From positions 1 to 63,239 of the forward strand of contig NZ_JAHCST010000054.1 in the NCBI RefSeq assembly GCF_018476525.1: DNA of 63,239 nucleotides. The letters are read 5' to 3'. Positions 1 to 63,239 of the stretch are shown in pieces. How positions within the stretch are numbered: the stretch's first letter is position 1; each line of letters opens with the position of its first letter. The position numbers were made by a program, and so were the translations under genes. This DNA is from Acrocarpospora catenulata. GTDB taxonomy: Bacteria; Actinomycetota; Actinomycetes; Streptosporangiales; Streptosporangiaceae. Under the pieces are notes generated by a model. That model was not told the DNA's origin, did no database searches, and saw only the letters and a program-made list of their open reading frames with translations.

Positions 1-89
1 GGTCCGACCGAAGGTCAAAACGGGCGGGTGGGTGGGACGACCACCGCAATCGGGCGGGTGGGGGGAACAACCAACCCGCTGAGCGATGT

Positions 90-1373
90 CTAGGCCTCGA
101 TGCGGTCGATCACCAGGGGCAGCAGGTTCGGGTCTCCGGCGGGGGTGACCGCGTAGCCGTTTTCCAGGGCCTCCAGGGCTCGGGTGAATCTGGCTGTTTC
201 GTCGGTGTGCAGGGTGAGGAGGGCCTGGCCTTCGCGGATCAGGTCGCCGGGCTTGGCGTGGAGGGTTACTCCGGCGCCGAAGGAGACCGGGTCCTCCTTG
301 CGGGCCCGGCCGGCGCCCAGCCGCCAGGCCGCCACGCCCACCGCGTACGCGTCGAGGCGGGAGAGCACGCCAGAGGCGGGCGCGGTGAGCGTCATGGACT
401 CGGCGGCCCGGGGCAGCAGGGCGTCCGGGTCGCCGCCCTGGGCGGTGATCATGCGACGCCAGGCGTCCATGGCGGAGCCGTCCTTCAACGCCTCCTCGGG
501 GTCCTTGCCGGACACCCCGGCGGCCGCCAGCATCTCGCGGGCCAGCCGCACGGTGAGCTCGACCACGTCGGACGGCCCGCCACCGGCCAGCACCTCGACC
601 GACTCCTCGACCTCCAGCGCGTTGCCGATCTTGCGGCCGAGCGGGCGGTCCATGGCGGTGAGCAGGGCGACCGTGCGGACGCCCGCGTCGGTGCCGAGGG
701 CCACCATGGTCCTGGCCAGCTCGCGGGCGTCCGCCACGTTCTTCATGAACGCCCCGGAGCCCACCTTGACGTCCAGGACCAGCGAGCCGGTGCCCTCGGC
801 GATCTTCTTGGACATGATCGAGGAGGCGATCAGCGGGATCGACTCGACCGTGCCGGTGACGTCGCGCAGCGCGTACAGCTTCTTGTCGGCGGGGGCCAGC
901 CCGGCGCCGGCCGCGCAGACCACCGCGCCCGCGGCGCGGAGCACGCCGAGCATCTCCTCGTTGGAGAGGCTGGCCCGCCAGCCCGGGATGGACTCCAGCT
1001 TGTCCAGCGTGCCGCCGGTGTGCCCGAGCCCGCGCCCGGACAGCTGCGGCACGTACGCGCCGCAGGCGGCGACCAGCGGGGCCAGCGGCAGCGTGATCTT
1101 GTCGCCGACCCCGCCGGTGGAGTGCTTGTCGGCGGTGGGCCGGTCAAGCCCGGACCAGTCCATCCGCTCGCCGGTGCGGATCATGGCCTGGGTCCAGTCC
1201 GCGATCTCCCGCCGGTCCATTCCGTTCAGCAGGATGGCCATGGCCAGCGCCGACATCTGCTCGTCGGCCACGTCGCCCCTGGTGTAGGCGTCGATCACCC
1301 AGTCGATCTGGGCGGTGGACAGCTCGCCCCGGTCCCGCTTACGGCAGATGACGTCGACGGCGTCGAATCCCAT
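90..1373 (-). CDS. deoA: Thymidine phosphorylase (pyrimidine-nucleoside phosphorylase)
   Basis: Cleaves thymidine or deoxyuridine with phosphate to give the free base and 2-deoxyribose-1-phosphate, in the cytoplasm. The 427-residue product has the family signature KHSTGGVGDK at about residues 83-92, the glycine-rich SGRGLGHTGGTLDKLES segment and the C-terminal biotinyl-like domain. Length is normal. I chose the ATG at 1373; a GTG at 1385 directly after the cdd stop is also possible and would add four residues. It is the last gene of the nucleoside uptake and salvage block, so bases and sugar phosphates are released right after import. Identification is firm; only the start is uncertain. Confidence 0.95.
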   Translation of the reverse strand: MGFDAVDVICRKRDRGELSTAQIDWVIDAYTRGDVADEQMSALAMAILLNGMDRREIADWTQAMIRTGERMDWSGLDRPTADKHSTGGVGDKITLPLAPLVAACGAYVPQLSGRGLGHTGGTLDKLESIPGWRASLSNEEMLGVLRAAGAVVCAAGAGLAPADKKLYALRDVTGTVESIPLIASSIMSKKIAEGTGSLVLDVKVGSGAFMKNVADARELARTMVALGTDAGVRTVALLTAMDRPLGRKIGNALEVEESVEVLAGGGPSDVVELTVRLAREMLAAAGVSGKDPEEALKDGSAMDAWRRMITAQGGDPDALLPRAAESMTLTAPASGVLSRLDAYAVGVAAWRLGAGRARKEDPVSFGAGVTLHAKPGDLIREGQALLTLHTDETARFTRALEALENGYAVTPAGDPNLLPLVIDRIEA

Positions 1374-1385
1374 GCTCTCCCCCAC

Positions 1386-1775
1386 TTACCTGGACAGGTC
1401 CTCGGGCCCGAACGCGAACGGCAGGATGTCCGCCATGCGCCAGGGCCCCTCCGGCGTCTCCACCAGCAGTTCGGGCCCGCCGTGCTCGTACAGCAGCTGG
1501 CGGCAGCGCCCGCACGGCATCAGCAGCTCGCTGTGGCCGTCCACACAGGTGAAGGCGACCAGCCTGCCGCCGCCCGAGGCGTGCAGCGCCGACACCAGCC
1601 CGCACTCGGCGCACAGGCCCACCCCGTAGGAGGCGTTCTCCACGTTGCAGCCGACCACGATCCGCCCGTCGTCCACCAGGGCGGCGGCCCCGACCGGAAA
1701 CATCGAGTACGGCGCGTACGCGCGCGTCATCGCCTCGGCCGCGTGCGCCCGCAGCCCATCCCAGTCGATCGTCAT
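1386..1775 (-). CDS. cdd: Cytidine deaminase
   Basis: Hydrolytic deamination of cytidine and deoxycytidine to uridine and deoxyuridine. The 129-residue protein is the usual size of the small tetrameric form. The zinc site is complete: Cys55 and the catalytic Glu57 in the CAE motif, and Cys88 and Cys91 in PCGRC. The ATG overlaps the stop of the upstream permease gene (ATGA), and its own TAA directly precedes deoA, so it looks translationally coupled in the nucleoside operon. Its product feeds uridine and deoxyuridine to salvage and to the neighbouring phosphorylase. Confidence 0.95.
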   Translation of the reverse strand: MTIDWDGLRAHAAEAMTRAYAPYSMFPVGAAALVDDGRIVVGCNVENASYGVGLCAECGLVSALHASGGGRLVAFTCVDGHSELLMPCGRCRQLLYEHGGPELLVETPEGPWRMADILPFAFGPEDLSR

Positions 1776-3070
1776 TTGGCCTGTCCCCTCCGGTACGGCA
1801 ATCCGTCCGCAGCGGGCATCCGGAGCCGCTGCGAGGCCAGGGACAGTACCAGCAGCGTGGCCAGGTGCGGCGTGAACGAGGTGAACTGCTCGGGCACCGT
1901 GTCGGTGAGCATGAACACCACGAGCACGGCCACCGCGGCCACCCCGGTGAACAGCGCCGCCCGGTTGCGGGACAGCCGGACCAGCTGGTAGACGGCCACG
2001 GCCGCCAGCAGCAGGGCGACCACCAGCAGCAGCGCGTGCACGGACACGCCGCCCTGGCGCAGCTGCAACGCGTCGGTGTAGCCGAACAGGCCGGCCCCCG
2101 CGGCGAGCCCGCCGGGCCGCCAGTTGCCGAAGATGACCGTGGCCAGGCCGATGAAGCCCCGGCCGCCGGTCTGCCCTTCCCGGTAGGTTCCGGCGGCCAC
2201 GATGGACAGGAACGCCCCGCCCAGACCGGCCAGCGCGCCGGAGACGATCACCGCCGCGTACTTGTAGTAGTACACGTTGACGCCCAGCGACTCCGCCGCG
2301 ACCGGGCGCTCGCCGCAGGAGCGCAGGCGCAGCCCGAAGGCGGTCCGCCAGAGCACCCAGAAGGTGAAGGGCACCAGCAGGATGGCCAGGATCGTGAAGA
2401 GCGAGACGTTGGTGGTCAGGCCGCGCAGCAGCCCGGCCAGGTCGGAGACGAAGAACCAGTGCTGGCTCTCCAGCGTGCGGAGCGGGTCGACGCCTTCGAA
2501 CAGCACGTACTTGTTCTGGCCGCCCGGCCCCCACAGGCCGACGGTGTCCATCTGCGGCACGCGCGGGGACTGGGTGTCGCCGCCGCCCTTCATGTCGGCG
2601 AAGACCAGCGTGGACAGGTACTTGGTGACGCCGGTGCCGAGCAGGATGATGGCGACGCCGGAGACCACGTGGTCGACGCCGAAGGTGACGGTGGCGACCG
2701 CGTGCAGCAGCGCGCCCAGCGCGCCGCCCGCCGTGCCCGCGAGCACCCCGACCCACGGGTTCCCGGTCACGATGGCGCCCCAGGCCCCGAACCAGGTGCC
2801 CAGGATCATCATGCCTTCCAGGCCGATGTTGACCACACCGGCCCGCTCGGACCAGAGGCCGCCCAGACCGGCCAGGCCGATCGGCACGGCCAGGCCGAGC
2901 GAGGCGGTCACGGTGCCGCTGGAGGTGATGTCGTTGGCCCCGGTGACCAGCCTGGCCACCGAGAGCAGCACCAGCAGCCCGGCCACGCCGAGCAGCAGGA
3001 TCGGCCAGGTCAGCTTGAACTTGCGCTTGGGCGGGACGACCTCGGGCGCGGGTGCGGTGATGGTGGTCAC
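1772..3070 (-). CDS. Nucleoside ABC transporter permease (second permease)
   Basis: Inner-membrane permease of the BPD_transp_2 family found with Bmp-type nucleoside importers. The 432-residue protein has a short basic N-terminus (PPKRKFKLTW) followed by multiple hydrophobic helices and the family segment ERAGVVNIGLEGMM. The GTG start is preceded by a good Shine-Dalgarno (GGAAGGAG) and overlaps the stop of the first permease by 4 nt (GTGA). It should pair with the product of the preceding gene to form the channel energised by the ATPase encoded upstream. An extended open frame upstream of this start is only a shadow of the first permease gene. Confidence 0.93.
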   Translation of the reverse strand: MTTITAPAPEVVPPKRKFKLTWPILLLGVAGLLVLLSVARLVTGANDITSSGTVTASLGLAVPIGLAGLGGLWSERAGVVNIGLEGMMILGTWFGAWGAIVTGNPWVGVLAGTAGGALGALLHAVATVTFGVDHVVSGVAIILLGTGVTKYLSTLVFADMKGGGDTQSPRVPQMDTVGLWGPGGQNKYVLFEGVDPLRTLESQHWFFVSDLAGLLRGLTTNVSLFTILAILLVPFTFWVLWRTAFGLRLRSCGERPVAAESLGVNVYYYKYAAVIVSGALAGLGGAFLSIVAAGTYREGQTGGRGFIGLATVIFGNWRPGGLAAGAGLFGYTDALQLRQGGVSVHALLLVVALLLAAVAVYQLVRLSRNRAALFTGVAAVAVLVVFMLTDTVPEQFTSFTPHLATLLVLSLASQRLRMPAADGLPYRRGQAK

Positions 3071-4209
3071 ACCCCTGCTCCTTCCACCTGAGCCTGGGCC
3101 GGGGCCGACAGCTCCCTGCTGACACGACGCTGCTCGGCCGAGATCCGGTACCGGTGCACCAGCTCGTACGCCACGACAACGCACAGCACGATGACCCCTT
3201 GCATGATCGTGATGATCTCCGGCGAGACCTTGTGGAGGTTGAGGATGTTGCTGGAGGTGTCCAGGAACCCCCACAGCAGCGCGCCGAACGCCACGCCGAC
3301 CGGGTTGTTCCGGCCGAGCAGCGCGATGGCGATCCCGGTGAAGCCAAGACCGGCCGGGAAGTCGAGGCTGTAGGAGTAGGACGAGCCGAGCAACTGCGGC
3401 ATGCCGACCAGACCGGCGACGCCGCCGGAGATGACCATCGCCCAGACGATCATCTTCTTCACGTTCACTCCGCTGGCCACGGCGGCGCTCTCGGACCGGC
3501 CGGTGGCCCGCAGGTCGAAGCCGAACCTGGTGCGGTTGAGGAGCAGGTGGAAGCCGATGCCGACCAGGACGGCCAGCAGCAGCAGGCCGAAGACCTTGTT
3601 GGGCGCGCCGGGAATGAGCGAGATGCCGGGCACGTGCGCCGACTCGGGGATGGGCTTGGTGCCGATGTTGTTGCTGCCCGCCACCGGGACCGCCCACTGG
3701 GTGAGCAGCCAGGCCCCGAGGCCCGTGGCGATGGTGTTCAGCATGATCGTGGAGATGACCTCGCTGACCCCGCGCCGCGCCTTGAGCAGGCCCGCGATGC
3801 CCGCCCAGGCCGCGCCCACGGCCACCGCGACCACGATGATCAGCAGGATGTGCAGCGGTCCCGGCAGCGACACCGCGCCGCCCACGGCGGCGGCGATCAG
3901 CGCGGCCAGCCGGTACTGGCCGTCCACGCCGATGTTGAACAGGTTCATCCGGAAGCCGAGCGCCACCGCCATCGCCGACAGGTAGTAGGTGGTGGCGGCA
4001 TTGACGATCAGCGTGAGCGAGCGCGGCGTGCTGCCGTAGTCGATCATCAAGGTCAGGGTTTCGATCGGCGGGTTGCCGGTCACGACCAGTACCACCGCGG
4101 TGATCAGGCCGGCCATCAGGATGGCCAGGACCGGGGCGGCCAGCGACAGCAGCCCGGTCAGCTTGACCCGCCCCAGCAGGCGGTTGGTGAAGGTGTCGGG
4201 GACCGTCAT
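3067..4209 (-). CDS. Nucleoside ABC transporter permease (first permease)
   Basis: Inner-membrane permease of the same family as its downstream neighbour. The 380-residue product has about eight to ten hydrophobic segments and the conserved run GFRMNLFNIGVDGQ, equivalent to the NIGLEG segment in the partner. ATG at 4209 overlaps the stop of the ATPase gene (ATGA), so ATPase, both permeases and cdd appear translationally linked. The substrate is inferred to be nucleosides, from the Bmp-type binding proteins and from cdd and deoA in the same block; the sequence alone does not give purine versus pyrimidine preference. Confidence 0.93.
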   Translation of the reverse strand: MTVPDTFTNRLLGRVKLTGLLSLAAPVLAILMAGLITAVVLVVTGNPPIETLTLMIDYGSTPRSLTLIVNAATTYYLSAMAVALGFRMNLFNIGVDGQYRLAALIAAAVGGAVSLPGPLHILLIIVVAVAVGAAWAGIAGLLKARRGVSEVISTIMLNTIATGLGAWLLTQWAVPVAGSNNIGTKPIPESAHVPGISLIPGAPNKVFGLLLLAVLVGIGFHLLLNRTRFGFDLRATGRSESAAVASGVNVKKMIVWAMVISGGVAGLVGMPQLLGSSYSYSLDFPAGLGFTGIAIALLGRNNPVGVAFGALLWGFLDTSSNILNLHKVSPEIITIMQGVIVLCVVVAYELVHRYRISAEQRRVSRELSAPAQAQVEGAGV

Positions 4210-5729
4210 GCTGCCTCTCCCGCGCCGGTCATGGCCGAGCCGAGTTGCTGCGGGGTCACGTTCGCCGGGTCGACGTCCGCGACGATCCGGCCGCGCAGCA
4301 GGACCTTCAGGGTGTCCGACAGGCCGATCAGCTCGTCCAGGTCGGCCGAGATGAGCAGCACCGCCAGGCCGGCCGCCCGGGCCTCGCGCAGGTGGTCCCA
4401 GATCGCGGCCTGCGCGCCCACGTCCACGCCCCGGGTCGGGTGGGCCGCGATGAGCAGCACCGGATCGCCGCTCATCTCCCTGCCGACGATCAGCTTCTGC
4501 TGGTTGCCGCCGGACAGCGCCGCCGCGTCCACGTCGATGCCGGGGGTGCGCACGTCGTACTGCTCGACGATGCGCCGGGTGTCGGCGCGGGCACCCTTGC
4601 GGTCGATCCAGATGCCCTTGGTGTTGGGGGCCTGGGTCTGGTGGCCGAGGATCCGGTTCTCCCAGAGGGGGGCCTCCAGCAGCAGGCCGTGCCGCTGGCG
4701 GTCCTCGGGGATGTAGCCGACGCCGGCCTCGCGGCGGCGGAGCGTGGTCCAGTCGGTGATGTCCTTGCCGCCCAGGATGACGGTGCCGGTCGAGGCACGG
4801 ATGCCCATGATCGCTTCGACCAGTTCGGCCTGGCCGTTGCCCTCGACCCCGGCGACGCCGAGGACCTCGCCCCGGTGGATGGTGAGGGAGATGTCGTCCA
4901 GCAGCGGCCGCCCGCCGGTCTCGGCGGGCATGCACAGGCCCTTGACCTCCAGCGCCACCTCGTCGGTGACCGTGGACTCCCTGGTCTCCGGGCTGGGCAG
5001 TTCGGAGCCGACCATCAGCTCGGCCAGTTGCCGTGCGGTCACCGTGGCCGGGTCCACGCTGGCCACCGTGGTGCCCCGGCGGATGACCGTGATCGCGTCG
5101 GCGACCTTGAGCACCTCGTCCAGGTGGTGCGAGATGAAGATGATGGTGATGCCCTCGCGGACCAGGCCGTGCAGGTTGTCGAAGAGCTCGTCCACCTCGT
5201 GCGGCACGAGCACGGCGGTGGGCTCGTCCAGGATCAGGATGCGGGCGCCCCGGTAGAGGACCTTGAGGATCTCGACCCGCTGCCGCTGGCCGACGCCGAT
5301 GTCCTCCACCAGCACGTCCGGGTCGACGCCCAGGCCGTACGCGTCGGAGATCTGCTTGATCTTCTTGCGGGCGGCGCCGAGGTCGAGCGCGACCAGCGCT
5401 TTGCGTGGCTCGCTGCCGAGGACCACGTTCTCCAGGACGGTCAGGTTGTCGGCGAGCATGAAGTGCTGGTGGACCATGCCGATGCCGGCGGCGATGGCGT
5501 CCGCGGGGGTGTGGAAGGAGACGGGGGAGCCGTCGACGCGGATCTCACCCTCGTCCGGCCGCTGCATGCCGTACAGGATCTTCATGAGGGTGGATTTGCC
5601 TGCGCCGTTCTCACCGACGATGGCGTGGATGTGACCTTTGGTCACGCTCAGATGGATGTCGCGGTTGGCGACTACGCCGGGGAATCGTTTGGTGATTCCC
5701 TCCAGCGCGACCGCGGTCTGGGTGCTGAT
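4206..5729 (-). CDS. Nucleoside ABC transporter ATPase, duplicated ATP-binding cassettes
   Basis: Cytoplasmic ATPase that powers the Bmp-type nucleoside importer. Two cassettes are fused in about 507 residues: the first has Walker A GENGAGKST, signature GVGQRQRVE and Walker B LILDEPTAVL; the second has the degenerate Walker A typical of this family (GVEGNGQAE), signature SGGNQQK and AAHPTRGVDVG. No ATG or GTG lies near the expected N-terminus. The best candidate is ATC at 5729, five nt after a strong Shine-Dalgarno AGGGAGG (5735-5741). The only upstream standard-type alternative is TTG at 5780, which sits inside the loop of an inverted repeat and has no close Shine-Dalgarno. The product is certain; the start is unusual. 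Confidence 0.9.
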   Translation of the reverse strand: MSTQTAVALEGITKRFPGVVANRDIHLSVTKGHIHAIVGENGAGKSTLMKILYGMQRPDEGEIRVDGSPVSFHTPADAIAAGIGMVHQHFMLADNLTVLENVVLGSEPRKALVALDLGAARKKIKQISDAYGLGVDPDVLVEDIGVGQRQRVEILKVLYRGARILILDEPTAVLVPHEVDELFDNLHGLVREGITIIFISHHLDEVLKVADAITVIRRGTTVASVDPATVTARQLAELMVGSELPSPETRESTVTDEVALEVKGLCMPAETGGRPLLDDISLTIHRGEVLGVAGVEGNGQAELVEAIMGIRASTGTVILGGKDITDWTTLRRREAGVGYIPEDRQRHGLLLEAPLWENRILGHQTQAPNTKGIWIDRKGARADTRRIVEQYDVRTPGIDVDAAALSGGNQQKLIVGREMSGDPVLLIAAHPTRGVDVGAQAAIWDHLREARAAGLAVLLISADLDELIGLSDTLKVLLRGRIVADVDPANVTPQQLGSAMTGAGEAA

Positions 5730-5756
5730 CTCGGCCTCCCTGCTGGAATGGCCCCG

Positions 5757-5798
5757 ATTAGGACATGGCCGTGGACCCAAATCAGGCCATGTCCTAAT
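5757..5798. repeat. Perfect 14-bp inverted repeat before the ABC ATPase gene (operator or mRNA hairpin)
   Basis: Arms 5757-5770 (attaggacatggcc) and 5785-5798 match 14 of 14, separated by a 14-nt loop, with centres 28 bp apart. It lies about 16 nt upstream of the ATPase Shine-Dalgarno. It could be a repressor operator, since the distal arm overlaps a candidate -10 region, or an RNA hairpin controlling expression of the ATPase and permeases. No matching repressor gene is adjacent. Confidence 0.7.
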
Positions 5799-5823
5799 TA
5801 CATACAGTGATGGGGACAGTAAA
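5795..5823 (-). promoter_or_regulatory. Candidate promoter for the ABC ATPase/permease genes
   Basis: Reading the minus strand, TTTACT (5823-5818) is followed after 17 nt by the A/T-rich hexamer TAATTA (5800-5795). Match to consensus is only partial. It lies after the binding-protein hairpin and its -10 overlaps the inverted repeat at 5757-5798, as a repressible promoter would. Confidence 0.35.
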
Positions 5824-5825
5824 CC

Positions 5826-5856
5826 AAGGGCCCGGGGCTGACGCCACCGGGCCCTT
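5826..5856 (-). terminator. Hairpin terminator or attenuator after the Bmp lipoprotein gene
   Basis: A 10-bp GC-rich stem (aagggcccgg / ccgggccctt) with an 11-nt loop starts about 10 nt past the stop of the lipoprotein gene. There is no U-tract, which is common for actinomycete terminators. It could reduce read-through into the ATPase and permease genes, so the binding protein is made in excess, or protect the 3' end of its mRNA. Confidence 0.65.
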
Positions 5857-5867
5857 GCGCGTCATCG

Positions 5868-6941
5868 TCAGGCGCCGGTCGGAACCGTGATCTCACCGCT
5901 GATGATCTTGTTCTTGTACTCGTCGATCTGGGCCTTGATGTCGTCGATCTTGCCCCCGGTGAGGGAGTAGTCGACGCCGCCCGCCTTCAGGTCGTAGACG
6001 GTGGGGCCGGCCGTGGCCGAGCCGGAGGTGGCGTTCTTGATGAAGTCGAACACCGCCACGTCGACCTTCTTCAGCATCGAGGTGATGATGACGTCGGCGA
6101 CGGTCGGGTCGGCGGTCTTGGCCTGGTCGGAGTCGACGCCGATGGCCATGGCGCCCGCGGCCTTGGCGGCCTCGAACACACCGGCCCCGGAGCCGCCCGC
6201 GGCCTGGTAGACCACGTCGGCGCCCGCGTCGTACATGCCCTCGGCGGCCGTCTTGCCCTTGGCCGGGTCACCGAAGCCACCGAAGTCCGGCGGCTGGGTC
6301 AGGTACTTCTTCTGGATGGTGATGTCCGGCTTGACGGCCTTGGCGCCGGCCTCGTAGCCCGCGTAGAACTTCTTGATCAGCGGCACTTCCACGCCGCCCA
6401 CGAAGCCCACGTTGTTCTTGGTGGACTTGAGCGCGGCGGCCACGCCCACCAGGAACGAGCCCTGCTCCTCGGCGAAGAGCAGGTTGGAGATGTTCGCGCC
6501 CTTGGCGTCGGCGTCGTCCACGATGGCGAACTTGACCTCGGGGAACTCCGCGGCGACCTTGCTGATCGCGCCGGAGTAGGCGAAGCCGACCGCGATGACC
6601 GGGTTGAAGCCACCGGAGGCCAGCAGTCGCAGGCGCTCCTCCTTCTGCGCGTCGGTCTCGCCGTTGGCGGCCTCCACCTCGTTGACCTCGACGCCCAGCT
6701 CGGCCTTGGCCTTGTCCAGGCCGGCCGCGGCGGAGTCGTTGAAGGACTGGTCACCCCGGCCGCCGATGTCGTACGCCAGGCCGACCTTGGCCGCGGTGGC
6801 GGCCGGAGCGGAGGAGGCGGCGGAGGACGGCGCGCCGCTGGGCGCGGCGCCGGTGTCGTCACCACCACAGGCAGCGGCGGCCAGCAGCATGGCGCCCGCC
6901 GCGGACCCGGCGACGAACCTGCCAAATCTATTGCGGAGCAA
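5868..6941 (-). CDS. Bmp-family nucleoside-binding lipoprotein (copy 1)
   Basis: Extracellular, membrane-anchored substrate-binding protein of the BmpA/PnrA type delivering nucleosides to the adjacent ABC importer. I place the start at TTG 6941, six nt after GGGGAG. This gives a 357-residue precursor with a basic N-terminus, hydrophobic core and lipobox Cys25 in LLAAAACGG, followed by a Ser/Pro/Ala linker. The family segment AYDIGGRGDQSFNDSA follows. An upstream extension of the open frame has no signal peptide and is rejected. It is roughly 60% similar by eye to the copy upstream. It is followed by a strong hairpin and then the transporter genes. Confidence 0.92.
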   Translation of the reverse strand: MLRNRFGRFVAGSAAGAMLLAAAACGGDDTGAAPSGAPSSAASSAPAATAAKVGLAYDIGGRGDQSFNDSAAAGLDKAKAELGVEVNEVEAANGETDAQKEERLRLLASGGFNPVIAVGFAYSGAISKVAAEFPEVKFAIVDDADAKGANISNLLFAEEQGSFLVGVAAALKSTKNNVGFVGGVEVPLIKKFYAGYEAGAKAVKPDITIQKKYLTQPPDFGGFGDPAKGKTAAEGMYDAGADVVYQAAGGSGAGVFEAAKAAGAMAIGVDSDQAKTADPTVADVIITSMLKKVDVAVFDFIKNATSGSATAGPTVYDLKAGGVDYSLTGGKIDDIKAQIDEYKNKIISGEITVPTGA

Positions 6942-7102
6942 GTGGAACTCCCCTTCCGTGACGTCCAACTTCCGTCGCACGCGCGAAAGGAACGCACGGC
7001 AACCCTGCACGGAAGATAGTTCTTTGACCTGCAAGAACCCAAGCCGCGAACAAGTCCGCAACAGGTCCGTTATGCAGCTCACGCCACCTTGTGACCCGAT
7101 GG

Positions 7103-8128
7103 TCAGTGCGTGGGGACCTTGATCCGGCCGTCGATGATCTGCCGCTTCAGCTGGTTGAGCTGGGGGACGATGTCGGTCAGATGTCCGCCGGTGGTGGCGT
7201 AGTCGACGCCCCCGGCCTTCAGGTCGTAGACGACCGGGCCGGAGCGGAAGTCGCCCTTCACCACGCCGTGGATGAAGTCGAAGACCGCCACGTCCACCTT
7301 TTTCAGCATCGAGGTGAGGATCGACCCGCGGACCTCCGGGTCGGCGGTCTTGGCCTGGTCGGAGTCCACCCCGATGGCCCAGTCGCCCGTGTCCCTGGCC
7401 GCCTCGAACACGCCGCTCCCGGAGCCGCCGGTGGCCTGGAAGACCACGTCGACGCCGGAGTCGTACATGCCCTGGGCGGCGGCCCTGCCCTTGGCCGGGT
7501 CGGTGAAGCCGGACAGGTCCGGCGGGTCGCTCAGGTACCTGCTCCGCACCTCGGCCGGTTTGACATGCTGGATCCCGGCCCGGTAGCCGGCCTCGAACTT
7601 GTGCAGCTGCGGCACGTTCACGCCGCCGACGAAACCCAGCTTGTTGGTCCTGGACTTCAGCGCGCCCGCCGCGCCGACCAGGAAGGAGCCCTCGTTCTCG
7701 GCGAAGAGCAGGTTGCTGATGTTGGGGCCGCGCGCCCCGGGGTCGTCCACGATGGCGAACTTGACATCGGGGAACTCCGCGGCGACCCTGCTGACCGCGC
7801 CGGAGTAGACGAAGCCCACCGCGATCACCGGGTTGTGGCCCTCCTTGGCCAGCGCCCGGAGCCGCTCGGCCCGGTGGCCGTCGGTCTCCCCGTTCCCCGC
7901 GGGCATCTCCGTGGTCTCCACGCCGAGCTCGGCCTCGGCCCGGTCCAGGCCGAAGGCGGCCGAGTCGTTGAAGGACCTGTCGCCGCGGCCGCCGATGTCA
8001 TAGGCCAGCCCGACCCTGGTGGGGGGTCCGTGGGTGGGGATCTCCACGGGGTCGTCCTCGATCGCGCACCCGGCCGCGACCAGCGCGGCCAGCAGTGTGG
8101 TCGACGCAGTCGCTCCGATCGGGCGCAC
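7103..8128 (-). CDS. Bmp-family nucleoside-binding lipoprotein (copy 2)
   Basis: Second BmpA/PnrA-type binding lipoprotein, 341 residues, directly upstream of copy 1 and clearly its paralogue (shared AYDIGGRGD-SFNDSA, VKFAIVDD, NISNLLFAE, KKVDVAVFDFI and LKAGGVDY segments). The GTG start has a Shine-Dalgarno AAGGAG 7 nt upstream. The signal peptide ends in the lipobox LVAAGC with Cys21. It lacks the long low-complexity linker seen after the lipid Cys of copy 1. The two copies may offer the same transporter different ligand ranges; this is inference. The 161-nt gap between the copies contains no convincing promoter or riboswitch. Confidence 0.92.
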   Translation of the reverse strand: MRPIGATASTTLLAALVAAGCAIEDDPVEIPTHGPPTRVGLAYDIGGRGDRSFNDSAAFGLDRAEAELGVETTEMPAGNGETDGHRAERLRALAKEGHNPVIAVGFVYSGAVSRVAAEFPDVKFAIVDDPGARGPNISNLLFAENEGSFLVGAAGALKSRTNKLGFVGGVNVPQLHKFEAGYRAGIQHVKPAEVRSRYLSDPPDLSGFTDPAKGRAAAQGMYDSGVDVVFQATGGSGSGVFEAARDTGDWAIGVDSDQAKTADPEVRGSILTSMLKKVDVAVFDFIHGVVKGDFRSGPVVYDLKAGGVDYATTGGHLTDIVPQLNQLKRQIIDGRIKVPTH

Positions 8129-8230
8129 CTCACCACTCCTTCGCGGGCTCTCCTGTCCAGCGTCGCCAGCCGGAGACCATGGCGAGCCCGCGTGGAGTCA
8201 AAGTTTCGGACTACCCCCGGGTCCCCGCGG

Positions 8231-9439
8231 TCACATCGCGGTGAGGGCGGTGAGCGCGGTGGCGGCCACGACGCGCACCCCCACCCCGATCGCGCGTTCG
8301 TCGATGTCGAAGGCCGGGTGGTGGATGTCGCGGATCGCGCCCACCCCGGGCGGGGTCACGCCCAGCCGGGCCAGCGCGCCCGGCACCGACTCGACGTACC
8401 AGGAGAAGTCCTCGCCGCCCAGGCTCTGCGGGGTGGGCACGGCGGCGCTCTCGCCGACGTACTTGCCGACCGCGTCGCTCAGCATCTGGATGCTCTTGGC
8501 CTCGTTGACCGTGGCCGGAGTGCCCCGGCGGTAGTCCAGCTCCACCTCAAGCCCGTACGGCGCGGCCACCGCGTCCACCAGGGACCTGATCAGGTCGGGG
8601 GCGGTGTGCCAGGCGTCCTCGTTCAGGGCACGCACGCTGCCCTGGGCGTACCCGACGTCGGGGATGGTGTTGAAGGCCGAGCCCGCCGAGATCTGGCCCC
8701 AGACCAGGCTGAGGCTGGAGCGCGGGTCCACCCGGCGGGAGAGGATGGCGGGCAGCTCGGTGACGATCTTGCTCAGCGCGTACACCAGGTCCACCGTGAG
8801 GTGCGGCCGGGCGGTGTGGCCGCCCGGTCCGGAGACCTTGAGCTGCACGTTGTCGCAGGAGCCGGTGATGGCGCCGGTGCGCAGGCCCACCTTGCCGACC
8901 TCGATGCGGGGGTCGCAGTGCACGGCGAAGATCCGCTCGACCCCGGAGAGCCCGCCGTCCTTGATGACCTCCAGCGCGCCCCCGGCGATCTCCTCGGCCG
9001 GCTGGAAGATCAGCCGGACCCGGCCGGGCAGCAGCCCGGCCTCGGCCTGGTTCTGCAGGAACAGCCCGGCGCCCAGCACGATCGCGGCGTGCGCGTCGTG
9101 CCCGCAGGCGTGGCAGGCGTGCGGGTACCGCGAGCGGTAGGGAACGTCCTTCTCGTCCTCCATCGGCAGCGCGTCGATGTCGGCGCGCAGCGCGATCAGC
9201 GGCCCGTCGCCCCGCCCGAGGTCGGCCCAGAGCCCGGTGCCCCGGGAGAGCCGCCGCGGCTCCAGACCGGCCTCCTTGAGCCGCTGCGCGATGGCGTCGG
9301 TGGTCCGGTGCTCGTTGAACGCGGTCTCCGGGTGGGCGTGCAGGTCGCGCCGGAACTCGATCAGTTCCTCGTCGTGCTTGACGAGGAACCGGGCCAGCTG
9401 ATCAGCGAGTTCGGTCCCCTCCGCTAGTGAGGTCGTCAC
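8231..9439 (-). CDS. M20-family amidohydrolase (aminoacylase / hippurate hydrolase type)
   Basis: Cytoplasmic metal-dependent amidohydrolase of the M20D group that removes acyl groups from N-acyl amino acids or related amides. The 402-residue product has the N-terminal RRDLHAHPE segment, the metal-site motif HACGHDAH, the PAEE glutamate and the later GGEDFSW segment, so all main active-site elements are present. The GTG start follows AAAGGGA. It lies 12 nt downstream of the YbdK-type ligase gene and 102 nt upstream of the lipoprotein gene, all on one strand. Substrate cannot be set from sequence. Confidence 0.9.
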   Translation of the reverse strand: MTTSLAEGTELADQLARFLVKHDEELIEFRRDLHAHPETAFNEHRTTDAIAQRLKEAGLEPRRLSRGTGLWADLGRGDGPLIALRADIDALPMEDEKDVPYRSRYPHACHACGHDAHAAIVLGAGLFLQNQAEAGLLPGRVRLIFQPAEEIAGGALEVIKDGGLSGVERIFAVHCDPRIEVGKVGLRTGAITGSCDNVQLKVSGPGGHTARPHLTVDLVYALSKIVTELPAILSRRVDPRSSLSLVWGQISAGSAFNTIPDVGYAQGSVRALNEDAWHTAPDLIRSLVDAVAAPYGLEVELDYRRGTPATVNEAKSIQMLSDAVGKYVGESAAVPTPQSLGGEDFSWYVESVPGALARLGVTPPGVGAIRDIHHPAFDIDERAIGVGVRVVAATALTALTAM

Positions 9440-9451
9440 GGGCGTTCCCTT

Positions 9452-10633
9452 TCACGTTCCTATGTGGTCAGACGGTTCACGGGAGGAGTGGCGGCCGGAC
9501 GTCACGAACCGGTTCTCGGCGAACTCGGTGATGGTGGCGTCCACGACGTCCTCCAGGGTGCCGCCGTCGGCGCGGACGGCTCGCTGGCGCTCGCAGGAGC
9601 TGCCCTGCTCCAGCACGTCGGTCAGCACGGCCAGCTCGTCGGCGCAGCCGAGCCGGTCGGCGACGGGCTCGAGTTCGCGGCCCAGCTCGTAGAGCATGTC
9701 GCGCATCGGCGCGGTCGACCCGCGGTCATCGGTGATCACGATGGCGTCCAGGCCGTACCGGGTGGCCCGCCACTTGTTGTCCCTGACCACCCAGGCGGCC
9801 GGCTGCGGTAGCGTGTAGCCGCGGTCCAGCTGCTGGTCGAACTGCTGCACGAGGCACTGCGACAGCGCGGTCACCATCCCGACCTCCCGCAGGGTGGGGA
9901 TGCCGTCGAACATCCTGATCTCGATCGTGCCGAAGTCGGGGTGTGGCCGAACGTCCCACCACACCTCTTTGATGCTCTTGATGGTGCCGGCACGCACCAA
10001 GGTGTCCATGTACTCCTCGAACTCCGCCCAGCCCGCCAGCAGATGCGGCGGCCCCGCCGTGGGCAGTGCGCCAAAAACGATGGCCCGGCTGGAGGCGAGC
10101 CCGGTGTCTTGGCCGCCCCAGTACGGGCTGGAGGTCGTCAGCGCCAAAAAATGCGGCAGGTAGGCCGCAAGTGCGTTGACTATGGGAATGACTTTATCTC
10201 TTTCCCGGACCCCCACGTGGACATGTACGCCAAATGTTTGGATGCGCCAGGCCAGCCACTGCAACTCTTCCACCAGCTCGGCGTAGCGCTGCATGGGCGC
10301 GTAGTCGGCGTCCCGCCACTCGCTGATCGCGTGCGTGCCCGTGCAGGCAAGCGCGATTCCCCTGGGCTCCACCACGCTGCGTAACCGCCGGATGCTCTTC
10401 TCGAGGTCCTGTACGGCCTCGGCCGCGGTGTGGCAGACGTCGGTGACGATCTCGATCTGTGACTGCATGAGCTCGTGCATGGCCTTGGGCCGCGGCCCCT
10501 CGCTCAGGTCGGGGACGTCGGCGAGCACGTCACGGGCATCCTGCCGGAGGCGCCGGGTACGGGTGTCGACCAACTGAAGCTCCCATTCGACACCAAGCGT
10601 AGCGCCGCGCGACGGATTAAACTCAATCGCCAC
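9452..10633 (-). CDS. YbdK-type carboxylate-amine ligase (glutamate-cysteine ligase family 2)
   Basis: ATP-dependent ligase of the GCS2 family, 393 residues, with the start-of-domain motif LGVEWELQLVD, the GVHVHVG segment and IEIRMFDG. This subgroup is usually annotated as a weak glutamate-cysteine ligase or a carboxylate-amine ligase of unknown natural substrate. The GTG start has GGAGG 5 nt upstream. It is followed after 12 nt by an amidohydrolase gene, so one enzyme forming and one breaking amide bonds may be co-transcribed. A second, longer GCS2 protein lies at 35850-37319. Confidence 0.9.
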   Translation of the reverse strand: MAIEFNPSRGATLGVEWELQLVDTRTRRLRQDARDVLADVPDLSEGPRPKAMHELMQSQIEIVTDVCHTAAEAVQDLEKSIRRLRSVVEPRGIALACTGTHAISEWRDADYAPMQRYAELVEELQWLAWRIQTFGVHVHVGVRERDKVIPIVNALAAYLPHFLALTTSSPYWGGQDTGLASSRAIVFGALPTAGPPHLLAGWAEFEEYMDTLVRAGTIKSIKEVWWDVRPHPDFGTIEIRMFDGIPTLREVGMVTALSQCLVQQFDQQLDRGYTLPQPAAWVVRDNKWRATRYGLDAIVITDDRGSTAPMRDMLYELGRELEPVADRLGCADELAVLTDVLEQGSSCERQRAVRADGGTLEDVVDATITEFAENRFVTSGRHSSREPSDHIGT

Positions 10634-10770
10634 AACTACCTCCAGAGTCCATCGTCTCAGGCACTGTCACTCCACGTGGCAAAAATCGGTCATCCCGAAT
10701 CCCTCACCACGCTCGATGACCTTTAGTGCATGGTCACTCAACGCCTAACAACGTCCAATAGCCGCAAACG

Positions 10771-10797
10771 TTGACACAACGCTCAGACACCTATGCC
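10771..10797 (+). promoter_or_regulatory. Weak candidate promoter upstream of the D,D-carboxypeptidase gene
   Basis: A perfect TTGACA lies at 10771-10776 and TATGCC at 10792-10797, but the spacer is only 15 nt. The surrounding 10634-10876 region separates two divergent genes and should hold promoters for both; nothing clearer is visible. Confidence 0.25.
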
Positions 10798-10876
10798 CGT
10801 CCCAGACGGGACTGCACCGGTATGGTCGGCGTGTCGAGATGCGTACGAGTGAGTGCTTTGGGGGATGTGTCGCGAC

Positions 10877-11971
10877 ATGCGAATAGGGACGCGCGCCCTC
10901 GGGGTCGCGGCACTGACATGTGCGCTGGTCACCGGCCAGGTGACCCCTGCCAGAGCGGAGACCGTGGGCGGTGAGCGGCTGGCCGGGCGCGGCTTAGTGC
11001 TGCCGGACGGGGTCAAGGCGCCGGAGAGCAAGGCCGCCGCGTTCGTGATCGCCGACGCCGACACCGGCCAGGTGCTGGCCGCCAAGAACCCGCACGGGCG
11101 CTTCCTCCCGGCCAGCACGCTCAAGGCGCTGACCGCCCTGACCCTCATCCCGAAGCTGGACCGCAAGAAGCTGGTCCGGCCCAGCCAGGAGGCGTGCAAC
11201 ATCGAGGGCAGCGCGGTCGGGCTGGTGCCCGAGCCGATCTACAAGGTGGACGACCTGTTCCGCGCCCTGCTCATGGTCTCCGGCAACGACGCCGCGCACG
11301 CCCTGGCCGAGGCCAACGGCGGCCTCACGGTCACCCTGGCCGACATGAACGCCGAGGCCCGGCGGATCCAGGCGCTGGACACCGTGGCCAAGACGCCCAG
11401 CGGCCTGGACGAGCCCGGCCAGAGCAGCTCCGCCTACGACCTGGCGCTGATCGCCCGGGCGGGCCTGAAGATCCCCGCCTTCCGCTCCTACATCTCCACC
11501 AAGACCGCGCACTTCCCCGCACCCGAGGGCTACTACGAGATCGGCAACCACAACAAGCTGCTCTGGAAGTACGACGGCATGGTCGGGGTCAAGAACGGCT
11601 GGACCTCCAAGGCGCTGGGCAGCTTCGTCGGCGCGGCCCGGCGGGACGGGCACACCGTCATCGTCGCCATCATGCGCCACGAGGGCTACTTCTGGGAGGA
11701 GGTGGCCGGGCTGCTGGACTGGGGCTTCGCGAACCGGGGCAAGGTCACCCCGGTCGGCACCCTGGTCGACCCGGTGCCGCCGCCCGCGCCGACCCCGCAG
11801 CCCAAGCCGAAGCCGGCCCGCATCCCGGCCTCCGGCGCCGCCGCGGCGGCCAAATCCACCGAGAGCGGCAGCGGCATGCCCCTGGTGGCCACGCTGGTGC
11901 TGGGCGCCGGGCTGGCCGGCGGCCTGATCTGGCTCGGGATCGGCCTGCGCCGCCGGAGCCGCCGTCAGTAG
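10877..11971 (+). CDS. D-alanyl-D-alanine carboxypeptidase (S11, PBP5-like)
   Basis: Secreted, membrane-tethered penicillin-binding protein that trims the terminal D-Ala of peptidoglycan stem peptides. The 364-residue protein has a signal peptide with a likely cut after TPARA (residue 27), the three serine-peptidase motifs SxxK (ASTLK), SGN (VSGNDAA) and KNG (VKNGW), a Pro/Lys linker and a C-terminal transmembrane helix followed by a basic tail. I chose the ATG at 10877, which leaves a standard signal peptide; in-frame GTG 10853 and ATG 10865 are alternatives. The 3' end overlaps the convergent YihY gene by 7 nt. Confidence 0.93.
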   Translation: MRIGTRALGVAALTCALVTGQVTPARAETVGGERLAGRGLVLPDGVKAPESKAAAFVIADADTGQVLAAKNPHGRFLPASTLKALTALTLIPKLDRKKLVRPSQEACNIEGSAVGLVPEPIYKVDDLFRALLMVSGNDAAHALAEANGGLTVTLADMNAEARRIQALDTVAKTPSGLDEPGQSSSAYDLALIARAGLKIPAFRSYISTKTAHFPAPEGYYEIGNHNKLLWKYDGMVGVKNGWTSKALGSFVGAARRDGHTVIVAIMRHEGYFWEEVAGLLDWGFANRGKVTPVGTLVDPVPPPAPTPQPKPKPARIPASGAAAAAKSTESGSGMPLVATLVLGAGLAGGLIWLGIGLRRRSRRQ

Positions 11972-12906
11972 GCGCCCGTCGAGGGCATGGGGCTGGGTTC
12001 CGGCGGCGGCCCGAGGCCGGCGGTCGCCGTCCAGGACGCGGCGTAGAGGATCACCCGGGCGGACAGGTTGATCCACACCAGCAGCCCGACCACCACCGCG
12101 AACGCGCCATAGATCGGATTGTGCAGGGTGCCGGCGAGCACCAGCGCGGCCAGCTGCTTGAGCACCCCGAACAGCACGGCGCCCAGCAGCGCCCCGCGCA
12201 GCAGCACCCGCGGCGGCTGGTCCAGGTTGGCCACCCAGCCCAGCAGGATCAGGAAGAGCAACACGTCCGCGCCGAGGCTGACCAGCAGGCCCACCACGGC
12301 CACGCCGAACCCGGCCGGTGCGGAGCCGGCCAGGCCCAGCCAGCCGGTGACCGTGGCGGTGGCCCCGGTGGCGAAGCCGGAGACCAGCACCGAGGCGAGC
12401 ATGGTGATCCCGCCCAGCAGCAGCGCCACCAGGTCCCGCAGCTTGGCGACGAAGAAGTTGGGCTGTGGCTCGGCGGTCATCCAGATCCGGCGGAACGCGG
12501 TGCGCAGCGCGTCCATCGCCCCCAGACCGGCGTAGAGCAGGCCGAGCAGGCCGATGGCGCCGGCGCCGGCCCGGGCCTCGGCCAGGCGGTCGAGCTGGAG
12601 CTGGTCCGCCAGGCCGGGCAGCTGCTGGTTGATCGCGGTGGAGATGGTGGCCTTGGCGCCGGGGGTCAGCCAGCCGAAGCTCACCGCGTACCCGAACAGC
12701 GCGAAGACCAGGGCGATCAGCGGGAAGAAGGACAGGAAGGCGAAGTAGGTGACCGCGCCCGCCAGGTGGTCACCGTCCTGCACCTGGTACCGCTGCACGG
12801 TGCGGATCAGGTGGTCGATCCAGTGGTACCGGATGCGGGCGCGCTCGGTGAGGTCGCGACCGCGCGCCTTGAGTGCTTCGAACCGTTCCTGGAAGCGCGC
12901 GATCAC
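11965..12906 (-). CDS. YihY/BrkB-family integral membrane protein
   Basis: Polytopic membrane protein of the YihY (formerly virulence factor BrkB / 'RNase BN') family, 313 residues with about six hydrophobic helices and the family segments AGAVTYFAFLSFFPL and ARVILYAASW. Molecular role is not established for the family. GTG start at 12906, 10 nt after the trpS stop and with only a weak Shine-Dalgarno, so it is probably co-transcribed with trpS. Confidence 0.92.
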   Translation of the reverse strand: MIARFQERFEALKARGRDLTERARIRYHWIDHLIRTVQRYQVQDGDHLAGAVTYFAFLSFFPLIALVFALFGYAVSFGWLTPGAKATISTAINQQLPGLADQLQLDRLAEARAGAGAIGLLGLLYAGLGAMDALRTAFRRIWMTAEPQPNFFVAKLRDLVALLLGGITMLASVLVSGFATGATATVTGWLGLAGSAPAGFGVAVVGLLVSLGADVLLFLILLGWVANLDQPPRVLLRGALLGAVLFGVLKQLAALVLAGTLHNPIYGAFAVVVGLLVWINLSARVILYAASWTATAGLGPPPEPSPMPSTGAY

Positions 12907-12916
12907 ACTGCGCTCT

Positions 12917-13924
12917 TTACCCCGCGGTGGGCAGGAATCCCACGTTCGCCCTGACCTTCTCCATCGTCTCGGCCGCCACCGCGCGGGCCTTGGCGGCGCC
13001 GATCGCGAGCATGCGGTCCAGCTCGGCCTCGTCGCCGAGGAGCTTCTCGGTGCGCTCCCTGATCGGCTCGAAGAGCTCGACGATCGCCTCGGCCACCTCC
13101 TTCTTGAAGGTGCCGTAACCCTGGCCCGCGTACCTGGCCTCCAGCTCGGGGATCGGGGTACCGGTGATCGCGGACTGGATGCGGAGCAGGTTGGTGATGC
13201 CCGGCTTGTTCTCCTCGTCGGCCACCACCTCGCTGCCCGTGTCGGTGACCGCGCGCATCACCTTCTTACGGAGCGGGCCCGGCTGCTCCAGCACGTCCAG
13301 GATGCCCTGCGGGCTGGAGGAGGACTTGGACATCTTGGCGGTCGGGTCCTGGAGGTCGGTGATCTTCTCGACCTCCTTGAGGATGAACGCGCTGGGCACC
13401 GTGAAGGTCGGCCCGTACCGGGTGTTGAAGCGCTGCGCCAGGTCGCGGGTGAGCTCCAGGTGCTGCTTCTGGTCGGCCCCGACCGGGACCTGGTCGGCCT
13501 GGTAGAGCAGGATGTCGGCGGCCTGGAGGATCGGGTAGGTGAACAGGCCGACGCCGGCCGCGTTCTCCCCCGCCTTGGCGGACTTGTCCTTGAACTGGGT
13601 CATCCGCCCGGCCTCGCCCATGCCGGTCTGGCAGATCAGGATCCAGGCCAGCTCGGAGTGCTCCCGCACGTGGCTCTGCACGAAGACCGACGAACGCTCC
13701 GGGTCCAGGCCGCAGGCGAACAGCTGCGCGGCGGCCACCCGGCTGCGGCGGCGCAGCTCGGGCGCGCTGGGGTGCACGGTGAGCGCGTGCAGGTCGACCA
13801 CCATGTAGAAGGCGTCGTGCGAGTCCTGCAGCGCGATCCACTGGCGCACCGCGCCCAGATAGTTGCCGAGGTGGAAGGAATCGGCAGTGGGCTGGATACC
13901 GGACAGTACGCGAGGACGGGCCAT
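12917..13924 (-). CDS. trpS: Tryptophanyl-tRNA synthetase
   Basis: Class I aminoacyl-tRNA synthetase charging tRNA-Trp in the cytoplasm. The 335-residue protein has the HIGH-type motif HLGN at residues 18-21 and the KMSKS loop (AKMSKS), and is normal in length. ATG start at 13924, 14 nt after the stop of the upstream CNNM/HlyC gene. With the downstream YihY gene it forms a compact minus-strand group. Whether this is the only trpS of the genome cannot be told here. Confidence 0.97.
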
Positions 13925-13938
13925 GACACCTGATTCTG

Positions 13939-15258
13939 TCAGGAGTCGCCGGGCGGTAGCGACTTGGAATCGTCAGCGAGGGGTCGAGGAGTGACCCGGA
14001 CCAGGGCGACCCGGCGGCCGTCCAGCTCGGTCACGGTCAGTGTGGCCCCGGGGCCGTCCACCGACTCGCCCACCGCGGGCAGGTGGCCGAGCACCGCCAT
14101 CATGTAGCCGCCGAGCGTCTCGTACGGCCCCTCGGGCAGGCGGATGCCGGTCTCCTCGGCGAAGTCCACCAGCCGGACCAGGCCCTCCACCTCGATCTCC
14201 CCGGCGATCCTGCGGACCGAGTGGTCGTCCACGTCGTACTCGTCGCGGATGTCGCCGATCAGCTCCTCGACCAGGTCCTCCAGGGTCACGATGCCGGCGG
14301 TGCCGCCGTACTCGTCGACCACGATGGCCAGGTGGTGGCCCTCGTCGCGCATCTCGGAGAGGGTGATCAGCACCCGCTTGCTGCCGGGCACCAGCTTGAC
14401 CGGCCGGATCGGGACCACTTCGCTGATCGGGTCCACCCGCCCGGTGAGCACCGGATCGAGCAGGTCCCTGACGTGCACGAACCCCACCACGTCATCGTAT
14501 GACCCGCGGAACACCGGGAACCGTGAGTACGGCATGCTGGCCGCCAGCACCGCCGCCTCGGCCAGCGTGGTGTCCGCGGCCATGAACTCCACCTCGGTCC
14601 TGGGCAGCATGACCTCGCGGACCTGCCGTTTCCCCGCCGCGAAGACCTCGCCGACGATGCGCCGCTCGTCGTCGGTGAGGTCGGTGTGCCCGGCCACCAT
14701 GTCGCGCAGTTCCTCGGTGGAGACCTGCTCCCTGTCGGTCTCGGGGTTGCCGCCGAGCAGCCGGACCACCCCATCGGTGGATTTGGAGAGCACCCAGATG
14801 ACCGGCCGGGAGAGCGTGGCCACCAGGTCCAGGAAGGGGGCGACCACCAGCGAGAGCGACTCGGCCCGCTGCCTGGCCAGGCGTTTGGGGGCGAGCTCCC
14901 CGAGCACCAGGGAGATGTAGGAGATGGCCAGGGTGACCAGCGCCAGCGAGATCACGGGGGTGGCCTGGCCGGCCAGCCCCCACTGTTCCAGCACCGGGTC
15001 CAGCTCGCCGGTAAGCCGGTCGGCACCGAAGGCGGCCGAGAGCACGGTGGCCACGGTGACCCCGATCTGCACCGCCGACAGGAACCGGTTGGGGTCGTGG
15101 GCCAGCTTGGCCACCCGGGCGCCGCGCCGGCCCAGCGTGGCGAGCCGGCGCACCTGGCTCTCCCGTAGCGAGACCATGGCCATCTCCGCCGCCGCGAAGA
15201 ACCCGCCCACCAGGATGAAGAGCAGCACGATGGCGATGTTGACGAGAACTGTGTTCAC
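13939..15258 (-). CDS. CNNM/HlyC-CorC family membrane protein with CBS pair
   Basis: Hemolysin-C-like protein of the family linked to Mg2+/Co2+ transport. The 439-residue product has an N-terminal DUF21 region with four hydrophobic segments (about 1-170), a CBS pair (about 200-330, with [15 protein letters not shown] and [16 protein letters not shown]) and a C-terminal CorC_HlyC domain (about 345-425). GTG start at 15258 with GGAAG upstream. Ion transported is not deducible from sequence alone. Confidence 0.93.
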
Positions 15259-15351
15259 GGGATGCTTCCGGCGCCGACAGATCGATTGGTTGCCAGCCTA
15301 CTCAGCTAGGCTGGGTCGTACAGATTCAAACACAAACGAACAGGACCAAAC

Positions 15352-16293
15352 ATGAAGCTACTGGTGACCGGAGGGGCCGGGTACATCGGCAGCGTCGTCG
15401 CGGCCCAGCTCGTCGAGGCCGGGCACAGGGTGACCGTGCTGGACGACCTTTCGACCGGCCACGCCGACGCGGTGCCGCCCGGCGCGACCTTCGTACACGG
15501 CTCGATCACCGATCCCGGCGACCTGACCGGCTACGACGCCGTGCTGCACTTCGCGGCCAAGTCGGTGGTCGGCGAGTCGGTGGAGCGTCCCGGATACTAC
15601 TGGTCCGGCAATCTCGGCGGCACGCTGGCCCTGCTGGACGCCATGCGCGGCGCCGGCGTCGGCCGCATCGTGTTCTCCTCCACCGCCGCGGTGTACGGGG
15701 AACCCGAACGCGTCCCCATCCTGGAGACCGACCCCACCCGCCCGAGCAACCCGTACGGGGCCACCAAGCTGGCCGTGGACACCGCGCTCACCACCTTCGC
15801 CGCCCTGTACGGCCTGGCCGCCGTCAGCCTGCGCTACTTCAACGTGGCCGGCGCGTACCGGGGCTACCGGGAGCGGCACGCCCCGGAGACCCATCTGATC
15901 CCCAACGTGCTCCGGGTGGCCCTCGGCGAGCGCGAGTCGATCAGCATCTTCGGCGACGACTACCCCACTCCGGACGGCACCTGCGTGCGCGACTACGTAC
16001 ACGTGGCCGACCTGGCCAGGGCCCATCTGCTGGCGTTGCGGGCCTGCGAGCCGGGGGTGCACCGGATCTTCAACCTGGGCAACGGCACCGGTTTCTCCAA
16101 CAAGGAGGTGGTGGACGTCTGCCGGGAGGTCACCGGCCGGGAGATTCCCACCGTGGCCGCCCCCCGGCGCCCGGGGGACCCGGCGGTGCTGGTCGCCTCC
16201 GCCGAGTTGATCCGGCAGGAACTGGGCTGGAAGCCGGAGCACGCCACCTTGCACGACATCGTGGCGGACGCCTGGCAAGCGCTACTTCCGTAA
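15352..16293 (+). CDS. galE: UDP-glucose 4-epimerase family protein
   Basis: Short-chain dehydrogenase-type nucleotide-sugar epimerase interconverting UDP-glucose and UDP-galactose (or a related pair). The 313-residue protein has the NAD-binding TGGAGYIGS at residues 6-14, the catalytic YxxxK (NPYGATK), an SSTAAVYG segment and the substrate-binding [11 protein letters not shown] start after AGGA at about 15342. It is alone on the plus strand and may supply UDP-sugars for the surface polymers suggested later in the window; that link is inference. A promoter for a small downstream gene begins right at its TAA. Confidence 0.93.
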
Positions 16294-16322
16294 TTGGCCG
16301 GATTCATTGCGTGAAATATGAT
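16294..16322 (+). promoter_or_regulatory. Promoter candidate for the 46-aa membrane protein gene
   Basis: TTGGCC (16294-16299), a 17-nt spacer and TATGAT (16317-16322, 5 of 6 to consensus) start directly after the galE stop. Transcription would begin about 3-5 nt before the ATG at 16334, giving an almost leaderless mRNA. Confidence 0.55.
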
Positions 16323-16333
16323 GAGATCTCACT

Positions 16334-16474
16334 ATGGGTTTCCCCCTTCGCGACCTGCTCGTCAAGGTGGGGCTGGTGACGCTCATCGTGCTGGGGAGTG
16401 TGCTGGCCGCCGCCGGGGTGGTCTTCGCCACCGGCGGCGCCGCGGCGGAACAGTCCGTCAAGTGCCCCGGTTGA
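16334..16474 (+). CDS. Putative 46-aa secreted or single-span membrane peptide
   Basis: A small open frame that a simple length cutoff would miss. The product starts MGFPLRDLLVKVGL, continues with a hydrophobic stretch of about 20 residues (LVTLIVLGSVLAAAGVVFAT) and ends in a short tail with one Cys (VKCPG). It looks like a single transmembrane helix or a signal peptide. There is no Shine-Dalgarno, but a good promoter ends 11 nt before the ATG. Codons are strongly GC-ending. The 3' end overlaps the convergent DUF11 gene by 17 nt. No family is recognised. Confidence 0.6.
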   Translation: MGFPLRDLLVKVGLVTLIVLGSVLAAAGVVFATGGAAAEQSVKCPG

Positions 16475-17315
16475 TCGCCATACGCAGCCGGGCCTGGTTG
16501 TTGGCCGGACGCCGGTCCCCCAGGCCCCGCGAGTAGACGGTCGCCCGCGCCTGGACCGGCCGTGTCCGCAGCACGCGGGCCGGGGCCCGGAAGGCCAGCT
16601 GGAACCGGGTCTGCCCACCTGACCTGATCGGCTGCAGCGCGCAACCGACGAAACCGTTGAACGCGTGGCAGCGGGCCCCGGTCCCGGCCAGGAACTGGGC
16701 CCGGCCTGCCTGCAGGTAGACGAAGGCGTCCCGGACCACCCGGGGCCCCCGGTTGGCCACCACGGCCTCCATCGTGAAACGTTCACCCGGACGGGGCACC
16801 CCGCGCGCCGGGCGGAACCGGACCGCCAGGTCCGCGCCCTCGTCCACGTTGGTGACCGCCTCCGCCTGGTTGTCCTCGTCGTGGCCGTCGAGCACCTCGG
16901 AGGTGAGCGAGGCCTGCGCCCGGAGCGGGCCGCGCGCGCTCGGCCGGACCAGGGCGGTGATGGTGACCCCGCCGGAACCCCCGGCCAGCACGTCCCGCGG
17001 CGAGCGGCAGACCACCTCGTTGTAGCCGCGGCCGGGGCGGCACTCGCTCACGTCCACGCTCATGATCTCCACCTCGCGCGGCAGCGTGACGGTCAGCACC
17101 GGAAGCACCGCGTCGCCCGGGCCGGAGTTGTGCACCATGACCCGGTAGACCAGCGGCTGGCCCGGCTGGGCGACCTGCGGCGTGGCCTCAATCCGGACAT
17201 TCAGGTCGGCGCCGCCCCACGGCGCGGTCCGCCCGTCGCCCCGTTCAGCCAATGCGGGTCTGGCCAGTACGCCGGTGAACAGGCAGACGACAACGGCAAC
17301 GACCCAGCGACCCAT
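16458..17315 (-). CDS. Secreted DUF11-domain protein
   Basis: Exported protein of unknown function, 285 residues. It has a clear signal peptide (MGRWVVAVVVCLFTG to ARPALA, cleavage near residue 23) and two Ig-like repeat units typical of DUF11 or conserved-repeat proteins: VRIEATPQVAQPGQPLVYRV, with NSGPGDAV, and a second unit near VRFRPARGVPRPGERF, with NRGPRVV. Four Cys in two pairs could form disulfides. ATG at 17315 follows GGGGGAG. There is no LPXTG or membrane anchor, so it is probably released or wall-associated. It lies 73 nt after the kinase-binding-domain gene on the same strand. Confidence 0.85.
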   Translation of the reverse strand: MGRWVVAVVVCLFTGVLARPALAERGDGRTAPWGGADLNVRIEATPQVAQPGQPLVYRVMVHNSGPGDAVLPVLTVTLPREVEIMSVDVSECRPGRGYNEVVCRSPRDVLAGGSGGVTITALVRPSARGPLRAQASLTSEVLDGHDEDNQAEAVTNVDEGADLAVRFRPARGVPRPGERFTMEAVVANRGPRVVRDAFVYLQAGRAQFLAGTGARCHAFNGFVGCALQPIRSGGQTRFQLAFRAPARVLRTRPVQARATVYSRGLGDRRPANNQARLRMAINRGT

Positions 17316-17388
17316 GCAAGCTCCCCCGAACTCTCGGGAACCAATTCAACGCCGTCCCGGCAGCTAGATCGTTCCCGACACGCCGGGC

Positions 17389-19257
17389 TCAGCAGGCCAG
17401 CCGCTCCGGCGTGTCCCGGCCCGGGGTGAAGGCCACCTTGCCGAAGAACCGGGCCATGAGCCGCTTGGCGGTGCCGCTCTCGTACAGGTCGAGGATGGCC
17501 TTGCGGACCGGCTCGCAGGTGCGGGTGTCGCCCTTGGGCAGGCCCACCGCGTACCGCATGCCGCCGATGGCCAGACCCATCACCCGGAACTTGAGAGTCT
17601 CCTCGCGGTTGGCGAAGCCGGCCAGGATGAGGTCGTCCCCCGGGACCGCGTCCACACCGCCCCCCTTGAGGAGGTTCATGCAGTCGCCGTAGTTGCCGGC
17701 GTGGACCAGCGTCATGTTCACCCGGGCCAGCACCTGCTCGGCGCTGGTGCTGTTGTCCCGGTCGCACAGGCGCTTGCCGGTCAGCGCGCCCACCCCGTCG
17801 ATCCCGGCGTCCTCCCGGACCAGCACGTCCGTCCTGGCCACGTAGTACGGCCCCGCGAAGGTGACCTCGTCGTTCTTGTAGTCGTCGTAGGAGTAGGTGG
17901 CCACCACCAGGTCCACCTGACCGGTCTTCAGGGCTTCCGCCCGGGTGAACCGGCTGACCGTCCGGAAGGTGACCCCTTCGGCGGGCACCCCGAGCTTCCT
18001 GGCGATGTACTTGGCCACCTCGACCTCGAAGCCCTGACTGCTCAGGCTCAGGTTGGGCAGGTCGTCGCGGACTCCGACCACCAGTTTCCCGGTGGCGGCG
18101 GCCTTGTCGAAGACCGAGGCGTACGCCGTCGGGGACGGCGGGGCGGTGGTGGGCACGAGGGCGCTGACCGTGACCGACGGGGAGGGACCGACGCCGGAGT
18201 TGTCCAGGGCCTGGGTGGCGTAGGCCACTCCGGCGATGACGGCCACTGCGGCCCCCACCGCAACAGCCGCCGGTATCCAGCGACGTTTCGGCCTGGCCGG
18301 GAGCAGGGTCGGAGGCACGGGCACGCCTGGGCCGATCCGGGCCTCTAACGGGGGCGGCGGACCCGAAGCGTGATTTATCCGAGGAATGGGCCCTGTTTCG
18401 GGGTTGGCGATGTGGGCGCCCTCGGTGAGCACCACCGTGGAGGCGCCCCCCACGTCGGTCCGCCCCAGCAGCCGCAGCAGCAACTGGTCGGCGGTGGGCC
18501 GGGCGGCGGACGCCTTGGCCAGGCTGGCCTGGACCACGCCGCGCAGCGGCTCGGGCAGCTCGCTCACGTCGATGTCGTGGTTGAGCACCCGGTTCAGCAC
18601 GGCCGCGATGGAGTCCCCGCCGAAGGCGGCCTTCCCGGTCGCCGCGTACGCGATGGTCGCGCCCCAGGCGAACACGTCCGTGGCGGGGCCGATGGCGTCC
18701 CCGGAGATCTGCTCGGGCGCCATGTAGGCGGGGGTGCCCACCGCGCGGCTGGTGATCGTGCCGGTGGAGTCGATGATCCGGGCGATCCCGAAGTCCACCA
18801 CCCGGGGGCCGTCCGCCGCCAGCAGCACGTTGTCCGGCTTGAAGTCGCGGTGCACGATGCCCGCCTGGTGGATGGCGGTCAGCGCGGTGGCCGTGCCCAC
18901 CGCCAGCCGCTCCAGCATCACCCCGCGCAGCGGCCCTGAGCTCTCCACGGTGTCCCGCAGCGAGGGCCCGTCGATGAACTCGCTGGCGATGTAGGGCGTG
19001 TCGCCCTCCAGGTCGGCGGCCATCACCCGGGCGGTGCAGAAACTGGCCACCCGCTGGGCGGCCCTCAACTCGCGGGCGAACCGGGAGCGGGCGATGGCGT
19101 CACCGGTGAACCTGATGTGCAGGAGCTTGATCGCGACCTGTTCCCCGGCCTCGTTGACGCCCAGGTAGACGACGCCCTGGCCGCCCTCGCCGATGCGGCC
19201 GGACAGCGTGAAAGGACCGAGCTGGTTCGGATCCCCCGGTCCGAGCGGCACGATCAT
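17389..19257 (-). CDS. Ser/Thr protein kinase fused to an extracellular glutamate-type binding domain
   Basis: A 622-residue one-polypeptide receptor kinase. Residues about 12-270 form a Hanks-type kinase with GEGGQGVVYLG, the VAIKLL lysine, the catalytic HRDFKPDN, DFGIAR and MAPEQ. A linker leads to one transmembrane helix (about 328-348, after basic KRRW). Residues about 385-615 form an SBP_bac_3 domain (GVRDDLPNLS, GFEVEVAKYIARKLGV, SGTAKRLMARFFGK) like the GlnH/GluB binding proteins of glutamate importers. The topology predicts that an extracellular amino acid controls a cytoplasmic kinase. No permease or ATPase gene is adjacent. ATG 19257. Domain calls are firm; the ligand is inferred. 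Confidence 0.93.
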   Translation of the reverse strand: MIVPLGPGDPNQLGPFTLSGRIGEGGQGVVYLGVNEAGEQVAIKLLHIRFTGDAIARSRFARELRAAQRVASFCTARVMAADLEGDTPYIASEFIDGPSLRDTVESSGPLRGVMLERLAVGTATALTAIHQAGIVHRDFKPDNVLLAADGPRVVDFGIARIIDSTGTITSRAVGTPAYMAPEQISGDAIGPATDVFAWGATIAYAATGKAAFGGDSIAAVLNRVLNHDIDVSELPEPLRGVVQASLAKASAARPTADQLLLRLLGRTDVGGASTVVLTEGAHIANPETGPIPRINHASGPPPPLEARIGPGVPVPPTLLPARPKRRWIPAAVAVGAAVAVIAGVAYATQALDNSGVGPSPSVTVSALVPTTAPPSPTAYASVFDKAAATGKLVVGVRDDLPNLSLSSQGFEVEVAKYIARKLGVPAEGVTFRTVSRFTRAEALKTGQVDLVVATYSYDDYKNDEVTFAGPYYVARTDVLVREDAGIDGVGALTGKRLCDRDNSTSAEQVLARVNMTLVHAGNYGDCMNLLKGGGVDAVPGDDLILAGFANREETLKFRVMGLAIGGMRYAVGLPKGDTRTCEPVRKAILDLYESGTAKRLMARFFGKVAFTPGRDTPERLAC

Positions 19258-19368
19258 GGTTTCCCCACGTCTCTGTTTAAGTACTGACGAGGAGCACTTT
19301 ACGACCAGCAGACCCAGGTGTCGGATTCCGAGACCGCGTCGTGATCAGGGTCGTGATCGAGACCATGA

Positions 19369-19392
19369 ACGGGCCGTCGCGCGACGGCCCGT
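19369..19392 (-). terminator. 24-bp perfect palindrome after icd (terminator)
   Basis: acgggccgtcgc is followed directly by its reverse complement with no unpaired spacer. It lies about 32 nt past the icd stop and before the kinase gene on the same strand, so it probably ends icd transcription. There is no U-tract. Confidence 0.6.
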
Positions 19393-19423
19393 CCGGGGGA
19401 TGCCATGATGTCCTGCCGCGAGG

Positions 19424-20638
19424 TCAGGCCATCTTCTTCTTGAGGTTCTCGTCCAGCGCCGCCAGGAAGTCCTGCGTGGTCAGCCACTCGGCGTCGCCGC
19501 CCACCAGGAGGGCCAGGTCCTTGGTCATCTGGCCGCCCTCCACGGTCTCCACGCAGACCTGCTCCAGCTTCTCCGCGAAGCCGATGACCTCCGGCTGGTT
19601 GTCCAGCTTGCCGCGGTGCTGGAGGCCACGGGTCCAGGCGAAGATGGAGGCGATCGGGTTGGTGGAGGTGGGCTTGCCCTGCTGGTGCTGGCGGTAGTGC
19701 CGGGTGACCGTGCCGTGCGCGGCCTCGGCCTCCACGGTCCGGCCGTCGGGGGTCATCAGCACCGAGGTCATCAGGCCGAGCGAGCCGAAGCCCTGGGCCA
19801 CCACGTCGGACTGCACGTCACCGTCGTAGTTCTTGCAGGCCCAGACGTACCCGCCTTCCCACTTCAGCGCGGCGGCCACCATGTCGTCGATCAGCCGGTG
19901 CTCGTAGATGAGCCCCTTGGCCTCGAAGTCGGCCTTGAACTCGGTCTCGTAGATCTCCGCGAAGAGGTCCTTGAACCGGCCGTCGTACGCCTTGAGGATG
20001 GTGTTCTTCGTGGACAGGTAGACGGGGAACTCGCGGGCCAGGCCGTACCGGAACGAGGCGCGGGCGAAGTCGCGGATGGACTCGTCCAGGTTGTACATGG
20101 CCAGCGCCACGCCGCCGCCGGGGAAGTCGAAGACGTCGAGCTCGATGGGCTGGCTGCCGTCACTGGGGGTGAAGGTGAGGGTCAGCGCGCCGGCGCCGGG
20201 GACCTTGATGTCGGTGGCACGGTACTGGTCGCCGAAGGCGTGACGGCCGACCACGATGGGCTTGGTCCAGCCGGGCACCAGGCGGGGCACGTTGGACATG
20301 ATGATCGGCTCGCGGAAGATCACACCGCCGAGGATGTTGCGGATCGTTCCGTTGGGGGAACGCCACATCTTCTTGAGGCCGAACTCCTCCACCCGGGCCT
20401 CGTCGGGGGTGATGGTGGCGCACTTGACGCCGACACCGTGCTCCTTGATGGCGTTCGCGGCGTCGATGGTGACCTGGTCATCGGTGGCGTCGCGGTGCTC
20501 GATGCCGAGGTCGTAGTACTTCAGGTCGACGTCGAGGTAGGGCAGGATCAGCTGGTCCTTGATGAACTGCCAGATGATCCGGGTCATCTCGTCGCCGTCA
20601 AGCTCGACGACCGGACCCGCTACCTTGATCTTGGGCAT
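19424..20638 (-). CDS. icd: NADP-dependent isocitrate dehydrogenase
   Basis: Oxidative decarboxylation of isocitrate to 2-oxoglutarate in the TCA cycle. The 404-residue protein belongs to the dimeric eukaryotic-like type: it starts [20 protein letters not shown], with the substrate-site segments [15 protein letters not shown] and RSPNGTIRN and the late [11 protein letters not shown]. The ATG at 20638 follows AAGGGG; an in-frame extension upstream adds a non-family N-terminus and is rejected. It lies in the conserved actinobacterial citrate synthase / DUF3017 / icd neighbourhood, but a hairpin downstream isolates it from the kinase gene. Confidence 0.96.
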
Positions 20639-20734
20639 GCGTGCGGTTCCCCTTCTGGAATAACACTGGCCAGACAATCCCTTTTTGAGGTCACTGGCGG
20701 TTGAGGCTATCGAACGGGCGGGCGGGGGCGGCGA

Positions 20735-20977
20735 CTAGGTCGGATGAAAGTCGACCAGGAACGCCAGCGATCCTGTCACCAGCAGGAATCCGAACAGGGC
20801 GAAGGTGAGGACATCAGTCCTCCTGGCGCGGATGGCCAGCGCGCCGGTGCGCCGGCCGGGCACCAGGAGCCGCAGGCCCGCGCCCAGTAACATGGACACG
20901 CCGATCACCAGACCCCCCGTCGTGGCGGGATAGTCCAGCGCGATGAGGGCAAGACCGGTAGCCGCACCCGCTGCCAC
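20735..20977 (-). CDS. Small DUF3017-like membrane protein
   Basis: 80-residue membrane protein with three hydrophobic segments separated by a short basic loop (VPGRRTGALAIRARRTDV), matching the pattern of DUF3017 proteins commonly encoded next to TCA-cycle genes or folD in actinobacteria. Function is unknown. GTG at 20977 is the only ATG/GTG near the expected start and no strong Shine-Dalgarno is visible; a true start slightly upstream, overlapping the citrate synthase gene, is possible. It is 28 nt downstream of citrate synthase. Confidence 0.75.
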   Translation of the reverse strand: MAAGAATGLALIALDYPATTGGLVIGVSMLLGAGLRLLVPGRRTGALAIRARRTDVLTFALFGFLLVTGSLAFLVDFHPT

Positions 20978-21005
20978 GAACAGGTACGGCCACCACGAGG
21001 TCCGG

Positions 21006-22127
21006 TTAGCGTTCGTCGATCTGCTTCCACTTCTGGTCGCGCTCGCCGATGTACTCGCTGTCCGGGCGGATCAGCCGGTTGTCGGCGTGCTGTTCGATCA
21101 CGTGGGCGGTCCAGCCGGCCATCCGGCTCACCGAGAAGACCGGGGTGAACAGGTCGGTGGGGATGCCCAGGTAGTGGTAGACGGTCGCGGCGTAGAAGTC
21201 CACGTTGGGGAACAGGCCCTTCTCGGCGAAGACGACCTCCTCCATCTCCAGCGACATGCGGAAGTAGGTGTCGTCCCCGGACGCCTCGCCCAGCTCCCTG
21301 GACATCTTCCGCAGGTGGGTGGCCCGCGGGTCCTCGGTCTTGTACACCCGGTGGCCGAAGCCCATGATCTTCACGTGCGCGGCGAGGCTGTCCCGCACCG
21401 CCTGCGCCACCCCGGCCGGGTCCAGGCTCTCCAGGGTGCGCATGACCTGCTCGTTGGCGCCGCCGTGCAGGGGGCCCTTGAGCGTGCCGATGGCGGCCAC
21501 CACGGCCGAGTGCATGTCGGACAGGGTGGCCGCGCAGACCCGGGCCGCGAACGTCGAGGCGTTCATGGTGTGGTCGGCGTGCAGCACCAGGCACTCGTCG
21601 AAGATCTCGACCTCGCGCGCGGACGGCTCCCGCCCGGTGATCTGGAGCAGGAAGTTGGCCGCGACGCTCAGCCCGGGGTCCGGGTCAGTGATCTTGGTGC
21701 CGGTGCGCGCCGCGTGGTACTGGGCCACCAGGATCGGCTGCTGCGCGGTCAGCCTGGCCGCCTTGCGCAGGTTGGCGTCGGCCGCGTTGGAGTCCTTGTC
21801 CGGGTCGTCGGCGCTGGCCAGCGAGACCAGCGTGCGCAGGGCCTCCATCGGCTCCTGCTTCTCGGCGATCTCCGTGATGTTGGCCTGCACCAGATTGCCG
21901 AGGCTGCGGCCGCGGACCAGTTCGGCGCCGTATGAGGCGAGTTGGTCGCGGGTGGGAAGGTTGCCGTGCTGGAGTAGGTGGGCGGTTTCTTCGAAGGTGG
22001 TACGTCCGGCCAGGTCGTGGATGTCGTAGCCACGGTAGAACAGCCGGCCGGCCTTCCCGTCGATGTCGCTCAGCGCGGTCGACGCTGCCACCACATCGGC
22101 GAGGCCTTTGGTTGGCTTGTCCGCCAT
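21006..22127 (-). CDS. citA: Citrate synthase (CitA-type)
   Basis: Condenses acetyl-CoA and oxaloacetate to citrate. The 373-residue protein has both catalytic histidine regions (KGPLHGGAN and GFGHRVY) and the RMAGWTAHVIEQ segment. Its length and the short N-terminus match the CitA-like second citrate synthase of actinobacteria rather than the 430-residue hexameric form, so methylcitrate synthase activity is a possible alternative. ATG 22127 has GGAGGA 7 nt upstream. It lies next to DUF3017 and icd, so the first and third oxidative TCA steps are encoded together. Confidence 0.93.
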   Translation of the reverse strand: MADKPTKGLADVVAASTALSDIDGKAGRLFYRGYDIHDLAGRTTFEETAHLLQHGNLPTRDQLASYGAELVRGRSLGNLVQANITEIAEKQEPMEALRTLVSLASADDPDKDSNAADANLRKAARLTAQQPILVAQYHAARTGTKITDPDPGLSVAANFLLQITGREPSAREVEIFDECLVLHADHTMNASTFAARVCAATLSDMHSAVVAAIGTLKGPLHGGANEQVMRTLESLDPAGVAQAVRDSLAAHVKIMGFGHRVYKTEDPRATHLRKMSRELGEASGDDTYFRMSLEMEEVVFAEKGLFPNVDFYAATVYHYLGIPTDLFTPVFSVSRMAGWTAHVIEQHADNRLIRPDSEYIGERDQKWKQIDER

Positions 22128-22308
22128 AAGTGATTCCTCCGCTTATCTACGCCCGAAGTCTACCCGTGAGCAGGTAAAGGGCTTGGCAGAGGTCCAGACC
22201 AATCGCCCGAACGATTCCGCTTATGGCAAAGGCGATTCCCCATCCCCACGTTTGGGTAAGCCGGAGGTGTAGTGAAAGTAACGGCGGGCTACCTGGGGAG
22301 GAACTGCC

Positions 22309-23001
22309 GTGGAGGGGCCGTTCATACGGATCGAGGACACCGGCGAGCTGGTGCCCTTACGCCCCGAGATCACCACCATCGGCCGGGGCCGAGGGGCCGA
22401 CATCCGGCTGACGGATCCGAGCGTGTCACGTTTACACGCCGAATTCGTCCGCCGCGGGCCGTACCTGTACGTCGTGGACCTGGGCCTGTCCAGGAACGGC
22501 ACGCGGGTGAACGGGCGGCCGATCGCCCGGAGGGTGCTCGACGACGGCGACGTCGTCTCGTTCGGCGCCGCCCGGACCAGGGTCGGCGGGGTGCCCCGCG
22601 AGGACATCGCGCCCGAGGTCGAGCTCCGGCGGGCAGCCGCCCCCGAGCTGACCCGGCGCGAGGTCGACGTGCTCACCTCGCTCTGCCGTCCGGCGCTGTC
22701 CGACGAGGCGTTCGTCGCCCCGGCCACCGCCCGGGAGATCGCCGACGACCTGGTGGTGACCGAGGCGGCGGTCAAGCAGCACCTGCTGCGGCTCTACCAG
22801 AAGTTCCGCATCCCGGAGGGCACCAACCGGCGCACCCGCCTCGCCAACGAGGTCGTCGCGCTGGGCCTGGTCCGGCCGACCCCGGTGGTCCCGCCGCAAC
22901 GGGCGACCGAGGCCGGTTCCGCACCCTCCGGAGCCGCCGGAACTCCGGGCGCGCCACCGCAGTCCGCCACGGGCACATCGGCGGGCCGCCGGGCGAGCTG
23001 A
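22309..23001 (+). CDS. FHA-domain protein with C-terminal LuxR-like helix-turn-helix
   Basis: 230-residue regulator. Residues about 8-95 are a clear FHA phosphothreonine-binding domain (ITTIGRGRGADIRL, SVSRLHAEF, LSRNGTRVNG). Residues about 112-190 look like a LuxR-type HTH (LTRREVDVL, TAREIADDLVVTEAAVKQHL). A Pro/Ala-rich tail follows. GTG start with GGAGGAA at good spacing. Two TTA leucine codons (22357-22359 and 22432-22434) fall in the FHA part, which in Streptomyces would suggest bldA-tRNA control. It is likely a partner of Ser/Thr kinases such as the two in this window; this is inference. Confidence 0.88.
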   Translation: MEGPFIRIEDTGELVPLRPEITTIGRGRGADIRLTDPSVSRLHAEFVRRGPYLYVVDLGLSRNGTRVNGRPIARRVLDDGDVVSFGAARTRVGGVPREDIAPEVELRRAAAPELTRREVDVLTSLCRPALSDEAFVAPATAREIADDLVVTEAAVKQHLLRLYQKFRIPEGTNRRTRLANEVVALGLVRPTPVVPPQRATEAGSAPSGAAGTPGAPPQSATGTSAGRRAS

Positions 23002-23025
23002 GGCCGGCTTAGGAGCGCTTGCTAC

Positions 23026-23886
23026 TCAGGAGCGCGTCGAGGCGGCCCGTTCCGCCGCCTCGACCACGTTGCTGAGCAGCATCGCCCGGGTCATCGGGCC
23101 CACCCCGCCGGGGTTGGGCGCCACGAACCCGGCCACCTCGGCGACGTCGAGCGCGACGTCACCGGCGATCTTCCCGTCCACCCGGGAGACGCCCACGTCG
23201 AGCACGGCCGCGCCGGGTTTCACCATGTCCGCGGTGATCAGGCCGGGCACCCCGGCCGCCGCGACCACGATGTCCGCGCCGCGCACGTGGGCGGCCAGGT
23301 CCCGGGTGCCGGTGTGGCAGAGGGTGACGGTCGCGTTCTCGCTCCGCCGGGTGAGCAGCAGGCCGAGCGGGCGGCCCACCGTGATGCCCCGGCCGACCAC
23401 CACCACCTCCGCCCCGTTCAGCTGCACGCCGTACTCGCGGAGCAGGCGCACGATGCCGTGCGGGGTGCAGGGCAGCGGGGCCTCCACCATGTGCACCAGG
23501 CGGCCCAGGTTGACCGGGTGCAGGCCGTCGGCGTCCTTGGCCGGGGCCACCTTCTCCAGCAGCGCCATCGTGTCCAGGTGCCGGGGCAGCGGCAGCTGGA
23601 CCAGGTAGCCGTCGCAGTCCGGGTCGGCGTTCAGCTCCGCCAGCACGGCCTCCACCTCGGCCTGGGTGGCCTCGGCCGGAAGCTCCCGCTGGATCGAGGT
23701 GAGCCCCACCTCGGCGCAGTCCCGGTGCTTGCTGGCGACGTAGATCCGGCTGGCCGGGTCGTCGCCGACCAGCACGGTGCCCAACCCGGGCGTCACTCCC
23801 TGCTCACGCAGCTTGGCGACCCGGGTGGCCAGCTCAAGCTTGATCTTCGCCGCGGTCGCCTTGCCGTCCAGCGTCTGTGCGGTCAT
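23026..23886 (-). CDS. folD: Methylenetetrahydrofolate dehydrogenase / cyclohydrolase
   Basis: Bifunctional one-carbon enzyme converting 5,10-methylene-THF to 10-formyl-THF, the formyl donor needed by PurH and PurN encoded beside it. The 286-residue protein has the substrate-site segment [13 protein letters not shown], the [10 protein letters not shown] motif and the NADP-binding [14 protein letters not shown] at 23886, 43 nt downstream of purH on the same strand. The 3' end converges on the FHA gene with 24 nt between stops. Start is well supported by family length. Confidence 0.97.
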
Positions 23887-23929
23887 CGTTCCCCCTCGGA
23901 GGTGGCTGGCATCTCTGACATCAGCGGCA

Positions 23930-25471
23930 TCAGTGGAAGAAGTGCCGGACGCCGGTGAAGTAGAGCGTTATCCCGGCCGCCTGGGCGGCGGCGATGACCT
24001 CGTCGTCCCGGATCGACCCACCCGGCTGGACCACGGCCGTGACGCCGCCGTCGATCAGCACCTGGAGCCCGTCGGCGAACGGGAAGAACGCGTCCGAGGC
24101 GGCCACCGAACCGGCGGCGCGCTCCCCCGCCCTGGAGACCGCCAGCCGGGCCGAGTCGACCCGGTTGACCTGGCCCATGCCGACCCCTACCGAGGCGCCG
24201 TCCTTGGCCAGCAGGATCGCGTTGGACTTCACCGAGCGGCAGGCCCGCCAGGCGAAGGCCAGGTCGGCCAGAACCTGTGCGGTGGGCTCGGGGCCGGCCT
24301 TGAGCTCCCACTTGTCCGGCTGGTCGCCGGGGGCCTGGAAGCGGTCGGTGTGCTGGATCAGCAGGCCGCCGTCGATCCGGCGGAACTCGGCGGGGTTGGC
24401 GGGGCCGTTCGGGCAGGCCAGCAGGCGCAGGTTCTTCTTGGACTCCAGCACCTCCAGGGCGTCCGGGTCGAAGGAGGGCGCCACCACGACCTCGGTGAAG
24501 ATGGGGGCGATCTGCTCGGCCAGCGCGCGGGTGACCGGGCGGTTCACGGCGATCACCCCGCCGTACGCGGAGACGGGGTCGCACTCGTGGGCCTTGCGGT
24601 GGGCTTCGACCACGTCCGCGCCGACCGCGATGCCGCACGGGTTGGCGTGCTTGATGATCGCGACGGCCGGGTCGGTGAAGTCCCAGGCGGCGCGCCAGGC
24701 GGCGTCGGCGTCCACGTAGTTGTTGTAGGACATCTCCTTGCCGTGCAGCTGGTCGGCGGTGGCCAGGCCGCCGGTGTCGGCGGCGTACAGGGCCGCGGCC
24801 TGGTGCGGGTTCTCGCCGTAGCGGAGCGTGGTCTGGCGGCGCCAGGTGGCGCCCATGAAGGTCGGCCAGGCGTCCTCCGCGGCGTACACGTTGGCGAACC
24901 AGGAGGCCACTGCCGTGTCGTAGGTGGCGGTGTGCGCGTACGCGCGGGCGGCCAGGCGGCGGCGGTCGGTCAGCGTGAAGCCGCCCTCGGCCAGCGCGGC
25001 CAGCACGTCCGGGTACGCGGACGGGTCGGTGATCACCGCCACCGTGCTGTGGTTCTTGGCGGCGGCGCGGATCATCGCCGGGCCGCCGATGTCGATCTGC
25101 TCCACGCACTCGGCGTCCGAGGCGCCGGACTCGACCGTCTGGCGGAACGGGTACAGATTGACCACGGCCAGCTGGAACGGCTCGATCTCCAGTTCCTCCA
25201 GCTGCTTGACGTGCGACGGGTTGGCGCCGTCGGCGAGCAGGCCCGCGTGCACCCTCGGGTGGAGCGTCTTGACCCGGCCGTCCAGGCATTCGGGGAAGCC
25301 GGTGAGGGACTCCACCTTGGTGACCGGTATGCCGTACCCCGCGATGGTGGCGGCGGTGCCGCCGGTGGAGACGATCTCCACACCCGCCGCCTCCAGACCT
25401 CTCGCCAGGTCCTCCAGACCAGACTTGTCGTATACCGCGATCAGCGCGCGGCGGATGGCGATCCGAGTCAC
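23930..25471 (-). CDS. purH: Bifunctional AICAR formyltransferase / IMP cyclohydrolase
   Basis: Last two steps of purine synthesis. The 513-residue protein has an N-terminal IMP cyclohydrolase domain ([24 protein letters not shown]) and a C-terminal transformylase domain ([26 protein letters not shown]). I chose the GTG at 25471, with AGGAGGAG 6 nt upstream; the longer upstream in-frame region has no family match. It sits between purN (80 nt upstream) and folD, so formate carrier and both formyl-transfer enzymes are grouped. Confidence 0.97.
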
Positions 25472-25550
25472 TGGGTACTCCTCCTGTTTTGTTTCCGCCC
25501 GGGTTGTCAGGAACCGGACTTGCTCCATCGTGCCTTGCCGGCTGCCGTTC

Positions 25551-26153
25551 TCAGCGTCCGAAGCGCACGTGGCGGCCGTGGACCTGCCAGCCTTCGCGGG
25601 CCATCCGGCCGACCACCTCGACCAGGAGGCGGCGCTCGACGACCTTGATTCGCTCGTGCAGGGTCGTTTCGTCGTCCCCGTCCTGGATCGGCACCGCCTC
25701 CTGGGCGATCACCGGACCGGTGTCCACCCCGGCGTCGACCAGATGAACGGTGCAACCAGTGAGCCGTACCCCGTATGCCAGCGCGTCACGCACCGCGTGC
25801 GTGCCGGGGAACGAGGGCAGCAGCGCGGGATGGGTGTTGACCACCGGGAAGGCCCCCAGCACGCGCGGGCCGAGGATCTTCATGAAACCCGCCGACACCA
25901 CCAGATCCGGGCCGTACCCGGCGATTCTCGCGGCCAGCGCGGCGTCCCAGGCCGCCCGGTCCGGATGATCCGCCACCGGTTCCACGAAGGTGGGCACGTT
26001 CGCCCGCTCCGCGCGGGCCAGCCCTTCGATGCCGTCCCGGTCGGCGCCGACGGCGACGACGGTCGCGCCGAAGGCATCATCTGCCACGGCGTCCAGCAGG
26101 GCTTGTAGGTTGGTTCCCGAACCCGAGACGAGAACCAGAAGCCGGAAAGACAG
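25551..26153 (-). CDS. purN: Phosphoribosylglycinamide formyltransferase, probable CTG start
   Basis: Transfers formyl from 10-formyl-THF to GAR in purine synthesis. The conserved N-terminus [12 protein letters not shown], the [15 protein letters not shown] segment with catalytic Asn and His, and [11 protein letters not shown] are all present. The only upstream in-frame ATG is at 26291, which would run into the divergent gene, and no GTG lies in between. CTG at 26153 has a perfect GAAGGAG (26160-26166) 6 nt upstream and yields 200 residues, the family norm. A start further downstream would remove the conserved N-terminus. Gene identity is certain, the CTG start likely. Confidence 0.94.
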
Positions 26154-26269
26154 GACAAGCTCCTTCGGCGCCGAGCGGACGGGTGCGAGGCAAGGGTATC
26201 GGGCGCGCCGGATAACACGATTCCGGGCGTCGCGGGCGACGGGAATCTGGCAGAACGAGGCGAGGGATC

Positions 26270-26674
26270 GTGACCACACCACTACAGGCATCCGCCCCCG
26301 AACTGGGCGGACGCCGAGCTCTGACCCTCGCGCTGATGGCGCTGATCTTCACCTTCATGCTGCCCGCCGCCGGGCTGGCCCTGTCCGTCTTCGGCCTGGC
26401 CATCGCCGTCCGCGACGCCCGCACCCTCCGCCGGACCCGCCAGCGCACCGGGATGGCCATCAGCGCCACCGTCATCTCCGGTGTCGCGTTCCTGCTCGGC
26501 GCGGCCACCACCATCGTGCAGCTGTACTTCTCCTCCGAACTCACCGCGTACACGGAATGCCGGAAGGGCGCGGGGACGGTCACCGCCCAGCAGGAGTGCA
26601 CGGACCAGCTCAGGCAGGGCCTGGAGAACAAACTCGGCATCCCCTGGCCCGCGGACATCCCATTGCCCGGCTGA
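26270..26674 (+). CDS. Small DUF4190-like membrane protein
   Basis: 134-residue membrane protein with a short N-terminus, two or three hydrophobic helices separated by a basic loop (AVRDARTLRRTRQRTG), and a C-terminal soluble tail with two Cys (TECRKG, QQECTD) that may pair outside the cell. GTG start after GAGGG. It is transcribed divergently from purN (116-nt gap) and converges on the DUF6350 gene. Family assignment to DUF4190 is by pattern only, and function is unknown. Confidence 0.8.
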   Translation: MTTPLQASAPELGGRRALTLALMALIFTFMLPAAGLALSVFGLAIAVRDARTLRRTRQRTGMAISATVISGVAFLLGAATTIVQLYFSSELTAYTECRKGAGTVTAQQECTDQLRQGLENKLGIPWPADIPLPG

Positions 26675-26691
26675 TCCTTCAGGTGGATCAG
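26671..26691. terminator. Short bidirectional hairpin between convergent genes
   Basis: A 7-bp stem (ctgatcc / ggatcag) with a 7-nt loop spans the last bases of both convergent reading frames and includes both stop codons. It is short, so termination activity is tentative. Confidence 0.4.
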
Positions 26692-28229
26692 TCGCGGTCC
26701 CAGGCGTAGGGGTCGACGTAGATGACGTGGCCGCCCCGGTCGTCGGTTTCGTCGATGATGTCGTCCCGGTTGGGGCGGACGGGTTCGGAGCGTTTGCGGG
26801 TGAAGGGGGTGGGTTCGGGGTGTTCGTCGGGCCAGTCGTCTCGGATGACGGGGATGGGCATGGTGTCGGCTTCGGTGGCGTCCATCCAGTGGCCAGGCAG
26901 GGGCTTGACCGGCTTGACCTTCTTGGCGACCTTGCCGACCGCGGCGACGATGGGTTCCGCCGGGGAGCGGGACATCAGCCACCAGTTGGTCAGACCGGCG
27001 GAGATGCCCGCGGCCACGCCCACCTCCAGGCTGACCGAGAGCGCGACCTCCCAGGGGGAAGGACCGACGGCTGAGAGGCGCGCACCGCCCAGCGGGCCGC
27101 CGGAAAGGGCGGCGAGCAGGCCCGCGGCGCCACCGGTGGTGAGGCCGCAGACGAAGCCCCAGAGCGGGGCCGCCTCCAGCGAGGGCGTGGGCGCGATCCG
27201 CGCGACCACCACTCCGGCCACCGTGCCGGCGGCGAACGGCAGGGCGATCACCGCCATGACCCAGGGCGGCACCGCCCCCGAATCCGGCAGCGCCCCGAGC
27301 ATCGGCAGCGTCGGGAGCGTGCTCAGTTTGACGCCGGTGGGCGCCACCAGGGTCCCCGTCCCCAGCGCGAATCCCGGCCCCGCGATGTACGCCATGGCCC
27401 AGATGACCGCGTTGAACAGGTACAGCCCCTGGACGAGAAGCAGCAGCAGACCGCCCACGAACCCCGGGCTGAGCACCTCCGACAGTTCCTGGATCGCGTC
27501 GAAGTTGACCACGATCGAGCCGAGCACCAGGACGAGACCGGCGGCCAGCATCATCGACATGGCGACCGCCGTGCCCACCACCACCGAGCGCGGGCGCTCC
27601 GGCAGCAGGCGCAGCATCGACCGCCAGGGGCCGATGGTCCGGGCCACCGCCACCGACCCCGCCACGAACGCCAGCAGGAAGTGGCTCAGCAGCGTCTCCC
27701 CGAGGAACGGCTGGGTGACCTCGTTCCGCGCCACCAACGCGATCATTCCCGCGAGCAGCGCGTACGGCGCCGCCAGCGAAACCCCCGCCCGGGCGATCAG
27801 CACGAACTGCGCCCGCCGCCGCCGGATGGCGAGATCCTTCGGCGTCCCCTTCGGCAACCGCGCCGGCATCCGCAACCGCAGGTCGGCGTCCCGCGCCATC
27901 CACAGCCCGGCCCGGTAGAGCAGCGTCCCCGGCAGGATCATCAACCCCAGCGGCAGCAACCCCACCCGCCCACCGGGAATGGCGAACCCCGCGTGGTGCG
28001 CCGCCAGCCACAGCTGACAGGCCGTCCGAAACACCCCCGGCAGCCCCTGCCCGAACGCGGAGCGCGGCGCCGCGATCCACCCCAGCAGGGTCAGCGTGGT
28101 CAATACGGCCAGCCCGATACCCAGCGTCAACACCGCGGCCAGCATCCCGGACACCGGCAACGGCCGCCGATCCTCGTCACCGAAGACGGCCCGGGGGACT
28201 GTCCGAATCTGGTCAAGAAGCGCCGTCAC
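26688..28229 (-). CDS. DUF6350 (PerM-like) polytopic membrane protein
   Basis: Large integral membrane protein of about 513 residues with roughly ten to twelve hydrophobic helices and a charged cytoplasmic C-terminal tail (after VAKKVKPVKP). It matches the DUF6350 family, named after mycobacterial PerM, which has been linked to cell division under stress. The position next to purN and purH is typical of actinobacteria. GTG 28229 (MTALLDQIR) is my start; TTG at 28247 would add six residues and has no better Shine-Dalgarno. No enzymatic motif is visible. Confidence 0.85.
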   Translation of the reverse strand: MTALLDQIRTVPRAVFGDEDRRPLPVSGMLAAVLTLGIGLAVLTTLTLLGWIAAPRSAFGQGLPGVFRTACQLWLAAHHAGFAIPGGRVGLLPLGLMILPGTLLYRAGLWMARDADLRLRMPARLPKGTPKDLAIRRRRAQFVLIARAGVSLAAPYALLAGMIALVARNEVTQPFLGETLLSHFLLAFVAGSVAVARTIGPWRSMLRLLPERPRSVVVGTAVAMSMMLAAGLVLVLGSIVVNFDAIQELSEVLSPGFVGGLLLLLVQGLYLFNAVIWAMAYIAGPGFALGTGTLVAPTGVKLSTLPTLPMLGALPDSGAVPPWVMAVIALPFAAGTVAGVVVARIAPTPSLEAAPLWGFVCGLTTGGAAGLLAALSGGPLGGARLSAVGPSPWEVALSVSLEVGVAAGISAGLTNWWLMSRSPAEPIVAAVGKVAKKVKPVKPLPGHWMDATEADTMPIPVIRDDWPDEHPEPTPFTRKRSEPVRPNRDDIIDETDDRGGHVIYVDPYAWDRD

Positions 28230-28343
28230 AGTAGCCGATGTTCTCAAGTCCCACCGCCAAGGTGGTCACGCCGCGCCGAAGCCCCGCCCCCTTTGCCCAA
28301 GATCGAGTACGCCTGAAAGCGTCGCGCTGTACGGCGTGCATGG

Positions 28344-28386
28344 CAACACCGCCCCGGGAACGGACGGCGTCCCCGGGGCGGTGTTG
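28344..28386 (-). terminator. Strong hairpin terminator after sucD
   Basis: A perfect 15-bp GC-rich stem (caacaccgccccggg and its complement) with a 13-nt loop starts about 10 nt past the sucD stop. It separates the sucCD operon from the DUF6350 gene on the same strand. Confidence 0.8.
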
Positions 28387-28395
28387 TGGGTGGTT

Positions 28396-29271
28396 TCAGC
28401 GGGACTGCATGATCTCGCGCATGAGTTGGGCGGTTTCGCTGGGGGTCTTGCCGACCCGGACGCCTACCTTTTCGAGGGCTTCCTTCTTGGCCTGAGCGGT
28501 GCCGGCGGAGCCGGAGACGATGGCGCCGGCGTGGCCCATGGTCTTGCCTTCGGGGGCGGTGAAGCCGGCGACGTAGGCGACGACCGGCTTGGTGACGTAG
28601 GCGTCGATGTAGGCCGCGGCGCGTTCCTCGGCGTCGCCGCCGATTTCGCCGATCATGACGATGGCGTCGGTGCCCGGGTCCTCCTGGAAGGCCTGGAGGG
28701 CGTCGATGTGGGTGGTGCCGATCACCGGGTCACCGCCGATGCCGACCGCCGTGGAGAAGCCGAAGTCGCGGAGTTCGTACATCAGCTGGTAGGTCAGGGT
28801 GCCCGACTTGGAGACCAGGCCGATGCGGCCGGGGGTCGTGATGTCGGCGGGGATGATCCCGGCGTTGGAGGCGCCGGGAGAGGCGATGCCGGGGCAGTTC
28901 GGGCCGATGATCCGGGTCTTGTTGCCCTTGGCCGTCGCGTACGCCCAGAACTCGGTGGTGTCGTGGATCGGCACGCCCTCGGTGATGACCACGGCGAGCG
29001 GGATCTCGGCGTCGACGGCCTCCTTCACCGCGTCCTTGGTGAAGGCCGGCGGCACGAAGATGACGCTGACGTCGGCGCCGGTGGCGGCCATCGCCTCGGC
29101 GACGGTGGCGAACACCGGCAGCCCCTCGTGCACGGTCCCGGCCTTACGCGGGTTGACCCCGCCCACGACCTTCGCCCCGGAGGCGAGCATGCGAAGGGTG
29201 TGCTTGGTCCCCTCCGACCCGGTGATGCCCTGAACGATGATCTTGCTGTCTTCGGTGAGCCAGATAGCCAT
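28396..29271 (-). CDS. sucD: Succinyl-CoA ligase alpha subunit
   Basis: CoA-binding subunit of the TCA-cycle succinyl-CoA synthetase, which makes ATP or GTP from succinyl-CoA. The 291-residue protein has the [14 protein letters not shown] CoA-site segment, the SKSGTLTYQ motif and the phosphorylated-histidine region GHAGAIV. The ATG overlaps the sucC stop by one base (TAATG), ensuring coupled translation of the two subunits. It is followed by a strong hairpin. Confidence 0.97.
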
Positions 29272-30452
29272 TACGCACCCACTGCCGCGAGCTCGGCGGC
29301 CCGCTTGGCCGCGTCATCCATAGTGTCGACCAGTTCGACGCCGGGAAGCGCGGCGTCCCGCAGAATCTCGCGGCCGAGCGCCGCGTTGTTGCCGTCCAGC
29401 CGGACGACCAGGGGCCGCGTCACGGCCTCGCCCCGGTCACCGAGCAGCTTGAACGCCGACACGATGCCGTTGGCCACCGCGTCGCAGGCGGTGATCCCGC
29501 CGAAGACGTTGACGAACACCGACTCGACCGCCGGGTCGGACAGAATGATCTCCAGGCCGTTGGCCATCACCTCGGCCGAGGCGCCGCCGCCGATGTCCAG
29601 GAAGTTGGCCGGCTTGGGCTGGCCGGGGAACGCCTCCCCCGCGTACGCGACGACGTCCAGCGTGGACATGACCAGGCCCGCGCCGTTGCCGATGATGCCG
29701 ACCGAGCCGTCCAGCTTGACGTAGTTGAGGTTCTTCGCCTTGGCCTTGGCCTCCAGCGGGTCCTCGGACGCCTTGTCGACGTAGGACTCGTGCTCCTTCT
29801 GGCGGAAGTCGGCGTTGGCGTCCAGGGTGACCTTGCCGTCCAGCGCCTTGACCTGGCCGTCGGCGGACAGGATGAGCGGGTTGACCTCGACCAGCGAGGC
29901 GTCCTCGTCGACGAAGACGGCCCACAGCTTCTCGATCAGCTCGGCCGCGCCGTCCAGCGCCCGCTCCGGCAGGCCGCCCGCCTGGGCGATCTCGCGAGCC
30001 CGCGCCCGGTCAACCCCGGTGAGCGGACTGACCGGCACCTTCGCCACCTTCTCCGGGGCGGTGTGCGCGACTTCCTCGATGTCCATGCCGCCCGCGGCGG
30101 AGCAGATCGCGAGGAAGGTACGGTTGGCCCGGTCGAGCAGGAAGGAGAAGTAGTACTCCTCCGCGATGTTGCTCGCCTCCTCGATCAGGACCTTGTGGAC
30201 CGTGTGGCCCTTGATGTCCATGCCGAGGATCTGGCCCGCCTTCACTTCGGCGTCGGCGGCGTCGGCGGCCACCTTGACGCCGCCGGCCTTGCCGCGGCCC
30301 CCGGTCTTGACCTGGGCCTTGACGACCACGCGGCCGGTCAGCTGCTGCGCCGCCGCGTGTGCCTCCTCCGCGGTGTGCGCGACGATGCCGCGCGGCACCG
30401 GAATGCCGTACTCCGCGAAGAGCTCCTTCGCCTGATGTTCGAACAGGTCCAC
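29271..30452 (-). CDS. sucC: Succinyl-CoA ligase beta subunit
   Basis: Nucleotide-binding ATP-grasp subunit partnering with SucD. The 393-residue protein starts [12 protein letters not shown] and has [14 protein letters not shown], the EVNPLI metal-site glutamate and the INVFGGI-like segment [14 protein letters not shown] start at 30452. The 250-nt region upstream (30453-30702) should hold the operon promoter but shows no convincing -35/-10 pair to me. Confidence 0.97.
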
Positions 30453-30702
30453 GAGGGTCCGTCCCTTTTGATGTCGCCTTTGATATCGCCTGGAGTGGGT
30501 GTCGCCTGTCGGCGCCAGGCGTGTCCTCCCGCCTGGTTTTCCGCGGATGAAGCCTAGCCCCAGCCCTGATACACCGATGTCATCGGGTCCGCTAAACCCT
30601 TGCCAACGCCAGCAGATTACGGAAAAGTTTCACAAACTGCCCAAACCGCCCGGGTCGGCCCGCTGGCACAGACTACCGTCGCCGCGGACTACGGCGAGGA
30701 CG

Positions 30703-31116
30703 TTACCGGGGCTCCAGCCCGACCGCCGGGACCGCGCTCCGAACCCACTCCACGATCTCCTCCGTCGTGGACCCCGGTGTGAAGATTCGCGCGACACCCA
30801 TGCGCTTCAGTTCTGGAATGTCGGCATCCGGGATGATGCCGCCTCCGAAGACCACGATGTCCTCGGCTTCCTGTTCGCGCAGTACCTCCATGAGCCGTGC
30901 GAACAGCGTCATGTGCGCTCCCGACAGGATCGACAAGCCGATGGCCGCCGCGTCCTCCTGGACCGCCGTCTGGACGATCTGCTCCGGCGTCTGGTGCAAC
31001 CCGGTGTAGATCACCTCCATCCCGGCATCCCGCAACGCCCGAGCCACGACCTTCACCCCACGGTCGTGCCCATCAAGCCCCGGCTTCCCCAGCACCACCC
31101 GAATCCTGCTGTCCAT
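30703..31116 (-). CDS. Stand-alone cobalamin-binding domain protein (mutase small subunit type)
   Basis: 137-residue protein consisting only of the B12-binding domain of methylmalonyl-CoA-mutase-type enzymes. It has the base-off ligand motif DGHDRG (DxHxxG) near residues 15-20, the SILSGAHM segment and the [10 protein letters not shown] loop. No catalytic TIM-barrel subunit is nearby, so it must work with a partner encoded elsewhere, for example an acyl-CoA mutase large subunit, or act as a cobalamin carrier. ATG 31116, 250 nt upstream of sucC, whose substrate succinyl-CoA is the product of methylmalonyl-CoA mutase. Confidence 0.9.
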
Positions 31117-31123
31117 GCCCGCA

Positions 31124-31189
31124 CTGTAACCCTCGCCCGACCACTTCCGACCAGCTGAGAACGGGTGTGTGCCCGATGGAGGGTTACAG
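31124..31189. repeat. 11-bp inverted repeat spanning the pcrA stop and the B12-protein leader
   Basis: ctgtaaccctc (31124-31134) recurs perfectly inverted at 31179-31189, where it includes the pcrA stop codon. The 44-nt gap makes it a long-loop terminator for pcrA or a chance match. Confidence 0.3.
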
Positions 31190-33406
31190 CTTTTCCAGCT
31201 TGGCGTAGGCCAAGATCAAGGTTTTCTGGCCTGAGGTGCCGAAGTCGATTTTGGCGCTGGTGCGTTCGGCGGTGCCCTCGACGGAGATGACAGTGCCGAG
31301 GCCGAAGGAGTCGTGGGTGACGCGGTCGCCGGGGCTCAGGTTGGGGATGGGGCGAGAGGAGGCCTTGGGGGCGCGGGATTCGCGGGTGGTCGCGGCGCGC
31401 CAGGCGTTCTTCTTGGGGTCGTTTCGCCAGTCGATCAGGTCTTGGGGGACCTCGGCGAGGAAACGGGAGGCGGGGTTGAAGGCGGGGGCTCCCCAGGAGG
31501 TGCGGACCGCGGCGCGGGAGAGGTAGAGGCGCTGTTCGGCCCGGGTGATGCCGACGTAGGCCAGGCGGCGCTCCTCCTCGAGTTCCTTGGGGTCGCTGAG
31601 CGAGCGCATGTGCGGGAAGACGCCGTCCTCCATCGCGGTCAGGAAGACGACCGGGAATTCGAGGCCCTTGGCGGTGTGCAGGGTCATCAGGGTGACCATG
31701 CCGCCGTGGTCCTCGCCTTCGGGGATCTGGTCGGCGTCGGCGACCAGGGAGACCTGCTCCAGGAAGTCGACCAGCGTGCCCTCCGGGTTGGCCTCCTCGA
31801 ATTCGGCCGCGACGGAGATGAGCTCGTTGAGGTTCTCCAGGCGGCTCTCGTCCTGGGGGTCGCCGGAGGTTTCGAGTTCGGTGCGGTAGCCGGTGCCGTT
31901 GAGGACCTCTTCTGCCAGGTCGGACAGGGGAAGTTCCTTGGTCCGCAACTCGTCGAGGAGGGCGACGAAGTCCTTGATGGCGTTGAGGGAGCGGGTGGCC
32001 AGGCCGGGAGCCTCCTCGGCGCGGCGGAGGCCCTCCCAGTAGTTGATCTGCTCCCGGGAGGCGAACGCCTCGATCATCGACTCGGCCCGCTCGCCGATGC
32101 CGCGCTTGGGGACGTTCAGGATACGCCGCAGGGACACGGTGTCGGCGGGATTGGCGAGCACCCGCAGGTACGCGAGCAGGTCCTTGACCTCCTTGCGCTC
32201 GTAGAACCGCACGCCCCCGACCACCCGATACGGCAGCCCGGTCCGGATGAAGATCTCCTCGAACACCCGGGACGCCGAGTTGGTCCGGTAGAAGACGGCC
32301 ACCTGACCGGGCGTGATCCCCTCCTCGTCGGAGAGCCGGTCCACCTCCTGCGCGACGAACATGGCCTCGTCGTGCTCGTTGTCCGCCACGTACGCAACGA
32401 TCTTGGAGCCGGCCCCCTGGTCGGACCAGAGGTTCTTCGGCTTGCGGGAGGCGTTCCTGGCGATGACCGCGTTGGCCGCGTTGAGAATGGTCTGGGTGGA
32501 GCGGTAGTTCTGCTCCAGCAGGATGGTCCTGGCCGACGGATAGTCGCGCTCGAACTCCAGGATGTTGCGGATGGTCGCGCCCCGGAAGGCGTAGATGGAC
32601 TGGTCGGCGTCGCCCACCACGACCAGCTCGGCGGGCTCGAGCGGCCCGTCCTCCCCGTCCGCGCTCTTCCCGCCTGGCGTGCCCACCAGCTCCTTGACCA
32701 GCGTGTACTGCGCGTGGTTGGTGTCCTGGTACTCATCGACCATGACATGCCGGAAGCGTCGCCGGTAGTGCTCGGCCACGTCGGGGAAGAGCTGGAACAA
32801 GGTCACCGTGAGCATGATCAGGTCGTCGAAGTCCATCGCGCCGGCCTCGGTGAGCCGCCGCTGGTAGAGCTTGTACGCCTCGGCGAGCTGCCGTTCCAGA
32901 TGGGTCTGCGCCTTGTCGGCGGCCGTGTCGTAGTCGATCAGCTCGTTCTTGAGGTTGCTCACCTGCGCCGAGAACGCCCGCGGCGGATACCGCTTGGGAT
33001 CCAGGTCGAGCTCCCGGCAGACCAGCGCCATCAGCCGCTGCGAGTCGGCCTGGTCGTAGATGGAGAAACTGGAGGTGAACCCGAGCCGCTTGCCCTCCCG
33101 CCGCAGGATGCGCACGCAGGCGCTGTGGAAGGTCATCACCCACATCGCCTTGGACCGCGGCCCGACCAGCCGGTCCACCCGGTCCTTCATCTCCCGGGCG
33201 GCCTTGTTGGTGAAGGTGATCGCCAGGATCTCCCCTGGGTGCACGTGCCGCTCGGCCAGCAGGTAGGCGATGCGGTGGGTGAGCACCCGTGTCTTGCCGG
33301 AACCCGCGCCCGCGACGATCAGCAGCGGCCCGCCCTGATGGACCACCGCCTCCCGCTGCTGGGGATTGAGGCCGTCTAGCAAGGGATGGGTAACGAGGCT
33401 CGACAC
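31184..33406 (-). CDS. pcrA: UvrD/PcrA-type ATP-dependent DNA helicase
   Basis: SF1A 3'-to-5' DNA helicase for repair and replication-fork processing. The 740-residue protein has the Q motif (LNPQQREAV), Walker [39 protein letters not shown], the NYRST motif, [16 protein letters not shown] and [11 protein letters not shown]. The C-terminal Tudor-like region ([19 protein letters not shown]) typical of PcrA is intact. GTG at 33406 gives the normal N-terminus; no Shine-Dalgarno is present but TACCCT lies 6 nt upstream, so a leaderless transcript is likely. Extension upstream into the divergent gene region is rejected. Confidence 0.96.
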
Positions 33407-33412
33407 GCCCCT

Positions 33413-33418
33413 AGGGTA
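33413..33418 (-). promoter_or_regulatory. Candidate -10 box for leaderless pcrA
   Basis: TACCCT on the minus strand is followed by 6 nt and then the GTG, which would become the first transcribed codon. No clear -35 is seen. Confidence 0.4.
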
Positions 33419-33501
33419 TGGCCGCCGACCGACACTTCGCGTCGCTAACCGGCCCCCGGATGCCGCTCGCCTTCGGCCCAGCGGATGAACCCCCGCCGGC
33501 T

Positions 33502-33527
33502 GCCCGATGTTTTGGGAAATATCGGGC
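33502..33527. repeat. 7-bp dyad upstream of the PIG-L deacetylase gene
   Basis: gcccgat (33502-33508) and atcgggc (33521-33527) flank a 12-nt A/T-richer centre. It lies between divergent pcrA and PIG-L genes and could be an operator; arms are short, so chance cannot be excluded. Confidence 0.3.
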
Positions 33528-33569
33528 GGGCGGGGCATGTTGCGGCTGGACGAGTTCAAGGAGGCGAAC

Positions 33570-34289
33570 GTGCTGGATCCAGCGGACATCCGGACGGTGC
33601 TGGTGGTCACCGCGCACCCCGACGACATCGACTTCGGCGGGGCGGGGACGGTGGCCACGCTCACCGACCGTGGTGTGGAGGTGGTGTACTGCCTGGCCAC
33701 CTTAGGGGACGCGGGAGGCCACGACCGTACGGTGAACGGGCGCGACATGGCGGAGATCCGGCGCGCCGAGCAGACCGCGGCGGCCAAGCACGTCGGCGTC
33801 ACCGACATCCGCACGCTCGGCTATCCGGACGGGCTCCTGGAACCCACCCTGGGCCTGCGCCGCGACATCGCCCGGGTGATCCGCCAGGTTCGGCCGGACG
33901 TGGTGATCACCTCCACCCCGGAACGGAACTACGTCCGGATCGGGCCCAGCCATCCGGACCACCGGGCCGTGGGGTCGGCGGCCCTGGACGCCGTCTATCC
34001 CGACGCCCGCAATCCGTACGCCTTCCCCGAACTACTCGAATCCGAGGGCCTTGAGCCGTGGACGGTCCGCGAGGTGTGGTTGATCGGCTCCATGACGCCC
34101 ACCGACTGGGTGGACGTCACCGCCACCGTGGACCGCAAGATCGCCGCACTGCGGGCGCACGAGTCGCAGACCGCCCACATGACCGAGCTGGACAAGATGA
34201 TCAGAACCATGCTGGCGACCCATGCGGCGAACGCGGGTCTTCCCGAGGGTTCCTTCGCGGAGGCCTTCCAGGTGGTGCCGACCGGATGA
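33570..34289 (+). CDS. PIG-L family N-acetyl-sugar deacetylase
   Basis: Zinc-dependent LmbE/PIG-L deacetylase, 239 residues from GTG 33570, which has AAGGAGG 5 nt upstream. In-frame ATGs at 33537 and earlier are possible but less well placed. Zinc motifs AHPDD (near the N-terminus) and HPDH are present. Relatives include MshB (mycothiol synthesis) and mycothiol S-conjugate amidase, and glycopeptide deacetylases; this one is shorter than MshB, so the substrate is left open. It converges on the CPBP protease gene with about 10 nt between stops. Confidence 0.9.
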   Translation: MLDPADIRTVLVVTAHPDDIDFGGAGTVATLTDRGVEVVYCLATLGDAGGHDRTVNGRDMAEIRRAEQTAAAKHVGVTDIRTLGYPDGLLEPTLGLRRDIARVIRQVRPDVVITSTPERNYVRIGPSHPDHRAVGSAALDAVYPDARNPYAFPELLESEGLEPWTVREVWLIGSMTPTDWVDVTATVDRKIAALRAHESQTAHMTELDKMIRTMLATHAANAGLPEGSFAEAFQVVPTG

Positions 34290-34299
34290 ACGCGCCCGG

Positions 34300-35016
34300 C
34301 TAACGCTTCGGACGCCTGTCGACCCTGCGGGCAATGCGCGCGGCGGCGTATCCGAACGAGTTCGTGGCGGTGTGCACCAGCGCGGGCGCGAGCAGACCGC
34401 CTCGCCGCCGCAGCTCGTGGAAGAACAATCCCGCCGCCGCCGTGGACACCACGGTCCCCGCCACCAATCGCCCGGTCTGACCCCGCGCCTCCGCCTCCCC
34501 GGCCGTGGTCAACCGGGTCAGGGACGGGTTGGCCCGAGCCATGTCCAAGGCCGGAAGCACGTGCCAGACGCCGAACAGCGCGGCCGACAGCCCTGCCCCC
34601 GCCCTCGTCCCCACCAGACGCCCCAACAGCGCCGGCAGCACCCCCCGGAACGCCACCTCCTCCAGCAGGACCGTCCCGACCGGCACCTGGATCAGCGCCT
34701 CCTCGATCAACCGCCTCCGGGACAAGGCAAGCGCCCGCTCATCCCGGAACAGCCCCCGGGTCTGCGGCATCGCCACCCCCGCCGCGTAAGCCGCCGCGAC
34801 CCCACCGGCCAGCACCCCACCCACCAAGGCCCCGCGTTCCGCCTGAGCGAAGCCCATCTCCCCCCAGCCGACCCTTTGCTTCCTGGCGATCCCCACCACC
34901 AGCCCGGCGGCCACGGCCGAAGTAACCGGTGCCCATCTCTTGGCGACCAGGTTGTTCATCACATTGGCCACCCCGAGCGCCACGCAACACCCGGCAACCG
35001 CACGCCCGACTCCCAC
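34300..35016 (-). CDS. CPBP-family intramembrane metalloprotease
   Basis: Polytopic membrane protein of the CPBP (CAAX protease and bacteriocin-processing, ABI) family, 238 residues. Conserved motifs are present: EEVAFRG (EExxxR type), FGVWH and the late HTATN. GTG at 35016 with GGAGGGAG 6 nt upstream. It is the last gene of an apparent five-gene minus-strand run beginning with a sensor kinase. In bacteria such proteins have been linked to prenyl-protein-like cleavage, immunity and regulated proteolysis; its target here is unknown. Confidence 0.9.
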   Translation of the reverse strand: MGVGRAVAGCCVALGVANVMNNLVAKRWAPVTSAVAAGLVVGIARKQRVGWGEMGFAQAERGALVGGVLAGGVAAAYAAGVAMPQTRGLFRDERALALSRRRLIEEALIQVPVGTVLLEEVAFRGVLPALLGRLVGTRAGAGLSAALFGVWHVLPALDMARANPSLTRLTTAGEAEARGQTGRLVAGTVVSTAAAGLFFHELRRRGGLLAPALVHTATNSFGYAAARIARRVDRRPKR

Positions 35017-35050
35017 CGGAACTCCCTCCCTCGCCCTGAATACCGGAACT

Positions 35051-35788
35051 TCAGCAGGCGGTAACCCCCTGCTGGTAGCCGGTGATGTAAGCGTTCTGGC
35101 GGCGTTCCGGGGTGCCGTGGGCTCCTGGCTGCCACCAGGCGTCGGTGGGGTCCCCCGCGGCTTCGAGGTTGGCCAGCAGTTCGGTGTCGTCGCCCTCCTC
35201 GTCCTGGATCTGCCCGGCCCGGAGCAGAGCGCTCAGCGCGCCGCCGGCGTAGCAGTCGGCCTGGAGCTCGCGCTCCACGCTGTAGCTGAAGTCCTGCATC
35301 AACTGGGCCTGGACGGCATGCCCGAACTCATGCGGGATCACGACATACACGGCGCCGTCCCCGAGCTGCTGGTAGAGCCCCTGCAACCAGCTCGCGTCGA
35401 ACGCGATGAAGTGCCCGTCCTGGCAGTAGAAGGCGTTGTTGGGCACGGCGGGCTGCCCACCGCAGGCGGGCCCGTCGTTGCCGTTGTACGCGATGAACGC
35501 CTCGACCGGCCGGTAGGTGGAGCCACCGGCCTGGAACTGGCGGGCCCAGAACTGCTCGGTCAGGCAACGCGCCAGCCGTACGTCGCTGGCGAAGGTGTCC
35601 CCCCGGTCCCGGCAACCCCAGGACTGGCCGCCGGGGCTGGCCTCGGTCGTCGGATCAACGCCGGACTCCGGCTCGGACGAGGACGATCCTGGCGGGGACA
35701 GCTCGACGATCCCGCACCCGGTGACGGCCGACAGGAGGGTGAACGCCGCGACCAGCGCGACGGCGACTCTTCGATGACCCACCCCCAC
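35051..35788 (-). CDS. Lipoprotein neutral zinc metallopeptidase (YpfJ-like)
   Basis: Putative extracellular peptidase of the neutral zinc metallopeptidase family. GTG at 35788 gives a 245-residue precursor with a signal peptide and lipobox AVTGC (Cys25). The mature protein has the HExxH zinc site in PHEFGHAVQ and a downstream E-x-x-AD segment (ELQADCYAG) supplying a third ligand. Six Cys suggest disulfides. A longer frame from ATG 35839 would hide the signal peptide and is rejected. It is 62 nt after the GCS2 gene and 34 nt before the CPBP gene. Confidence 0.88.
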   Translation of the reverse strand: MGVGHRRVAVALVAAFTLLSAVTGCGIVELSPPGSSSSEPESGVDPTTEASPGGQSWGCRDRGDTFASDVRLARCLTEQFWARQFQAGGSTYRPVEAFIAYNGNDGPACGGQPAVPNNAFYCQDGHFIAFDASWLQGLYQQLGDGAVYVVIPHEFGHAVQAQLMQDFSYSVERELQADCYAGGALSALLRAGQIQDEEGDDTELLANLEAAGDPTDAWWQPGAHGTPERRQNAYITGYQQGVTAC

Positions 35789-35849
35789 ATAGTGACCCGA
35801 TTCCGCACCGGCAATCCCGCTAAATGACGACATCCTCATGACGGTGCGG

Positions 35850-37319
35850 TCACAGCGCGGGCGTCGGCCAGGTGTGCACGGGTTCGTTGGTGTGCATGTG
35901 GTCGATGTAGCGGAGGGTCATCTGGCGGAGCGCCTCGTGGCCGCCGCCCAGCGCCCGTACGGTGTCCACCTGCCAGGCGGCCCCGGTCACGCCGGTCAGG
36001 CAGCGCTGCTCGATGACGCCGAGCAGCCGGTCCCGGTGCGCGGGGGCCACCCCCCACCCGTCCAGCCCCTCGTGCGCCAGCGGCAGCAGCCGCCGCAGGA
36101 TGAGCTCGGTGGCCGGGACCTCGCCGAGACCTGGCCAGTAGAGCCGCGCCTCGATGCCGTGCCGGGCGGCGGCGCGCAGGTTCTCCTCGGCCACCGCGAA
36201 CGACATCTGCGTCCAGACCGGCCGCTCGGCCAACGGCAGCACCCGCATCAGCCCGTAGTAGAAGGCCGCGTTGGCGGCGATGTCGAGCACGGTGGGCCCG
36301 GCCGGCAGCACCCGGTTCTCCACCCGCAGATGCGGCAGCCCCCGGACGACCTCGTAGACGGGCCGGTTCCAGCGGTAGACGGTCCCGTTGTGCAGGGAGA
36401 GCTCCGCCATGGTGGGAACGCCGCCGCAGTCCAGCACCTCCCGCGGGTCCTCCTCCTCGCACAGCGGCAGCAGCGCGGGGAAGTACCGAACGTTCTCCTC
36501 GAACAGGTCGAAGACCGAGGTGATCCACCGTTCCCCGAACCAGACGCGAGGCCGTACGCCCTGGGCCTTCAGCTCCTCCGGACGGGTGTCGGTGGCCTGC
36601 TCAAAGAGGCTGATCCTGGTCTCCTGCCAGAGCTGCCTGCCGAACAGGTAGGGCGAGTTGGCCGCCACCGCGACCTGGGCGCCCGCGATGGCCTGGGCCG
36701 CGTTCCAGTGCGCGGCGAACGCGTTGGGGCTGACCTGCAGGTGCAGCTGCGCGCTGGTGCAGGCGGCCTCGGGGGTGATGCTGTCGGCGTAGGTGTCCAG
36801 GCGCTCCACGCCCTCGATGAGGATGTGCATGTCCTCACCGCGGGCCGCGAAAACCTGCTCGTTGAGCAGCTGGTAGCGAGGATTGGCCGACAGGGTGGCC
36901 TCGCTCACGTCGGACTCCCGCAGGGTGGGCAGGATGCCCACCAGCACCAGGTGCCCGCCCACGGTGGCGGCCCGCTCCTCGGCGCGGTTGAGCCGCCGCC
37001 GTACGGTCTCCTCCAGCTCGCCAGGACCGTCCCCGGACAGGTCCTGCGGCTCGACGTTTATCTCAACGTTGAACTGCCCCAGTTCGGCGCCCCAGTTCGG
37101 TTCCGCGATAGCCGACAGCACCTCGGCGTTCCGCATCGCGGGCTCGCCCCGCTCGTCCACCAGGTTGAGCTCGATCTCCAGTCCCGCCAGGCTCCGTTCC
37201 GGCTCGAAGCGGGACTCGCGCAACATCTCGGCGAGCACGTCCAGGGACCGCCGGATCTTGTCACGGTACCGCCGACGGTCCTCACGGCTGAAGGTCACGG
37301 CGGGTACGTCACGTCCCAT
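35850..37319 (-). CDS. GCS2-family ligase (glutamate-cysteine-ligase-like), long form
   Basis: 489-residue ATP-dependent carboxylate-amine ligase related to plant-type glutamate-cysteine ligases, with the glutamate-rich start LAGLEIELNLVDERG, the FNVEINVEP segment, HLQVSP and RVENRVLPAGPT. It is about 100 residues longer than the YbdK-type protein at 9452-10633 and belongs to a different subfamily. ATG 37319 has no Shine-Dalgarno but lies only 27 nt after the response-regulator stop, so co-transcription is likely. Role is unproven; actinobacteria use mycothiol rather than glutathione, so another product is likely. Confidence 0.88.
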   Translation of the reverse strand: MGRDVPAVTFSREDRRRYRDKIRRSLDVLAEMLRESRFEPERSLAGLEIELNLVDERGEPAMRNAEVLSAIAEPNWGAELGQFNVEINVEPQDLSGDGPGELEETVRRRLNRAEERAATVGGHLVLVGILPTLRESDVSEATLSANPRYQLLNEQVFAARGEDMHILIEGVERLDTYADSITPEAACTSAQLHLQVSPNAFAAHWNAAQAIAGAQVAVAANSPYLFGRQLWQETRISLFEQATDTRPEELKAQGVRPRVWFGERWITSVFDLFEENVRYFPALLPLCEEEDPREVLDCGGVPTMAELSLHNGTVYRWNRPVYEVVRGLPHLRVENRVLPAGPTVLDIAANAAFYYGLMRVLPLAERPVWTQMSFAVAEENLRAAARHGIEARLYWPGLGEVPATELILRRLLPLAHEGLDGWGVAPAHRDRLLGVIEQRCLTGVTGAAWQVDTVRALGGGHEALRQMTLRYIDHMHTNEPVHTWPTPAL

Positions 37320-37346
37320 GTTTCGAGCGTCGCACGCCGGGACGGT

Positions 37347-37985
37347 TCAGACCAGACGCCGGGCGGTGGCCCATCGGGAGAGTTCGTGCCGGTTGGACAG
37401 CTGGAGCTTGCGCAGCACCGAGGACACGTGCGTCTCCACGGTCTTCACCGAGATGAACAGCTCCTTGGCGATCTCCTTGTACGCGTAGCCGCGCGCGATC
37501 AGCCGGAGCACCTCACGCTCCCGGGTGGTCAGCGAGTCCAGCTCGGGGTCGATCGGCGGGGCCTCGGTGGAGGCGAACGCGTCGAGCACGAAGCCGGCCA
37601 GCCGGGGCGAGAACACCGCGTCCCCCTCGGACACCCGGAGCACCGCGTCGGTCAGCTCGGCGCCGTTGATGGTCTTGGTGACGTAGCCGCGCGCCCCGCC
37701 CCGGATGACGCCGATCACGTCCTCGGCCGCGTCGGAGACCGACAGGGCCAGGAAGCGGACCTGGGAGCCGGCGCCGAGCACCCGGCGGAGCACCTCCTGG
37801 CCGCCGCCCCCGGGCATGTGCACGTCCAGCAGCACCACGTCCGGCTGGAGCTCGGCGATGGTCCGTACGGCGGTCTCCACGTCCTCTGCCTCGCCGACGA
37901 CCTCGATGGCGGGCCCCAGCTCGGCCCGCACCCCCGACCGGAACAGCCGGTGGTCGTCGACGATCAGCACACGTACGGTCTTCAT
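37347..37985 (-). CDS. LuxR/NarL-type response regulator
   Basis: 212-residue two-component regulator. The receiver domain (about 5-120) has the acidic pair DD in LIVDDHRLF, phospho-acceptor Asp in VVLLDVHMP and the lysine in VTKTIN. The C-terminal LuxR HTH (about 145-205) has LTTREREVLRLIA and KEIAKELFISVKTVETHV. ATG 37985 is 3 nt after the stop of the sensor kinase gene, so the two are a cognate pair. It may control the divergent PspC-type operon and its own operon; this is inference. Confidence 0.96.
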   Translation of the reverse strand: MKTVRVLIVDDHRLFRSGVRAELGPAIEVVGEAEDVETAVRTIAELQPDVVLLDVHMPGGGGQEVLRRVLGAGSQVRFLALSVSDAAEDVIGVIRGGARGYVTKTINGAELTDAVLRVSEGDAVFSPRLAGFVLDAFASTEAPPIDPELDSLTTREREVLRLIARGYAYKEIAKELFISVKTVETHVSSVLRKLQLSNRHELSRWATARRLV

Positions 37986-37988
37986 CGC

Positions 37989-39170
37989 TCAGGTGGTCCT
38001 CTTCATCGTCAACATGATCTCGGTGCCCTCGCCGGGGGCGGTCTTGACCCGGGCGCCGCCGCCGTTCCGCTCCATCCGGCCGATGATCGACTGGCGGATG
38101 CCCATGCGATCCTCCGGCACGTCGTCGAGGGTGAAGCCCTTGCCCCGGTCCCGGACGAAGAGGGTGACCTCGTCCGGCTCGATCTCCAGGTAGACCGAGA
38201 TGACCGGAGATTCAGAATATTTCGCCGCGTTCACCATCGCCTGCCGGGCCGCGTGGAGCAAGGCCACCAACTGCTCGTCCAGCTCGCAGTCGCCGACGCA
38301 GACGATCTCGATGGGCACGCCGTGCGCGTCCTCCTCCTCGGCCGCCACCCGGCGCACGGCCGCCGCCAGGGTGGCGTCCGCGTCCTGCCGGGGCTGGTAG
38401 AGCCAGTTGCGCAGCTCGCGTTCCTGGGACCTGGCCAGCCGGAGCACCTCGCGCGAGTCGTTCGCGTTGCGCTGGATCAGGGTGAGGGTGTGCAGCACCG
38501 AGTCGTGCACGTGCGCGGCCACCTCGGCCCGCTCCTCCTGGCGGATGCGCTCGGTCCGCTCCTTCTGCAGTTCCTTCCAGAGGCTGGCCAGCCAGGGCGC
38601 GGCGATCAGGGCGATGCCGCCGACCACCACGGCGGTGAACATCAGGCCGGTGCCGGCCTGGGCCAGCTGGTCCTGGGCGGCCAGGAAGCCGATCGCGCCG
38701 ACCACCACCAGCAGCAGGCCGAGGCCGGCCCGCACCCACTTCTGCCGCACCTGGCCGACCGTGGTGGTCATCCAGCGCTGGCGGCGGCCGGGGTCGGCCT
38801 GCTGCCACATGATCAGGGAGCCGATGCCGCCGACCGCGATCGGCCAGGTGGCCACCCCGCCGGCCGCCGCCCCGGTGAGCAGGGCGACCACCGCCAGCAC
38901 CAGGCCGACCAGGCCGTAGGCGGCCACCTGCCCCCAGTCCCTGCCGCGATCACGGTCGGCGGTCTCGCTGGAGGTGAACATCCACAACGCCGCGTACGCC
39001 ACGATGCCGAGGCCGTTCAGCGCCGTGAGCAGCACGAAGGCGAGTCGCAGCACGACCGGGTCGAGCCGCAGCTGGGCGGCCGCCCCCTGCGCGACCCCGG
39101 CGACCACCCGGCCGTCCAGCGGCCTGGTCAGTTTGGGGAACGCCGGTGTGGCGTCAGGATTCTCAGACAT
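37989..39170 (-). CDS. PspC-domain sensor histidine kinase
   Basis: Membrane sensor kinase of 393 residues. An N-terminal PspC domain (about 14-75; RPLDGRVVAGVAQGAAAQL) is followed by further hydrophobic segments, a HisKA_3 dimerisation helix with the phospho-acceptor His in HVHDSVLHTL, and a compact HATPase (NAAKYSE, DRGKGF). The architecture is like sensor kinases that monitor envelope stress or wall antibiotics. ATG 39170 is the likely start. The 114-nt gap to the divergent PspC/LiaF-like gene should hold promoters for both directions. A long upstream extension of this frame antisense to the divergent gene is rejected. Confidence 0.94.
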   Translation of the reverse strand: MSENPDATPAFPKLTRPLDGRVVAGVAQGAAAQLRLDPVVLRLAFVLLTALNGLGIVAYAALWMFTSSETADRDRGRDWGQVAAYGLVGLVLAVVALLTGAAAGGVATWPIAVGGIGSLIMWQQADPGRRQRWMTTTVGQVRQKWVRAGLGLLLVVVGAIGFLAAQDQLAQAGTGLMFTAVVVGGIALIAAPWLASLWKELQKERTERIRQEERAEVAAHVHDSVLHTLTLIQRNANDSREVLRLARSQERELRNWLYQPRQDADATLAAAVRRVAAEEEDAHGVPIEIVCVGDCELDEQLVALLHAARQAMVNAAKYSESPVISVYLEIEPDEVTLFVRDRGKGFTLDDVPEDRMGIRQSIIGRMERNGGGARVKTAPGEGTEIMLTMKRTT

Positions 39171-39284
39171 CGCCTCTGCATCGTCACATGTCGCCTCAGC
39201 GTATGCATCAGGGCAAGTCCCTGAGACGGAGTTCAGGGGTTCCCCCGATGGCAGACCACCCCCGGCAACGACCACGATGGGACC

Positions 39285-40658
39285 ATGACCGAGACACCTG
39301 CCGCGCCGGAGGCGCCCCCGGACCCGCGTGAACGCTTCCTGCAGCGCAGCGCCGAGGGCCGCATGCTCACGGGGGTGTGCGCGGGACTCGGCAGGTTCAG
39401 CGGGATGGACCCGGTGCTGTTCCGGGTGGGTTTCGCGATCCTGGTGCTCGGCTCCGGTATCGGGATTTTTCTGTACATAGCGGCGTTCTTGCTGATGCGC
39501 GAGACCGACGGCCGCCCCGGCTACCTGGAGCAGTGGACCCGGCGGATCTTCGACGCGGAGACCGTGCTGGCCCTGCTCACCGCGGTGTTCGCGTTCGGCC
39601 TGATCATCAACATGGCCTCCGGCGGCATCGGCCGGGGCACCATCGTGGTCGGCACGCTGCTGGCCGTCGCGCTGCTGGCCGCGCACGCCCGGGGCGTCGA
39701 CCTGGTCTCCCTGGCCCGCTCCCTCCCGGACCGGATGACCGGCCGCCGGGGCATGAGCCGCGCCCCGGAGAGCGCTTTCACCCGTCCGAGCCCGTTCCCG
39801 CCACCACCGCCGCCGTTCCGGCCGGAACCGGCCATGCCGCCCACCCCGGGCCCGTACGGCGCCGCCCCCCAGCCGGAGGGCTACCGCAGCCTGGCGGACC
39901 TGGCCAGGGAGGCCAGAGGGGCGGCCTTCACGCAACCCTCCCAGGCGTACGGATCGGCGGAACCTTTCGCCCCTCGGGGGCCGTACGCACGTAAACCGAT
40001 GCAGGAGCCGGAAAAGAAGCGGCCGCGCGAAGTCAAGCAGAAGCGGCCGAAGTCGTTCGTCGGGGGACTCACGATCTGCCTGGCGCTCATCGTTGGAGGC
40101 ATCATGGTGGCGGTCCAGCAGTCCGGGACCGGCACGATCAGCCTGCCGATCATCGGCGGGGCCGTCCTGGTCACCATCGGCGCGGGGCTGCTGGTGGCCA
40201 CCTGGTTCGGCCGTGGCGCGGCGCTGATCGCGGCCGGCACGATCGTCTCGCTGGTGCTGGTCGCGGGGGCGAGCGTCAGCGGACTGCCGAAGAAGGTCGG
40301 CAGTTACACCTGGCATCCGGTCGACGTCGCGCAGGCGGCCAAGACCTACACGGTCGGCATCGGCGAGGGCCGGCTCGACCTGAGCGACCTGAAACTGCCC
40401 GAGGGGAGCAGGACCAGGTTCGACGCCTCGATCTCGCTGGGACAGCTGATCGTGCTGCTACCGCCGGACGCCCGGGTGGAGGTCTTCGGCTACACCCGGC
40501 TCGGCGACATCAAGATCGACCACCAGGTGGAGGACGGCACCGACGTGACCTTCAACCGGGTGCTCGACCCGGAGGTCCCCCCCAAGGGCGACGCCGCAGT
40601 CATCGAGCTGTACGTCAAGGCGGGCATCGGCGACGTGGAGGTGCGGCGTGCGGCCTGA
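39285..40658 (+). CDS. PspC-domain membrane protein with LiaF-like C-terminal domain
   Basis: 457-residue envelope protein. An N-terminal PspC domain (about 20-80; RMLTGVCAGLGRFSGMDPVL) and two further helices are followed by a Pro-rich linker, a basic segment, three more helices, and a C-terminal LiaF/toastrack-like domain (about 355-455; GEGRLDLSDL, YTRLGDIKIDH). LiaF proteins modulate envelope-stress kinases, and this gene is divergent from one, so it is a likely accessory sensor or target. ATG 39285 has no strong Shine-Dalgarno. Confidence 0.9.
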   Translation: MTETPAAPEAPPDPRERFLQRSAEGRMLTGVCAGLGRFSGMDPVLFRVGFAILVLGSGIGIFLYIAAFLLMRETDGRPGYLEQWTRRIFDAETVLALLTAVFAFGLIINMASGGIGRGTIVVGTLLAVALLAAHARGVDLVSLARSLPDRMTGRRGMSRAPESAFTRPSPFPPPPPPFRPEPAMPPTPGPYGAAPQPEGYRSLADLAREARGAAFTQPSQAYGSAEPFAPRGPYARKPMQEPEKKRPREVKQKRPKSFVGGLTICLALIVGGIMVAVQQSGTGTISLPIIGGAVLVTIGAGLLVATWFGRGAALIAAGTIVSLVLVAGASVSGLPKKVGSYTWHPVDVAQAAKTYTVGIGEGRLDLSDLKLPEGSRTRFDASISLGQLIVLLPPDARVEVFGYTRLGDIKIDHQVEDGTDVTFNRVLDPEVPPKGDAAVIELYVKAGIGDVEVRRAA

Positions 40659-40953
40659 GCGCGACCTCGACAAGGACCTCGCCGAGGACCTGGGCGAGGA
40701 CTTCGACGAGGACCCGGACAGGGCGCACAACCCGTGGGCGAGCCCGACGGTCAGGAAACCACGGGAGCCGGCGAAACGGCGACACCGGACCGACTGGATG
40801 GCTCTGCTCTGCGGGCTGCTCTTCATCGGCTTCGGCATCCGCTACCTGACGGGCCCGCTCCCCGACCCGCTCATCATGGTCCCCATCCTGCTGGCCGGAC
40901 TGGGTTTCGCGGGGTTCATCGGGATCCTGGCCAAAGCCATCAGGAGGCGATGA
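40648..40953 (+). CDS. Small membrane protein downstream of the PspC/LiaF-like gene
   Basis: 101-residue protein with a very acidic N-terminus (ERDLDKDLAEDLGEDFDEDP), a basic stretch and two hydrophobic helices ending in KAIRRR. GTG start overlaps the preceding gene by 11 nt and has GGAGG 7 nt upstream, so it is translationally coupled. No family recognised beyond a small actinobacterial membrane protein; it is probably a partner of the PspC protein. Confidence 0.8.
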   Translation: MRPERDLDKDLAEDLGEDFDEDPDRAHNPWASPTVRKPREPAKRRHRTDWMALLCGLLFIGFGIRYLTGPLPDPLIMVPILLAGLGFAGFIGILAKAIRRR

Positions 40954-41060
40954 AAGGGGCAGCCCGGAACCAGGTGATGAGTGTGACGGGTTGACCGGGG
41001 AAGCCACGGGCGTACGTTCAAATTGTCCGTTATCACTTCCACCTGCGGCGTGGAGGAACA

Positions 41061-41534
41061 ATGCCCCGGATCACCGTCACCGTCGACGGCACCAAGTACG
41101 AGGAAGAGGTCGAACCCCGCCTGCTCCTCGTGCACTTCCTACGAGACCGGCTGGGCCGCACCGGGACCCCGGTCGGCTGTGACACCACCAACTGCGGGGC
41201 CTGCACGGTCCTGCTGGACGGCCTGAGCGTCAAGAGCTGCTCGGTGCTGGCCGTACAGGCGGACGGCGGTGACGTCGTCACCGTCCAGGGCCTGGCGGAC
41301 GGCGGTGAGCTGCACCCGATGCAGCGCGCCTTCCACGAGGAGCACGCGCTGCAGTGCGGGTACTGCACGCCGGGCATGATCATCGCCTCCATCGACCTGG
41401 TCAACGGGAACCCCGACCCCACCGAGACGGAGATCCGGGAGGGGCTGGAGGGCAACCTCTGCCGCTGCACGGGCTACTGCAACATCGTGCGGGCCGTACG
41501 GCGCGGCGCCGAGCTGATGCGGGCCGAGCCATGA
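41061..41534 (+). CDS. Molybdenum hydroxylase small (2Fe-2S) subunit, CO-dehydrogenase-like
   Basis: 157-residue electron-transfer subunit. The N-terminal plant-type 2Fe-2S site ([10 protein letters not shown] and a later Cys) and the C-terminal site ([15 protein letters not shown]) are intact. It passes electrons from the molybdenum centre of the large subunit towards the FAD subunit. ATG 41061. Its TGA overlaps the start of the large subunit (ATGA). The subunit order small-large-medium is the one typical of form II cox clusters. Confidence 0.95.
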
Positions 41535-43864
41535 CCGAGACCGAAATCGGCCGGGCCCGACGCCGCAAGGAAGACGCACGCCTGATCACCGGCCGCACCC
41601 AGTGGACGGACAACATCCAGGTCCCCGGCCTGCTGCACGTGGCCTACCTGCGCAGCCCGCTGGCGCACGCCCGGATCACCCGGGTGGACGTGTCGGCGGC
41701 CAGGTCCCGCCCCGGGGTGGTGGCCGCCTTCAGCGGGCAGGACTTCGCCGCCGAACAGGGCAGCCTGCCCTGCGCCTGGCCGGTCAGCGACGACGTGGTG
41801 ATCCCCGACCACCCGCCGATGGCGGTGGACACGGTCAGGTACGCCGGGGAGGCGGTGGCCTGTGTGATCGCCACCGACCGGTACAAGGCGGCGGACGCGC
41901 TGGACGCCATCGAGATCGACTACGACCCCCTGCCCGCCGTGACCGACATGCCCTCGGCGCTGGCCGACGGCTCCCCGCTCGTACACGAAGCCGGTAACAA
42001 GGCGTTCACCTGGACCTTCGCCCAGGGCGACATCGAGGCCGCGTTCCGCGACGCGCCGGTCGTGGTGGAGCGCACCTACGTGCAGCAGCGGCTGATCCCG
42101 ACCGCGATGGAGCCGCGCGCGGTGGTCGCCCAGACCGACGGCGACTCCTTCACGTTGCACACCTCCACCCAGATCCCGCACGTGCTCCGGGTCATGCTGG
42201 CGGCCACCACCGGCGTCCCCGAGCACAAGCTCCGGGTGATCGCCCCCGACGTGGGCGGCGGCTTCGGCTCCAAGCTCCAGGTCACCGCGGAAGAGGTGCT
42301 GGGGCTGCTGATCGCCCGGCGGCTGGGACGGCCGGTCAAGTGGACCGAGTCCCGCTCGGAGGGCAACCAGACCGTGCACCACGGCCGGGACCAGATCCAG
42401 CGCATCGCGCTCGCCGCCTCGGCCGAGGGCGTGCTGCGCGGCGTGAAGGTGGACCTGCTGGCCGACATGGGCGCCTACCTGATGCTGGTCACCCCCGGCG
42501 TGCCGCTGCTCGGCGCGTTCATGTACACCGGCATCTACAAGATGGACGCCTACGACTTCGCCTGCACCGGCGTCTTCACCACCAAGATGCCCACCGACGC
42601 CTACCGGGGAGCCGGCCGCCCCGAGGCCACGTACGCCATCGAACGGGCCATGGACGAACTGGCCAAGGAGATCGGCGTCGACCCGCTGGAGATCCGCCGC
42701 CGCAACTGGATCAGGCACGAGGAGTTCCCGTACGCCACGGCGGCCGGCCTCACCTACGACTCGGGCAACTACGAGGCCGCCACCGAGCGGGCGATGGCCC
42801 TGTTCGGCTACGACAAGCTCCGCGCAGAACAGGCCGACCGCCGGGACCGGAACGATCCCGTACAGCTGGGCATCGGCGTCTCCACCTACACCGAGATGTG
42901 CGGCCTGGCCCCGTCCCGGGTGCTGGGCAGCCTGCGGTACGGCGCCGGAGGCTGGGAGCACGCCACCGTGCGCATGCTGCCGACCGGCAAGGTGGAGGTG
43001 GTCACCGGGACCAGCCCGCACGGCCAGGGCCACGAGACCGCCTGGTCGCAGATCGTCGCGGACGCGCTCGGGGTGCCCTTCGAGGACGTGGGCGTGCTGC
43101 ACGGGGACACCGCCTCGGCCCCGCGCGGCATGGACACCTACGGCTCGCGTTCCCTGGTGGTCGGCGGTATCGCCGTGCTCCAGGCCTGCGAGCGGGTGAA
43201 GGAGAAGGCCAGGACGGTGGCCGCGCACCTGCTGGAGTGCGCGCCGGACGACCTGGAGTTCACCGACGGCGCGTTCAAGGTGCGCGGCACCGGCGCGGCC
43301 AAGACCATCCAGGAGGTGGCGCTGGCCGTCTTCGCCGCCCACGACCTGCCGGAGGGCTTCGAACCGCAACTGGACGCGGGCAGCACCTTCGACCCGGAGT
43401 CGTTCTCCTTCCCGCACGGCACCCACCTGTGCGCGGTGGAGGTGGACACCGAGACCGGGATGACCACGATCCGCTCGTACGTGGCGGTGGACGACGTGGG
43501 CAACGTGGTCAACCCGATGATCGTGGAGGGCCAGGTGCACGGCGGCATCGCCCAGGGCATCGCGCAGGCGCTCTTCGAGGAGGCCGTCTACGACGCGGAC
43601 GGCAACCTGCTCACCGGCACCATGGCCGACTACCTCGTGCCGTCCGCCGCCGACCTGCCCACCTTCGTGACCGATCGCACGGTCACCCCGGCCACCTCCA
43701 ACCCGCTCGGGGTCAAGGGCGTCGGCGAGGCCGGGACCATCGCGTCCACCCCGGCGGTGGTCAACGCGGTCGTGGACGCGCTCCGGCCGTACGGGGTGCG
43801 GGACGTGCCCATGCCGTGCAGCCCGGAACGGGTCTGGCGGGCGATTCAGGGAGGTGTCGCATGA
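41531..43864 (+). CDS. Molybdenum hydroxylase large subunit, form II CoxL-like
   Basis: 777-residue molybdopterin-cytosine-dinucleotide subunit of the xanthine oxidase family. Seen motifs: VGGGFGSK, the active-site loop AYRGAGR, and GVGEAGT with the catalytic Glu. Form I CO dehydrogenases carry AYxCSFR, whose Cys binds copper; here that Cys is absent, so this is a form II enzyme whose natural substrate may be an aldehyde, purine or aromatic compound rather than CO. ATG overlaps the small-subunit stop. No maturation genes for the cofactor are adjacent. Confidence 0.93.
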   Translation: MTETEIGRARRRKEDARLITGRTQWTDNIQVPGLLHVAYLRSPLAHARITRVDVSAARSRPGVVAAFSGQDFAAEQGSLPCAWPVSDDVVIPDHPPMAVDTVRYAGEAVACVIATDRYKAADALDAIEIDYDPLPAVTDMPSALADGSPLVHEAGNKAFTWTFAQGDIEAAFRDAPVVVERTYVQQRLIPTAMEPRAVVAQTDGDSFTLHTSTQIPHVLRVMLAATTGVPEHKLRVIAPDVGGGFGSKLQVTAEEVLGLLIARRLGRPVKWTESRSEGNQTVHHGRDQIQRIALAASAEGVLRGVKVDLLADMGAYLMLVTPGVPLLGAFMYTGIYKMDAYDFACTGVFTTKMPTDAYRGAGRPEATYAIERAMDELAKEIGVDPLEIRRRNWIRHEEFPYATAAGLTYDSGNYEAATERAMALFGYDKLRAEQADRRDRNDPVQLGIGVSTYTEMCGLAPSRVLGSLRYGAGGWEHATVRMLPTGKVEVVTGTSPHGQGHETAWSQIVADALGVPFEDVGVLHGDTASAPRGMDTYGSRSLVVGGIAVLQACERVKEKARTVAAHLLECAPDDLEFTDGAFKVRGTGAAKTIQEVALAVFAAHDLPEGFEPQLDAGSTFDPESFSFPHGTHLCAVEVDTETGMTTIRSYVAVDDVGNVVNPMIVEGQVHGGIAQGIAQALFEEAVYDADGNLLTGTMADYLVPSAADLPTFVTDRTVTPATSNPLGVKGVGEAGTIASTPAVVNAVVDALRPYGVRDVPMPCSPERVWRAIQGGVA

Positions 43865-44715
43865 TTCCCGCGAGCTTCGACTACGTGCGGGCGGAGTCCC
43901 TGTCCGAGGCGTTCCAGGCGCTGGGCGCGGACGAGGACGCCAAGGTCCTGGCCGGCGGGCAGTCGCTGCTGCCGCTGCTGCGGCTCCGGCTGGCCTACCC
44001 GGCCACGCTGGTGGACATCGGGCGGCTGCCCGAGCTCAGGGGCGTCAGGGACGAGGGCGACCACCTGTTCATCGGGGCCACCACCACCCACGACGAGGTG
44101 CTGAAATCACCCCTGGTCCAGACGTACTGCCCGCTGGTGGCCCAGGCGACGGCCACGGTCGCCGACCCCGCGGTACGGCACCGCGGCACCTTCGGCGGGT
44201 CGCTGGCGCACGCCGACCCCGCCGGGGACCTGCCCGCCGTCGCGCTGGCCCTGGACATGGACCTGGTGGCCGGGTCGGCGGAGGGCACCAGGACCATCCC
44301 CGCCGCCGAGTTCTTCCTCGACTACCTGGAGACGGCGCTGGCTCCGGGCGAGCTCCTGCTCGGCGCCCGGGTGCCCAAGCTGGGGCCCGGCTGGGGATTC
44401 CACTACACGAAGTTCCACCGGGTCGCCCAGGCGTGGGCGATCGTCGGGGTCGCCGCCGCGGTGCGCCACCAGGACGGCGTGATCGCGGAGGGCCGGGTGG
44501 CGCTCACCAACATGGGCGCGGTCCCGGTCCGGGCCCGGGCGGCCGAGGCGGGCCTGCCCGGGGTCGCCCTGGACGACCGTACGGCCCTGCGTGCGGCGAC
44601 CGCCTCCGCAGACGACGCGACCGACCCCCCGTCCGATCTGCACGCCCGTCCGGACTACCGGCGCCATCTGGCCCGGGTCCTCACCGAACGGGCGATCAGG
44701 TCAGCCGCCGCATAG
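43861..44715 (+). CDS. Molybdenum hydroxylase medium (FAD) subunit
   Basis: 284-residue FAD-binding subunit of the same complex, with the flavin-site motifs AGGQSLLPLLRLR and the TFGGSLAHADPAGDLP segment. It accepts electrons from the iron-sulfur subunit and passes them to an external acceptor. ATG at 43861 overlaps the large-subunit stop (ATGA). Length is normal for CoxM-like proteins. An apparent long upstream open frame in this phase is a shadow within the large-subunit gene. Confidence 0.94.
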   Translation: MIPASFDYVRAESLSEAFQALGADEDAKVLAGGQSLLPLLRLRLAYPATLVDIGRLPELRGVRDEGDHLFIGATTTHDEVLKSPLVQTYCPLVAQATATVADPAVRHRGTFGGSLAHADPAGDLPAVALALDMDLVAGSAEGTRTIPAAEFFLDYLETALAPGELLLGARVPKLGPGWGFHYTKFHRVAQAWAIVGVAAAVRHQDGVIAEGRVALTNMGAVPVRARAAEAGLPGVALDDRTALRAATASADDATDPPSDLHARPDYRRHLARVLTERAIRSAAA

Positions 44716-44749
44716 GGTAGACAATTACGGAGAGAAACGGAGTCGAGCG

Positions 44750-45460
44750 ATGGCGATGCGGTTCGAGCACGAGTTCACCGTGCCGGTCCCCGTCGAGCAG
44801 GCCTGGGCGATCCTGCTCGACGCCGAACGGGTGGCGCCCTGCCTGCCCGGGGCCTCGCTCGACTCGGTGGACGGGGACACCGTCACCGGCAAGATGAAGG
44901 TCAAGGTAGGCCCGATCACCGTCACCTACCAGGGCACGGCCACCTTCGCCGACGTGGACAAGGACGCCCGCACGCTCACCCTGAAGGCCTCCGGCAAGGA
45001 GGCCAGGGGCGCGGGCACGGCCAACGCCACGGTCACCGCCAAGCTGGCCACCGAGGGCGACCACACCAAGGTGACCGTGGAGACGGCCTTCAACGTCACC
45101 GGCCGCCCTGCCCAGTTCGGGCGGGGCGTGATGGCCGACGTGGGCTCCCGGCTGATCGACAAGTTCGCCGGCAACCTGGCGGCCCTCCTCCAGGAACAGC
45201 CTCAGGAACCGGAGCAGCTCCCGCCCGCCGAGGAGCCGCACCGCCACCTGACGGCCGTACCGAGCCCCCCCGAGGAGTCCCTGTCCCGGGAGGCCCACCC
45301 CGCCGGAACGATGCGCACCTCCCGCACCCCCGACGAGGAGGCCCTGGACCTACTGGAGATCGCGGGCGCACCCGTGCTCCGGCGGCTCGCCCCGGTACTG
45401 GCGGCGGCCGGCGTACTGGCCGTGGTGATCTGGCTCATCCGCAGGTCCCGGCGGGGGTGA
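44750..45460 (+). CDS. CoxG-like SRPBCC protein with C-terminal membrane anchor
   Basis: 236-residue protein. Residues about 1-150 are an SRPBCC/CoxG domain (FEHEFTVPVPVEQAW, CLPGASLDSVDGD, GRGVMADVGSRLIDKF). A Pro/Glu-rich linker leads to a C-terminal helix (about 210-230) with a basic end (RRSRRG), as in CoxG proteins that recruit CO dehydrogenase to the membrane. ATG 44750 with CGGAG upstream, 34 nt after the FAD subunit. Its end overlaps the convergent sulfotransferase gene by 26 nt. Confidence 0.9.
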   Translation: MAMRFEHEFTVPVPVEQAWAILLDAERVAPCLPGASLDSVDGDTVTGKMKVKVGPITVTYQGTATFADVDKDARTLTLKASGKEARGAGTANATVTAKLATEGDHTKVTVETAFNVTGRPAQFGRGVMADVGSRLIDKFAGNLAALLQEQPQEPEQLPPAEEPHRHLTAVPSPPEESLSREAHPAGTMRTSRTPDEEALDLLEIAGAPVLRRLAPVLAAAGVLAVVIWLIRRSRRG

Positions 45461-46496
45461 CCCCCACCGGGACGGGCAGGCCCGCCAGGCGACGTTGGCC
45501 CTCGGTGAGCAGGGCCGCCACCGGGCCTGGCTCTCTGAGGCGGTTCACGCGATCTCTGTTGAGTTTCTTCCAGCGGGCGCCGCGCCGTTTGGCCGCCACC
45601 GTCTTGTAGGCGTTGACCTGTTCTTTCGGCGCTCGGGGCGCGCCGCTCAGGGCGTACCCGGCGGTGGTCAGGCGTTCGCCGAGGACCGTTTCGCAGAGTG
45701 AGATCTCCCACGGGTCCAGGCGCTGCGACCAGCTGCCGGAGCGTGCCGTGGTGACCTCGCCGTGGGTGTTGCTGTGCCAGACCTTGTGCGCCGGCACCGC
45801 CACCTCCGCCACGTGCCGGGGTTCGCACATGGCGGGGTCGTACTCCTCGCCGAGGAAACCGCACAGCCGCTGGAGCTCGCGCTCGGGTTCCGCGGTCAGG
45901 TCCTCGTACCGCAGCTCGTGGTAGCTGCCCGCGGGGAGGCGGGCGGCGGTGCGGCGGCCGAAGTCGATCGCCTCGGCCCAGTTGGCCATGGCGTGGAAGC
46001 TGCTCAGGTGGTACCAGGGCATCTCCTTCAGCGACGCCACACAGTCCCGGCCGTCCCTGATCAGGTGCACGAACTGGGCGTCCGGGAAGAGCCTGAGCAG
46101 GATGTCCACGTGCTTGAAGTAGCTGGGCCGCTTGTCCCCCCAGCGCGGCTTGCCGAACCGGGCCGCGTAGTCGCGGAACACCGTGCCGATCACCGACCCG
46201 AGGCTGCCAGGCCCCTCGGTGGCCTCGGCGACGTAACCGGCGCGGTCGAGGCCGAGCTCGCGGAACTTGGTCTCCCGCCCGGTGGCGATCCACTCGGCCA
46301 GCGCCCGCCGGTTGCCCGGCAGCCGCATGTCGCCGTACTTGCGGCGGGAGTAGTAGGCCGGGACCAGGAACCGCGTCTCCGGCGGCACCGCGATCCGCGG
46401 GTGCGAGTGCAGCATCAGCTGGAGCAGGGTGGTGCCGGAGCGCGGGCAGCCGATGACGAAGATCGGCCGGTCCTGCCCCCGGGTGACCGGGCTCAC
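45435..46496 (-). CDS. PAPS-dependent sulfotransferase (copy A)
   Basis: 353-residue cytoplasmic sulfotransferase. The PAPS-binding loop is clear (IFVIGCPRSGTTLLQ near the N-terminus) and the 3'-phosphate-binding region follows (HLIRDGRDCVASLKEMPW). The second half shares ELRYEDLTA, GFLGEEYDP and CETVLGERL with the tandem copy. GTG at 46496 overlaps the stop of copy B (GTGA). The acceptor is unknown; position at the start of a surface-polymer locus suggests a glycan, glycolipid or polymer. Actinobacterial relatives include glycolipid sulfotransferases. Confidence 0.92.
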   Translation of the reverse strand: MSPVTRGQDRPIFVIGCPRSGTTLLQLMLHSHPRIAVPPETRFLVPAYYSRRKYGDMRLPGNRRALAEWIATGRETKFRELGLDRAGYVAEATEGPGSLGSVIGTVFRDYAARFGKPRWGDKRPSYFKHVDILLRLFPDAQFVHLIRDGRDCVASLKEMPWYHLSSFHAMANWAEAIDFGRRTAARLPAGSYHELRYEDLTAEPERELQRLCGFLGEEYDPAMCEPRHVAEVAVPAHKVWHSNTHGEVTTARSGSWSQRLDPWEISLCETVLGERLTTAGYALSGAPRAPKEQVNAYKTVAAKRRGARWKKLNRDRVNRLREPGPVAALLTEGQRRLAGLPVPVGVTPAGTCG

Positions 46497-47494
46497 CGGC
46501 CGATCCCCGCGGGCTGGCGCGGCCCGCCCGACAGCTGGTAGGCCACCGGGCCCGGCTCGCGGAACCGGTTGAACCACTCGGTCATCGCCACCTGCCGCCA
46601 CTTGCGCTTCCACATGTTGGAGGTGCGCTTGTAGGCGGTCACGTCCTTGCGGAGCGCGGGCGCGGCGCCGCTCAGCTCGTACCCGTAGGCGCGCAGGCGC
46701 TCGCCGAGGACCGTCTCGCAGAGCGAGACCTCCCACGGCTCAAGCCGGTCCGTCCAGCTCCCGCTCCGGCTGGTGGTGACCTCCTGGCGGGTGTTGACGT
46801 GCCAGTCCTTGTGCTGCGGCACCACGTCCGCCACCTTGTACGGCTCCCGCATCGCCGGGTCGTACTCCTCCCCCAGGAAGGTGCACAGCCCGGAGAGCGC
46901 CCCGACGGGGTCGGCGGTGAGGTCCTCGTACCGCAGCTCGTAGTAGCTGTCGGCGGGCAGCTTGACCTTGCGCCCGATGTCGATGGCCTCGGCCCACCGG
47001 TGCACCGCCTCGTAGGTGTCCCCCTTGAACCAGGGCATCTCCTTCAGCGAGGAGACGCAGTCCCGCCCGTCCCGGATCAGGTGGATGATCTGGGCGTCCG
47101 GGAACATGGCCAGCACCGCGTCCAGGTGCCGGATGTACGGGGGCCGCTTGTCGCCCCAGCGCACCTTGCCGTGCCGCTCGGCGAACATCTGGTAGACCAG
47201 TCCGATGATCGAGCCGAGGCTGCCGGGCCCGTCCACGGCCCGGCGGATGAACGCGTCCGGGTCGACCTCCAGGTCCCGGAACTGGGTGCGGGATCCGAGC
47301 GCGATGCGCTTGGCCAGCGCCCGCCGGTTCGCCGGCTCCCGCATGTCGCCGAACTGGCGGCGGGCCCGGTAGACCTGGACCAGAATCCGGGTCTCCGGCG
47401 GCACCGCGATGCGCGGATGCGAGTGCAGCATCAGCTGGAGCAGCGTGGTGCCCGAGCGCGGGCATCCGACTACGAAAATCGGCCGTTCAGACAA
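46493..47494 (-). CDS. PAPS-dependent sulfotransferase (copy B)
   Basis: 333-residue sulfotransferase, tandem duplicate of copy A: both start with RPIFV-GCPRSGTTLLQ and share the MLHSHPRIAVPPET and WGDKRP segments, with roughly half the residues identical by eye. The TTG at 47494 has a GGGAG/GAGGG run upstream and overlaps the end of the CDP-alcohol phosphatidyltransferase gene by 8 nt, so three genes appear translationally coupled. Retention of both copies suggests different acceptors or positions. Confidence 0.9.
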   Translation of the reverse strand: MSERPIFVVGCPRSGTTLLQLMLHSHPRIAVPPETRILVQVYRARRQFGDMREPANRRALAKRIALGSRTQFRDLEVDPDAFIRRAVDGPGSLGSIIGLVYQMFAERHGKVRWGDKRPPYIRHLDAVLAMFPDAQIIHLIRDGRDCVSSLKEMPWFKGDTYEAVHRWAEAIDIGRKVKLPADSYYELRYEDLTADPVGALSGLCTFLGEEYDPAMREPYKVADVVPQHKDWHVNTRQEVTTSRSGSWTDRLEPWEVSLCETVLGERLRAYGYELSGAAPALRKDVTAYKRTSNMWKRKWRQVAMTEWFNRFREPGPVAYQLSGGPRQPAGIGR

Positions 47495-48353
47495 GAACCC
47501 TCTCCCTTTTCGGTACGGCTCGCGCCGCCTCCCTGGTGGCCAGCCAGATCCGGTAGACCAGGGCGGCCTCGAAGAGCAGCAGCAGCGCCCCCGCGCCCGC
47601 TGCCGCCCCGATGACCGCCCTGGGGCCAAAGAAGGGCGCGACCACGAAGACGGCGGCGTGGAACTCGATGCCGCTCATCACGTGGGTGCGCACCCGATGC
47701 CGGACCAGGGCGATCCGGAACCGGTCGAACCAGGGGAACCGCGCGCGGAAGGCGCGCTGCAGATCCACCAGCTCGATTTCTTCGCTGAGAAGCAGATCCC
47801 GGACCCGCGCCCTGGGGTCGGCGCGGAGCCGGTCGTCGACGAAGACCACCTCGCCGCCGGCCATGGCGGCCACCTGTTCCCTGGTGGCCTCCCTGACCCG
47901 GTGCAGCTGGGGGCCGTTGACGTAGCGGAACAGGTCCAGCACCACCACGCCGACCGCGGCGGCCAGCGCGGCGTCCGTGCCCTGCCCGTAGGCGAAGGCG
48001 AACGCGCAGCAGCCCACCCGGACCCGGTCGCCCACATAGTCCAGCCAGAGGCCGAAAGGGGTTCCGGTGCCCTTGAGCCGGGCGATCTTGCCGTCCATGC
48101 AGTCCACCGTGAAGCTCAGGTAGAACAGCACCGCGCCCGCGACGAGCGCCCCGGTGGAACCGGCCGCGAAGCATCCGGCGGAGCCCAACCCGAGCAGCAT
48201 GGACAGCCGGGTCAGCCCGTTGGGCGTGATCGAGGTGTGGTTGGCCACCGCCAGCGTGAGCCGGCAGGCCAGCGGATCGACCACGAAAACGGTCCACCAA
48301 GAGTCGCGCGGCTTACGTGCCGCCAGGATGTCGTCGAGCGTGAAGCCCCCCAT
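47487..48353 (-). CDS. CDP-alcohol phosphatidyltransferase family protein
   Basis: 288-residue integral membrane enzyme with the full family motif D-x2-DG-x2-AR-x8-G-x3-D-x3-D seen as DCMDGKIARLKGTGTPFG followed by LDYVGD. Such enzymes move a phosphoryl-alcohol group from a CDP-alcohol to an acceptor, making phosphatidylinositol, phosphatidylglycerol and similar lipids. A long soluble segment in the middle (about 125-205) is unusual for simple phospholipid synthases. ATG at 48353 has no Shine-Dalgarno; CATTCT 7 nt upstream may be a -10 for a leaderless mRNA. Coupling to two sulfotransferases suggests a modified lipid or polymer anchor; this is inference. Confidence 0.9.
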   Translation of the reverse strand: MGGFTLDDILAARKPRDSWWTVFVVDPLACRLTLAVANHTSITPNGLTRLSMLLGLGSAGCFAAGSTGALVAGAVLFYLSFTVDCMDGKIARLKGTGTPFGLWLDYVGDRVRVGCCAFAFAYGQGTDAALAAAVGVVVLDLFRYVNGPQLHRVREATREQVAAMAGGEVVFVDDRLRADPRARVRDLLLSEEIELVDLQRAFRARFPWFDRFRIALVRHRVRTHVMSGIEFHAAVFVVAPFFGPRAVIGAAAGAGALLLLFEAALVYRIWLATREAARAVPKRERVLV

Positions 48354-48512
48354 GCACGTAAGAATGACCACGTTGGGTAGTCGGGAACGTGTTCTTCGGT
48401 GACAGCCGGTGAATCTCGTTGCCACTTCTTGACCATTGCCCTGACGTGGGCAAAGCCCCTGCCAACACGGTGAGGCGTCCGTTAGAGTCCTGAAATCTTC
48501 GGGGGGAGAGCC

Positions 48513-50069
48513 ATGCCTGTGGAAACGTTGTACCGCCAGTTGCGGGGGCGGCTGGGCGCGCGGGAGATCTCGCCGCGCCGGGCCGCGCTGATCCGGCCGG
48601 ACGCCGGCCCGCTCCAGGCGTCACGGGAGACCTTCGACCTGGTCTGCCGAACGCTGACGGAGGCGGCGGTGCCGTACTTCTGCGTACGGCCGCTGGCCGG
48701 GCGGCCGCCGGTGGTCGCGGTGCCGGTCTCGCACCGGTCCCGGGCCCTGTCCGCGCTGGCCAGGCCCGGGTTCTACGCGGCCAGGCTGCCCAGCGGGCGG
48801 CAGGGCCACCGGCGCGGCGCGCCGGACGTCGAGCGCATCCGGCCGCTGCGCCGGGCCGCGCTGGCCGACGCCCGGGTGATCCGGGTGGCGCTCTACTTCG
48901 CCAGCCCGTCCAGGACCCTGATCCTGGGTCCCGAGCTCGGCTGCGATCTGGAGTTCTGGGAGCGGGAGGGCGACCTGCTGGTGGCGCCCAGGCCCAACCG
49001 GGCCTGCGAGGCGGTGCCGGTGCACGGGCCGACCGTGCAGGCGGGCGAGGAGCTGTTCCTTGGCCTGATGAGCGAGGGGGAGCGCACCTACCCGACCCGG
49101 CCGGAGTTCGCCTGCCGCCTGGTCGGCGACGTGGACTTCCCGATCGACGCCGTCTACACCTGGGTGGACGGCGCCGACCCGGCCTGGCGGGCCCGCAGGG
49201 ACCAGCGGCTGCACGGCGGGATGTGCGAGGGTCTGAGCGAGCTGGCCACCACCGAGGCCCGGTTCGCCAGCCGGGACGAGCTGCGCTACTCACTGCGCTC
49301 GCTGACCACGTACGCGCCCTGGGTGCGGAAGATCTGGATCGTCACCGACGGCCAGACTCCGGCCTGGCTGCGCGAGGGCGACCGGGTCCAGATGGTCGAC
49401 CACAAGGAGATCTTCCGTGACCCGAGCGCCCTGCCGGTCTTCAACTCGCACGCCATCGAGGCCCAGCTGCACCGTATCGAGGGCCTGGCCGAGCACTTCC
49501 TTTACCTGAACGACGACTTCTTCCTGGGCCGCCCGCTGCACCCGGAGACCTTCTTCGAGGGCAACGGCATCACCAGGTTCTTCCCGTCGGTCGCCCAGGT
49601 GCCGTTCGAGCTGCACGAGGACAATCCGGTGCACGCGGCGGGCATGAACAACCGGCGGCTGCTGGAGGGGCTGTCCGGCCGCACCCTCATCCAGAAGATG
49701 AAGCACGTGCCGTACGCGCTGCGCCGGTCGCTGCTGTTCGAGCTGGAGGAGCGGTTCGCCGAGGAGTTCCGGGAGACCGCCCACAGCGCCTTCCGCACCA
49801 GCCGCGACATCTCGGTGGTGTCCTCGCTGGCGCACTACTACGGCTACCTGACCGGCCGGGCGGTGCCGGGCACGGTCGGCTACACCTACGTGGACCTGGC
49901 GCTGCGCAAAACTCCGGCCAAGCTCCGCCGCATGCTGCGCAACCGGGACCACGACACGTTCTGCCTGAACGACACCGCGCCGACGACCCCGGAGCAGGAC
50001 CAGCTCCTGCTCCGGTTCCTGGAGGCGTACTACCCCACGCCCGGGGCCTTTGAGGAGGGTGTCGTCTAG
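48513..50069 (+). CDS. Stealth-family sugar-phosphate transferase
   Basis: 518-residue cytoplasmic transferase with all Stealth blocks: CR1 (IDAVYTWVDGADPAW near 212), CR2 (DELRYSLRSL, VRKIWIVTDGQ), CR3 (NSHAIEAQLHRI, HFLYLNDDFFLG) and CR4 near the C-terminus (RNRDHDTFCLND). Family members transfer hexose-1-phosphate units into capsular or wall polymers. The N-terminal 200 residues lack known motifs. Plus strand, opposite to most of the cluster, ending 3 nt into the convergent unknown gene. Confidence 0.93.
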   Translation: MPVETLYRQLRGRLGAREISPRRAALIRPDAGPLQASRETFDLVCRTLTEAAVPYFCVRPLAGRPPVVAVPVSHRSRALSALARPGFYAARLPSGRQGHRRGAPDVERIRPLRRAALADARVIRVALYFASPSRTLILGPELGCDLEFWEREGDLLVAPRPNRACEAVPVHGPTVQAGEELFLGLMSEGERTYPTRPEFACRLVGDVDFPIDAVYTWVDGADPAWRARRDQRLHGGMCEGLSELATTEARFASRDELRYSLRSLTTYAPWVRKIWIVTDGQTPAWLREGDRVQMVDHKEIFRDPSALPVFNSHAIEAQLHRIEGLAEHFLYLNDDFFLGRPLHPETFFEGNGITRFFPSVAQVPFELHEDNPVHAAGMNNRRLLEGLSGRTLIQKMKHVPYALRRSLLFELEERFAEEFRETAHSAFRTSRDISVVSSLAHYYGYLTGRAVPGTVGYTYVDLALRKTPAKLRRMLRNRDHDTFCLNDTAPTTPEQDQLLLRFLEAYYPTPGAFEEGVV

Positions 50070-50740
50070 CGGGCGGCCGCCTGCTCGTGGAGCAGGGCGA
50101 TCAGGTGGCCGCCGAGCGGGCTGAGCGCCACCCGGGGGCCGCTGCGCACGGTGGCGCCGAAGAAGGCGAGCAGGTCGAGGCCGGCGGCGACGTCGAAGGT
50201 GACGCACTCCGCCTCGGCCGCCTTGCTGATCATCCAGTCCAGCGCGGCCACGTCCAGCTGGGCCCGGGCGGGCAGATCGGCGAGCACCTGGAGGGCGACC
50301 AGCGCGCCGCCCTCGGCGCCCTCGATGAACTCCTCGTCGTCGCCGTCCACGGTCCGGACGAAGGCGTTCCGCCAGGTCTCCAGGGCGTCCCCGGTCAGGC
50401 CCTCGCCAAGGCGGGCGCGGCGGCCACGGACGCGGACCACGTCGGCGGCCTTGGCCACCTTCCAGAAGGACATGAGCTCGGGCACCCGGGTGGCGGTGCG
50501 CACCGGCGCGGCCGGGGCCGGGATGCCGAACACGGCGCAGAGCGCGGGCACGTCCGCGGGGCGCGGCGCTCCGGTGGCGGTCACGGCCACCCCCTCGCCC
50601 AGCCATTCGGCGAGTCCGCGCAGGCCGCGCAGCACGGGCGTGGCCGCCGCGGCGCGCTCAAGCGGGGACATCGGGGGCGTGTCGCGGATCAGTGCGCGCT
50701 TGGCGGGGTGTCCGGAGATCTGCTTTCGGCGGCGGCTCAC
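50066..50740 (-). CDS. Conserved hypothetical protein, leaderless candidate
   Basis: 224 residues, not recognised. It begins with a very basic segment (MSRRRKQISGHPAKRA), is Ala/Leu-rich with alternating helices, and ends with SPLGGHLIALLHE, reminiscent of the winged-helix-like 'TPLG' end found in some actinobacterial pRiA4b ORF-3-type proteins; this resemblance is weak. There is no signal peptide or membrane segment. GTG 50740 has no Shine-Dalgarno, but TATTCT ends 6 nt upstream. Codon use resembles its neighbours. Confidence 0.7.
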   Translation of the reverse strand: MSRRRKQISGHPAKRALIRDTPPMSPLERAAAATPVLRGLRGLAEWLGEGVAVTATGAPRPADVPALCAVFGIPAPAAPVRTATRVPELMSFWKVAKAADVVRVRGRRARLGEGLTGDALETWRNAFVRTVDGDDEEFIEGAEGGALVALQVLADLPARAQLDVAALDWMISKAAEAECVTFDVAAGLDLLAFFGATVRSGPRVALSPLGGHLIALLHEQAAAR

Positions 50741-50746
50741 CGAGCG

Positions 50747-50752
50747 AGAATA
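50747..50752 (-). promoter_or_regulatory. Candidate -10 box for the leaderless hypothetical gene
   Basis: TATTCT on the minus strand, 6 nt before the GTG at 50740, so transcription would begin at the start codon. No clear -35. Confidence 0.45.
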
Positions 50753-50781
50753 TCGGACCTGATCACATCAAAGCGGCACAC

Positions 50782-53685
50782 TCAGGCGAGCAGCCGGTCA
50801 ACCACGCGTCCGGCCGCGAAACCGTCGTCCCACGGGCAGAATTTGGCCTGGAAATCAGGGTAATCGGGGTGGTCCTTTTCCCGCAGGGCGTCGATCACTC
50901 CGTCGGTGTCCCGGACCAGCGGACCCGGGGCCTCCCGTTCCAGGTCGAAGTAGAAGCCGCGGACGACGTCGCGGTAGCGCTCCAGGTCGTAGGTGAAGAA
51001 GATCATCGGCTTGCCCGTGCAGGCGAAGTCGAACATGGCCGAGGAGTAGTCGGTGATCAGTACGTCCGCCACCAAGTACAGGTCCGAAATTTCGGGGTAA
51101 CGGGTGACGTCGCGGGTGGGCGGGGCGACCTTGGGCCGGTGGGTGATCAGGTGGTGCGCGCGGACCAGCAGCGTGTGGCCGGGGCCCAGGGCCTCGTGCA
51201 GCCGCTCGGTGTCCAGGTGCAGGGTGAACAGGCGGCGGCGTCCGGTGTGCAGGTCGTCCCGCCAGGTCGGCGCGTAGAGGATCACCCGGTCCCCCGGCGG
51301 GATGCCCAGCCGCCGCCGGACCGCCCGGGCGCGCTCGGCCCGGTCGGGGGCGAACAGCACGTCGTTGCGCGGGTAGCCGGTGGCCATCAGCTGCCCGTCG
51401 TAGCCGAAGGCGCGGCGCATGATCGGCATCGAGAAGGGATTGGGCGCGACCAGCAGGTCCCACTGAGGGGCGTCCCGGTCCATCCACTCCAGCAGTTCGG
51501 TGCGCTGGTACGGCAGCGCCGCCAGGTCGTGGCCGAGCCGCTTGAGCGGGGTGCCGTGCCAGGTCTGGAGGTAGGTCTGGTCCGGGCGTTTGGTGAACCA
51601 GGCCGGTTGGGTGCGGTTGCCGACGACGTAGCGCGCGGCCCCGAGCGCCTCCTCGTGCGCGCGGCTGCCGAACAGCACCAGCCGGGCCCCCTCGGGCGCG
51701 GGGAAGCGCCCTTCCCTGGTGACCCAGACCAGGTCGAGGCCGGTGTCGCGGCGGCGGAGCTCGTGGTGCAGGGCCAGCGGGTTGCAGGTGGCCAGGCGCC
51801 CGCCGTAGGCGTCGAAGACGACCTGGTCACGCAGGGGCGCGCGGTGGTGGCGGGTGGTGGTGCGCAGGCGGCGCACGGCGTACCTGCCGCGTTCGTCGCC
51901 CCGCAGGTCTGGACGGGCGACCAGGGTGAGCAGGCCGTCCACGGTGGTCTGGAAGCGGTACTCGTGCAGGCCCGTGTGGTGCACCGGCAGGTCCAGGCCC
52001 TCGGCGGCGCGCAGTTGGTCGCCGTCGGGGCCGTAGAGCGGCCAGCTGCCGATCCCCGGTGGGGGCTCGATCGGGCCCCGTCGTTTCGCGCCCTTGAGGA
52101 TCACGGTCTCCGGGCCGGTCACCAGCAGGCGGTTCCTGCCGTCCCAGGCCAGCCCTTTGACCAGGGTTTTCTTGGATGCTTTAGGTTCGCGGCGGGGCCG
52201 GGCGAGGGTGAGGCCCTGGTCCAGGGTCAGGGTGGGTTGCAGGTCGGCGACGCTGGGGAAGCGGCGTTCGCCCGCCTCCGGGTGGCCGGTGACCCTGCCG
52301 GCGCGGATGACTCCCCGGGCGCGTACCTCGGCGTGCAGGGTCCAGGGGCCCGGGGACGGGAGCAGGGCGGGGTCGATGGTGACGGTGAAGCCGGCCTGGT
52401 CGTGGCAGACGGCGGACTGGTCGGAGTCGGCGGTGGCGTCGGTACGGAGGGTGCGGACCGGGGTAAGCGGGATATGGCCGCCCTTGCCCTGGAGCCAGAG
52501 GCGCAGGCCGTTGCGGGTGCTCGGCAGATGCCGGATGTAGGCGTACCCGGACACGTGCACCAGATCATCGGCCACCCGGACACCGTCCACGTACGCCTGG
52601 AGGGTCAGCTCCTGCTCGGCCCGGAACACCTCATCCGGCACACCGTTCCTGAGATAGGGATAAGCGGCATACCATTTCCGATTTATCAGCCCACGCCGCA
52701 CAAAACGAGCGTCTTTCAGGCCCGCACGGCGGAACCTTCGCACGTGGCGGAGTTCGGCCAGCCGGCCGTGGCCCGCCAGGTACAGCTCCAGGCGGCGGAT
52801 CACCGGCTGCCGGGCGATCTCCTCCGGGTGCAGGTCGCCCACGGTGGTCGCGGCCAGGTCCAGCAGCAGGTCCACGTCGGGGCCCTCGGCGGTGTCCAGC
52901 GCGTCCAGCAGGAAGCCCAGGTCGAGTTCGGCCATCAGCCGGTGGTGGCGGCGGGCCAGGCGGGGGGCGCGGTCCTTGAGGAAGTCGGCGACCTCGGTCA
53001 TCGCGCGCAGCCGCTCCACCACGTTGCCGGGCTCGGCGCGCCGCTGGGTGGTGGAGCCGGGGCGTACCCGCCAGTGGTAGACCACGTCGGCGAGCACGTC
53101 GATGCCGCTGGCGACCACGTGCGCCGGGAGGGCGACCCGGACGTCCTCGTACAGGCCGGGCGGGAAGGTGAAGCGCTGCCGGTCCCAGAAGGCGCGGCGG
53201 AACACCTTGTTGCAGACCCCGCGATCCACGATCAGATCCCGGTTCTTACGGATGTGGGTGCTCCGGACCGACTTCCGGAACGCCTGCTCGTACAGGGGCA
53301 GGCTCCGGCTCCCCCGGTCGGTCAGCCGCAGCACCTTCCCGCAGGCCAGATCGGCCCCGCTCCGCGCCAGACTGCCCACCAGCCGCGCGTACGCCTCCGG
53401 AGGCACCACGTCGTCGCCGTCGGCGAAGGCCAGGTAGGTCCCGGTGGCGGCCTGCACCCCCGCGTTCCTGGCCGCCCCGGCACCCTGGTTCTCCTGGCGC
53501 AGCACCCGGAAACGGGTGTCGTCGGCCGCCGCCTGCTTGGCCAGCGCCGCGCCGCCGTCCGTGGACCCGTCGTCCACCAGCAGGAACTCCACCCCGTCCA
53601 GGGTCTGCGCGGCCAGCGAGTCCAGGCACGCCGGCAGGTATGGCGCCACGTTGTGAAAGGGCACCACCACCGAAAGCAGGGTCAT
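50782..53685 (-). CDS. GT2 glycosyltransferase-TagF-like glycerophosphotransferase fusion
   Basis: 967-residue enzyme. Residues about 1-230 form a GT-A family 2 domain (LSVVVPFHNVAPYL, LVDDGSTDGG, ADGDDVV). A middle region of about 300 residues has no recognised motif. The C-terminal 400 residues match CDP-glycerol glycerophosphotransferases (QTWHGTPLKRLG, LYAPTWRDDLH, ITDYSSAMFDFACTGKPMIFF). It probably both adds a sugar and polymerises poly(polyol phosphate), as in teichoic acid synthesis. ATG 53685 overlaps the stop of the POLYST-like gene (ATGA). A large antisense frame across this gene is only a shadow. Confidence 0.92.
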   Translation of the reverse strand: MTLLSVVVPFHNVAPYLPACLDSLAAQTLDGVEFLLVDDGSTDGGAALAKQAAADDTRFRVLRQENQGAGAARNAGVQAATGTYLAFADGDDVVPPEAYARLVGSLARSGADLACGKVLRLTDRGSRSLPLYEQAFRKSVRSTHIRKNRDLIVDRGVCNKVFRRAFWDRQRFTFPPGLYEDVRVALPAHVVASGIDVLADVVYHWRVRPGSTTQRRAEPGNVVERLRAMTEVADFLKDRAPRLARRHHRLMAELDLGFLLDALDTAEGPDVDLLLDLAATTVGDLHPEEIARQPVIRRLELYLAGHGRLAELRHVRRFRRAGLKDARFVRRGLINRKWYAAYPYLRNGVPDEVFRAEQELTLQAYVDGVRVADDLVHVSGYAYIRHLPSTRNGLRLWLQGKGGHIPLTPVRTLRTDATADSDQSAVCHDQAGFTVTIDPALLPSPGPWTLHAEVRARGVIRAGRVTGHPEAGERRFPSVADLQPTLTLDQGLTLARPRREPKASKKTLVKGLAWDGRNRLLVTGPETVILKGAKRRGPIEPPPGIGSWPLYGPDGDQLRAAEGLDLPVHHTGLHEYRFQTTVDGLLTLVARPDLRGDERGRYAVRRLRTTTRHHRAPLRDQVVFDAYGGRLATCNPLALHHELRRRDTGLDLVWVTREGRFPAPEGARLVLFGSRAHEEALGAARYVVGNRTQPAWFTKRPDQTYLQTWHGTPLKRLGHDLAALPYQRTELLEWMDRDAPQWDLLVAPNPFSMPIMRRAFGYDGQLMATGYPRNDVLFAPDRAERARAVRRRLGIPPGDRVILYAPTWRDDLHTGRRRLFTLHLDTERLHEALGPGHTLLVRAHHLITHRPKVAPPTRDVTRYPEISDLYLVADVLITDYSSAMFDFACTGKPMIFFTYDLERYRDVVRGFYFDLEREAPGPLVRDTDGVIDALREKDHPDYPDFQAKFCPWDDGFAAGRVVDRLLA

Positions 53686-54974
53686 CGGCCCACCTTCGCC
53701 AGCTTCCGCCCCGCCCGGGCGATCCGCCCCAGCAGCTTCCGCCCCGGACTGACCGTGACAAGCCCGACCTCGGCCAGCCGCTGCGACCGCAGGTACCGCC
53801 GCACCTTCGGCAGCTCCCGCACGCAACTCTCGGCCACCGGCCGCAGCTGCGGGAACCGGTTCGGCTGGAGGCAGTAGGCCACCGCCTCCACCAGCGCGCC
53901 CACCTCACCGACCCGGACCGGCGGCGGCAGCAGCCCCCCTGCCGCGGTCAGCCGGGGCACGGTCGCGTCCACGATGGTGGCGGGCACCCGGTTGACGTTC
54001 CGGTACGGCCGCAGCCGCCGCAACACCAGCGGGCAGCCCACCGTGGCCACCGGCACGCCGAAGAAGTGCCGCACGGTCATCAGCCCGGTGGAGAACGCGC
54101 CCACCACCAGCTCCGGCCGGTGCGCCGCGACGCACACCTCGGCCGGCACCGTCTCCGGCGCCACGCTCAGCCGGATCCCCAGCTCCCCCGCCAGCCGGCG
54201 CAGCCCGGCCGCCTGCCGCCGCCCGGACACCGGATGGGGTTTGAAGAGCACGTGGCCGTACCCGCGGGCGGCCAGCCCGCGCAGCATCGTGGCGTGCAGC
54301 CGGTCCTCCTCCTGCCAGTCCAGGACGTGGGTGTCGGCCAGGCACTGGCCGAGGATGATCGCGTCGGCCTCCGGCACGCGCGGCACCACCTCCGCCACCT
54401 CGGCGACGACCTTCTCGAACTCCGCGTCCGGCACCGGCACCGCCGGGATCCGGCGCTCGGCCAGCAGGAGCGGGCGCAGCCCGGGAACCAGGTCCAGGTG
54501 GAGCAGCCGGGTGATCCGGGCGGCCAGCCGGGCGGGCACCGGGCTCCGGGCCGGGCCGTAGCCGCCCAGGCCCTCGGCGTACACGGTCACCGGGCAGTCG
54601 GGGAAGATCGTGGTCAGCGCGCGGGCCGGGGTCCAGCCGACCGGCTCCACCACCAGCTCGTCCACGCCGCCGGGCAGCTCCAGCTTCTCGCCGAGCAGCC
54701 GGGCCAGCAGCGGCCCCTGCTCGGGCGCCACCCGCACCCGCTCCGGGTGGTACGGGGCGATCAGCTCGTTCCACCACCACACCCGGTCGAACCGGTCGGC
54801 GATCCCGGCGAAGCCCGGAGCCTGGTGCGGGGAGCGCACGAGCTCCGGGATGAGCGCGTTGCTGGAGACCAGCAGCACCCGGCGGTCCGCGTCGCCGAAC
54901 TGCCCCGCGTCGATCGCGGCGGCCAGCGTCATCGCCCCGAACAGGGTCGAGGCGGAGAAGAGCTGGGTGGTCAC
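53682..54974 (-). CDS. POLYST-like (alpha-2,8-polysialyltransferase family) glycosyltransferase
   Basis: 430-residue predicted GT-B-type transferase, by its pattern (FSASTLFGAMTLAAAID, a central LFKPHPVSGRR, then GAFSTGLMTVRHFFGVPV) of the bacterial polysialyltransferase/capsule family. The HP and GAFSTG motifs correspond to catalytic and CMP-sugar-site residues in that family. No sialic-acid synthesis genes are visible, so another CMP-linked sugar or polyol is possible. GTG 54974 overlaps the stop of the following GT2 gene (GTGA). It is translationally coupled on both sides. Confidence 0.82.
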   Translation of the reverse strand: MTTQLFSASTLFGAMTLAAAIDAGQFGDADRRVLLVSSNALIPELVRSPHQAPGFAGIADRFDRVWWWNELIAPYHPERVRVAPEQGPLLARLLGEKLELPGGVDELVVEPVGWTPARALTTIFPDCPVTVYAEGLGGYGPARSPVPARLAARITRLLHLDLVPGLRPLLLAERRIPAVPVPDAEFEKVVAEVAEVVPRVPEADAIILGQCLADTHVLDWQEEDRLHATMLRGLAARGYGHVLFKPHPVSGRRQAAGLRRLAGELGIRLSVAPETVPAEVCVAAHRPELVVGAFSTGLMTVRHFFGVPVATVGCPLVLRRLRPYRNVNRVPATIVDATVPRLTAAGGLLPPPVRVGEVGALVEAVAYCLQPNRFPQLRPVAESCVRELPKVRRYLRSQRLAEVGLVTVSPGRKLLGRIARAGRKLAKVGR

Positions 54975-55903
54975 AGGAACCTCCTGAGCAGCGCCTCGCG
55001 GGCCGGCCCCAGCCTGGGCAGCGTCTCGGCGAGGACAGCGGGGGGAAGGGCGCGCAGGGTGGCCCGGGTGCGCTGGTCCAGCAGCTCCCTGACGTGCGGC
55101 ACGAGCCGCCCGCGCAGCCGGTGGTGGTACACGGTGAGCGCGCACAGGTTGTACACGGCCTTGCCGACCAGGGCCGGGTCCTCACCGGCGAGGTCGTCGA
55201 TGACGCCGAGATAGGCGTCGAAGAAGTGCAGCTGCCGCTCGTCGCCGATCTGGGTGAGCGAGGAGGGCACGCCACGCCGGTGGAAGACCCCGGCCAGGGG
55301 GGCCACCGCGTACGAGCTCGCCAGCCGGTGCAGCCGCCAGATCCAGGCCCGGTCCTCCGCCGTCTGCAGGTGCTCGGGGAAGGTGAGCACGCCCCAGTCG
55401 AGCAGCCGCCGGTGGTAGATCCCGGCCCACGGCATCGGATAGTCGACCATGCCCCGGGTGATGCCGTCCCGGGGGGCGAGCACCCGCCACCGGCGGCGTT
55501 CGGGGGCGCGGTGCACCTCCCGGCGGGTGCCGTGCACCCGGATGTGGTCCACCCGGACGAAGTCGCAGGCGGTGCGCTCCATCGCGGCGACCAGTTCCGG
55601 CAGGTAGCCGGGGGCGTACCAGTCGTCGCCGTCCAGGAAGGTGAGGTAGGTGCCGGAGGCGGCGGCCATGCCCAGGTTGCGGGCCCGGGACGGGCCGCCG
55701 GGGGTGGGGCTGGACAGCACGGTCAGCCCGGGCAGCTCGGCCTGGAAGCTCTCCGCCACCGCGCGGGTGTGGTCCACCGAGCCGTCGTCGACCACGATGT
55801 ACTCGAAGTCGTCGCGCGCGTTGCGGAGCAGCGAGGTGAGCGCGTCGGCGATGAAGCGCTCGCCGTCGCGGACCGGGACGATGACCGAGAGCGTGCGGGA
55901 CAT
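54971..55903 (-). CDS. GT2 glycosyltransferase
   Basis: 310-residue GT-A glycosyltransferase of family 2: N-terminal LSVIVPVRDGERF, nucleotide-sugar motif VVDDGSVDHT, DXD-like FLDGDDWYAPG, and a catalytic-region HLQTAEDRAWIW. No membrane segments, so it is cytoplasmic. ATG 55903 has AGGAG upstream. First gene of the three-gene coupled set with the POLYST-like and TagF-fusion enzymes; it probably adds sugars to the polymer or its linker. Confidence 0.93.
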   Translation of the reverse strand: MSRTLSVIVPVRDGERFIADALTSLLRNARDDFEYIVVDDGSVDHTRAVAESFQAELPGLTVLSSPTPGGPSRARNLGMAAASGTYLTFLDGDDWYAPGYLPELVAAMERTACDFVRVDHIRVHGTRREVHRAPERRRWRVLAPRDGITRGMVDYPMPWAGIYHRRLLDWGVLTFPEHLQTAEDRAWIWRLHRLASSYAVAPLAGVFHRRGVPSSLTQIGDERQLHFFDAYLGVIDDLAGEDPALVGKAVYNLCALTVYHHRLRGRLVPHVRELLDQRTRATLRALPPAVLAETLPRLGPAREALLRRFL

Positions 55904-56069
55904 CCTCGTAACTCCTAGGCGGCAGCGGATCAACCGGGCCAGCATCGCCGCGGGCGGCGGAGAAGAACGGGTTCTTGACGCATCCTTGGCGGAGAGCGCG
56001 GGCGCTCTTTCCCCAAGTGAGCCATACCGAAACCACGAAGGCGTTCAGAAAACTCCCAGGAGGTCACGT

Positions 56070-56075
56070 TAGTAT
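56070..56075 (+). promoter_or_regulatory. Candidate -10 box for the polysaccharide deacetylase gene
   Basis: TAGTAT lies 6 nt before the ATG at 56082. A good Shine-Dalgarno-like AGGAGG at 56058-56063 is too far from this ATG to serve it, which supports a leaderless start. Confidence 0.4.
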
Positions 56076-56081
56076 GCCGCA

Positions 56082-56858
56082 ATGCGCTCTCGTCACACCC
56101 TTACCGCTCTGGCCGCCTGCCTGACCCTGGCGCTGCTGCCAACGGCAGAGGCGCACGCGGCCCCCGGCAAACCCGCCAAACGCACGCCCTTCTGCAAGAC
56201 GCACAAGTGCATCGCACTGACCTTCGACGACGGCCCCTCGGAGAACACCACCCGGCTGCTGGCCACCCTGAAGAAGTACAAGGCGAAGGCGACCTTCTTC
56301 GTGATGGGCTCCCGGGTCAAGAAGCACCCGGTGCTCACCAAGAACATCGCCAAGGGCGGTCACGAGCTGGGGAACCACACCTGGAGCCACCCCTGGCTGA
56401 CCGACCTGGAGCCGTCGGCGATCTACAAAGAGATCAACGAGACCCAGAAGCTGATCAAGAAGCTGACCGGGAAGGCCCCCGTGCTCTTCCGGGCCCCCGG
56501 TGGGCTCACCGACGACGACGTGGTCGCGGTCGCCGCCAAGCTGAAGCTGGTGCAGATCCCGGGCACGACCTCCACCAAGGACTACATCCAGGACAACCGG
56601 AACGTCGTGTTCCTCACCACGGCCGCGCTGGAGGTGGCCGGGCAGGACCAGGTCGTGCTGATGCACGAGACGGTCAAGGAGACCGTGGACTCGATGCCGA
56701 AGGTGCTGAGCACCCTGCAGAAGCAGGGGTACTACTTCGTCACCGTCTCCAAGCTGCTGGAGGGCACCACGCTGGTGCCCGGTGAGCGTTACCCGCAGAC
56801 CGGGGTGAACGAGGTGGGCGAGGGCGACTACCCGGGCGATTCCAGCGGCGAGGTCTAA
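56082..56858 (+). CDS. Secreted polysaccharide deacetylase (CE4)
   Basis: 258-residue exported enzyme of the NodB/CE4 family. A signal peptide ends near EAHAAPG (about residue 27). Catalytic motifs: TFDDGP (base Asp and metal Asp), NHTWSH with two metal His, RAPGG and the late VVLMHET. It removes acetyl groups from peptidoglycan, chitin-like or wall-polymer sugars outside the cell. A basic region follows the signal. It is divergent from the GT2 gene and converges on the acyltransferase (3-nt overlap). Confidence 0.93.
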   Translation: MRSRHTLTALAACLTLALLPTAEAHAAPGKPAKRTPFCKTHKCIALTFDDGPSENTTRLLATLKKYKAKATFFVMGSRVKKHPVLTKNIAKGGHELGNHTWSHPWLTDLEPSAIYKEINETQKLIKKLTGKAPVLFRAPGGLTDDDVVAVAAKLKLVQIPGTTSTKDYIQDNRNVVFLTTAALEVAGQDQVVLMHETVKETVDSMPKVLSTLQKQGYYFVTVSKLLEGTTLVPGERYPQTGVNEVGEGDYPGDSSGEV

Positions 56859-58066
56859 CCCCTGCCGTACCTCTTGGCCAGGCGCCGCCCCAGGCGCTGC
56901 GCCGGGCCCTCCACCAGCGTGTACGTCACCCAACTGAGCGCCAGCAGCACGGCCAGGTAACCGGTGGCCAGGGCAATCCTGGCGGGCAGCGGGAGCCCCC
57001 GCATGTCGCCGGCGATCTCGTGCAGCAGCCGGAGCAGCGGGTGGTGGAGCAGGTAGATCGAGTAGCTGATCAGGCCGAGCCAGGCCAGCACACCCGGCAT
57101 CCTGCGGTGCCGGAGCGCCCGGGCGGCGACGAAGGTGGCGGCGGCCAGGGCCAGGGTGGTGATCCAGACGTCGGGCTGCACCCACCACCAGCCGGCCTGG
57201 ATGGACCAGACCGGGGAGACGGCCACCAGGGCGGCGGCGGCGAGCACCGGCCAGAGCGAGCCGGTGCCCTGCTCCCAGCGGTAGACGGCGGTGCCGGTGA
57301 ACATCACGGCGAGGATGGCCGCGCCGAACCAGGGCACGTAGCCGCTGAGCAGCAGCAGGCCGATCCCCATGGCGCCCAGCGTGTACGCCGCCGTAGTCCG
57401 GAAATTTCCGGACAGCAGGCAGTACATGCCGATGACGAAGGCCGCCCCCGAGACGACGGCCGGCCACGGCCCGCCGAGCAGCGGCGCGTCCACCACCATC
57501 CCCACCGCGACCGCCACCACCCCGAAGGCGATGGCGATCTGGCCACTGGCCCGGTGCACCCCCTTGACGAAGAGGGCGGTCACCAGCAGGTAGAACACCA
57601 TCTCGTAGGAGAGCGTCCACATCGGGTCGGCCAGACCGCCCACGTGCACGACGTCCAGCAGCATGCTCAGATGCGCGGCGACCCCCGACAGGTCCCTGGG
57701 CACCTGGGGCCGGACCGGGATCCAGATCGCGATCACCAACGCGATGACGATCACCAGCAAGTACAACGGATAGAGACGAAATATCCGACTTATCCAGAAA
57801 AGTCGGATGTCGCCGCGGGATTCCAGGCTGGCGGGGATGATGTAGCCGCTGACCAGGAAGAAGACCAGCACGCCGTACATGCCCAGGTTGAACCAGTACG
57901 GCCGAAGTCCCGGCAGGATCCACGGGAACATGTGCTCGGCCACCACGGCGAGCGCCCCCAGCCCCCGCAACGCGTCCAGCCACGCCATCCGCGACCGGGT
58001 GACACCCGCGGGGGTCGACGGCGGCACGGTCGGCGGCGCGGCAAGGGCACTCTGCGGGGAAATCAC
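56855..58066 (-). CDS. Acyltransferase 3 family membrane protein
   Basis: 403-residue polytopic protein with about ten hydrophobic helices and the family N-terminal motif MAWLDALRGLGALAVVAEH followed by FFLVSGYII. Such enzymes O-acylate cell-surface glycans, lipids or antibiotics using acyl-CoA from the cytoplasm. Paired convergently with a deacetylase in a surface-polymer locus, it is a good candidate for polymer decoration. GTG 58066 lacks a Shine-Dalgarno and is preceded by TAGTTT 7 nt upstream. Confidence 0.92.
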   Translation of the reverse strand: MISPQSALAAPPTVPPSTPAGVTRSRMAWLDALRGLGALAVVAEHMFPWILPGLRPYWFNLGMYGVLVFFLVSGYIIPASLESRGDIRLFWISRIFRLYPLYLLVIVIALVIAIWIPVRPQVPRDLSGVAAHLSMLLDVVHVGGLADPMWTLSYEMVFYLLVTALFVKGVHRASGQIAIAFGVVAVAVGMVVDAPLLGGPWPAVVSGAAFVIGMYCLLSGNFRTTAAYTLGAMGIGLLLLSGYVPWFGAAILAVMFTGTAVYRWEQGTGSLWPVLAAAALVAVSPVWSIQAGWWWVQPDVWITTLALAAATFVAARALRHRRMPGVLAWLGLISYSIYLLHHPLLRLLHEIAGDMRGLPLPARIALATGYLAVLLALSWVTYTLVEGPAQRLGRRLAKRYGRG

Positions 58067-58073
58067 CCGGGCT

Positions 58074-58079
58074 AAACTA
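58074..58079 (-). promoter_or_regulatory. Candidate -10 box for the leaderless acyltransferase gene
   Basis: TAGTTT on the minus strand, 7 nt before the GTG at 58066. No -35 recognised. Confidence 0.35.
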
Positions 58080-58160
58080 CCCGCCCCGCGAACCGCACAC
58101 CGCCCGGATTAGCCTGATTGGCCGCCTTTGCCGCCCAACCTTGGCGAGATCATTGACAGC

Positions 58161-59717
58161 TCACTCCCACTCGATGGTGCCGGGCGGCTTGCTGGTGACG
58201 TCCAGCGTGACCCGGTTGATCTCGCGCACCTCGTTGGTGATCCGGGTCGAGATCCGGGAGAGCACCTCGTACGGCACCCGCGCCCAGTCGGCGGTCATCG
58301 CGTCCTCCGAGGTGACCGGGCGGAGCACCACCGGGTGGCCGTAGGTGCGTCCGTCGCCCTGCACGCCCACCGAGCGCACGTCGGCCAGCAGCACCACCGG
58401 GCACTGCCAGATCTCCCGGTCGAGACCGGCCCTGGTCAGCTCCTCGCGCGCGATCGCGTCGGCCTCGCGCAGCACGTCCAGCCGGTCCTTGGTCACCTCG
58501 CCGATGATGCGGATGCCCAGGCCGGGACCGGGGAACGGCTGGCGCCAGACCATCGCCGGGGGCAGGCCCAGCTCCGCCCCGGCCTGCCGCACCTCGTCCT
58601 TGAACAGCGCGCGGAGCGGCTCGACCAGGGTGAACTTCAGATCCTCCGGCAGGCCGCCGACGTTGTGGTGGGACTTGATGTTGGCGGTGCCGGTGCCACC
58701 GCCGGACTCCACCACGTCGGGGTAGAGCGTGCCCTGCACCAGGAAGTCGACCGGGCCGTCGGCCAGGATGGCGCGCTGCTCGTCCTCGAAGACCCGGATG
58801 AACTCGCGGCCGATGATCTTGCGCTTCTCCTCGGGGTCGGTCACCCCGGACAGCGCCTTCAGGAAGCGCTCCGCCGCGTCCACCACCCGGAGCTTCACCC
58901 CGGTGACGGCCACGAAGTCCTCCTCGACCTGCGCGGCCTCGCCCTTGCGCAGCAGCCCGTGGTCGACGAAGACGCAGGTCAACCGGTCCCCGATGGCGCG
59001 CTGCACGATCGCGGCGGCGACCGCGGAGTCCACCCCGCCGGAGAGCGCGCAGATCGCCCGGCCCTCGCCGACCTGCTCCCGGACGGCCGCGATCGCGTCC
59101 TCCACGATGTTGAGCATGGTCCAGCTGGGGCGGCAGCCGGCCGCGTGCAGGAAGTGGCGGAGCACCGCCTGGCCGTGCTCGGAGTGCATCACCTCGGGGT
59201 GGAACTGCACACCGTACAGACCGCGGGCGACGTCCTCGAAGCCGGCGACCGGGGTGTCGGCGGTGGAGGCGGTGACCGTGAAGCCGCCGGGGGCGGCGAC
59301 CACCGAGTCGCCGTGGGACATCCAGACCTGCTGGGCGGCCGGCAGCCCGGCGAAGAGCATGCCCTCCCTGAGCACGGTCAGCGCCGTGCCCCCGAACTCC
59401 GCCGCCCCGGTCCGGGCCACCCGGCCGCCCAACTCGCGGGCCATGACCTGGAAGCCGTAGCAGATGCCGAAGATCGGCACCCCGGTCTCGAAGAGCCCTT
59501 CCGGCGCGGCGGGGGCGCCCTCCGCGTACACCGACGAGGGGCCGCCGGACAGGATGATGGCCTTGGGATTCTTGGCCATCATCTCGGCGACCGGCATGCT
59601 CGACGGCACGATCTCGGAGTAGACGTGGCACTCTCGGACCCGTCGCGCGATCAGCTGCGCGTACTGCGCGCCAAAATCGACGACCAGGACGGTGTCGAAC
59701 TCCGAACCGACGGACAC
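58161..59717 (-). CDS. guaA: GMP synthase (glutamine-hydrolysing)
   Basis: Amination of XMP to GMP. The 518-residue protein has a class I glutamine amidotransferase domain (GICYGFQ with catalytic Cys, FHPEV with His), an ATP-pyrophosphatase domain ([12 protein letters not shown]) and the C-terminal dimerisation domain ending in [10 protein letters not shown] chose the GTG at 59717, which has GGGGGGA 6 nt upstream; the ATG at 59732 would place that Shine-Dalgarno inside the coding region. Full length and complete. Confidence 0.97.
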
Positions 59718-59833
59718 GGCGGATCCCCCCATGTGAGAGCTGCGGTCCGGCCAGTCTATCGACCCCGGGCGGAATTATTTCCCCCCGCCCGCCGCTGGCT
59801 CAGTAGGGGGTTAACCAGGCAAAAGGAGCGACC

Positions 59834-59986
59834 ATGAGCATTGCGGCCATAGCCGCTGGAGCGACCGAAACCACCCTGCCACTGGGAAAAGCCACGGCCT
59901 CCCCCCGGGCCAACCCACTTGCCACCGACGCTATCGACGCCTCCCCCGGCCCGGTGTCCAACGCCGCCGTCCCCGTCCGCCGCTAG
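59834..59986 (+). CDS. Small 50-aa open frame with strong Shine-Dalgarno, possible broken gene
   Basis: The ATG has AAAAGGAG 5-6 nt upstream, among the best ribosome sites in the window. The peptide is Ala/Thr/Pro-rich (starts MSIAAIAAGATETTLP, ends AVPVRR) and stops at TAG 59984-59986. After the stop the same phase stays open and strongly GC-ending for about 28 codons, through TWETCAGCHV, which contains a CxxCH motif. This may be a pseudogene with a nonsense mutation, a short functional peptide, or chance. No family recognised. Confidence 0.45.
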   Translation: MSIAAIAAGATETTLPLGKATASPRANPLATDAIDASPGPVSNAAVPVRR

Positions 59987-60220
59987 TTCCCCGAGGCCCG
60001 CTACGCCCGCGCCTCCCCCGGCCGTACCTGGGAAACCTGCGCCGGCTGCCACGTCATCCCCGGCGGCTCCTTATCTGTTGCCGAGGAAGCACCTGCCGAG
60101 CACAGGAGCTCCCGACTCCTGACCGGCGAACACCACAGGAGCCCCGGGCTTGGTGCCACAGGACCCCCAACCGCCCGCCAGAGGACTACGCGAGCATCCT
60201 GACGACCTTATTACCGGGCC
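59987..60220. other. Intergenic region following the small open frame
   Basis: 234 nt without an intact gene. The first 85 nt or so look coding in the phase of the interrupted small frame. The rest is less GC3-biased and contains a short stem (caggag / ctcctg around 60103-60121) and repeated cacaggagc motifs (near 60101 and 60134). No promoter or RNA gene recognised. Confidence 0.4.
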
Positions 60221-61777
60221 TTACTTCAAATGGATCCGGCGCATCGTCTTGAGCATCGCCGACAGGGTGTCGGCGTACCTGTCGTAAGCCATGCCGAAAA
60301 CCGGTTCCAGCCCGAGCCAACCGGCCTGGCTGGCCACGGTCTGGACTTCGGTGTACTTGAGCAGACCCTCACTGCCGTGGCGACGTGAAAGGCCGGAGGA
60401 TTTCATGCCGCCCATGGGGGCGTCGTAGGAGCCGTACGCCGAGGCGTAGCCCTCGTTGATGTTGACCGTGCCGGATTTGAGCTGGGCGGCGAGGGACTGG
60501 GCGCGGGAGGAGCTGCGGGACCAGACGGAGGCGTTGAGGCCGTAGGCGGAGTCGTTGGCGAGGGTGAGGGCCTCGGCTTCGGTGCGGAAGCGGTAGAGGG
60601 CGACTACCGGGCCGAAGGTTTCGGCGCGGCAGAGGTCCATGTCGTCGGTGACGTTTTCGAGGATGGTGGGTTCGTAGAAGAAGGGCCCGAGGTCGGGCCG
60701 GGGTTTGCCGCCGGTGAGGACCTTGGCGCCCTTGGCGACGGCGTCCTCGACGTGGGCGGTGACCGCGTCGAGCTGGCGTTGCGAGGTGAGGGAGCCCATC
60801 TGGATGCCCCAGTCCATGCCGGCGCCCAGCTTCATGTTCTGCGCCGCCCGGACAAACTTGTCCACGAAATCCGGATAAATGCTGTCTTGGACGTAGAGGC
60901 GTTCGACGGAGAGGCAGAGCTGCCCGGCGTTGGTGAAACACGCCCGCATCGCCCCGCGTACGGCCTGGTCGAGGTCGGCGTCGTCGAGGACGATCATCGG
61001 GTTCTTGCCGCCGAGTTCCAGCGAGCACCCGATCAGCCGCTTGGCCGCCTCCTCGGCGATCTTCCGCCCACCCCGGGTGGACCCGGTGAACGCCACGTAG
61101 TCGGCCCCGTCGAGCAGCGCGTCCCCGATGTCGGCGGGCTCGCCGAGGACCACCTGCCAGATGTCCTCCGGCATGCCCAGCTCGATCAGCAGCGAGATCG
61201 TCCAGAGGGTGGAGAGGGCGGTCTGCGTGTCCGGTTTGTGGACCACGGTGTTCCCGGCCAGCAGCGCCGGCACCACGTCGGTGACCCCGAGCGAGAGCGG
61301 ATAGTTCCACGGGCTGATCAGCGCCACCGTCCCCTTGGGATGGCGGAGTTCGGTCACCCGGGTGGCCACGGGGAAGAGCCCGGCCCGCCGCTTCGGGGCC
61401 AGCAGCCCCGGCGCCCGGCGCACGTAGTAGAGCGTGCACATGGCGACGTCGGCCACCTCCTCGTACGCGTGCCGCCGCGCCTTGCCCGTCTCCAGCTGCA
61501 CGATGTCGAGGATCTCGCCGCGCCGGTCGAGGATCGCGTCGTGCAGCCGCTCGAACGGCCGGGCGCGCTCCCTGGGAGAGAGTGCCGCCCACTCGCTCGC
61601 GGCGGCCCTGGCCTTGGCGTACGCGCGGCGCACGTCCTCAGGCGTCGAGACGGGGAGATCCGCGAGAGGGGCGCCGGTTAACGGCGTCGGCACGGTGACG
61701 GTCTTGCCTTCCGAGGTCACCCGCGCGGTCAGCCGGTCAAGGAGATCAGGGTCGAGTGTCCGAATTTCACCAGCCAT
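60221..61777 (-). CDS. gabD2: Succinate-semialdehyde dehydrogenase, GabD2-type
   Basis: NAD(P)-dependent aldehyde dehydrogenase, 518 residues, close in length and sequence pattern to the mycobacterial GabD2 group (PKGTVALISPWNYP, LELGGKNPMIV with the catalytic Glu, NAGQLCLSVER with the catalytic Cys, PMGGMKSSGLSRRHG). It converts succinic semialdehyde to succinate, feeding the TCA cycle. The ATG at 61777 has no Shine-Dalgarno; TATTCT ends 6 nt upstream. Substrate is inferred by similarity. Divergent from the second Ser/Thr kinase gene, 93 nt apart. Confidence 0.9.
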   Translation of the reverse strand: MAGEIRTLDPDLLDRLTARVTSEGKTVTVPTPLTGAPLADLPVSTPEDVRRAYAKARAAASEWAALSPRERARPFERLHDAILDRRGEILDIVQLETGKARRHAYEEVADVAMCTLYYVRRAPGLLAPKRRAGLFPVATRVTELRHPKGTVALISPWNYPLSLGVTDVVPALLAGNTVVHKPDTQTALSTLWTISLLIELGMPEDIWQVVLGEPADIGDALLDGADYVAFTGSTRGGRKIAEEAAKRLIGCSLELGGKNPMIVLDDADLDQAVRGAMRACFTNAGQLCLSVERLYVQDSIYPDFVDKFVRAAQNMKLGAGMDWGIQMGSLTSQRQLDAVTAHVEDAVAKGAKVLTGGKPRPDLGPFFYEPTILENVTDDMDLCRAETFGPVVALYRFRTEAEALTLANDSAYGLNASVWSRSSSRAQSLAAQLKSGTVNINEGYASAYGSYDAPMGGMKSSGLSRRHGSEGLLKYTEVQTVASQAGWLGLEPVFGMAYDRYADTLSAMLKTMRRIHLK

Positions 61778-61783
61778 GTCAGA

Positions 61784-61789
61784 AGAATA
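61784..61789 (-). promoter_or_regulatory. Candidate -10 box for the leaderless gabD2-like gene
   Basis: TATTCT on the minus strand followed by 6 nt and the ATG. The same hexamer and spacing are found at 50747-50752. Confidence 0.45.
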
Positions 61790-61870
61790 TTCGGGAGGAC
61801 TCCCGCCCGGTAGTACAACCATCGGGACACGAAGGTTCCGCCTCGTCGCCCTTGGGCCGACAATCCTTGT

Positions 61871-63239
61871 ATGCCGGAAATCGTTCCATTACGCGCAGGC
61901 GATCCAGAGAGCATTGGTGGGTACGGCCTGCGGGGACGACTCGGGGAGGGCGGCCAGGGCGTCGTCTACCTCGGCACGGCCTCCTCCGGCGAGGAGGTGG
62001 CGGTCAAGCTGCTCCGCGCCGACCTGGCGGCCGACCCGATGATGCGCGAACGTTTCCTGCGCGAGGTCAGCGCCGCCAAGCGGGTCGCCCCGTTCTGCAC
62101 CGCCCAACTGATCGACACCGGCCTGTACGGCGAGCAGCCGTACATCGTGAGCGAGTACATCGAGGGCGCCACCCTCCAGCAGCGCATCGCGAGCGGCCCC
62201 CTGAACGGGCCCGCGCTGCACCGCCTCGCGGTCGGCACGGCCACCGCGCTGGCCACCATCCACCAGGCCGGCATCGTGCACCGGGACTTCAAACCGGCCA
62301 ACGTGATCATGGGTCCTGACGGCCCCCGGGTGATCGACTTCGGCATCGCCAAGGCGCTGGACGGCTCGTCCACGATGACCTCCCAGCCGGTCGGCACGCC
62401 CGCGTACATGGCGCCGGAGCAGATCCTGGGACACCAGGTGGGGCCGCAGGCCGACCTGTTCGCCTGGGCCTGCACGATCCTCTTCGCGGCCACCGGGACC
62501 ACCCCGTTCGGCAACGACACGCTGCCCGCGGTGATCAACCGCATCCTCAACCAGACGCCGACCACCGAGACGCTGGAAGGCCGGCTCCGGGAGGTGGTGG
62601 ACTCCTGCCTGAACAAGGATCCGCGCGCCCGGCCGACCGCCGAGCAGGTGCTGCTCCGCCTGCTCCAGCACTCCCAGCCAAACGCGACCATGCTCATGGA
62701 GGCCGCGGCCGCGGCCAGCCAGCCGATCACGCCGCCGCCCGGGCAACCGGCCCCGCCGCCGCCCCCGCCGGGTGGCAACGTGTGGGCGACGCCGCACCCG
62801 GCGTCGCCCCCGGCGTCCACCCGGCAGTACACCGGCCCGCAGCCCCCGCCCCCGCCGCCGACCCGGCAGTACACCGGCCCGCAGCAGCCCCCGTCCCCGC
62901 CGCCCCCGTCTCCGGGTTCGTACGGGATGCCCCCTGTGGCCTCCTCCCCCGCCGGCATGACCCCGGTGGGCAACCCTCCGCCGCCGTACCCGCCGCGGCC
63001 GGTCCACCAGTTGGGCACCCAGGTCTCCACCCGCCGCCAGGGCAACCTGACAGGCCCGGCCATCCTCGCCGCCGCCGTGGCCCTCGTGGTGGTGGCCGTG
63101 GTGGTGGTCTTCGTGTTACGCGACGGTGGCGACGAGAGCACCAACCGGGCGGGATCCAGCTCCGCCCCGCGTACCTCGGAGTCGACCCCCACCCCAACCC
63201 CCAGCCCCACCCCCACCCCGCCGCTCGTCACCACCAAAC
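61871..63239 (+). CDS. Ser/Thr protein kinase, membrane-anchored (3' end beyond the window)
   Basis: At least 456 residues, open at the window edge. The N-terminus MPEIVPLRAGDP and GEGGQGVVYLG closely resemble the start of the kinase at 17389-19257. Catalytic motifs VAVKLL, HRDFKPAN, DFGIAK and MAPEQ are intact (kinase about 15-270). A Pro-rich linker with two copies of TRQYTGPQ (a 24-nt repeat at 62819-62842 and 62861-62884) leads to one transmembrane helix near 400-420 and a Ser/Thr/Pro-rich external stalk. Any extracellular sensor domain lies outside the window. ATG 61871 has no Shine-Dalgarno. Confidence 0.93.
   Translation, partial: MPEIVPLRAGDPESIGGYGLRGRLGEGGQGVVYLGTASSGEEVAVKLLRADLAADPMMRERFLREVSAAKRVAPFCTAQLIDTGLYGEQPYIVSEYIEGATLQQRIASGPLNGPALHRLAVGTATALATIHQAGIVHRDFKPANVIMGPDGPRVIDFGIAKALDGSSTMTSQPVGTPAYMAPEQILGHQVGPQADLFAWACTILFAATGTTPFGNDTLPAVINRILNQTPTTETLEGRLREVVDSCLNKDPRARPTAEQVLLRLLQHSQPNATMLMEAAAAASQPITPPPGQPAPPPPPPGGNVWATPHPASPPASTRQYTGPQPPPPPPTRQYTGPQQPPSPPPPSPGSYGMPPVASSPAGMTPVGNPPPPYPPRPVHQLGTQVSTRRQGNLTGPAILAAAVALVVVAVVVVFVLRDGGDESTNRAGSSSAPRTSESTPTPTPSPTPTPPLVTTK

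Follow-up and report, generated by a model that had tools for sequence, protein, structure and literature searches.

What does a kinase that carries its own SBP domain, and whose gene sits among genes of the TCA cycle, sense and control? The question is raised by a gene in a 63,239-nucleotide stretch of Acrocarpospora catenulata DNA, hereafter the window, which the earlier note had read as an amino-acid receptor kinase that would couple external glutamate directly to TCA-cycle flux. The open reading frame, the Pfam matches, the hydropathy scan and the AlphaFold2 model agreed that a kinase domain, one membrane helix and an SBP_bac_3 domain lie in this single gene (Table 1; third-position GC of the frame, 0.94), and the merged sensor-kinase architecture was thus upheld; the gene thereby fits the SBP-kinases named in the accessible text of PMC6069109, which unite a Ser/Thr kinase and an SBP domain, and in its own case a membrane segment separates the two. 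Residues 327-345 form the best hydrophobic 19-mer between the two domains (mean hydropathy 2.16), and AlphaFold2 placed a helix at residues 334-349 with low pLDDT. The pLDDT was 81 for the full chain, with low confidence at 289-376, and 95 for the SBP domain. The relatedness of the outer domain to GluB/GlnH was borne out by sequence and fold matches in the PDB: GlnH of M. tuberculosis was the second-best sequence match (E 1.7e-19) and the top fold match of the SBP model (6h2t), and the nearest solved folds were M. tuberculosis GlnH and a Glu-bound SBP of E. faecium. In the kinase part, GEGGQGVV, K44, HRDFKPDN, DFG and APE were all found, K44, HRD, DFG and PE being invariant columns across 33 aligned rows, and the motif set of an active Hanks kinase (Gly loop, Lys, HRD, DFG, APE) is complete in the predicted protein.

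Table 1. Positions of the features discussed, numbered in the window unless a locus is named
Feature	Position	Strand	Evidence
SBP-receptor serine/threonine kinase gene	17389..19257	-	622 aa ORF, ATG start, Pfam domains
Hanks kinase domain, residues 17-260, predicted intracellular	18478..19209	-	Pfam Pkinase PF00069, E 3e-37
Single transmembrane helix, about residues 327-349	18211..18279	-	Hydropathy scan and AlphaFold2
SBP_bac_3 domain, GluB/GlnH type, residues 392-607, predicted extracellular	17437..18084	-	PF00497, E 1e-18, above cut-off
Lys461 codon, place of GlnH Arg169 (alpha-carboxylate contact)	17875..17877	-	Alignments; contact from the accessible text of PMC6069109
Arg439 codon, place of GlnH Arg147 (side-chain carboxylate contact)	17941..17943	-	Alignment
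Asp541 codon, place of GlnH Asp250 (amine/carboxyl-end contact)	17635..17637	-	Alignment
icd, NADP isocitrate dehydrogenase, upstream neighbour	19424..20638	-	NF006156, 771 bits
Citrate synthase	21006..22127	-	TIGR01800, 461 bits, above cut-off
FHA-domain protein, weak LuxR-type HTH match, divergent from citrate synthase	22309..23001	+	PF00498, E 1e-17; PF00196 under cut-off
Secreted-looking DUF11 protein, 73 bp downstream of kinase	16458..17315	-	PF01345, E 2e-14
Hairpin, 12-bp perfect GC, icd-kinase gap; possible terminator without U-tract	19367..19394	-	Fold; weak
Paralogue SBP-receptor kinase and aceE	L053:7986-9794 and 11514-14264		Pfam (L053)

Relatives were sought in 150 genomes of the family and by a scan of genome contigs (best 80 kept), which gave at least 68 open reading frames with both kinase and SBP domains, at least 61 of them distinct after repeats had been removed. 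Twenty further fusions from other genomes brought the set to 81, and after two duplicates had been taken out 79 sequences, the window protein included, were aligned; with 79 distinct fusions collected, the joining of kinase and SBP is not a chance event. Their hosts comprise Acrocarpospora (the closest among the matches listed), Herbidospora, Microtetraspora, Nonomuraea, Microbispora, Streptosporangium, Planobispora, Planomonospora and Sphaerisporangium. In a set of 61 fusions, every one has a Gly loop of the form G.GGQG as well as HRD, DFG and A/S-PE, and all but one show the VAIK-type Lys pattern. A search of the open-licence literature, partly judged from titles and abstract openings, returned no paper on this SBP-kinase lineage.

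The search for orthologues and their neighbours that the earlier note had proposed found the neighbourhood conserved across many genera, and the tie to TCA genes that it had drawn from icd and citrate synthase just upstream (together with a small DUF3017 gene) was confirmed. Thirty-three loci with an icd, galE or CNNM match were compared, many of them cut by their ends and one (L082) admitted solely through a weak galE match; a fused SBP was present in 30, citrate synthase in 28, icd in 27, the FHA-HTH gene in 26 (84-99% identity over the matched stretch), DUF11 in 21 and mdh in 18. Around the fused kinase (30 loci) the cluster reads folD-FHA-citrate synthase-icd-kinase-(mdh)-(DUF11)-galE-CNNM, not every gene being found in each. 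Where present, mdh lies downstream of the kinase, directly or past a gap, and it is not in the kinase cluster of the window; two Acrocarpospora relatives likewise show none there. The gap between icd and the kinase measures 166 bp in the window and up to several kb in relatives, and with a hairpin in the former and such distances in the latter, the two genes need not share a transcript. The whole-stretch z-score of the hairpin was only -0.75, and a sigma-70/terminator scan returned one promoter-like match and no terminator-like site, none at the hairpin included. The statement that no transporter genes lie nearby held in part: no SBP_bac_3 amino-acid ABC operon adjoins the kinase among the neighbours scanned, but the window does encode a CNNM protein (13939-15258) and, about 9 kb from the kinase, Bmp/PnrA-type ABC transporter genes (1772-8128, minus strand; two SBPs, an ATPase and a permease). 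The latter adjoin a pyrimidine nucleoside phosphorylase.

To place the cluster in a wider frame, 20 genomes, for the most part more distant ones, were sampled from the 66 of the family that have an icd match. The present kinase lay near icd at two of these 20 loci, both with the SBP (L256, L257), and not at the other 18; less similar kinases (33-48% identity) occurred within 15 kb at L262, L273 and L274, and at 7 of the 18 distant loci without the kinase beside icd, mdh (78-82% identity) immediately follows icd. In other families, no match to the kinase domain was obtained at E 1e-8 (15 loci, of 35 class genomes with an icd match). These comparisons are most simply explained by an insertion of the kinase gene downstream of icd within a single branch of the family, often placing it between icd and mdh. 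All 20 of the more distant family loci carry the FHA-HTH gene and 0 of 15 outside the family do, so that it is older than the kinase insertion; its product is a candidate phospho-partner, or phospho-dependent regulator of citrate synthase. In a paralogous SBP-kinase clade, all 7 loci whose flank is long enough have the kinase one gene from aceE, the gene for pyruvate dehydrogenase E1 (besides L053, at L051, L052, L070, L071, L073 and L074; matches of 92-100%). Since two SBP-kinase paralogues adjoin central carbon genes, a metabolic role becomes more likely, although inherited gene order is no proof. Collectively, the tie of the receptor kinase to central carbon metabolism is well supported, and both the linkage of icd and kinase in the citrate synthase-icd cluster of many Streptosporangiaceae and the aceE-linked paralogue are new.

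A related logic is realised in the GlnH-GlnX-PknG-GarA/OdhI pathway, in which, according to the accessible parts of PMC6069109 and PMC9769921, a GlnH-type SBP feeds a Ser/Thr kinase with TCA-cycle control as the output. That pathway is distributed over several proteins, whereas the kinase and sensor of the window are one polypeptide, in which the rubredoxin and TPR domains of PknG have no Pfam match. The A. catenulata assembly has no PknG_TPR match and two congeners have one; overall, with five weak partial matches counted as absent, 18 of the 30 genomes with a fusion and 36 of the 70 remaining ones have a PknG_TPR match (P = 0.51). A replacement of PknG by the receptor kinase was considered and rejected, as the two are not associated and congeners carry PknG_TPR. 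Because both co-occur in genomes, the receptor kinase supplements PknG and does not take its place. The A. catenulata genome also encodes an FHA protein with an N-terminal zinc-ribbon-like stretch (L186, G000:C1:301548-301739), which we take to be GarA/OdhI-like.

The SBP group nearest to the outer domain of the fusions is that of GluB, the SBP of a glutamate ABC transporter. In a tree of the SBP domains only (quick method, midpoint root, long branches flagged), all 79 fusions lay on one side of a branch with an SH-aLRT of 85, in a starred group that also held 20 GluB-like SBPs and three SBPs of the A. catenulata genome and whose branching order is not settled. The Cys pairs C498/C526 and C581/C622 as well as R439 are common to the window protein and 20 of 20 GluB-like SBPs, and C581/C622, at one point considered a novel Cys pair, was dropped on this ground. 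The GluB-like SBPs differ from the fusions in that all 20 keep Arg169 and Thr249 (GlnH numbering) and exist as proteins of their own, 19 in open frames of 285-376 aa and one (L183) in a frame of 590; the GluB-like copy of the A. catenulata genome on contig C9 adjoins two permease genes and an ABC ATPase. On another contig of that genome, C180, two SBP_bac_3 genes (L133, 10079-10960, and the adjacent gene) lie near MacB-type ABC and peptidoglycan-binding genes, with no kinase or amino-acid permease match among the 10 ORFs scanned there.

The accessible text of PMC6069109 lists S164, R169 and D250 of GlnH as contacts to the ligand amine/carboxyl and R147, W232 and T162 as contacts to its side chain, and the alignment placed S456, K461, D541, R439, Y523 and T454 of the window protein at these six positions in that order. 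The check for missing ligand contacts thus came out divided: R439, T454, S456 and D541 are kept, whereas Arg169 has become Lys461; the Trp232 place holds a Tyr, as it does in the GluB-like SBPs. Across the 79 fusions, the R147 position is R in all, the D250 position D in 72 and E in 7, the T162 position T in 74 and the S164 position S in 54; D542 is likewise kept in all 79. The W232 position is Y in 59 fusions, as it is in 20 of 20 aligned GluB-like SBPs. The R169 position behaves differently from R147 (87th against 0th percentile of entropy among 260 columns), with R at canonical loop length in 15 fusions, K in 14, other residues in 10 and a loop shortened by 2-3 residues in 40; R169 was counted by loop position, the alignment column giving 17 of 79. 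An Arg occurs somewhere in 10 of the 40 shortened loops, and 18 of the 79 fusions have neither K nor R in the whole loop. In the same alignment, the Arg is conserved in 20 of 20 GluB-like SBPs, in 8 of 8 SBPs of the A. catenulata genome and in 4 of 4 StpK7 proteins (treated below). Two further SBP_bac_3 genes of that genome, L004 and L011, fell under the profile threshold and were left unaligned, the loop Arg being present in both as judged by eye; L010 repeats a stretch of L009. Immediately before D250, 78 of the 79 fusions have Gly where 20 of 20 GluB-like SBPs have Thr. The R/lost state at R169 takes 7 changes on the tree. R568 was considered as a stand-in for the lost R169 and dropped, since R occurs there with or without R461 (59 and 16 of 79). 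This pattern of residues across the fusions indicates a pocket that is constrained yet changed, and the predicted binding pocket of the family is remodelled relative to GlnH/GluB, likewise a new finding.

As the earlier note proposed, the protein may be a plain receptor kinase for glutamate or aspartate, with GlnH-GlnX-PknG condensed into one chain and Lys461 taking over from Arg169, a reading that we regard as possible but doubtful. Lys is able to bind a carboxylate, the other contacts noted above are conserved, the best PDB matches include GlnH and 5eyf, an SBP with bound glutamate, and the aligned relatives from Acrocarpospora and Herbidospora carry K or R in the R169 place; the change in the window being mild, Glu or Asp are still possible ligands of the window protein, and the fusions that retain Arg, in a canonical or shortened loop, fit as well. 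Against it stand the 40 shortened loops set beside invariant Arg in the GluB-like SBPs and the SBPs of the same genome, the 18 loops free of K and R, and the exchange of Thr for Gly before Asp250. Because the alpha-carboxylate Arg is mostly lost in the fusions, the ligand is probably held differently from free L-glutamate in GluB. The claim of 'external glutamate' sensing is therefore unsupported as stated, weakened rather than refuted, the alpha-carboxylate Arg being Lys461 in the window and mostly replaced, or its loop shortened, in the family.

The outer domain is also missing altogether from some members. At the same cluster we found seven kinases without the SBP, in all of which the Lys, HRD, DFG and APE motifs are kept; they were picked for short frames and hence give no frequency, L067 was counted once as the same locus as L194, and L197, examined alongside, has the SBP. 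Four of them (L191, L195, L196 and L198), measured from where the match starts, run to 283-291 aa and show no membrane helix in the tail, L193 and L194 end at a membrane anchor, and L192 has a helix and a short unrelated tail. The Gly loop is intact in six of the seven and altered in L196 alone. No SBP match was obtained in the seven loci, and the roughly 140-330 bp between each kinase stop and the next matched gene leave no room for an SBP. In the kinase tree the SBP label takes 5 changes, at least 4 of them forced by starred branches, with L196 on a long branch; these would correspond to one gain and about four losses. The tree thus points to repeated loss of the SBP with the kinase retained at the icd locus, a new observation, and the SBP is probably ancestral in the family and dispensable. 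Since the seven SBP-less relatives keep the kinase in place, the outer sensor is not essential to the role of the kinase.

Such losses, together with the erosion of R169, would also be expected if the outer domain no longer bound a small ligand and served as a protein- or wall-contacting dimerisation module, the kinase being set by other inputs. The TM-score of the model, 0.76 to the unliganded 3zsf_B compared with 0.71-0.72 to ligand-bound GlnH, leans the same way, AlphaFold2 being indecisive on conformation. A dead pocket, however, should lose R439, D542 and T454, whose near-complete conservation makes this explanation unlikely in our judgement. A separate reading, in which a small ligand is bound, holds that the family senses an acidic amino acid in decarboxylated form, GABA or beta-alanine for instance, and signals to a TCA-cycle switch, since R439 and T454 (side-chain carboxylate) and D541 (amine side) are kept and the alpha-carboxylate contact is dropped; we offer it as speculative and rather improbable. 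If true, compounds from soil or plants would be reported to this switch, while the aceE-linked paralogue would monitor the entry of pyruvate. Several lineages would then have shed the receptor part and been left with a TCA kinase that is either soluble or anchored in the membrane.

The one-polypeptide design itself is already known, MSMEG_1200 and a further 260 InterPro entries with kinase and SBP in one chain being described in the accessible text of PMC6069109. MSMEG_1200 of Mycobacterium smegmatis is StpK7 (NCBIfam NF052427), a model that spans kinase and SBP and has four above-cut-off matches here, in open frames of 600-663 aa; the accessible parts of two reviews tie StpK7 to phage TM4 and to a BREX-like island via MSMEG_1198. 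In the SBP tree, the StpK7 SBPs grouped with L001 of the A. catenulata genome on the far side from the fusions, and given these different places the SBP of the fusions was most likely acquired separately from that of StpK7, which would make the present fusions a separate lineage. That the window protein is an StpK7 family member controlling a defence-like gene island, as the shared domain order might suggest, can practically be dismissed, considering that it scored 109 bits against a cut-off of 900 over residues 10-220 only (the kinase part), that the SBPs lie in different parts of the tree, with the R147 position Ile in 4 of 4 StpK7s as opposed to R in 79 of 79 fusions, and that its neighbours are TCA genes.

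We therefore favour, with moderate confidence, a membrane receptor kinase with a GluB-like outer domain, a small carboxylate ligand and an output to central carbon metabolism. In the mechanism that we propose, the extracellular domain would close on the ligand, and the resulting change would pass through the one membrane helix, probably via dimer rearrangement, to the intracellular Hanks kinase, whose output would serve metabolism around citrate synthase, isocitrate dehydrogenase and malate dehydrogenase; the FHA-HTH protein and the GarA-like FHA protein would be the first candidate substrates, and the enzymes themselves the second. Sequence comparison shows the architecture, the kinship of the SBP with GluB-like SBPs, the intact kinase motifs, the conserved cluster, the changed pocket and the absence of the SBP in some relatives at the same locus; that a ligand is bound in the first place, which way the signal runs and what the substrates are is inferred. 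The seven SBP-less kinases, the variable icd-kinase gap with its hairpin and the lack of mdh in the window cluster speak against the mechanism, and related genera can share a gene order by descent, without any functional reason.

The accessible text of PMC6069109 names as an outstanding question what it is that bacterial Ser/Thr kinases sense. In the present family a well-understood fold acts as the sensor and is fused straight to the kinase, and nature supplies the controls: at one and the same locus the kinase occurs with an SBP, with a membrane anchor only or free in the cytoplasm, and among the fusions there are pockets with and without the key Arg, so that the ligand, the direction of signalling and the metabolic output are directly testable.
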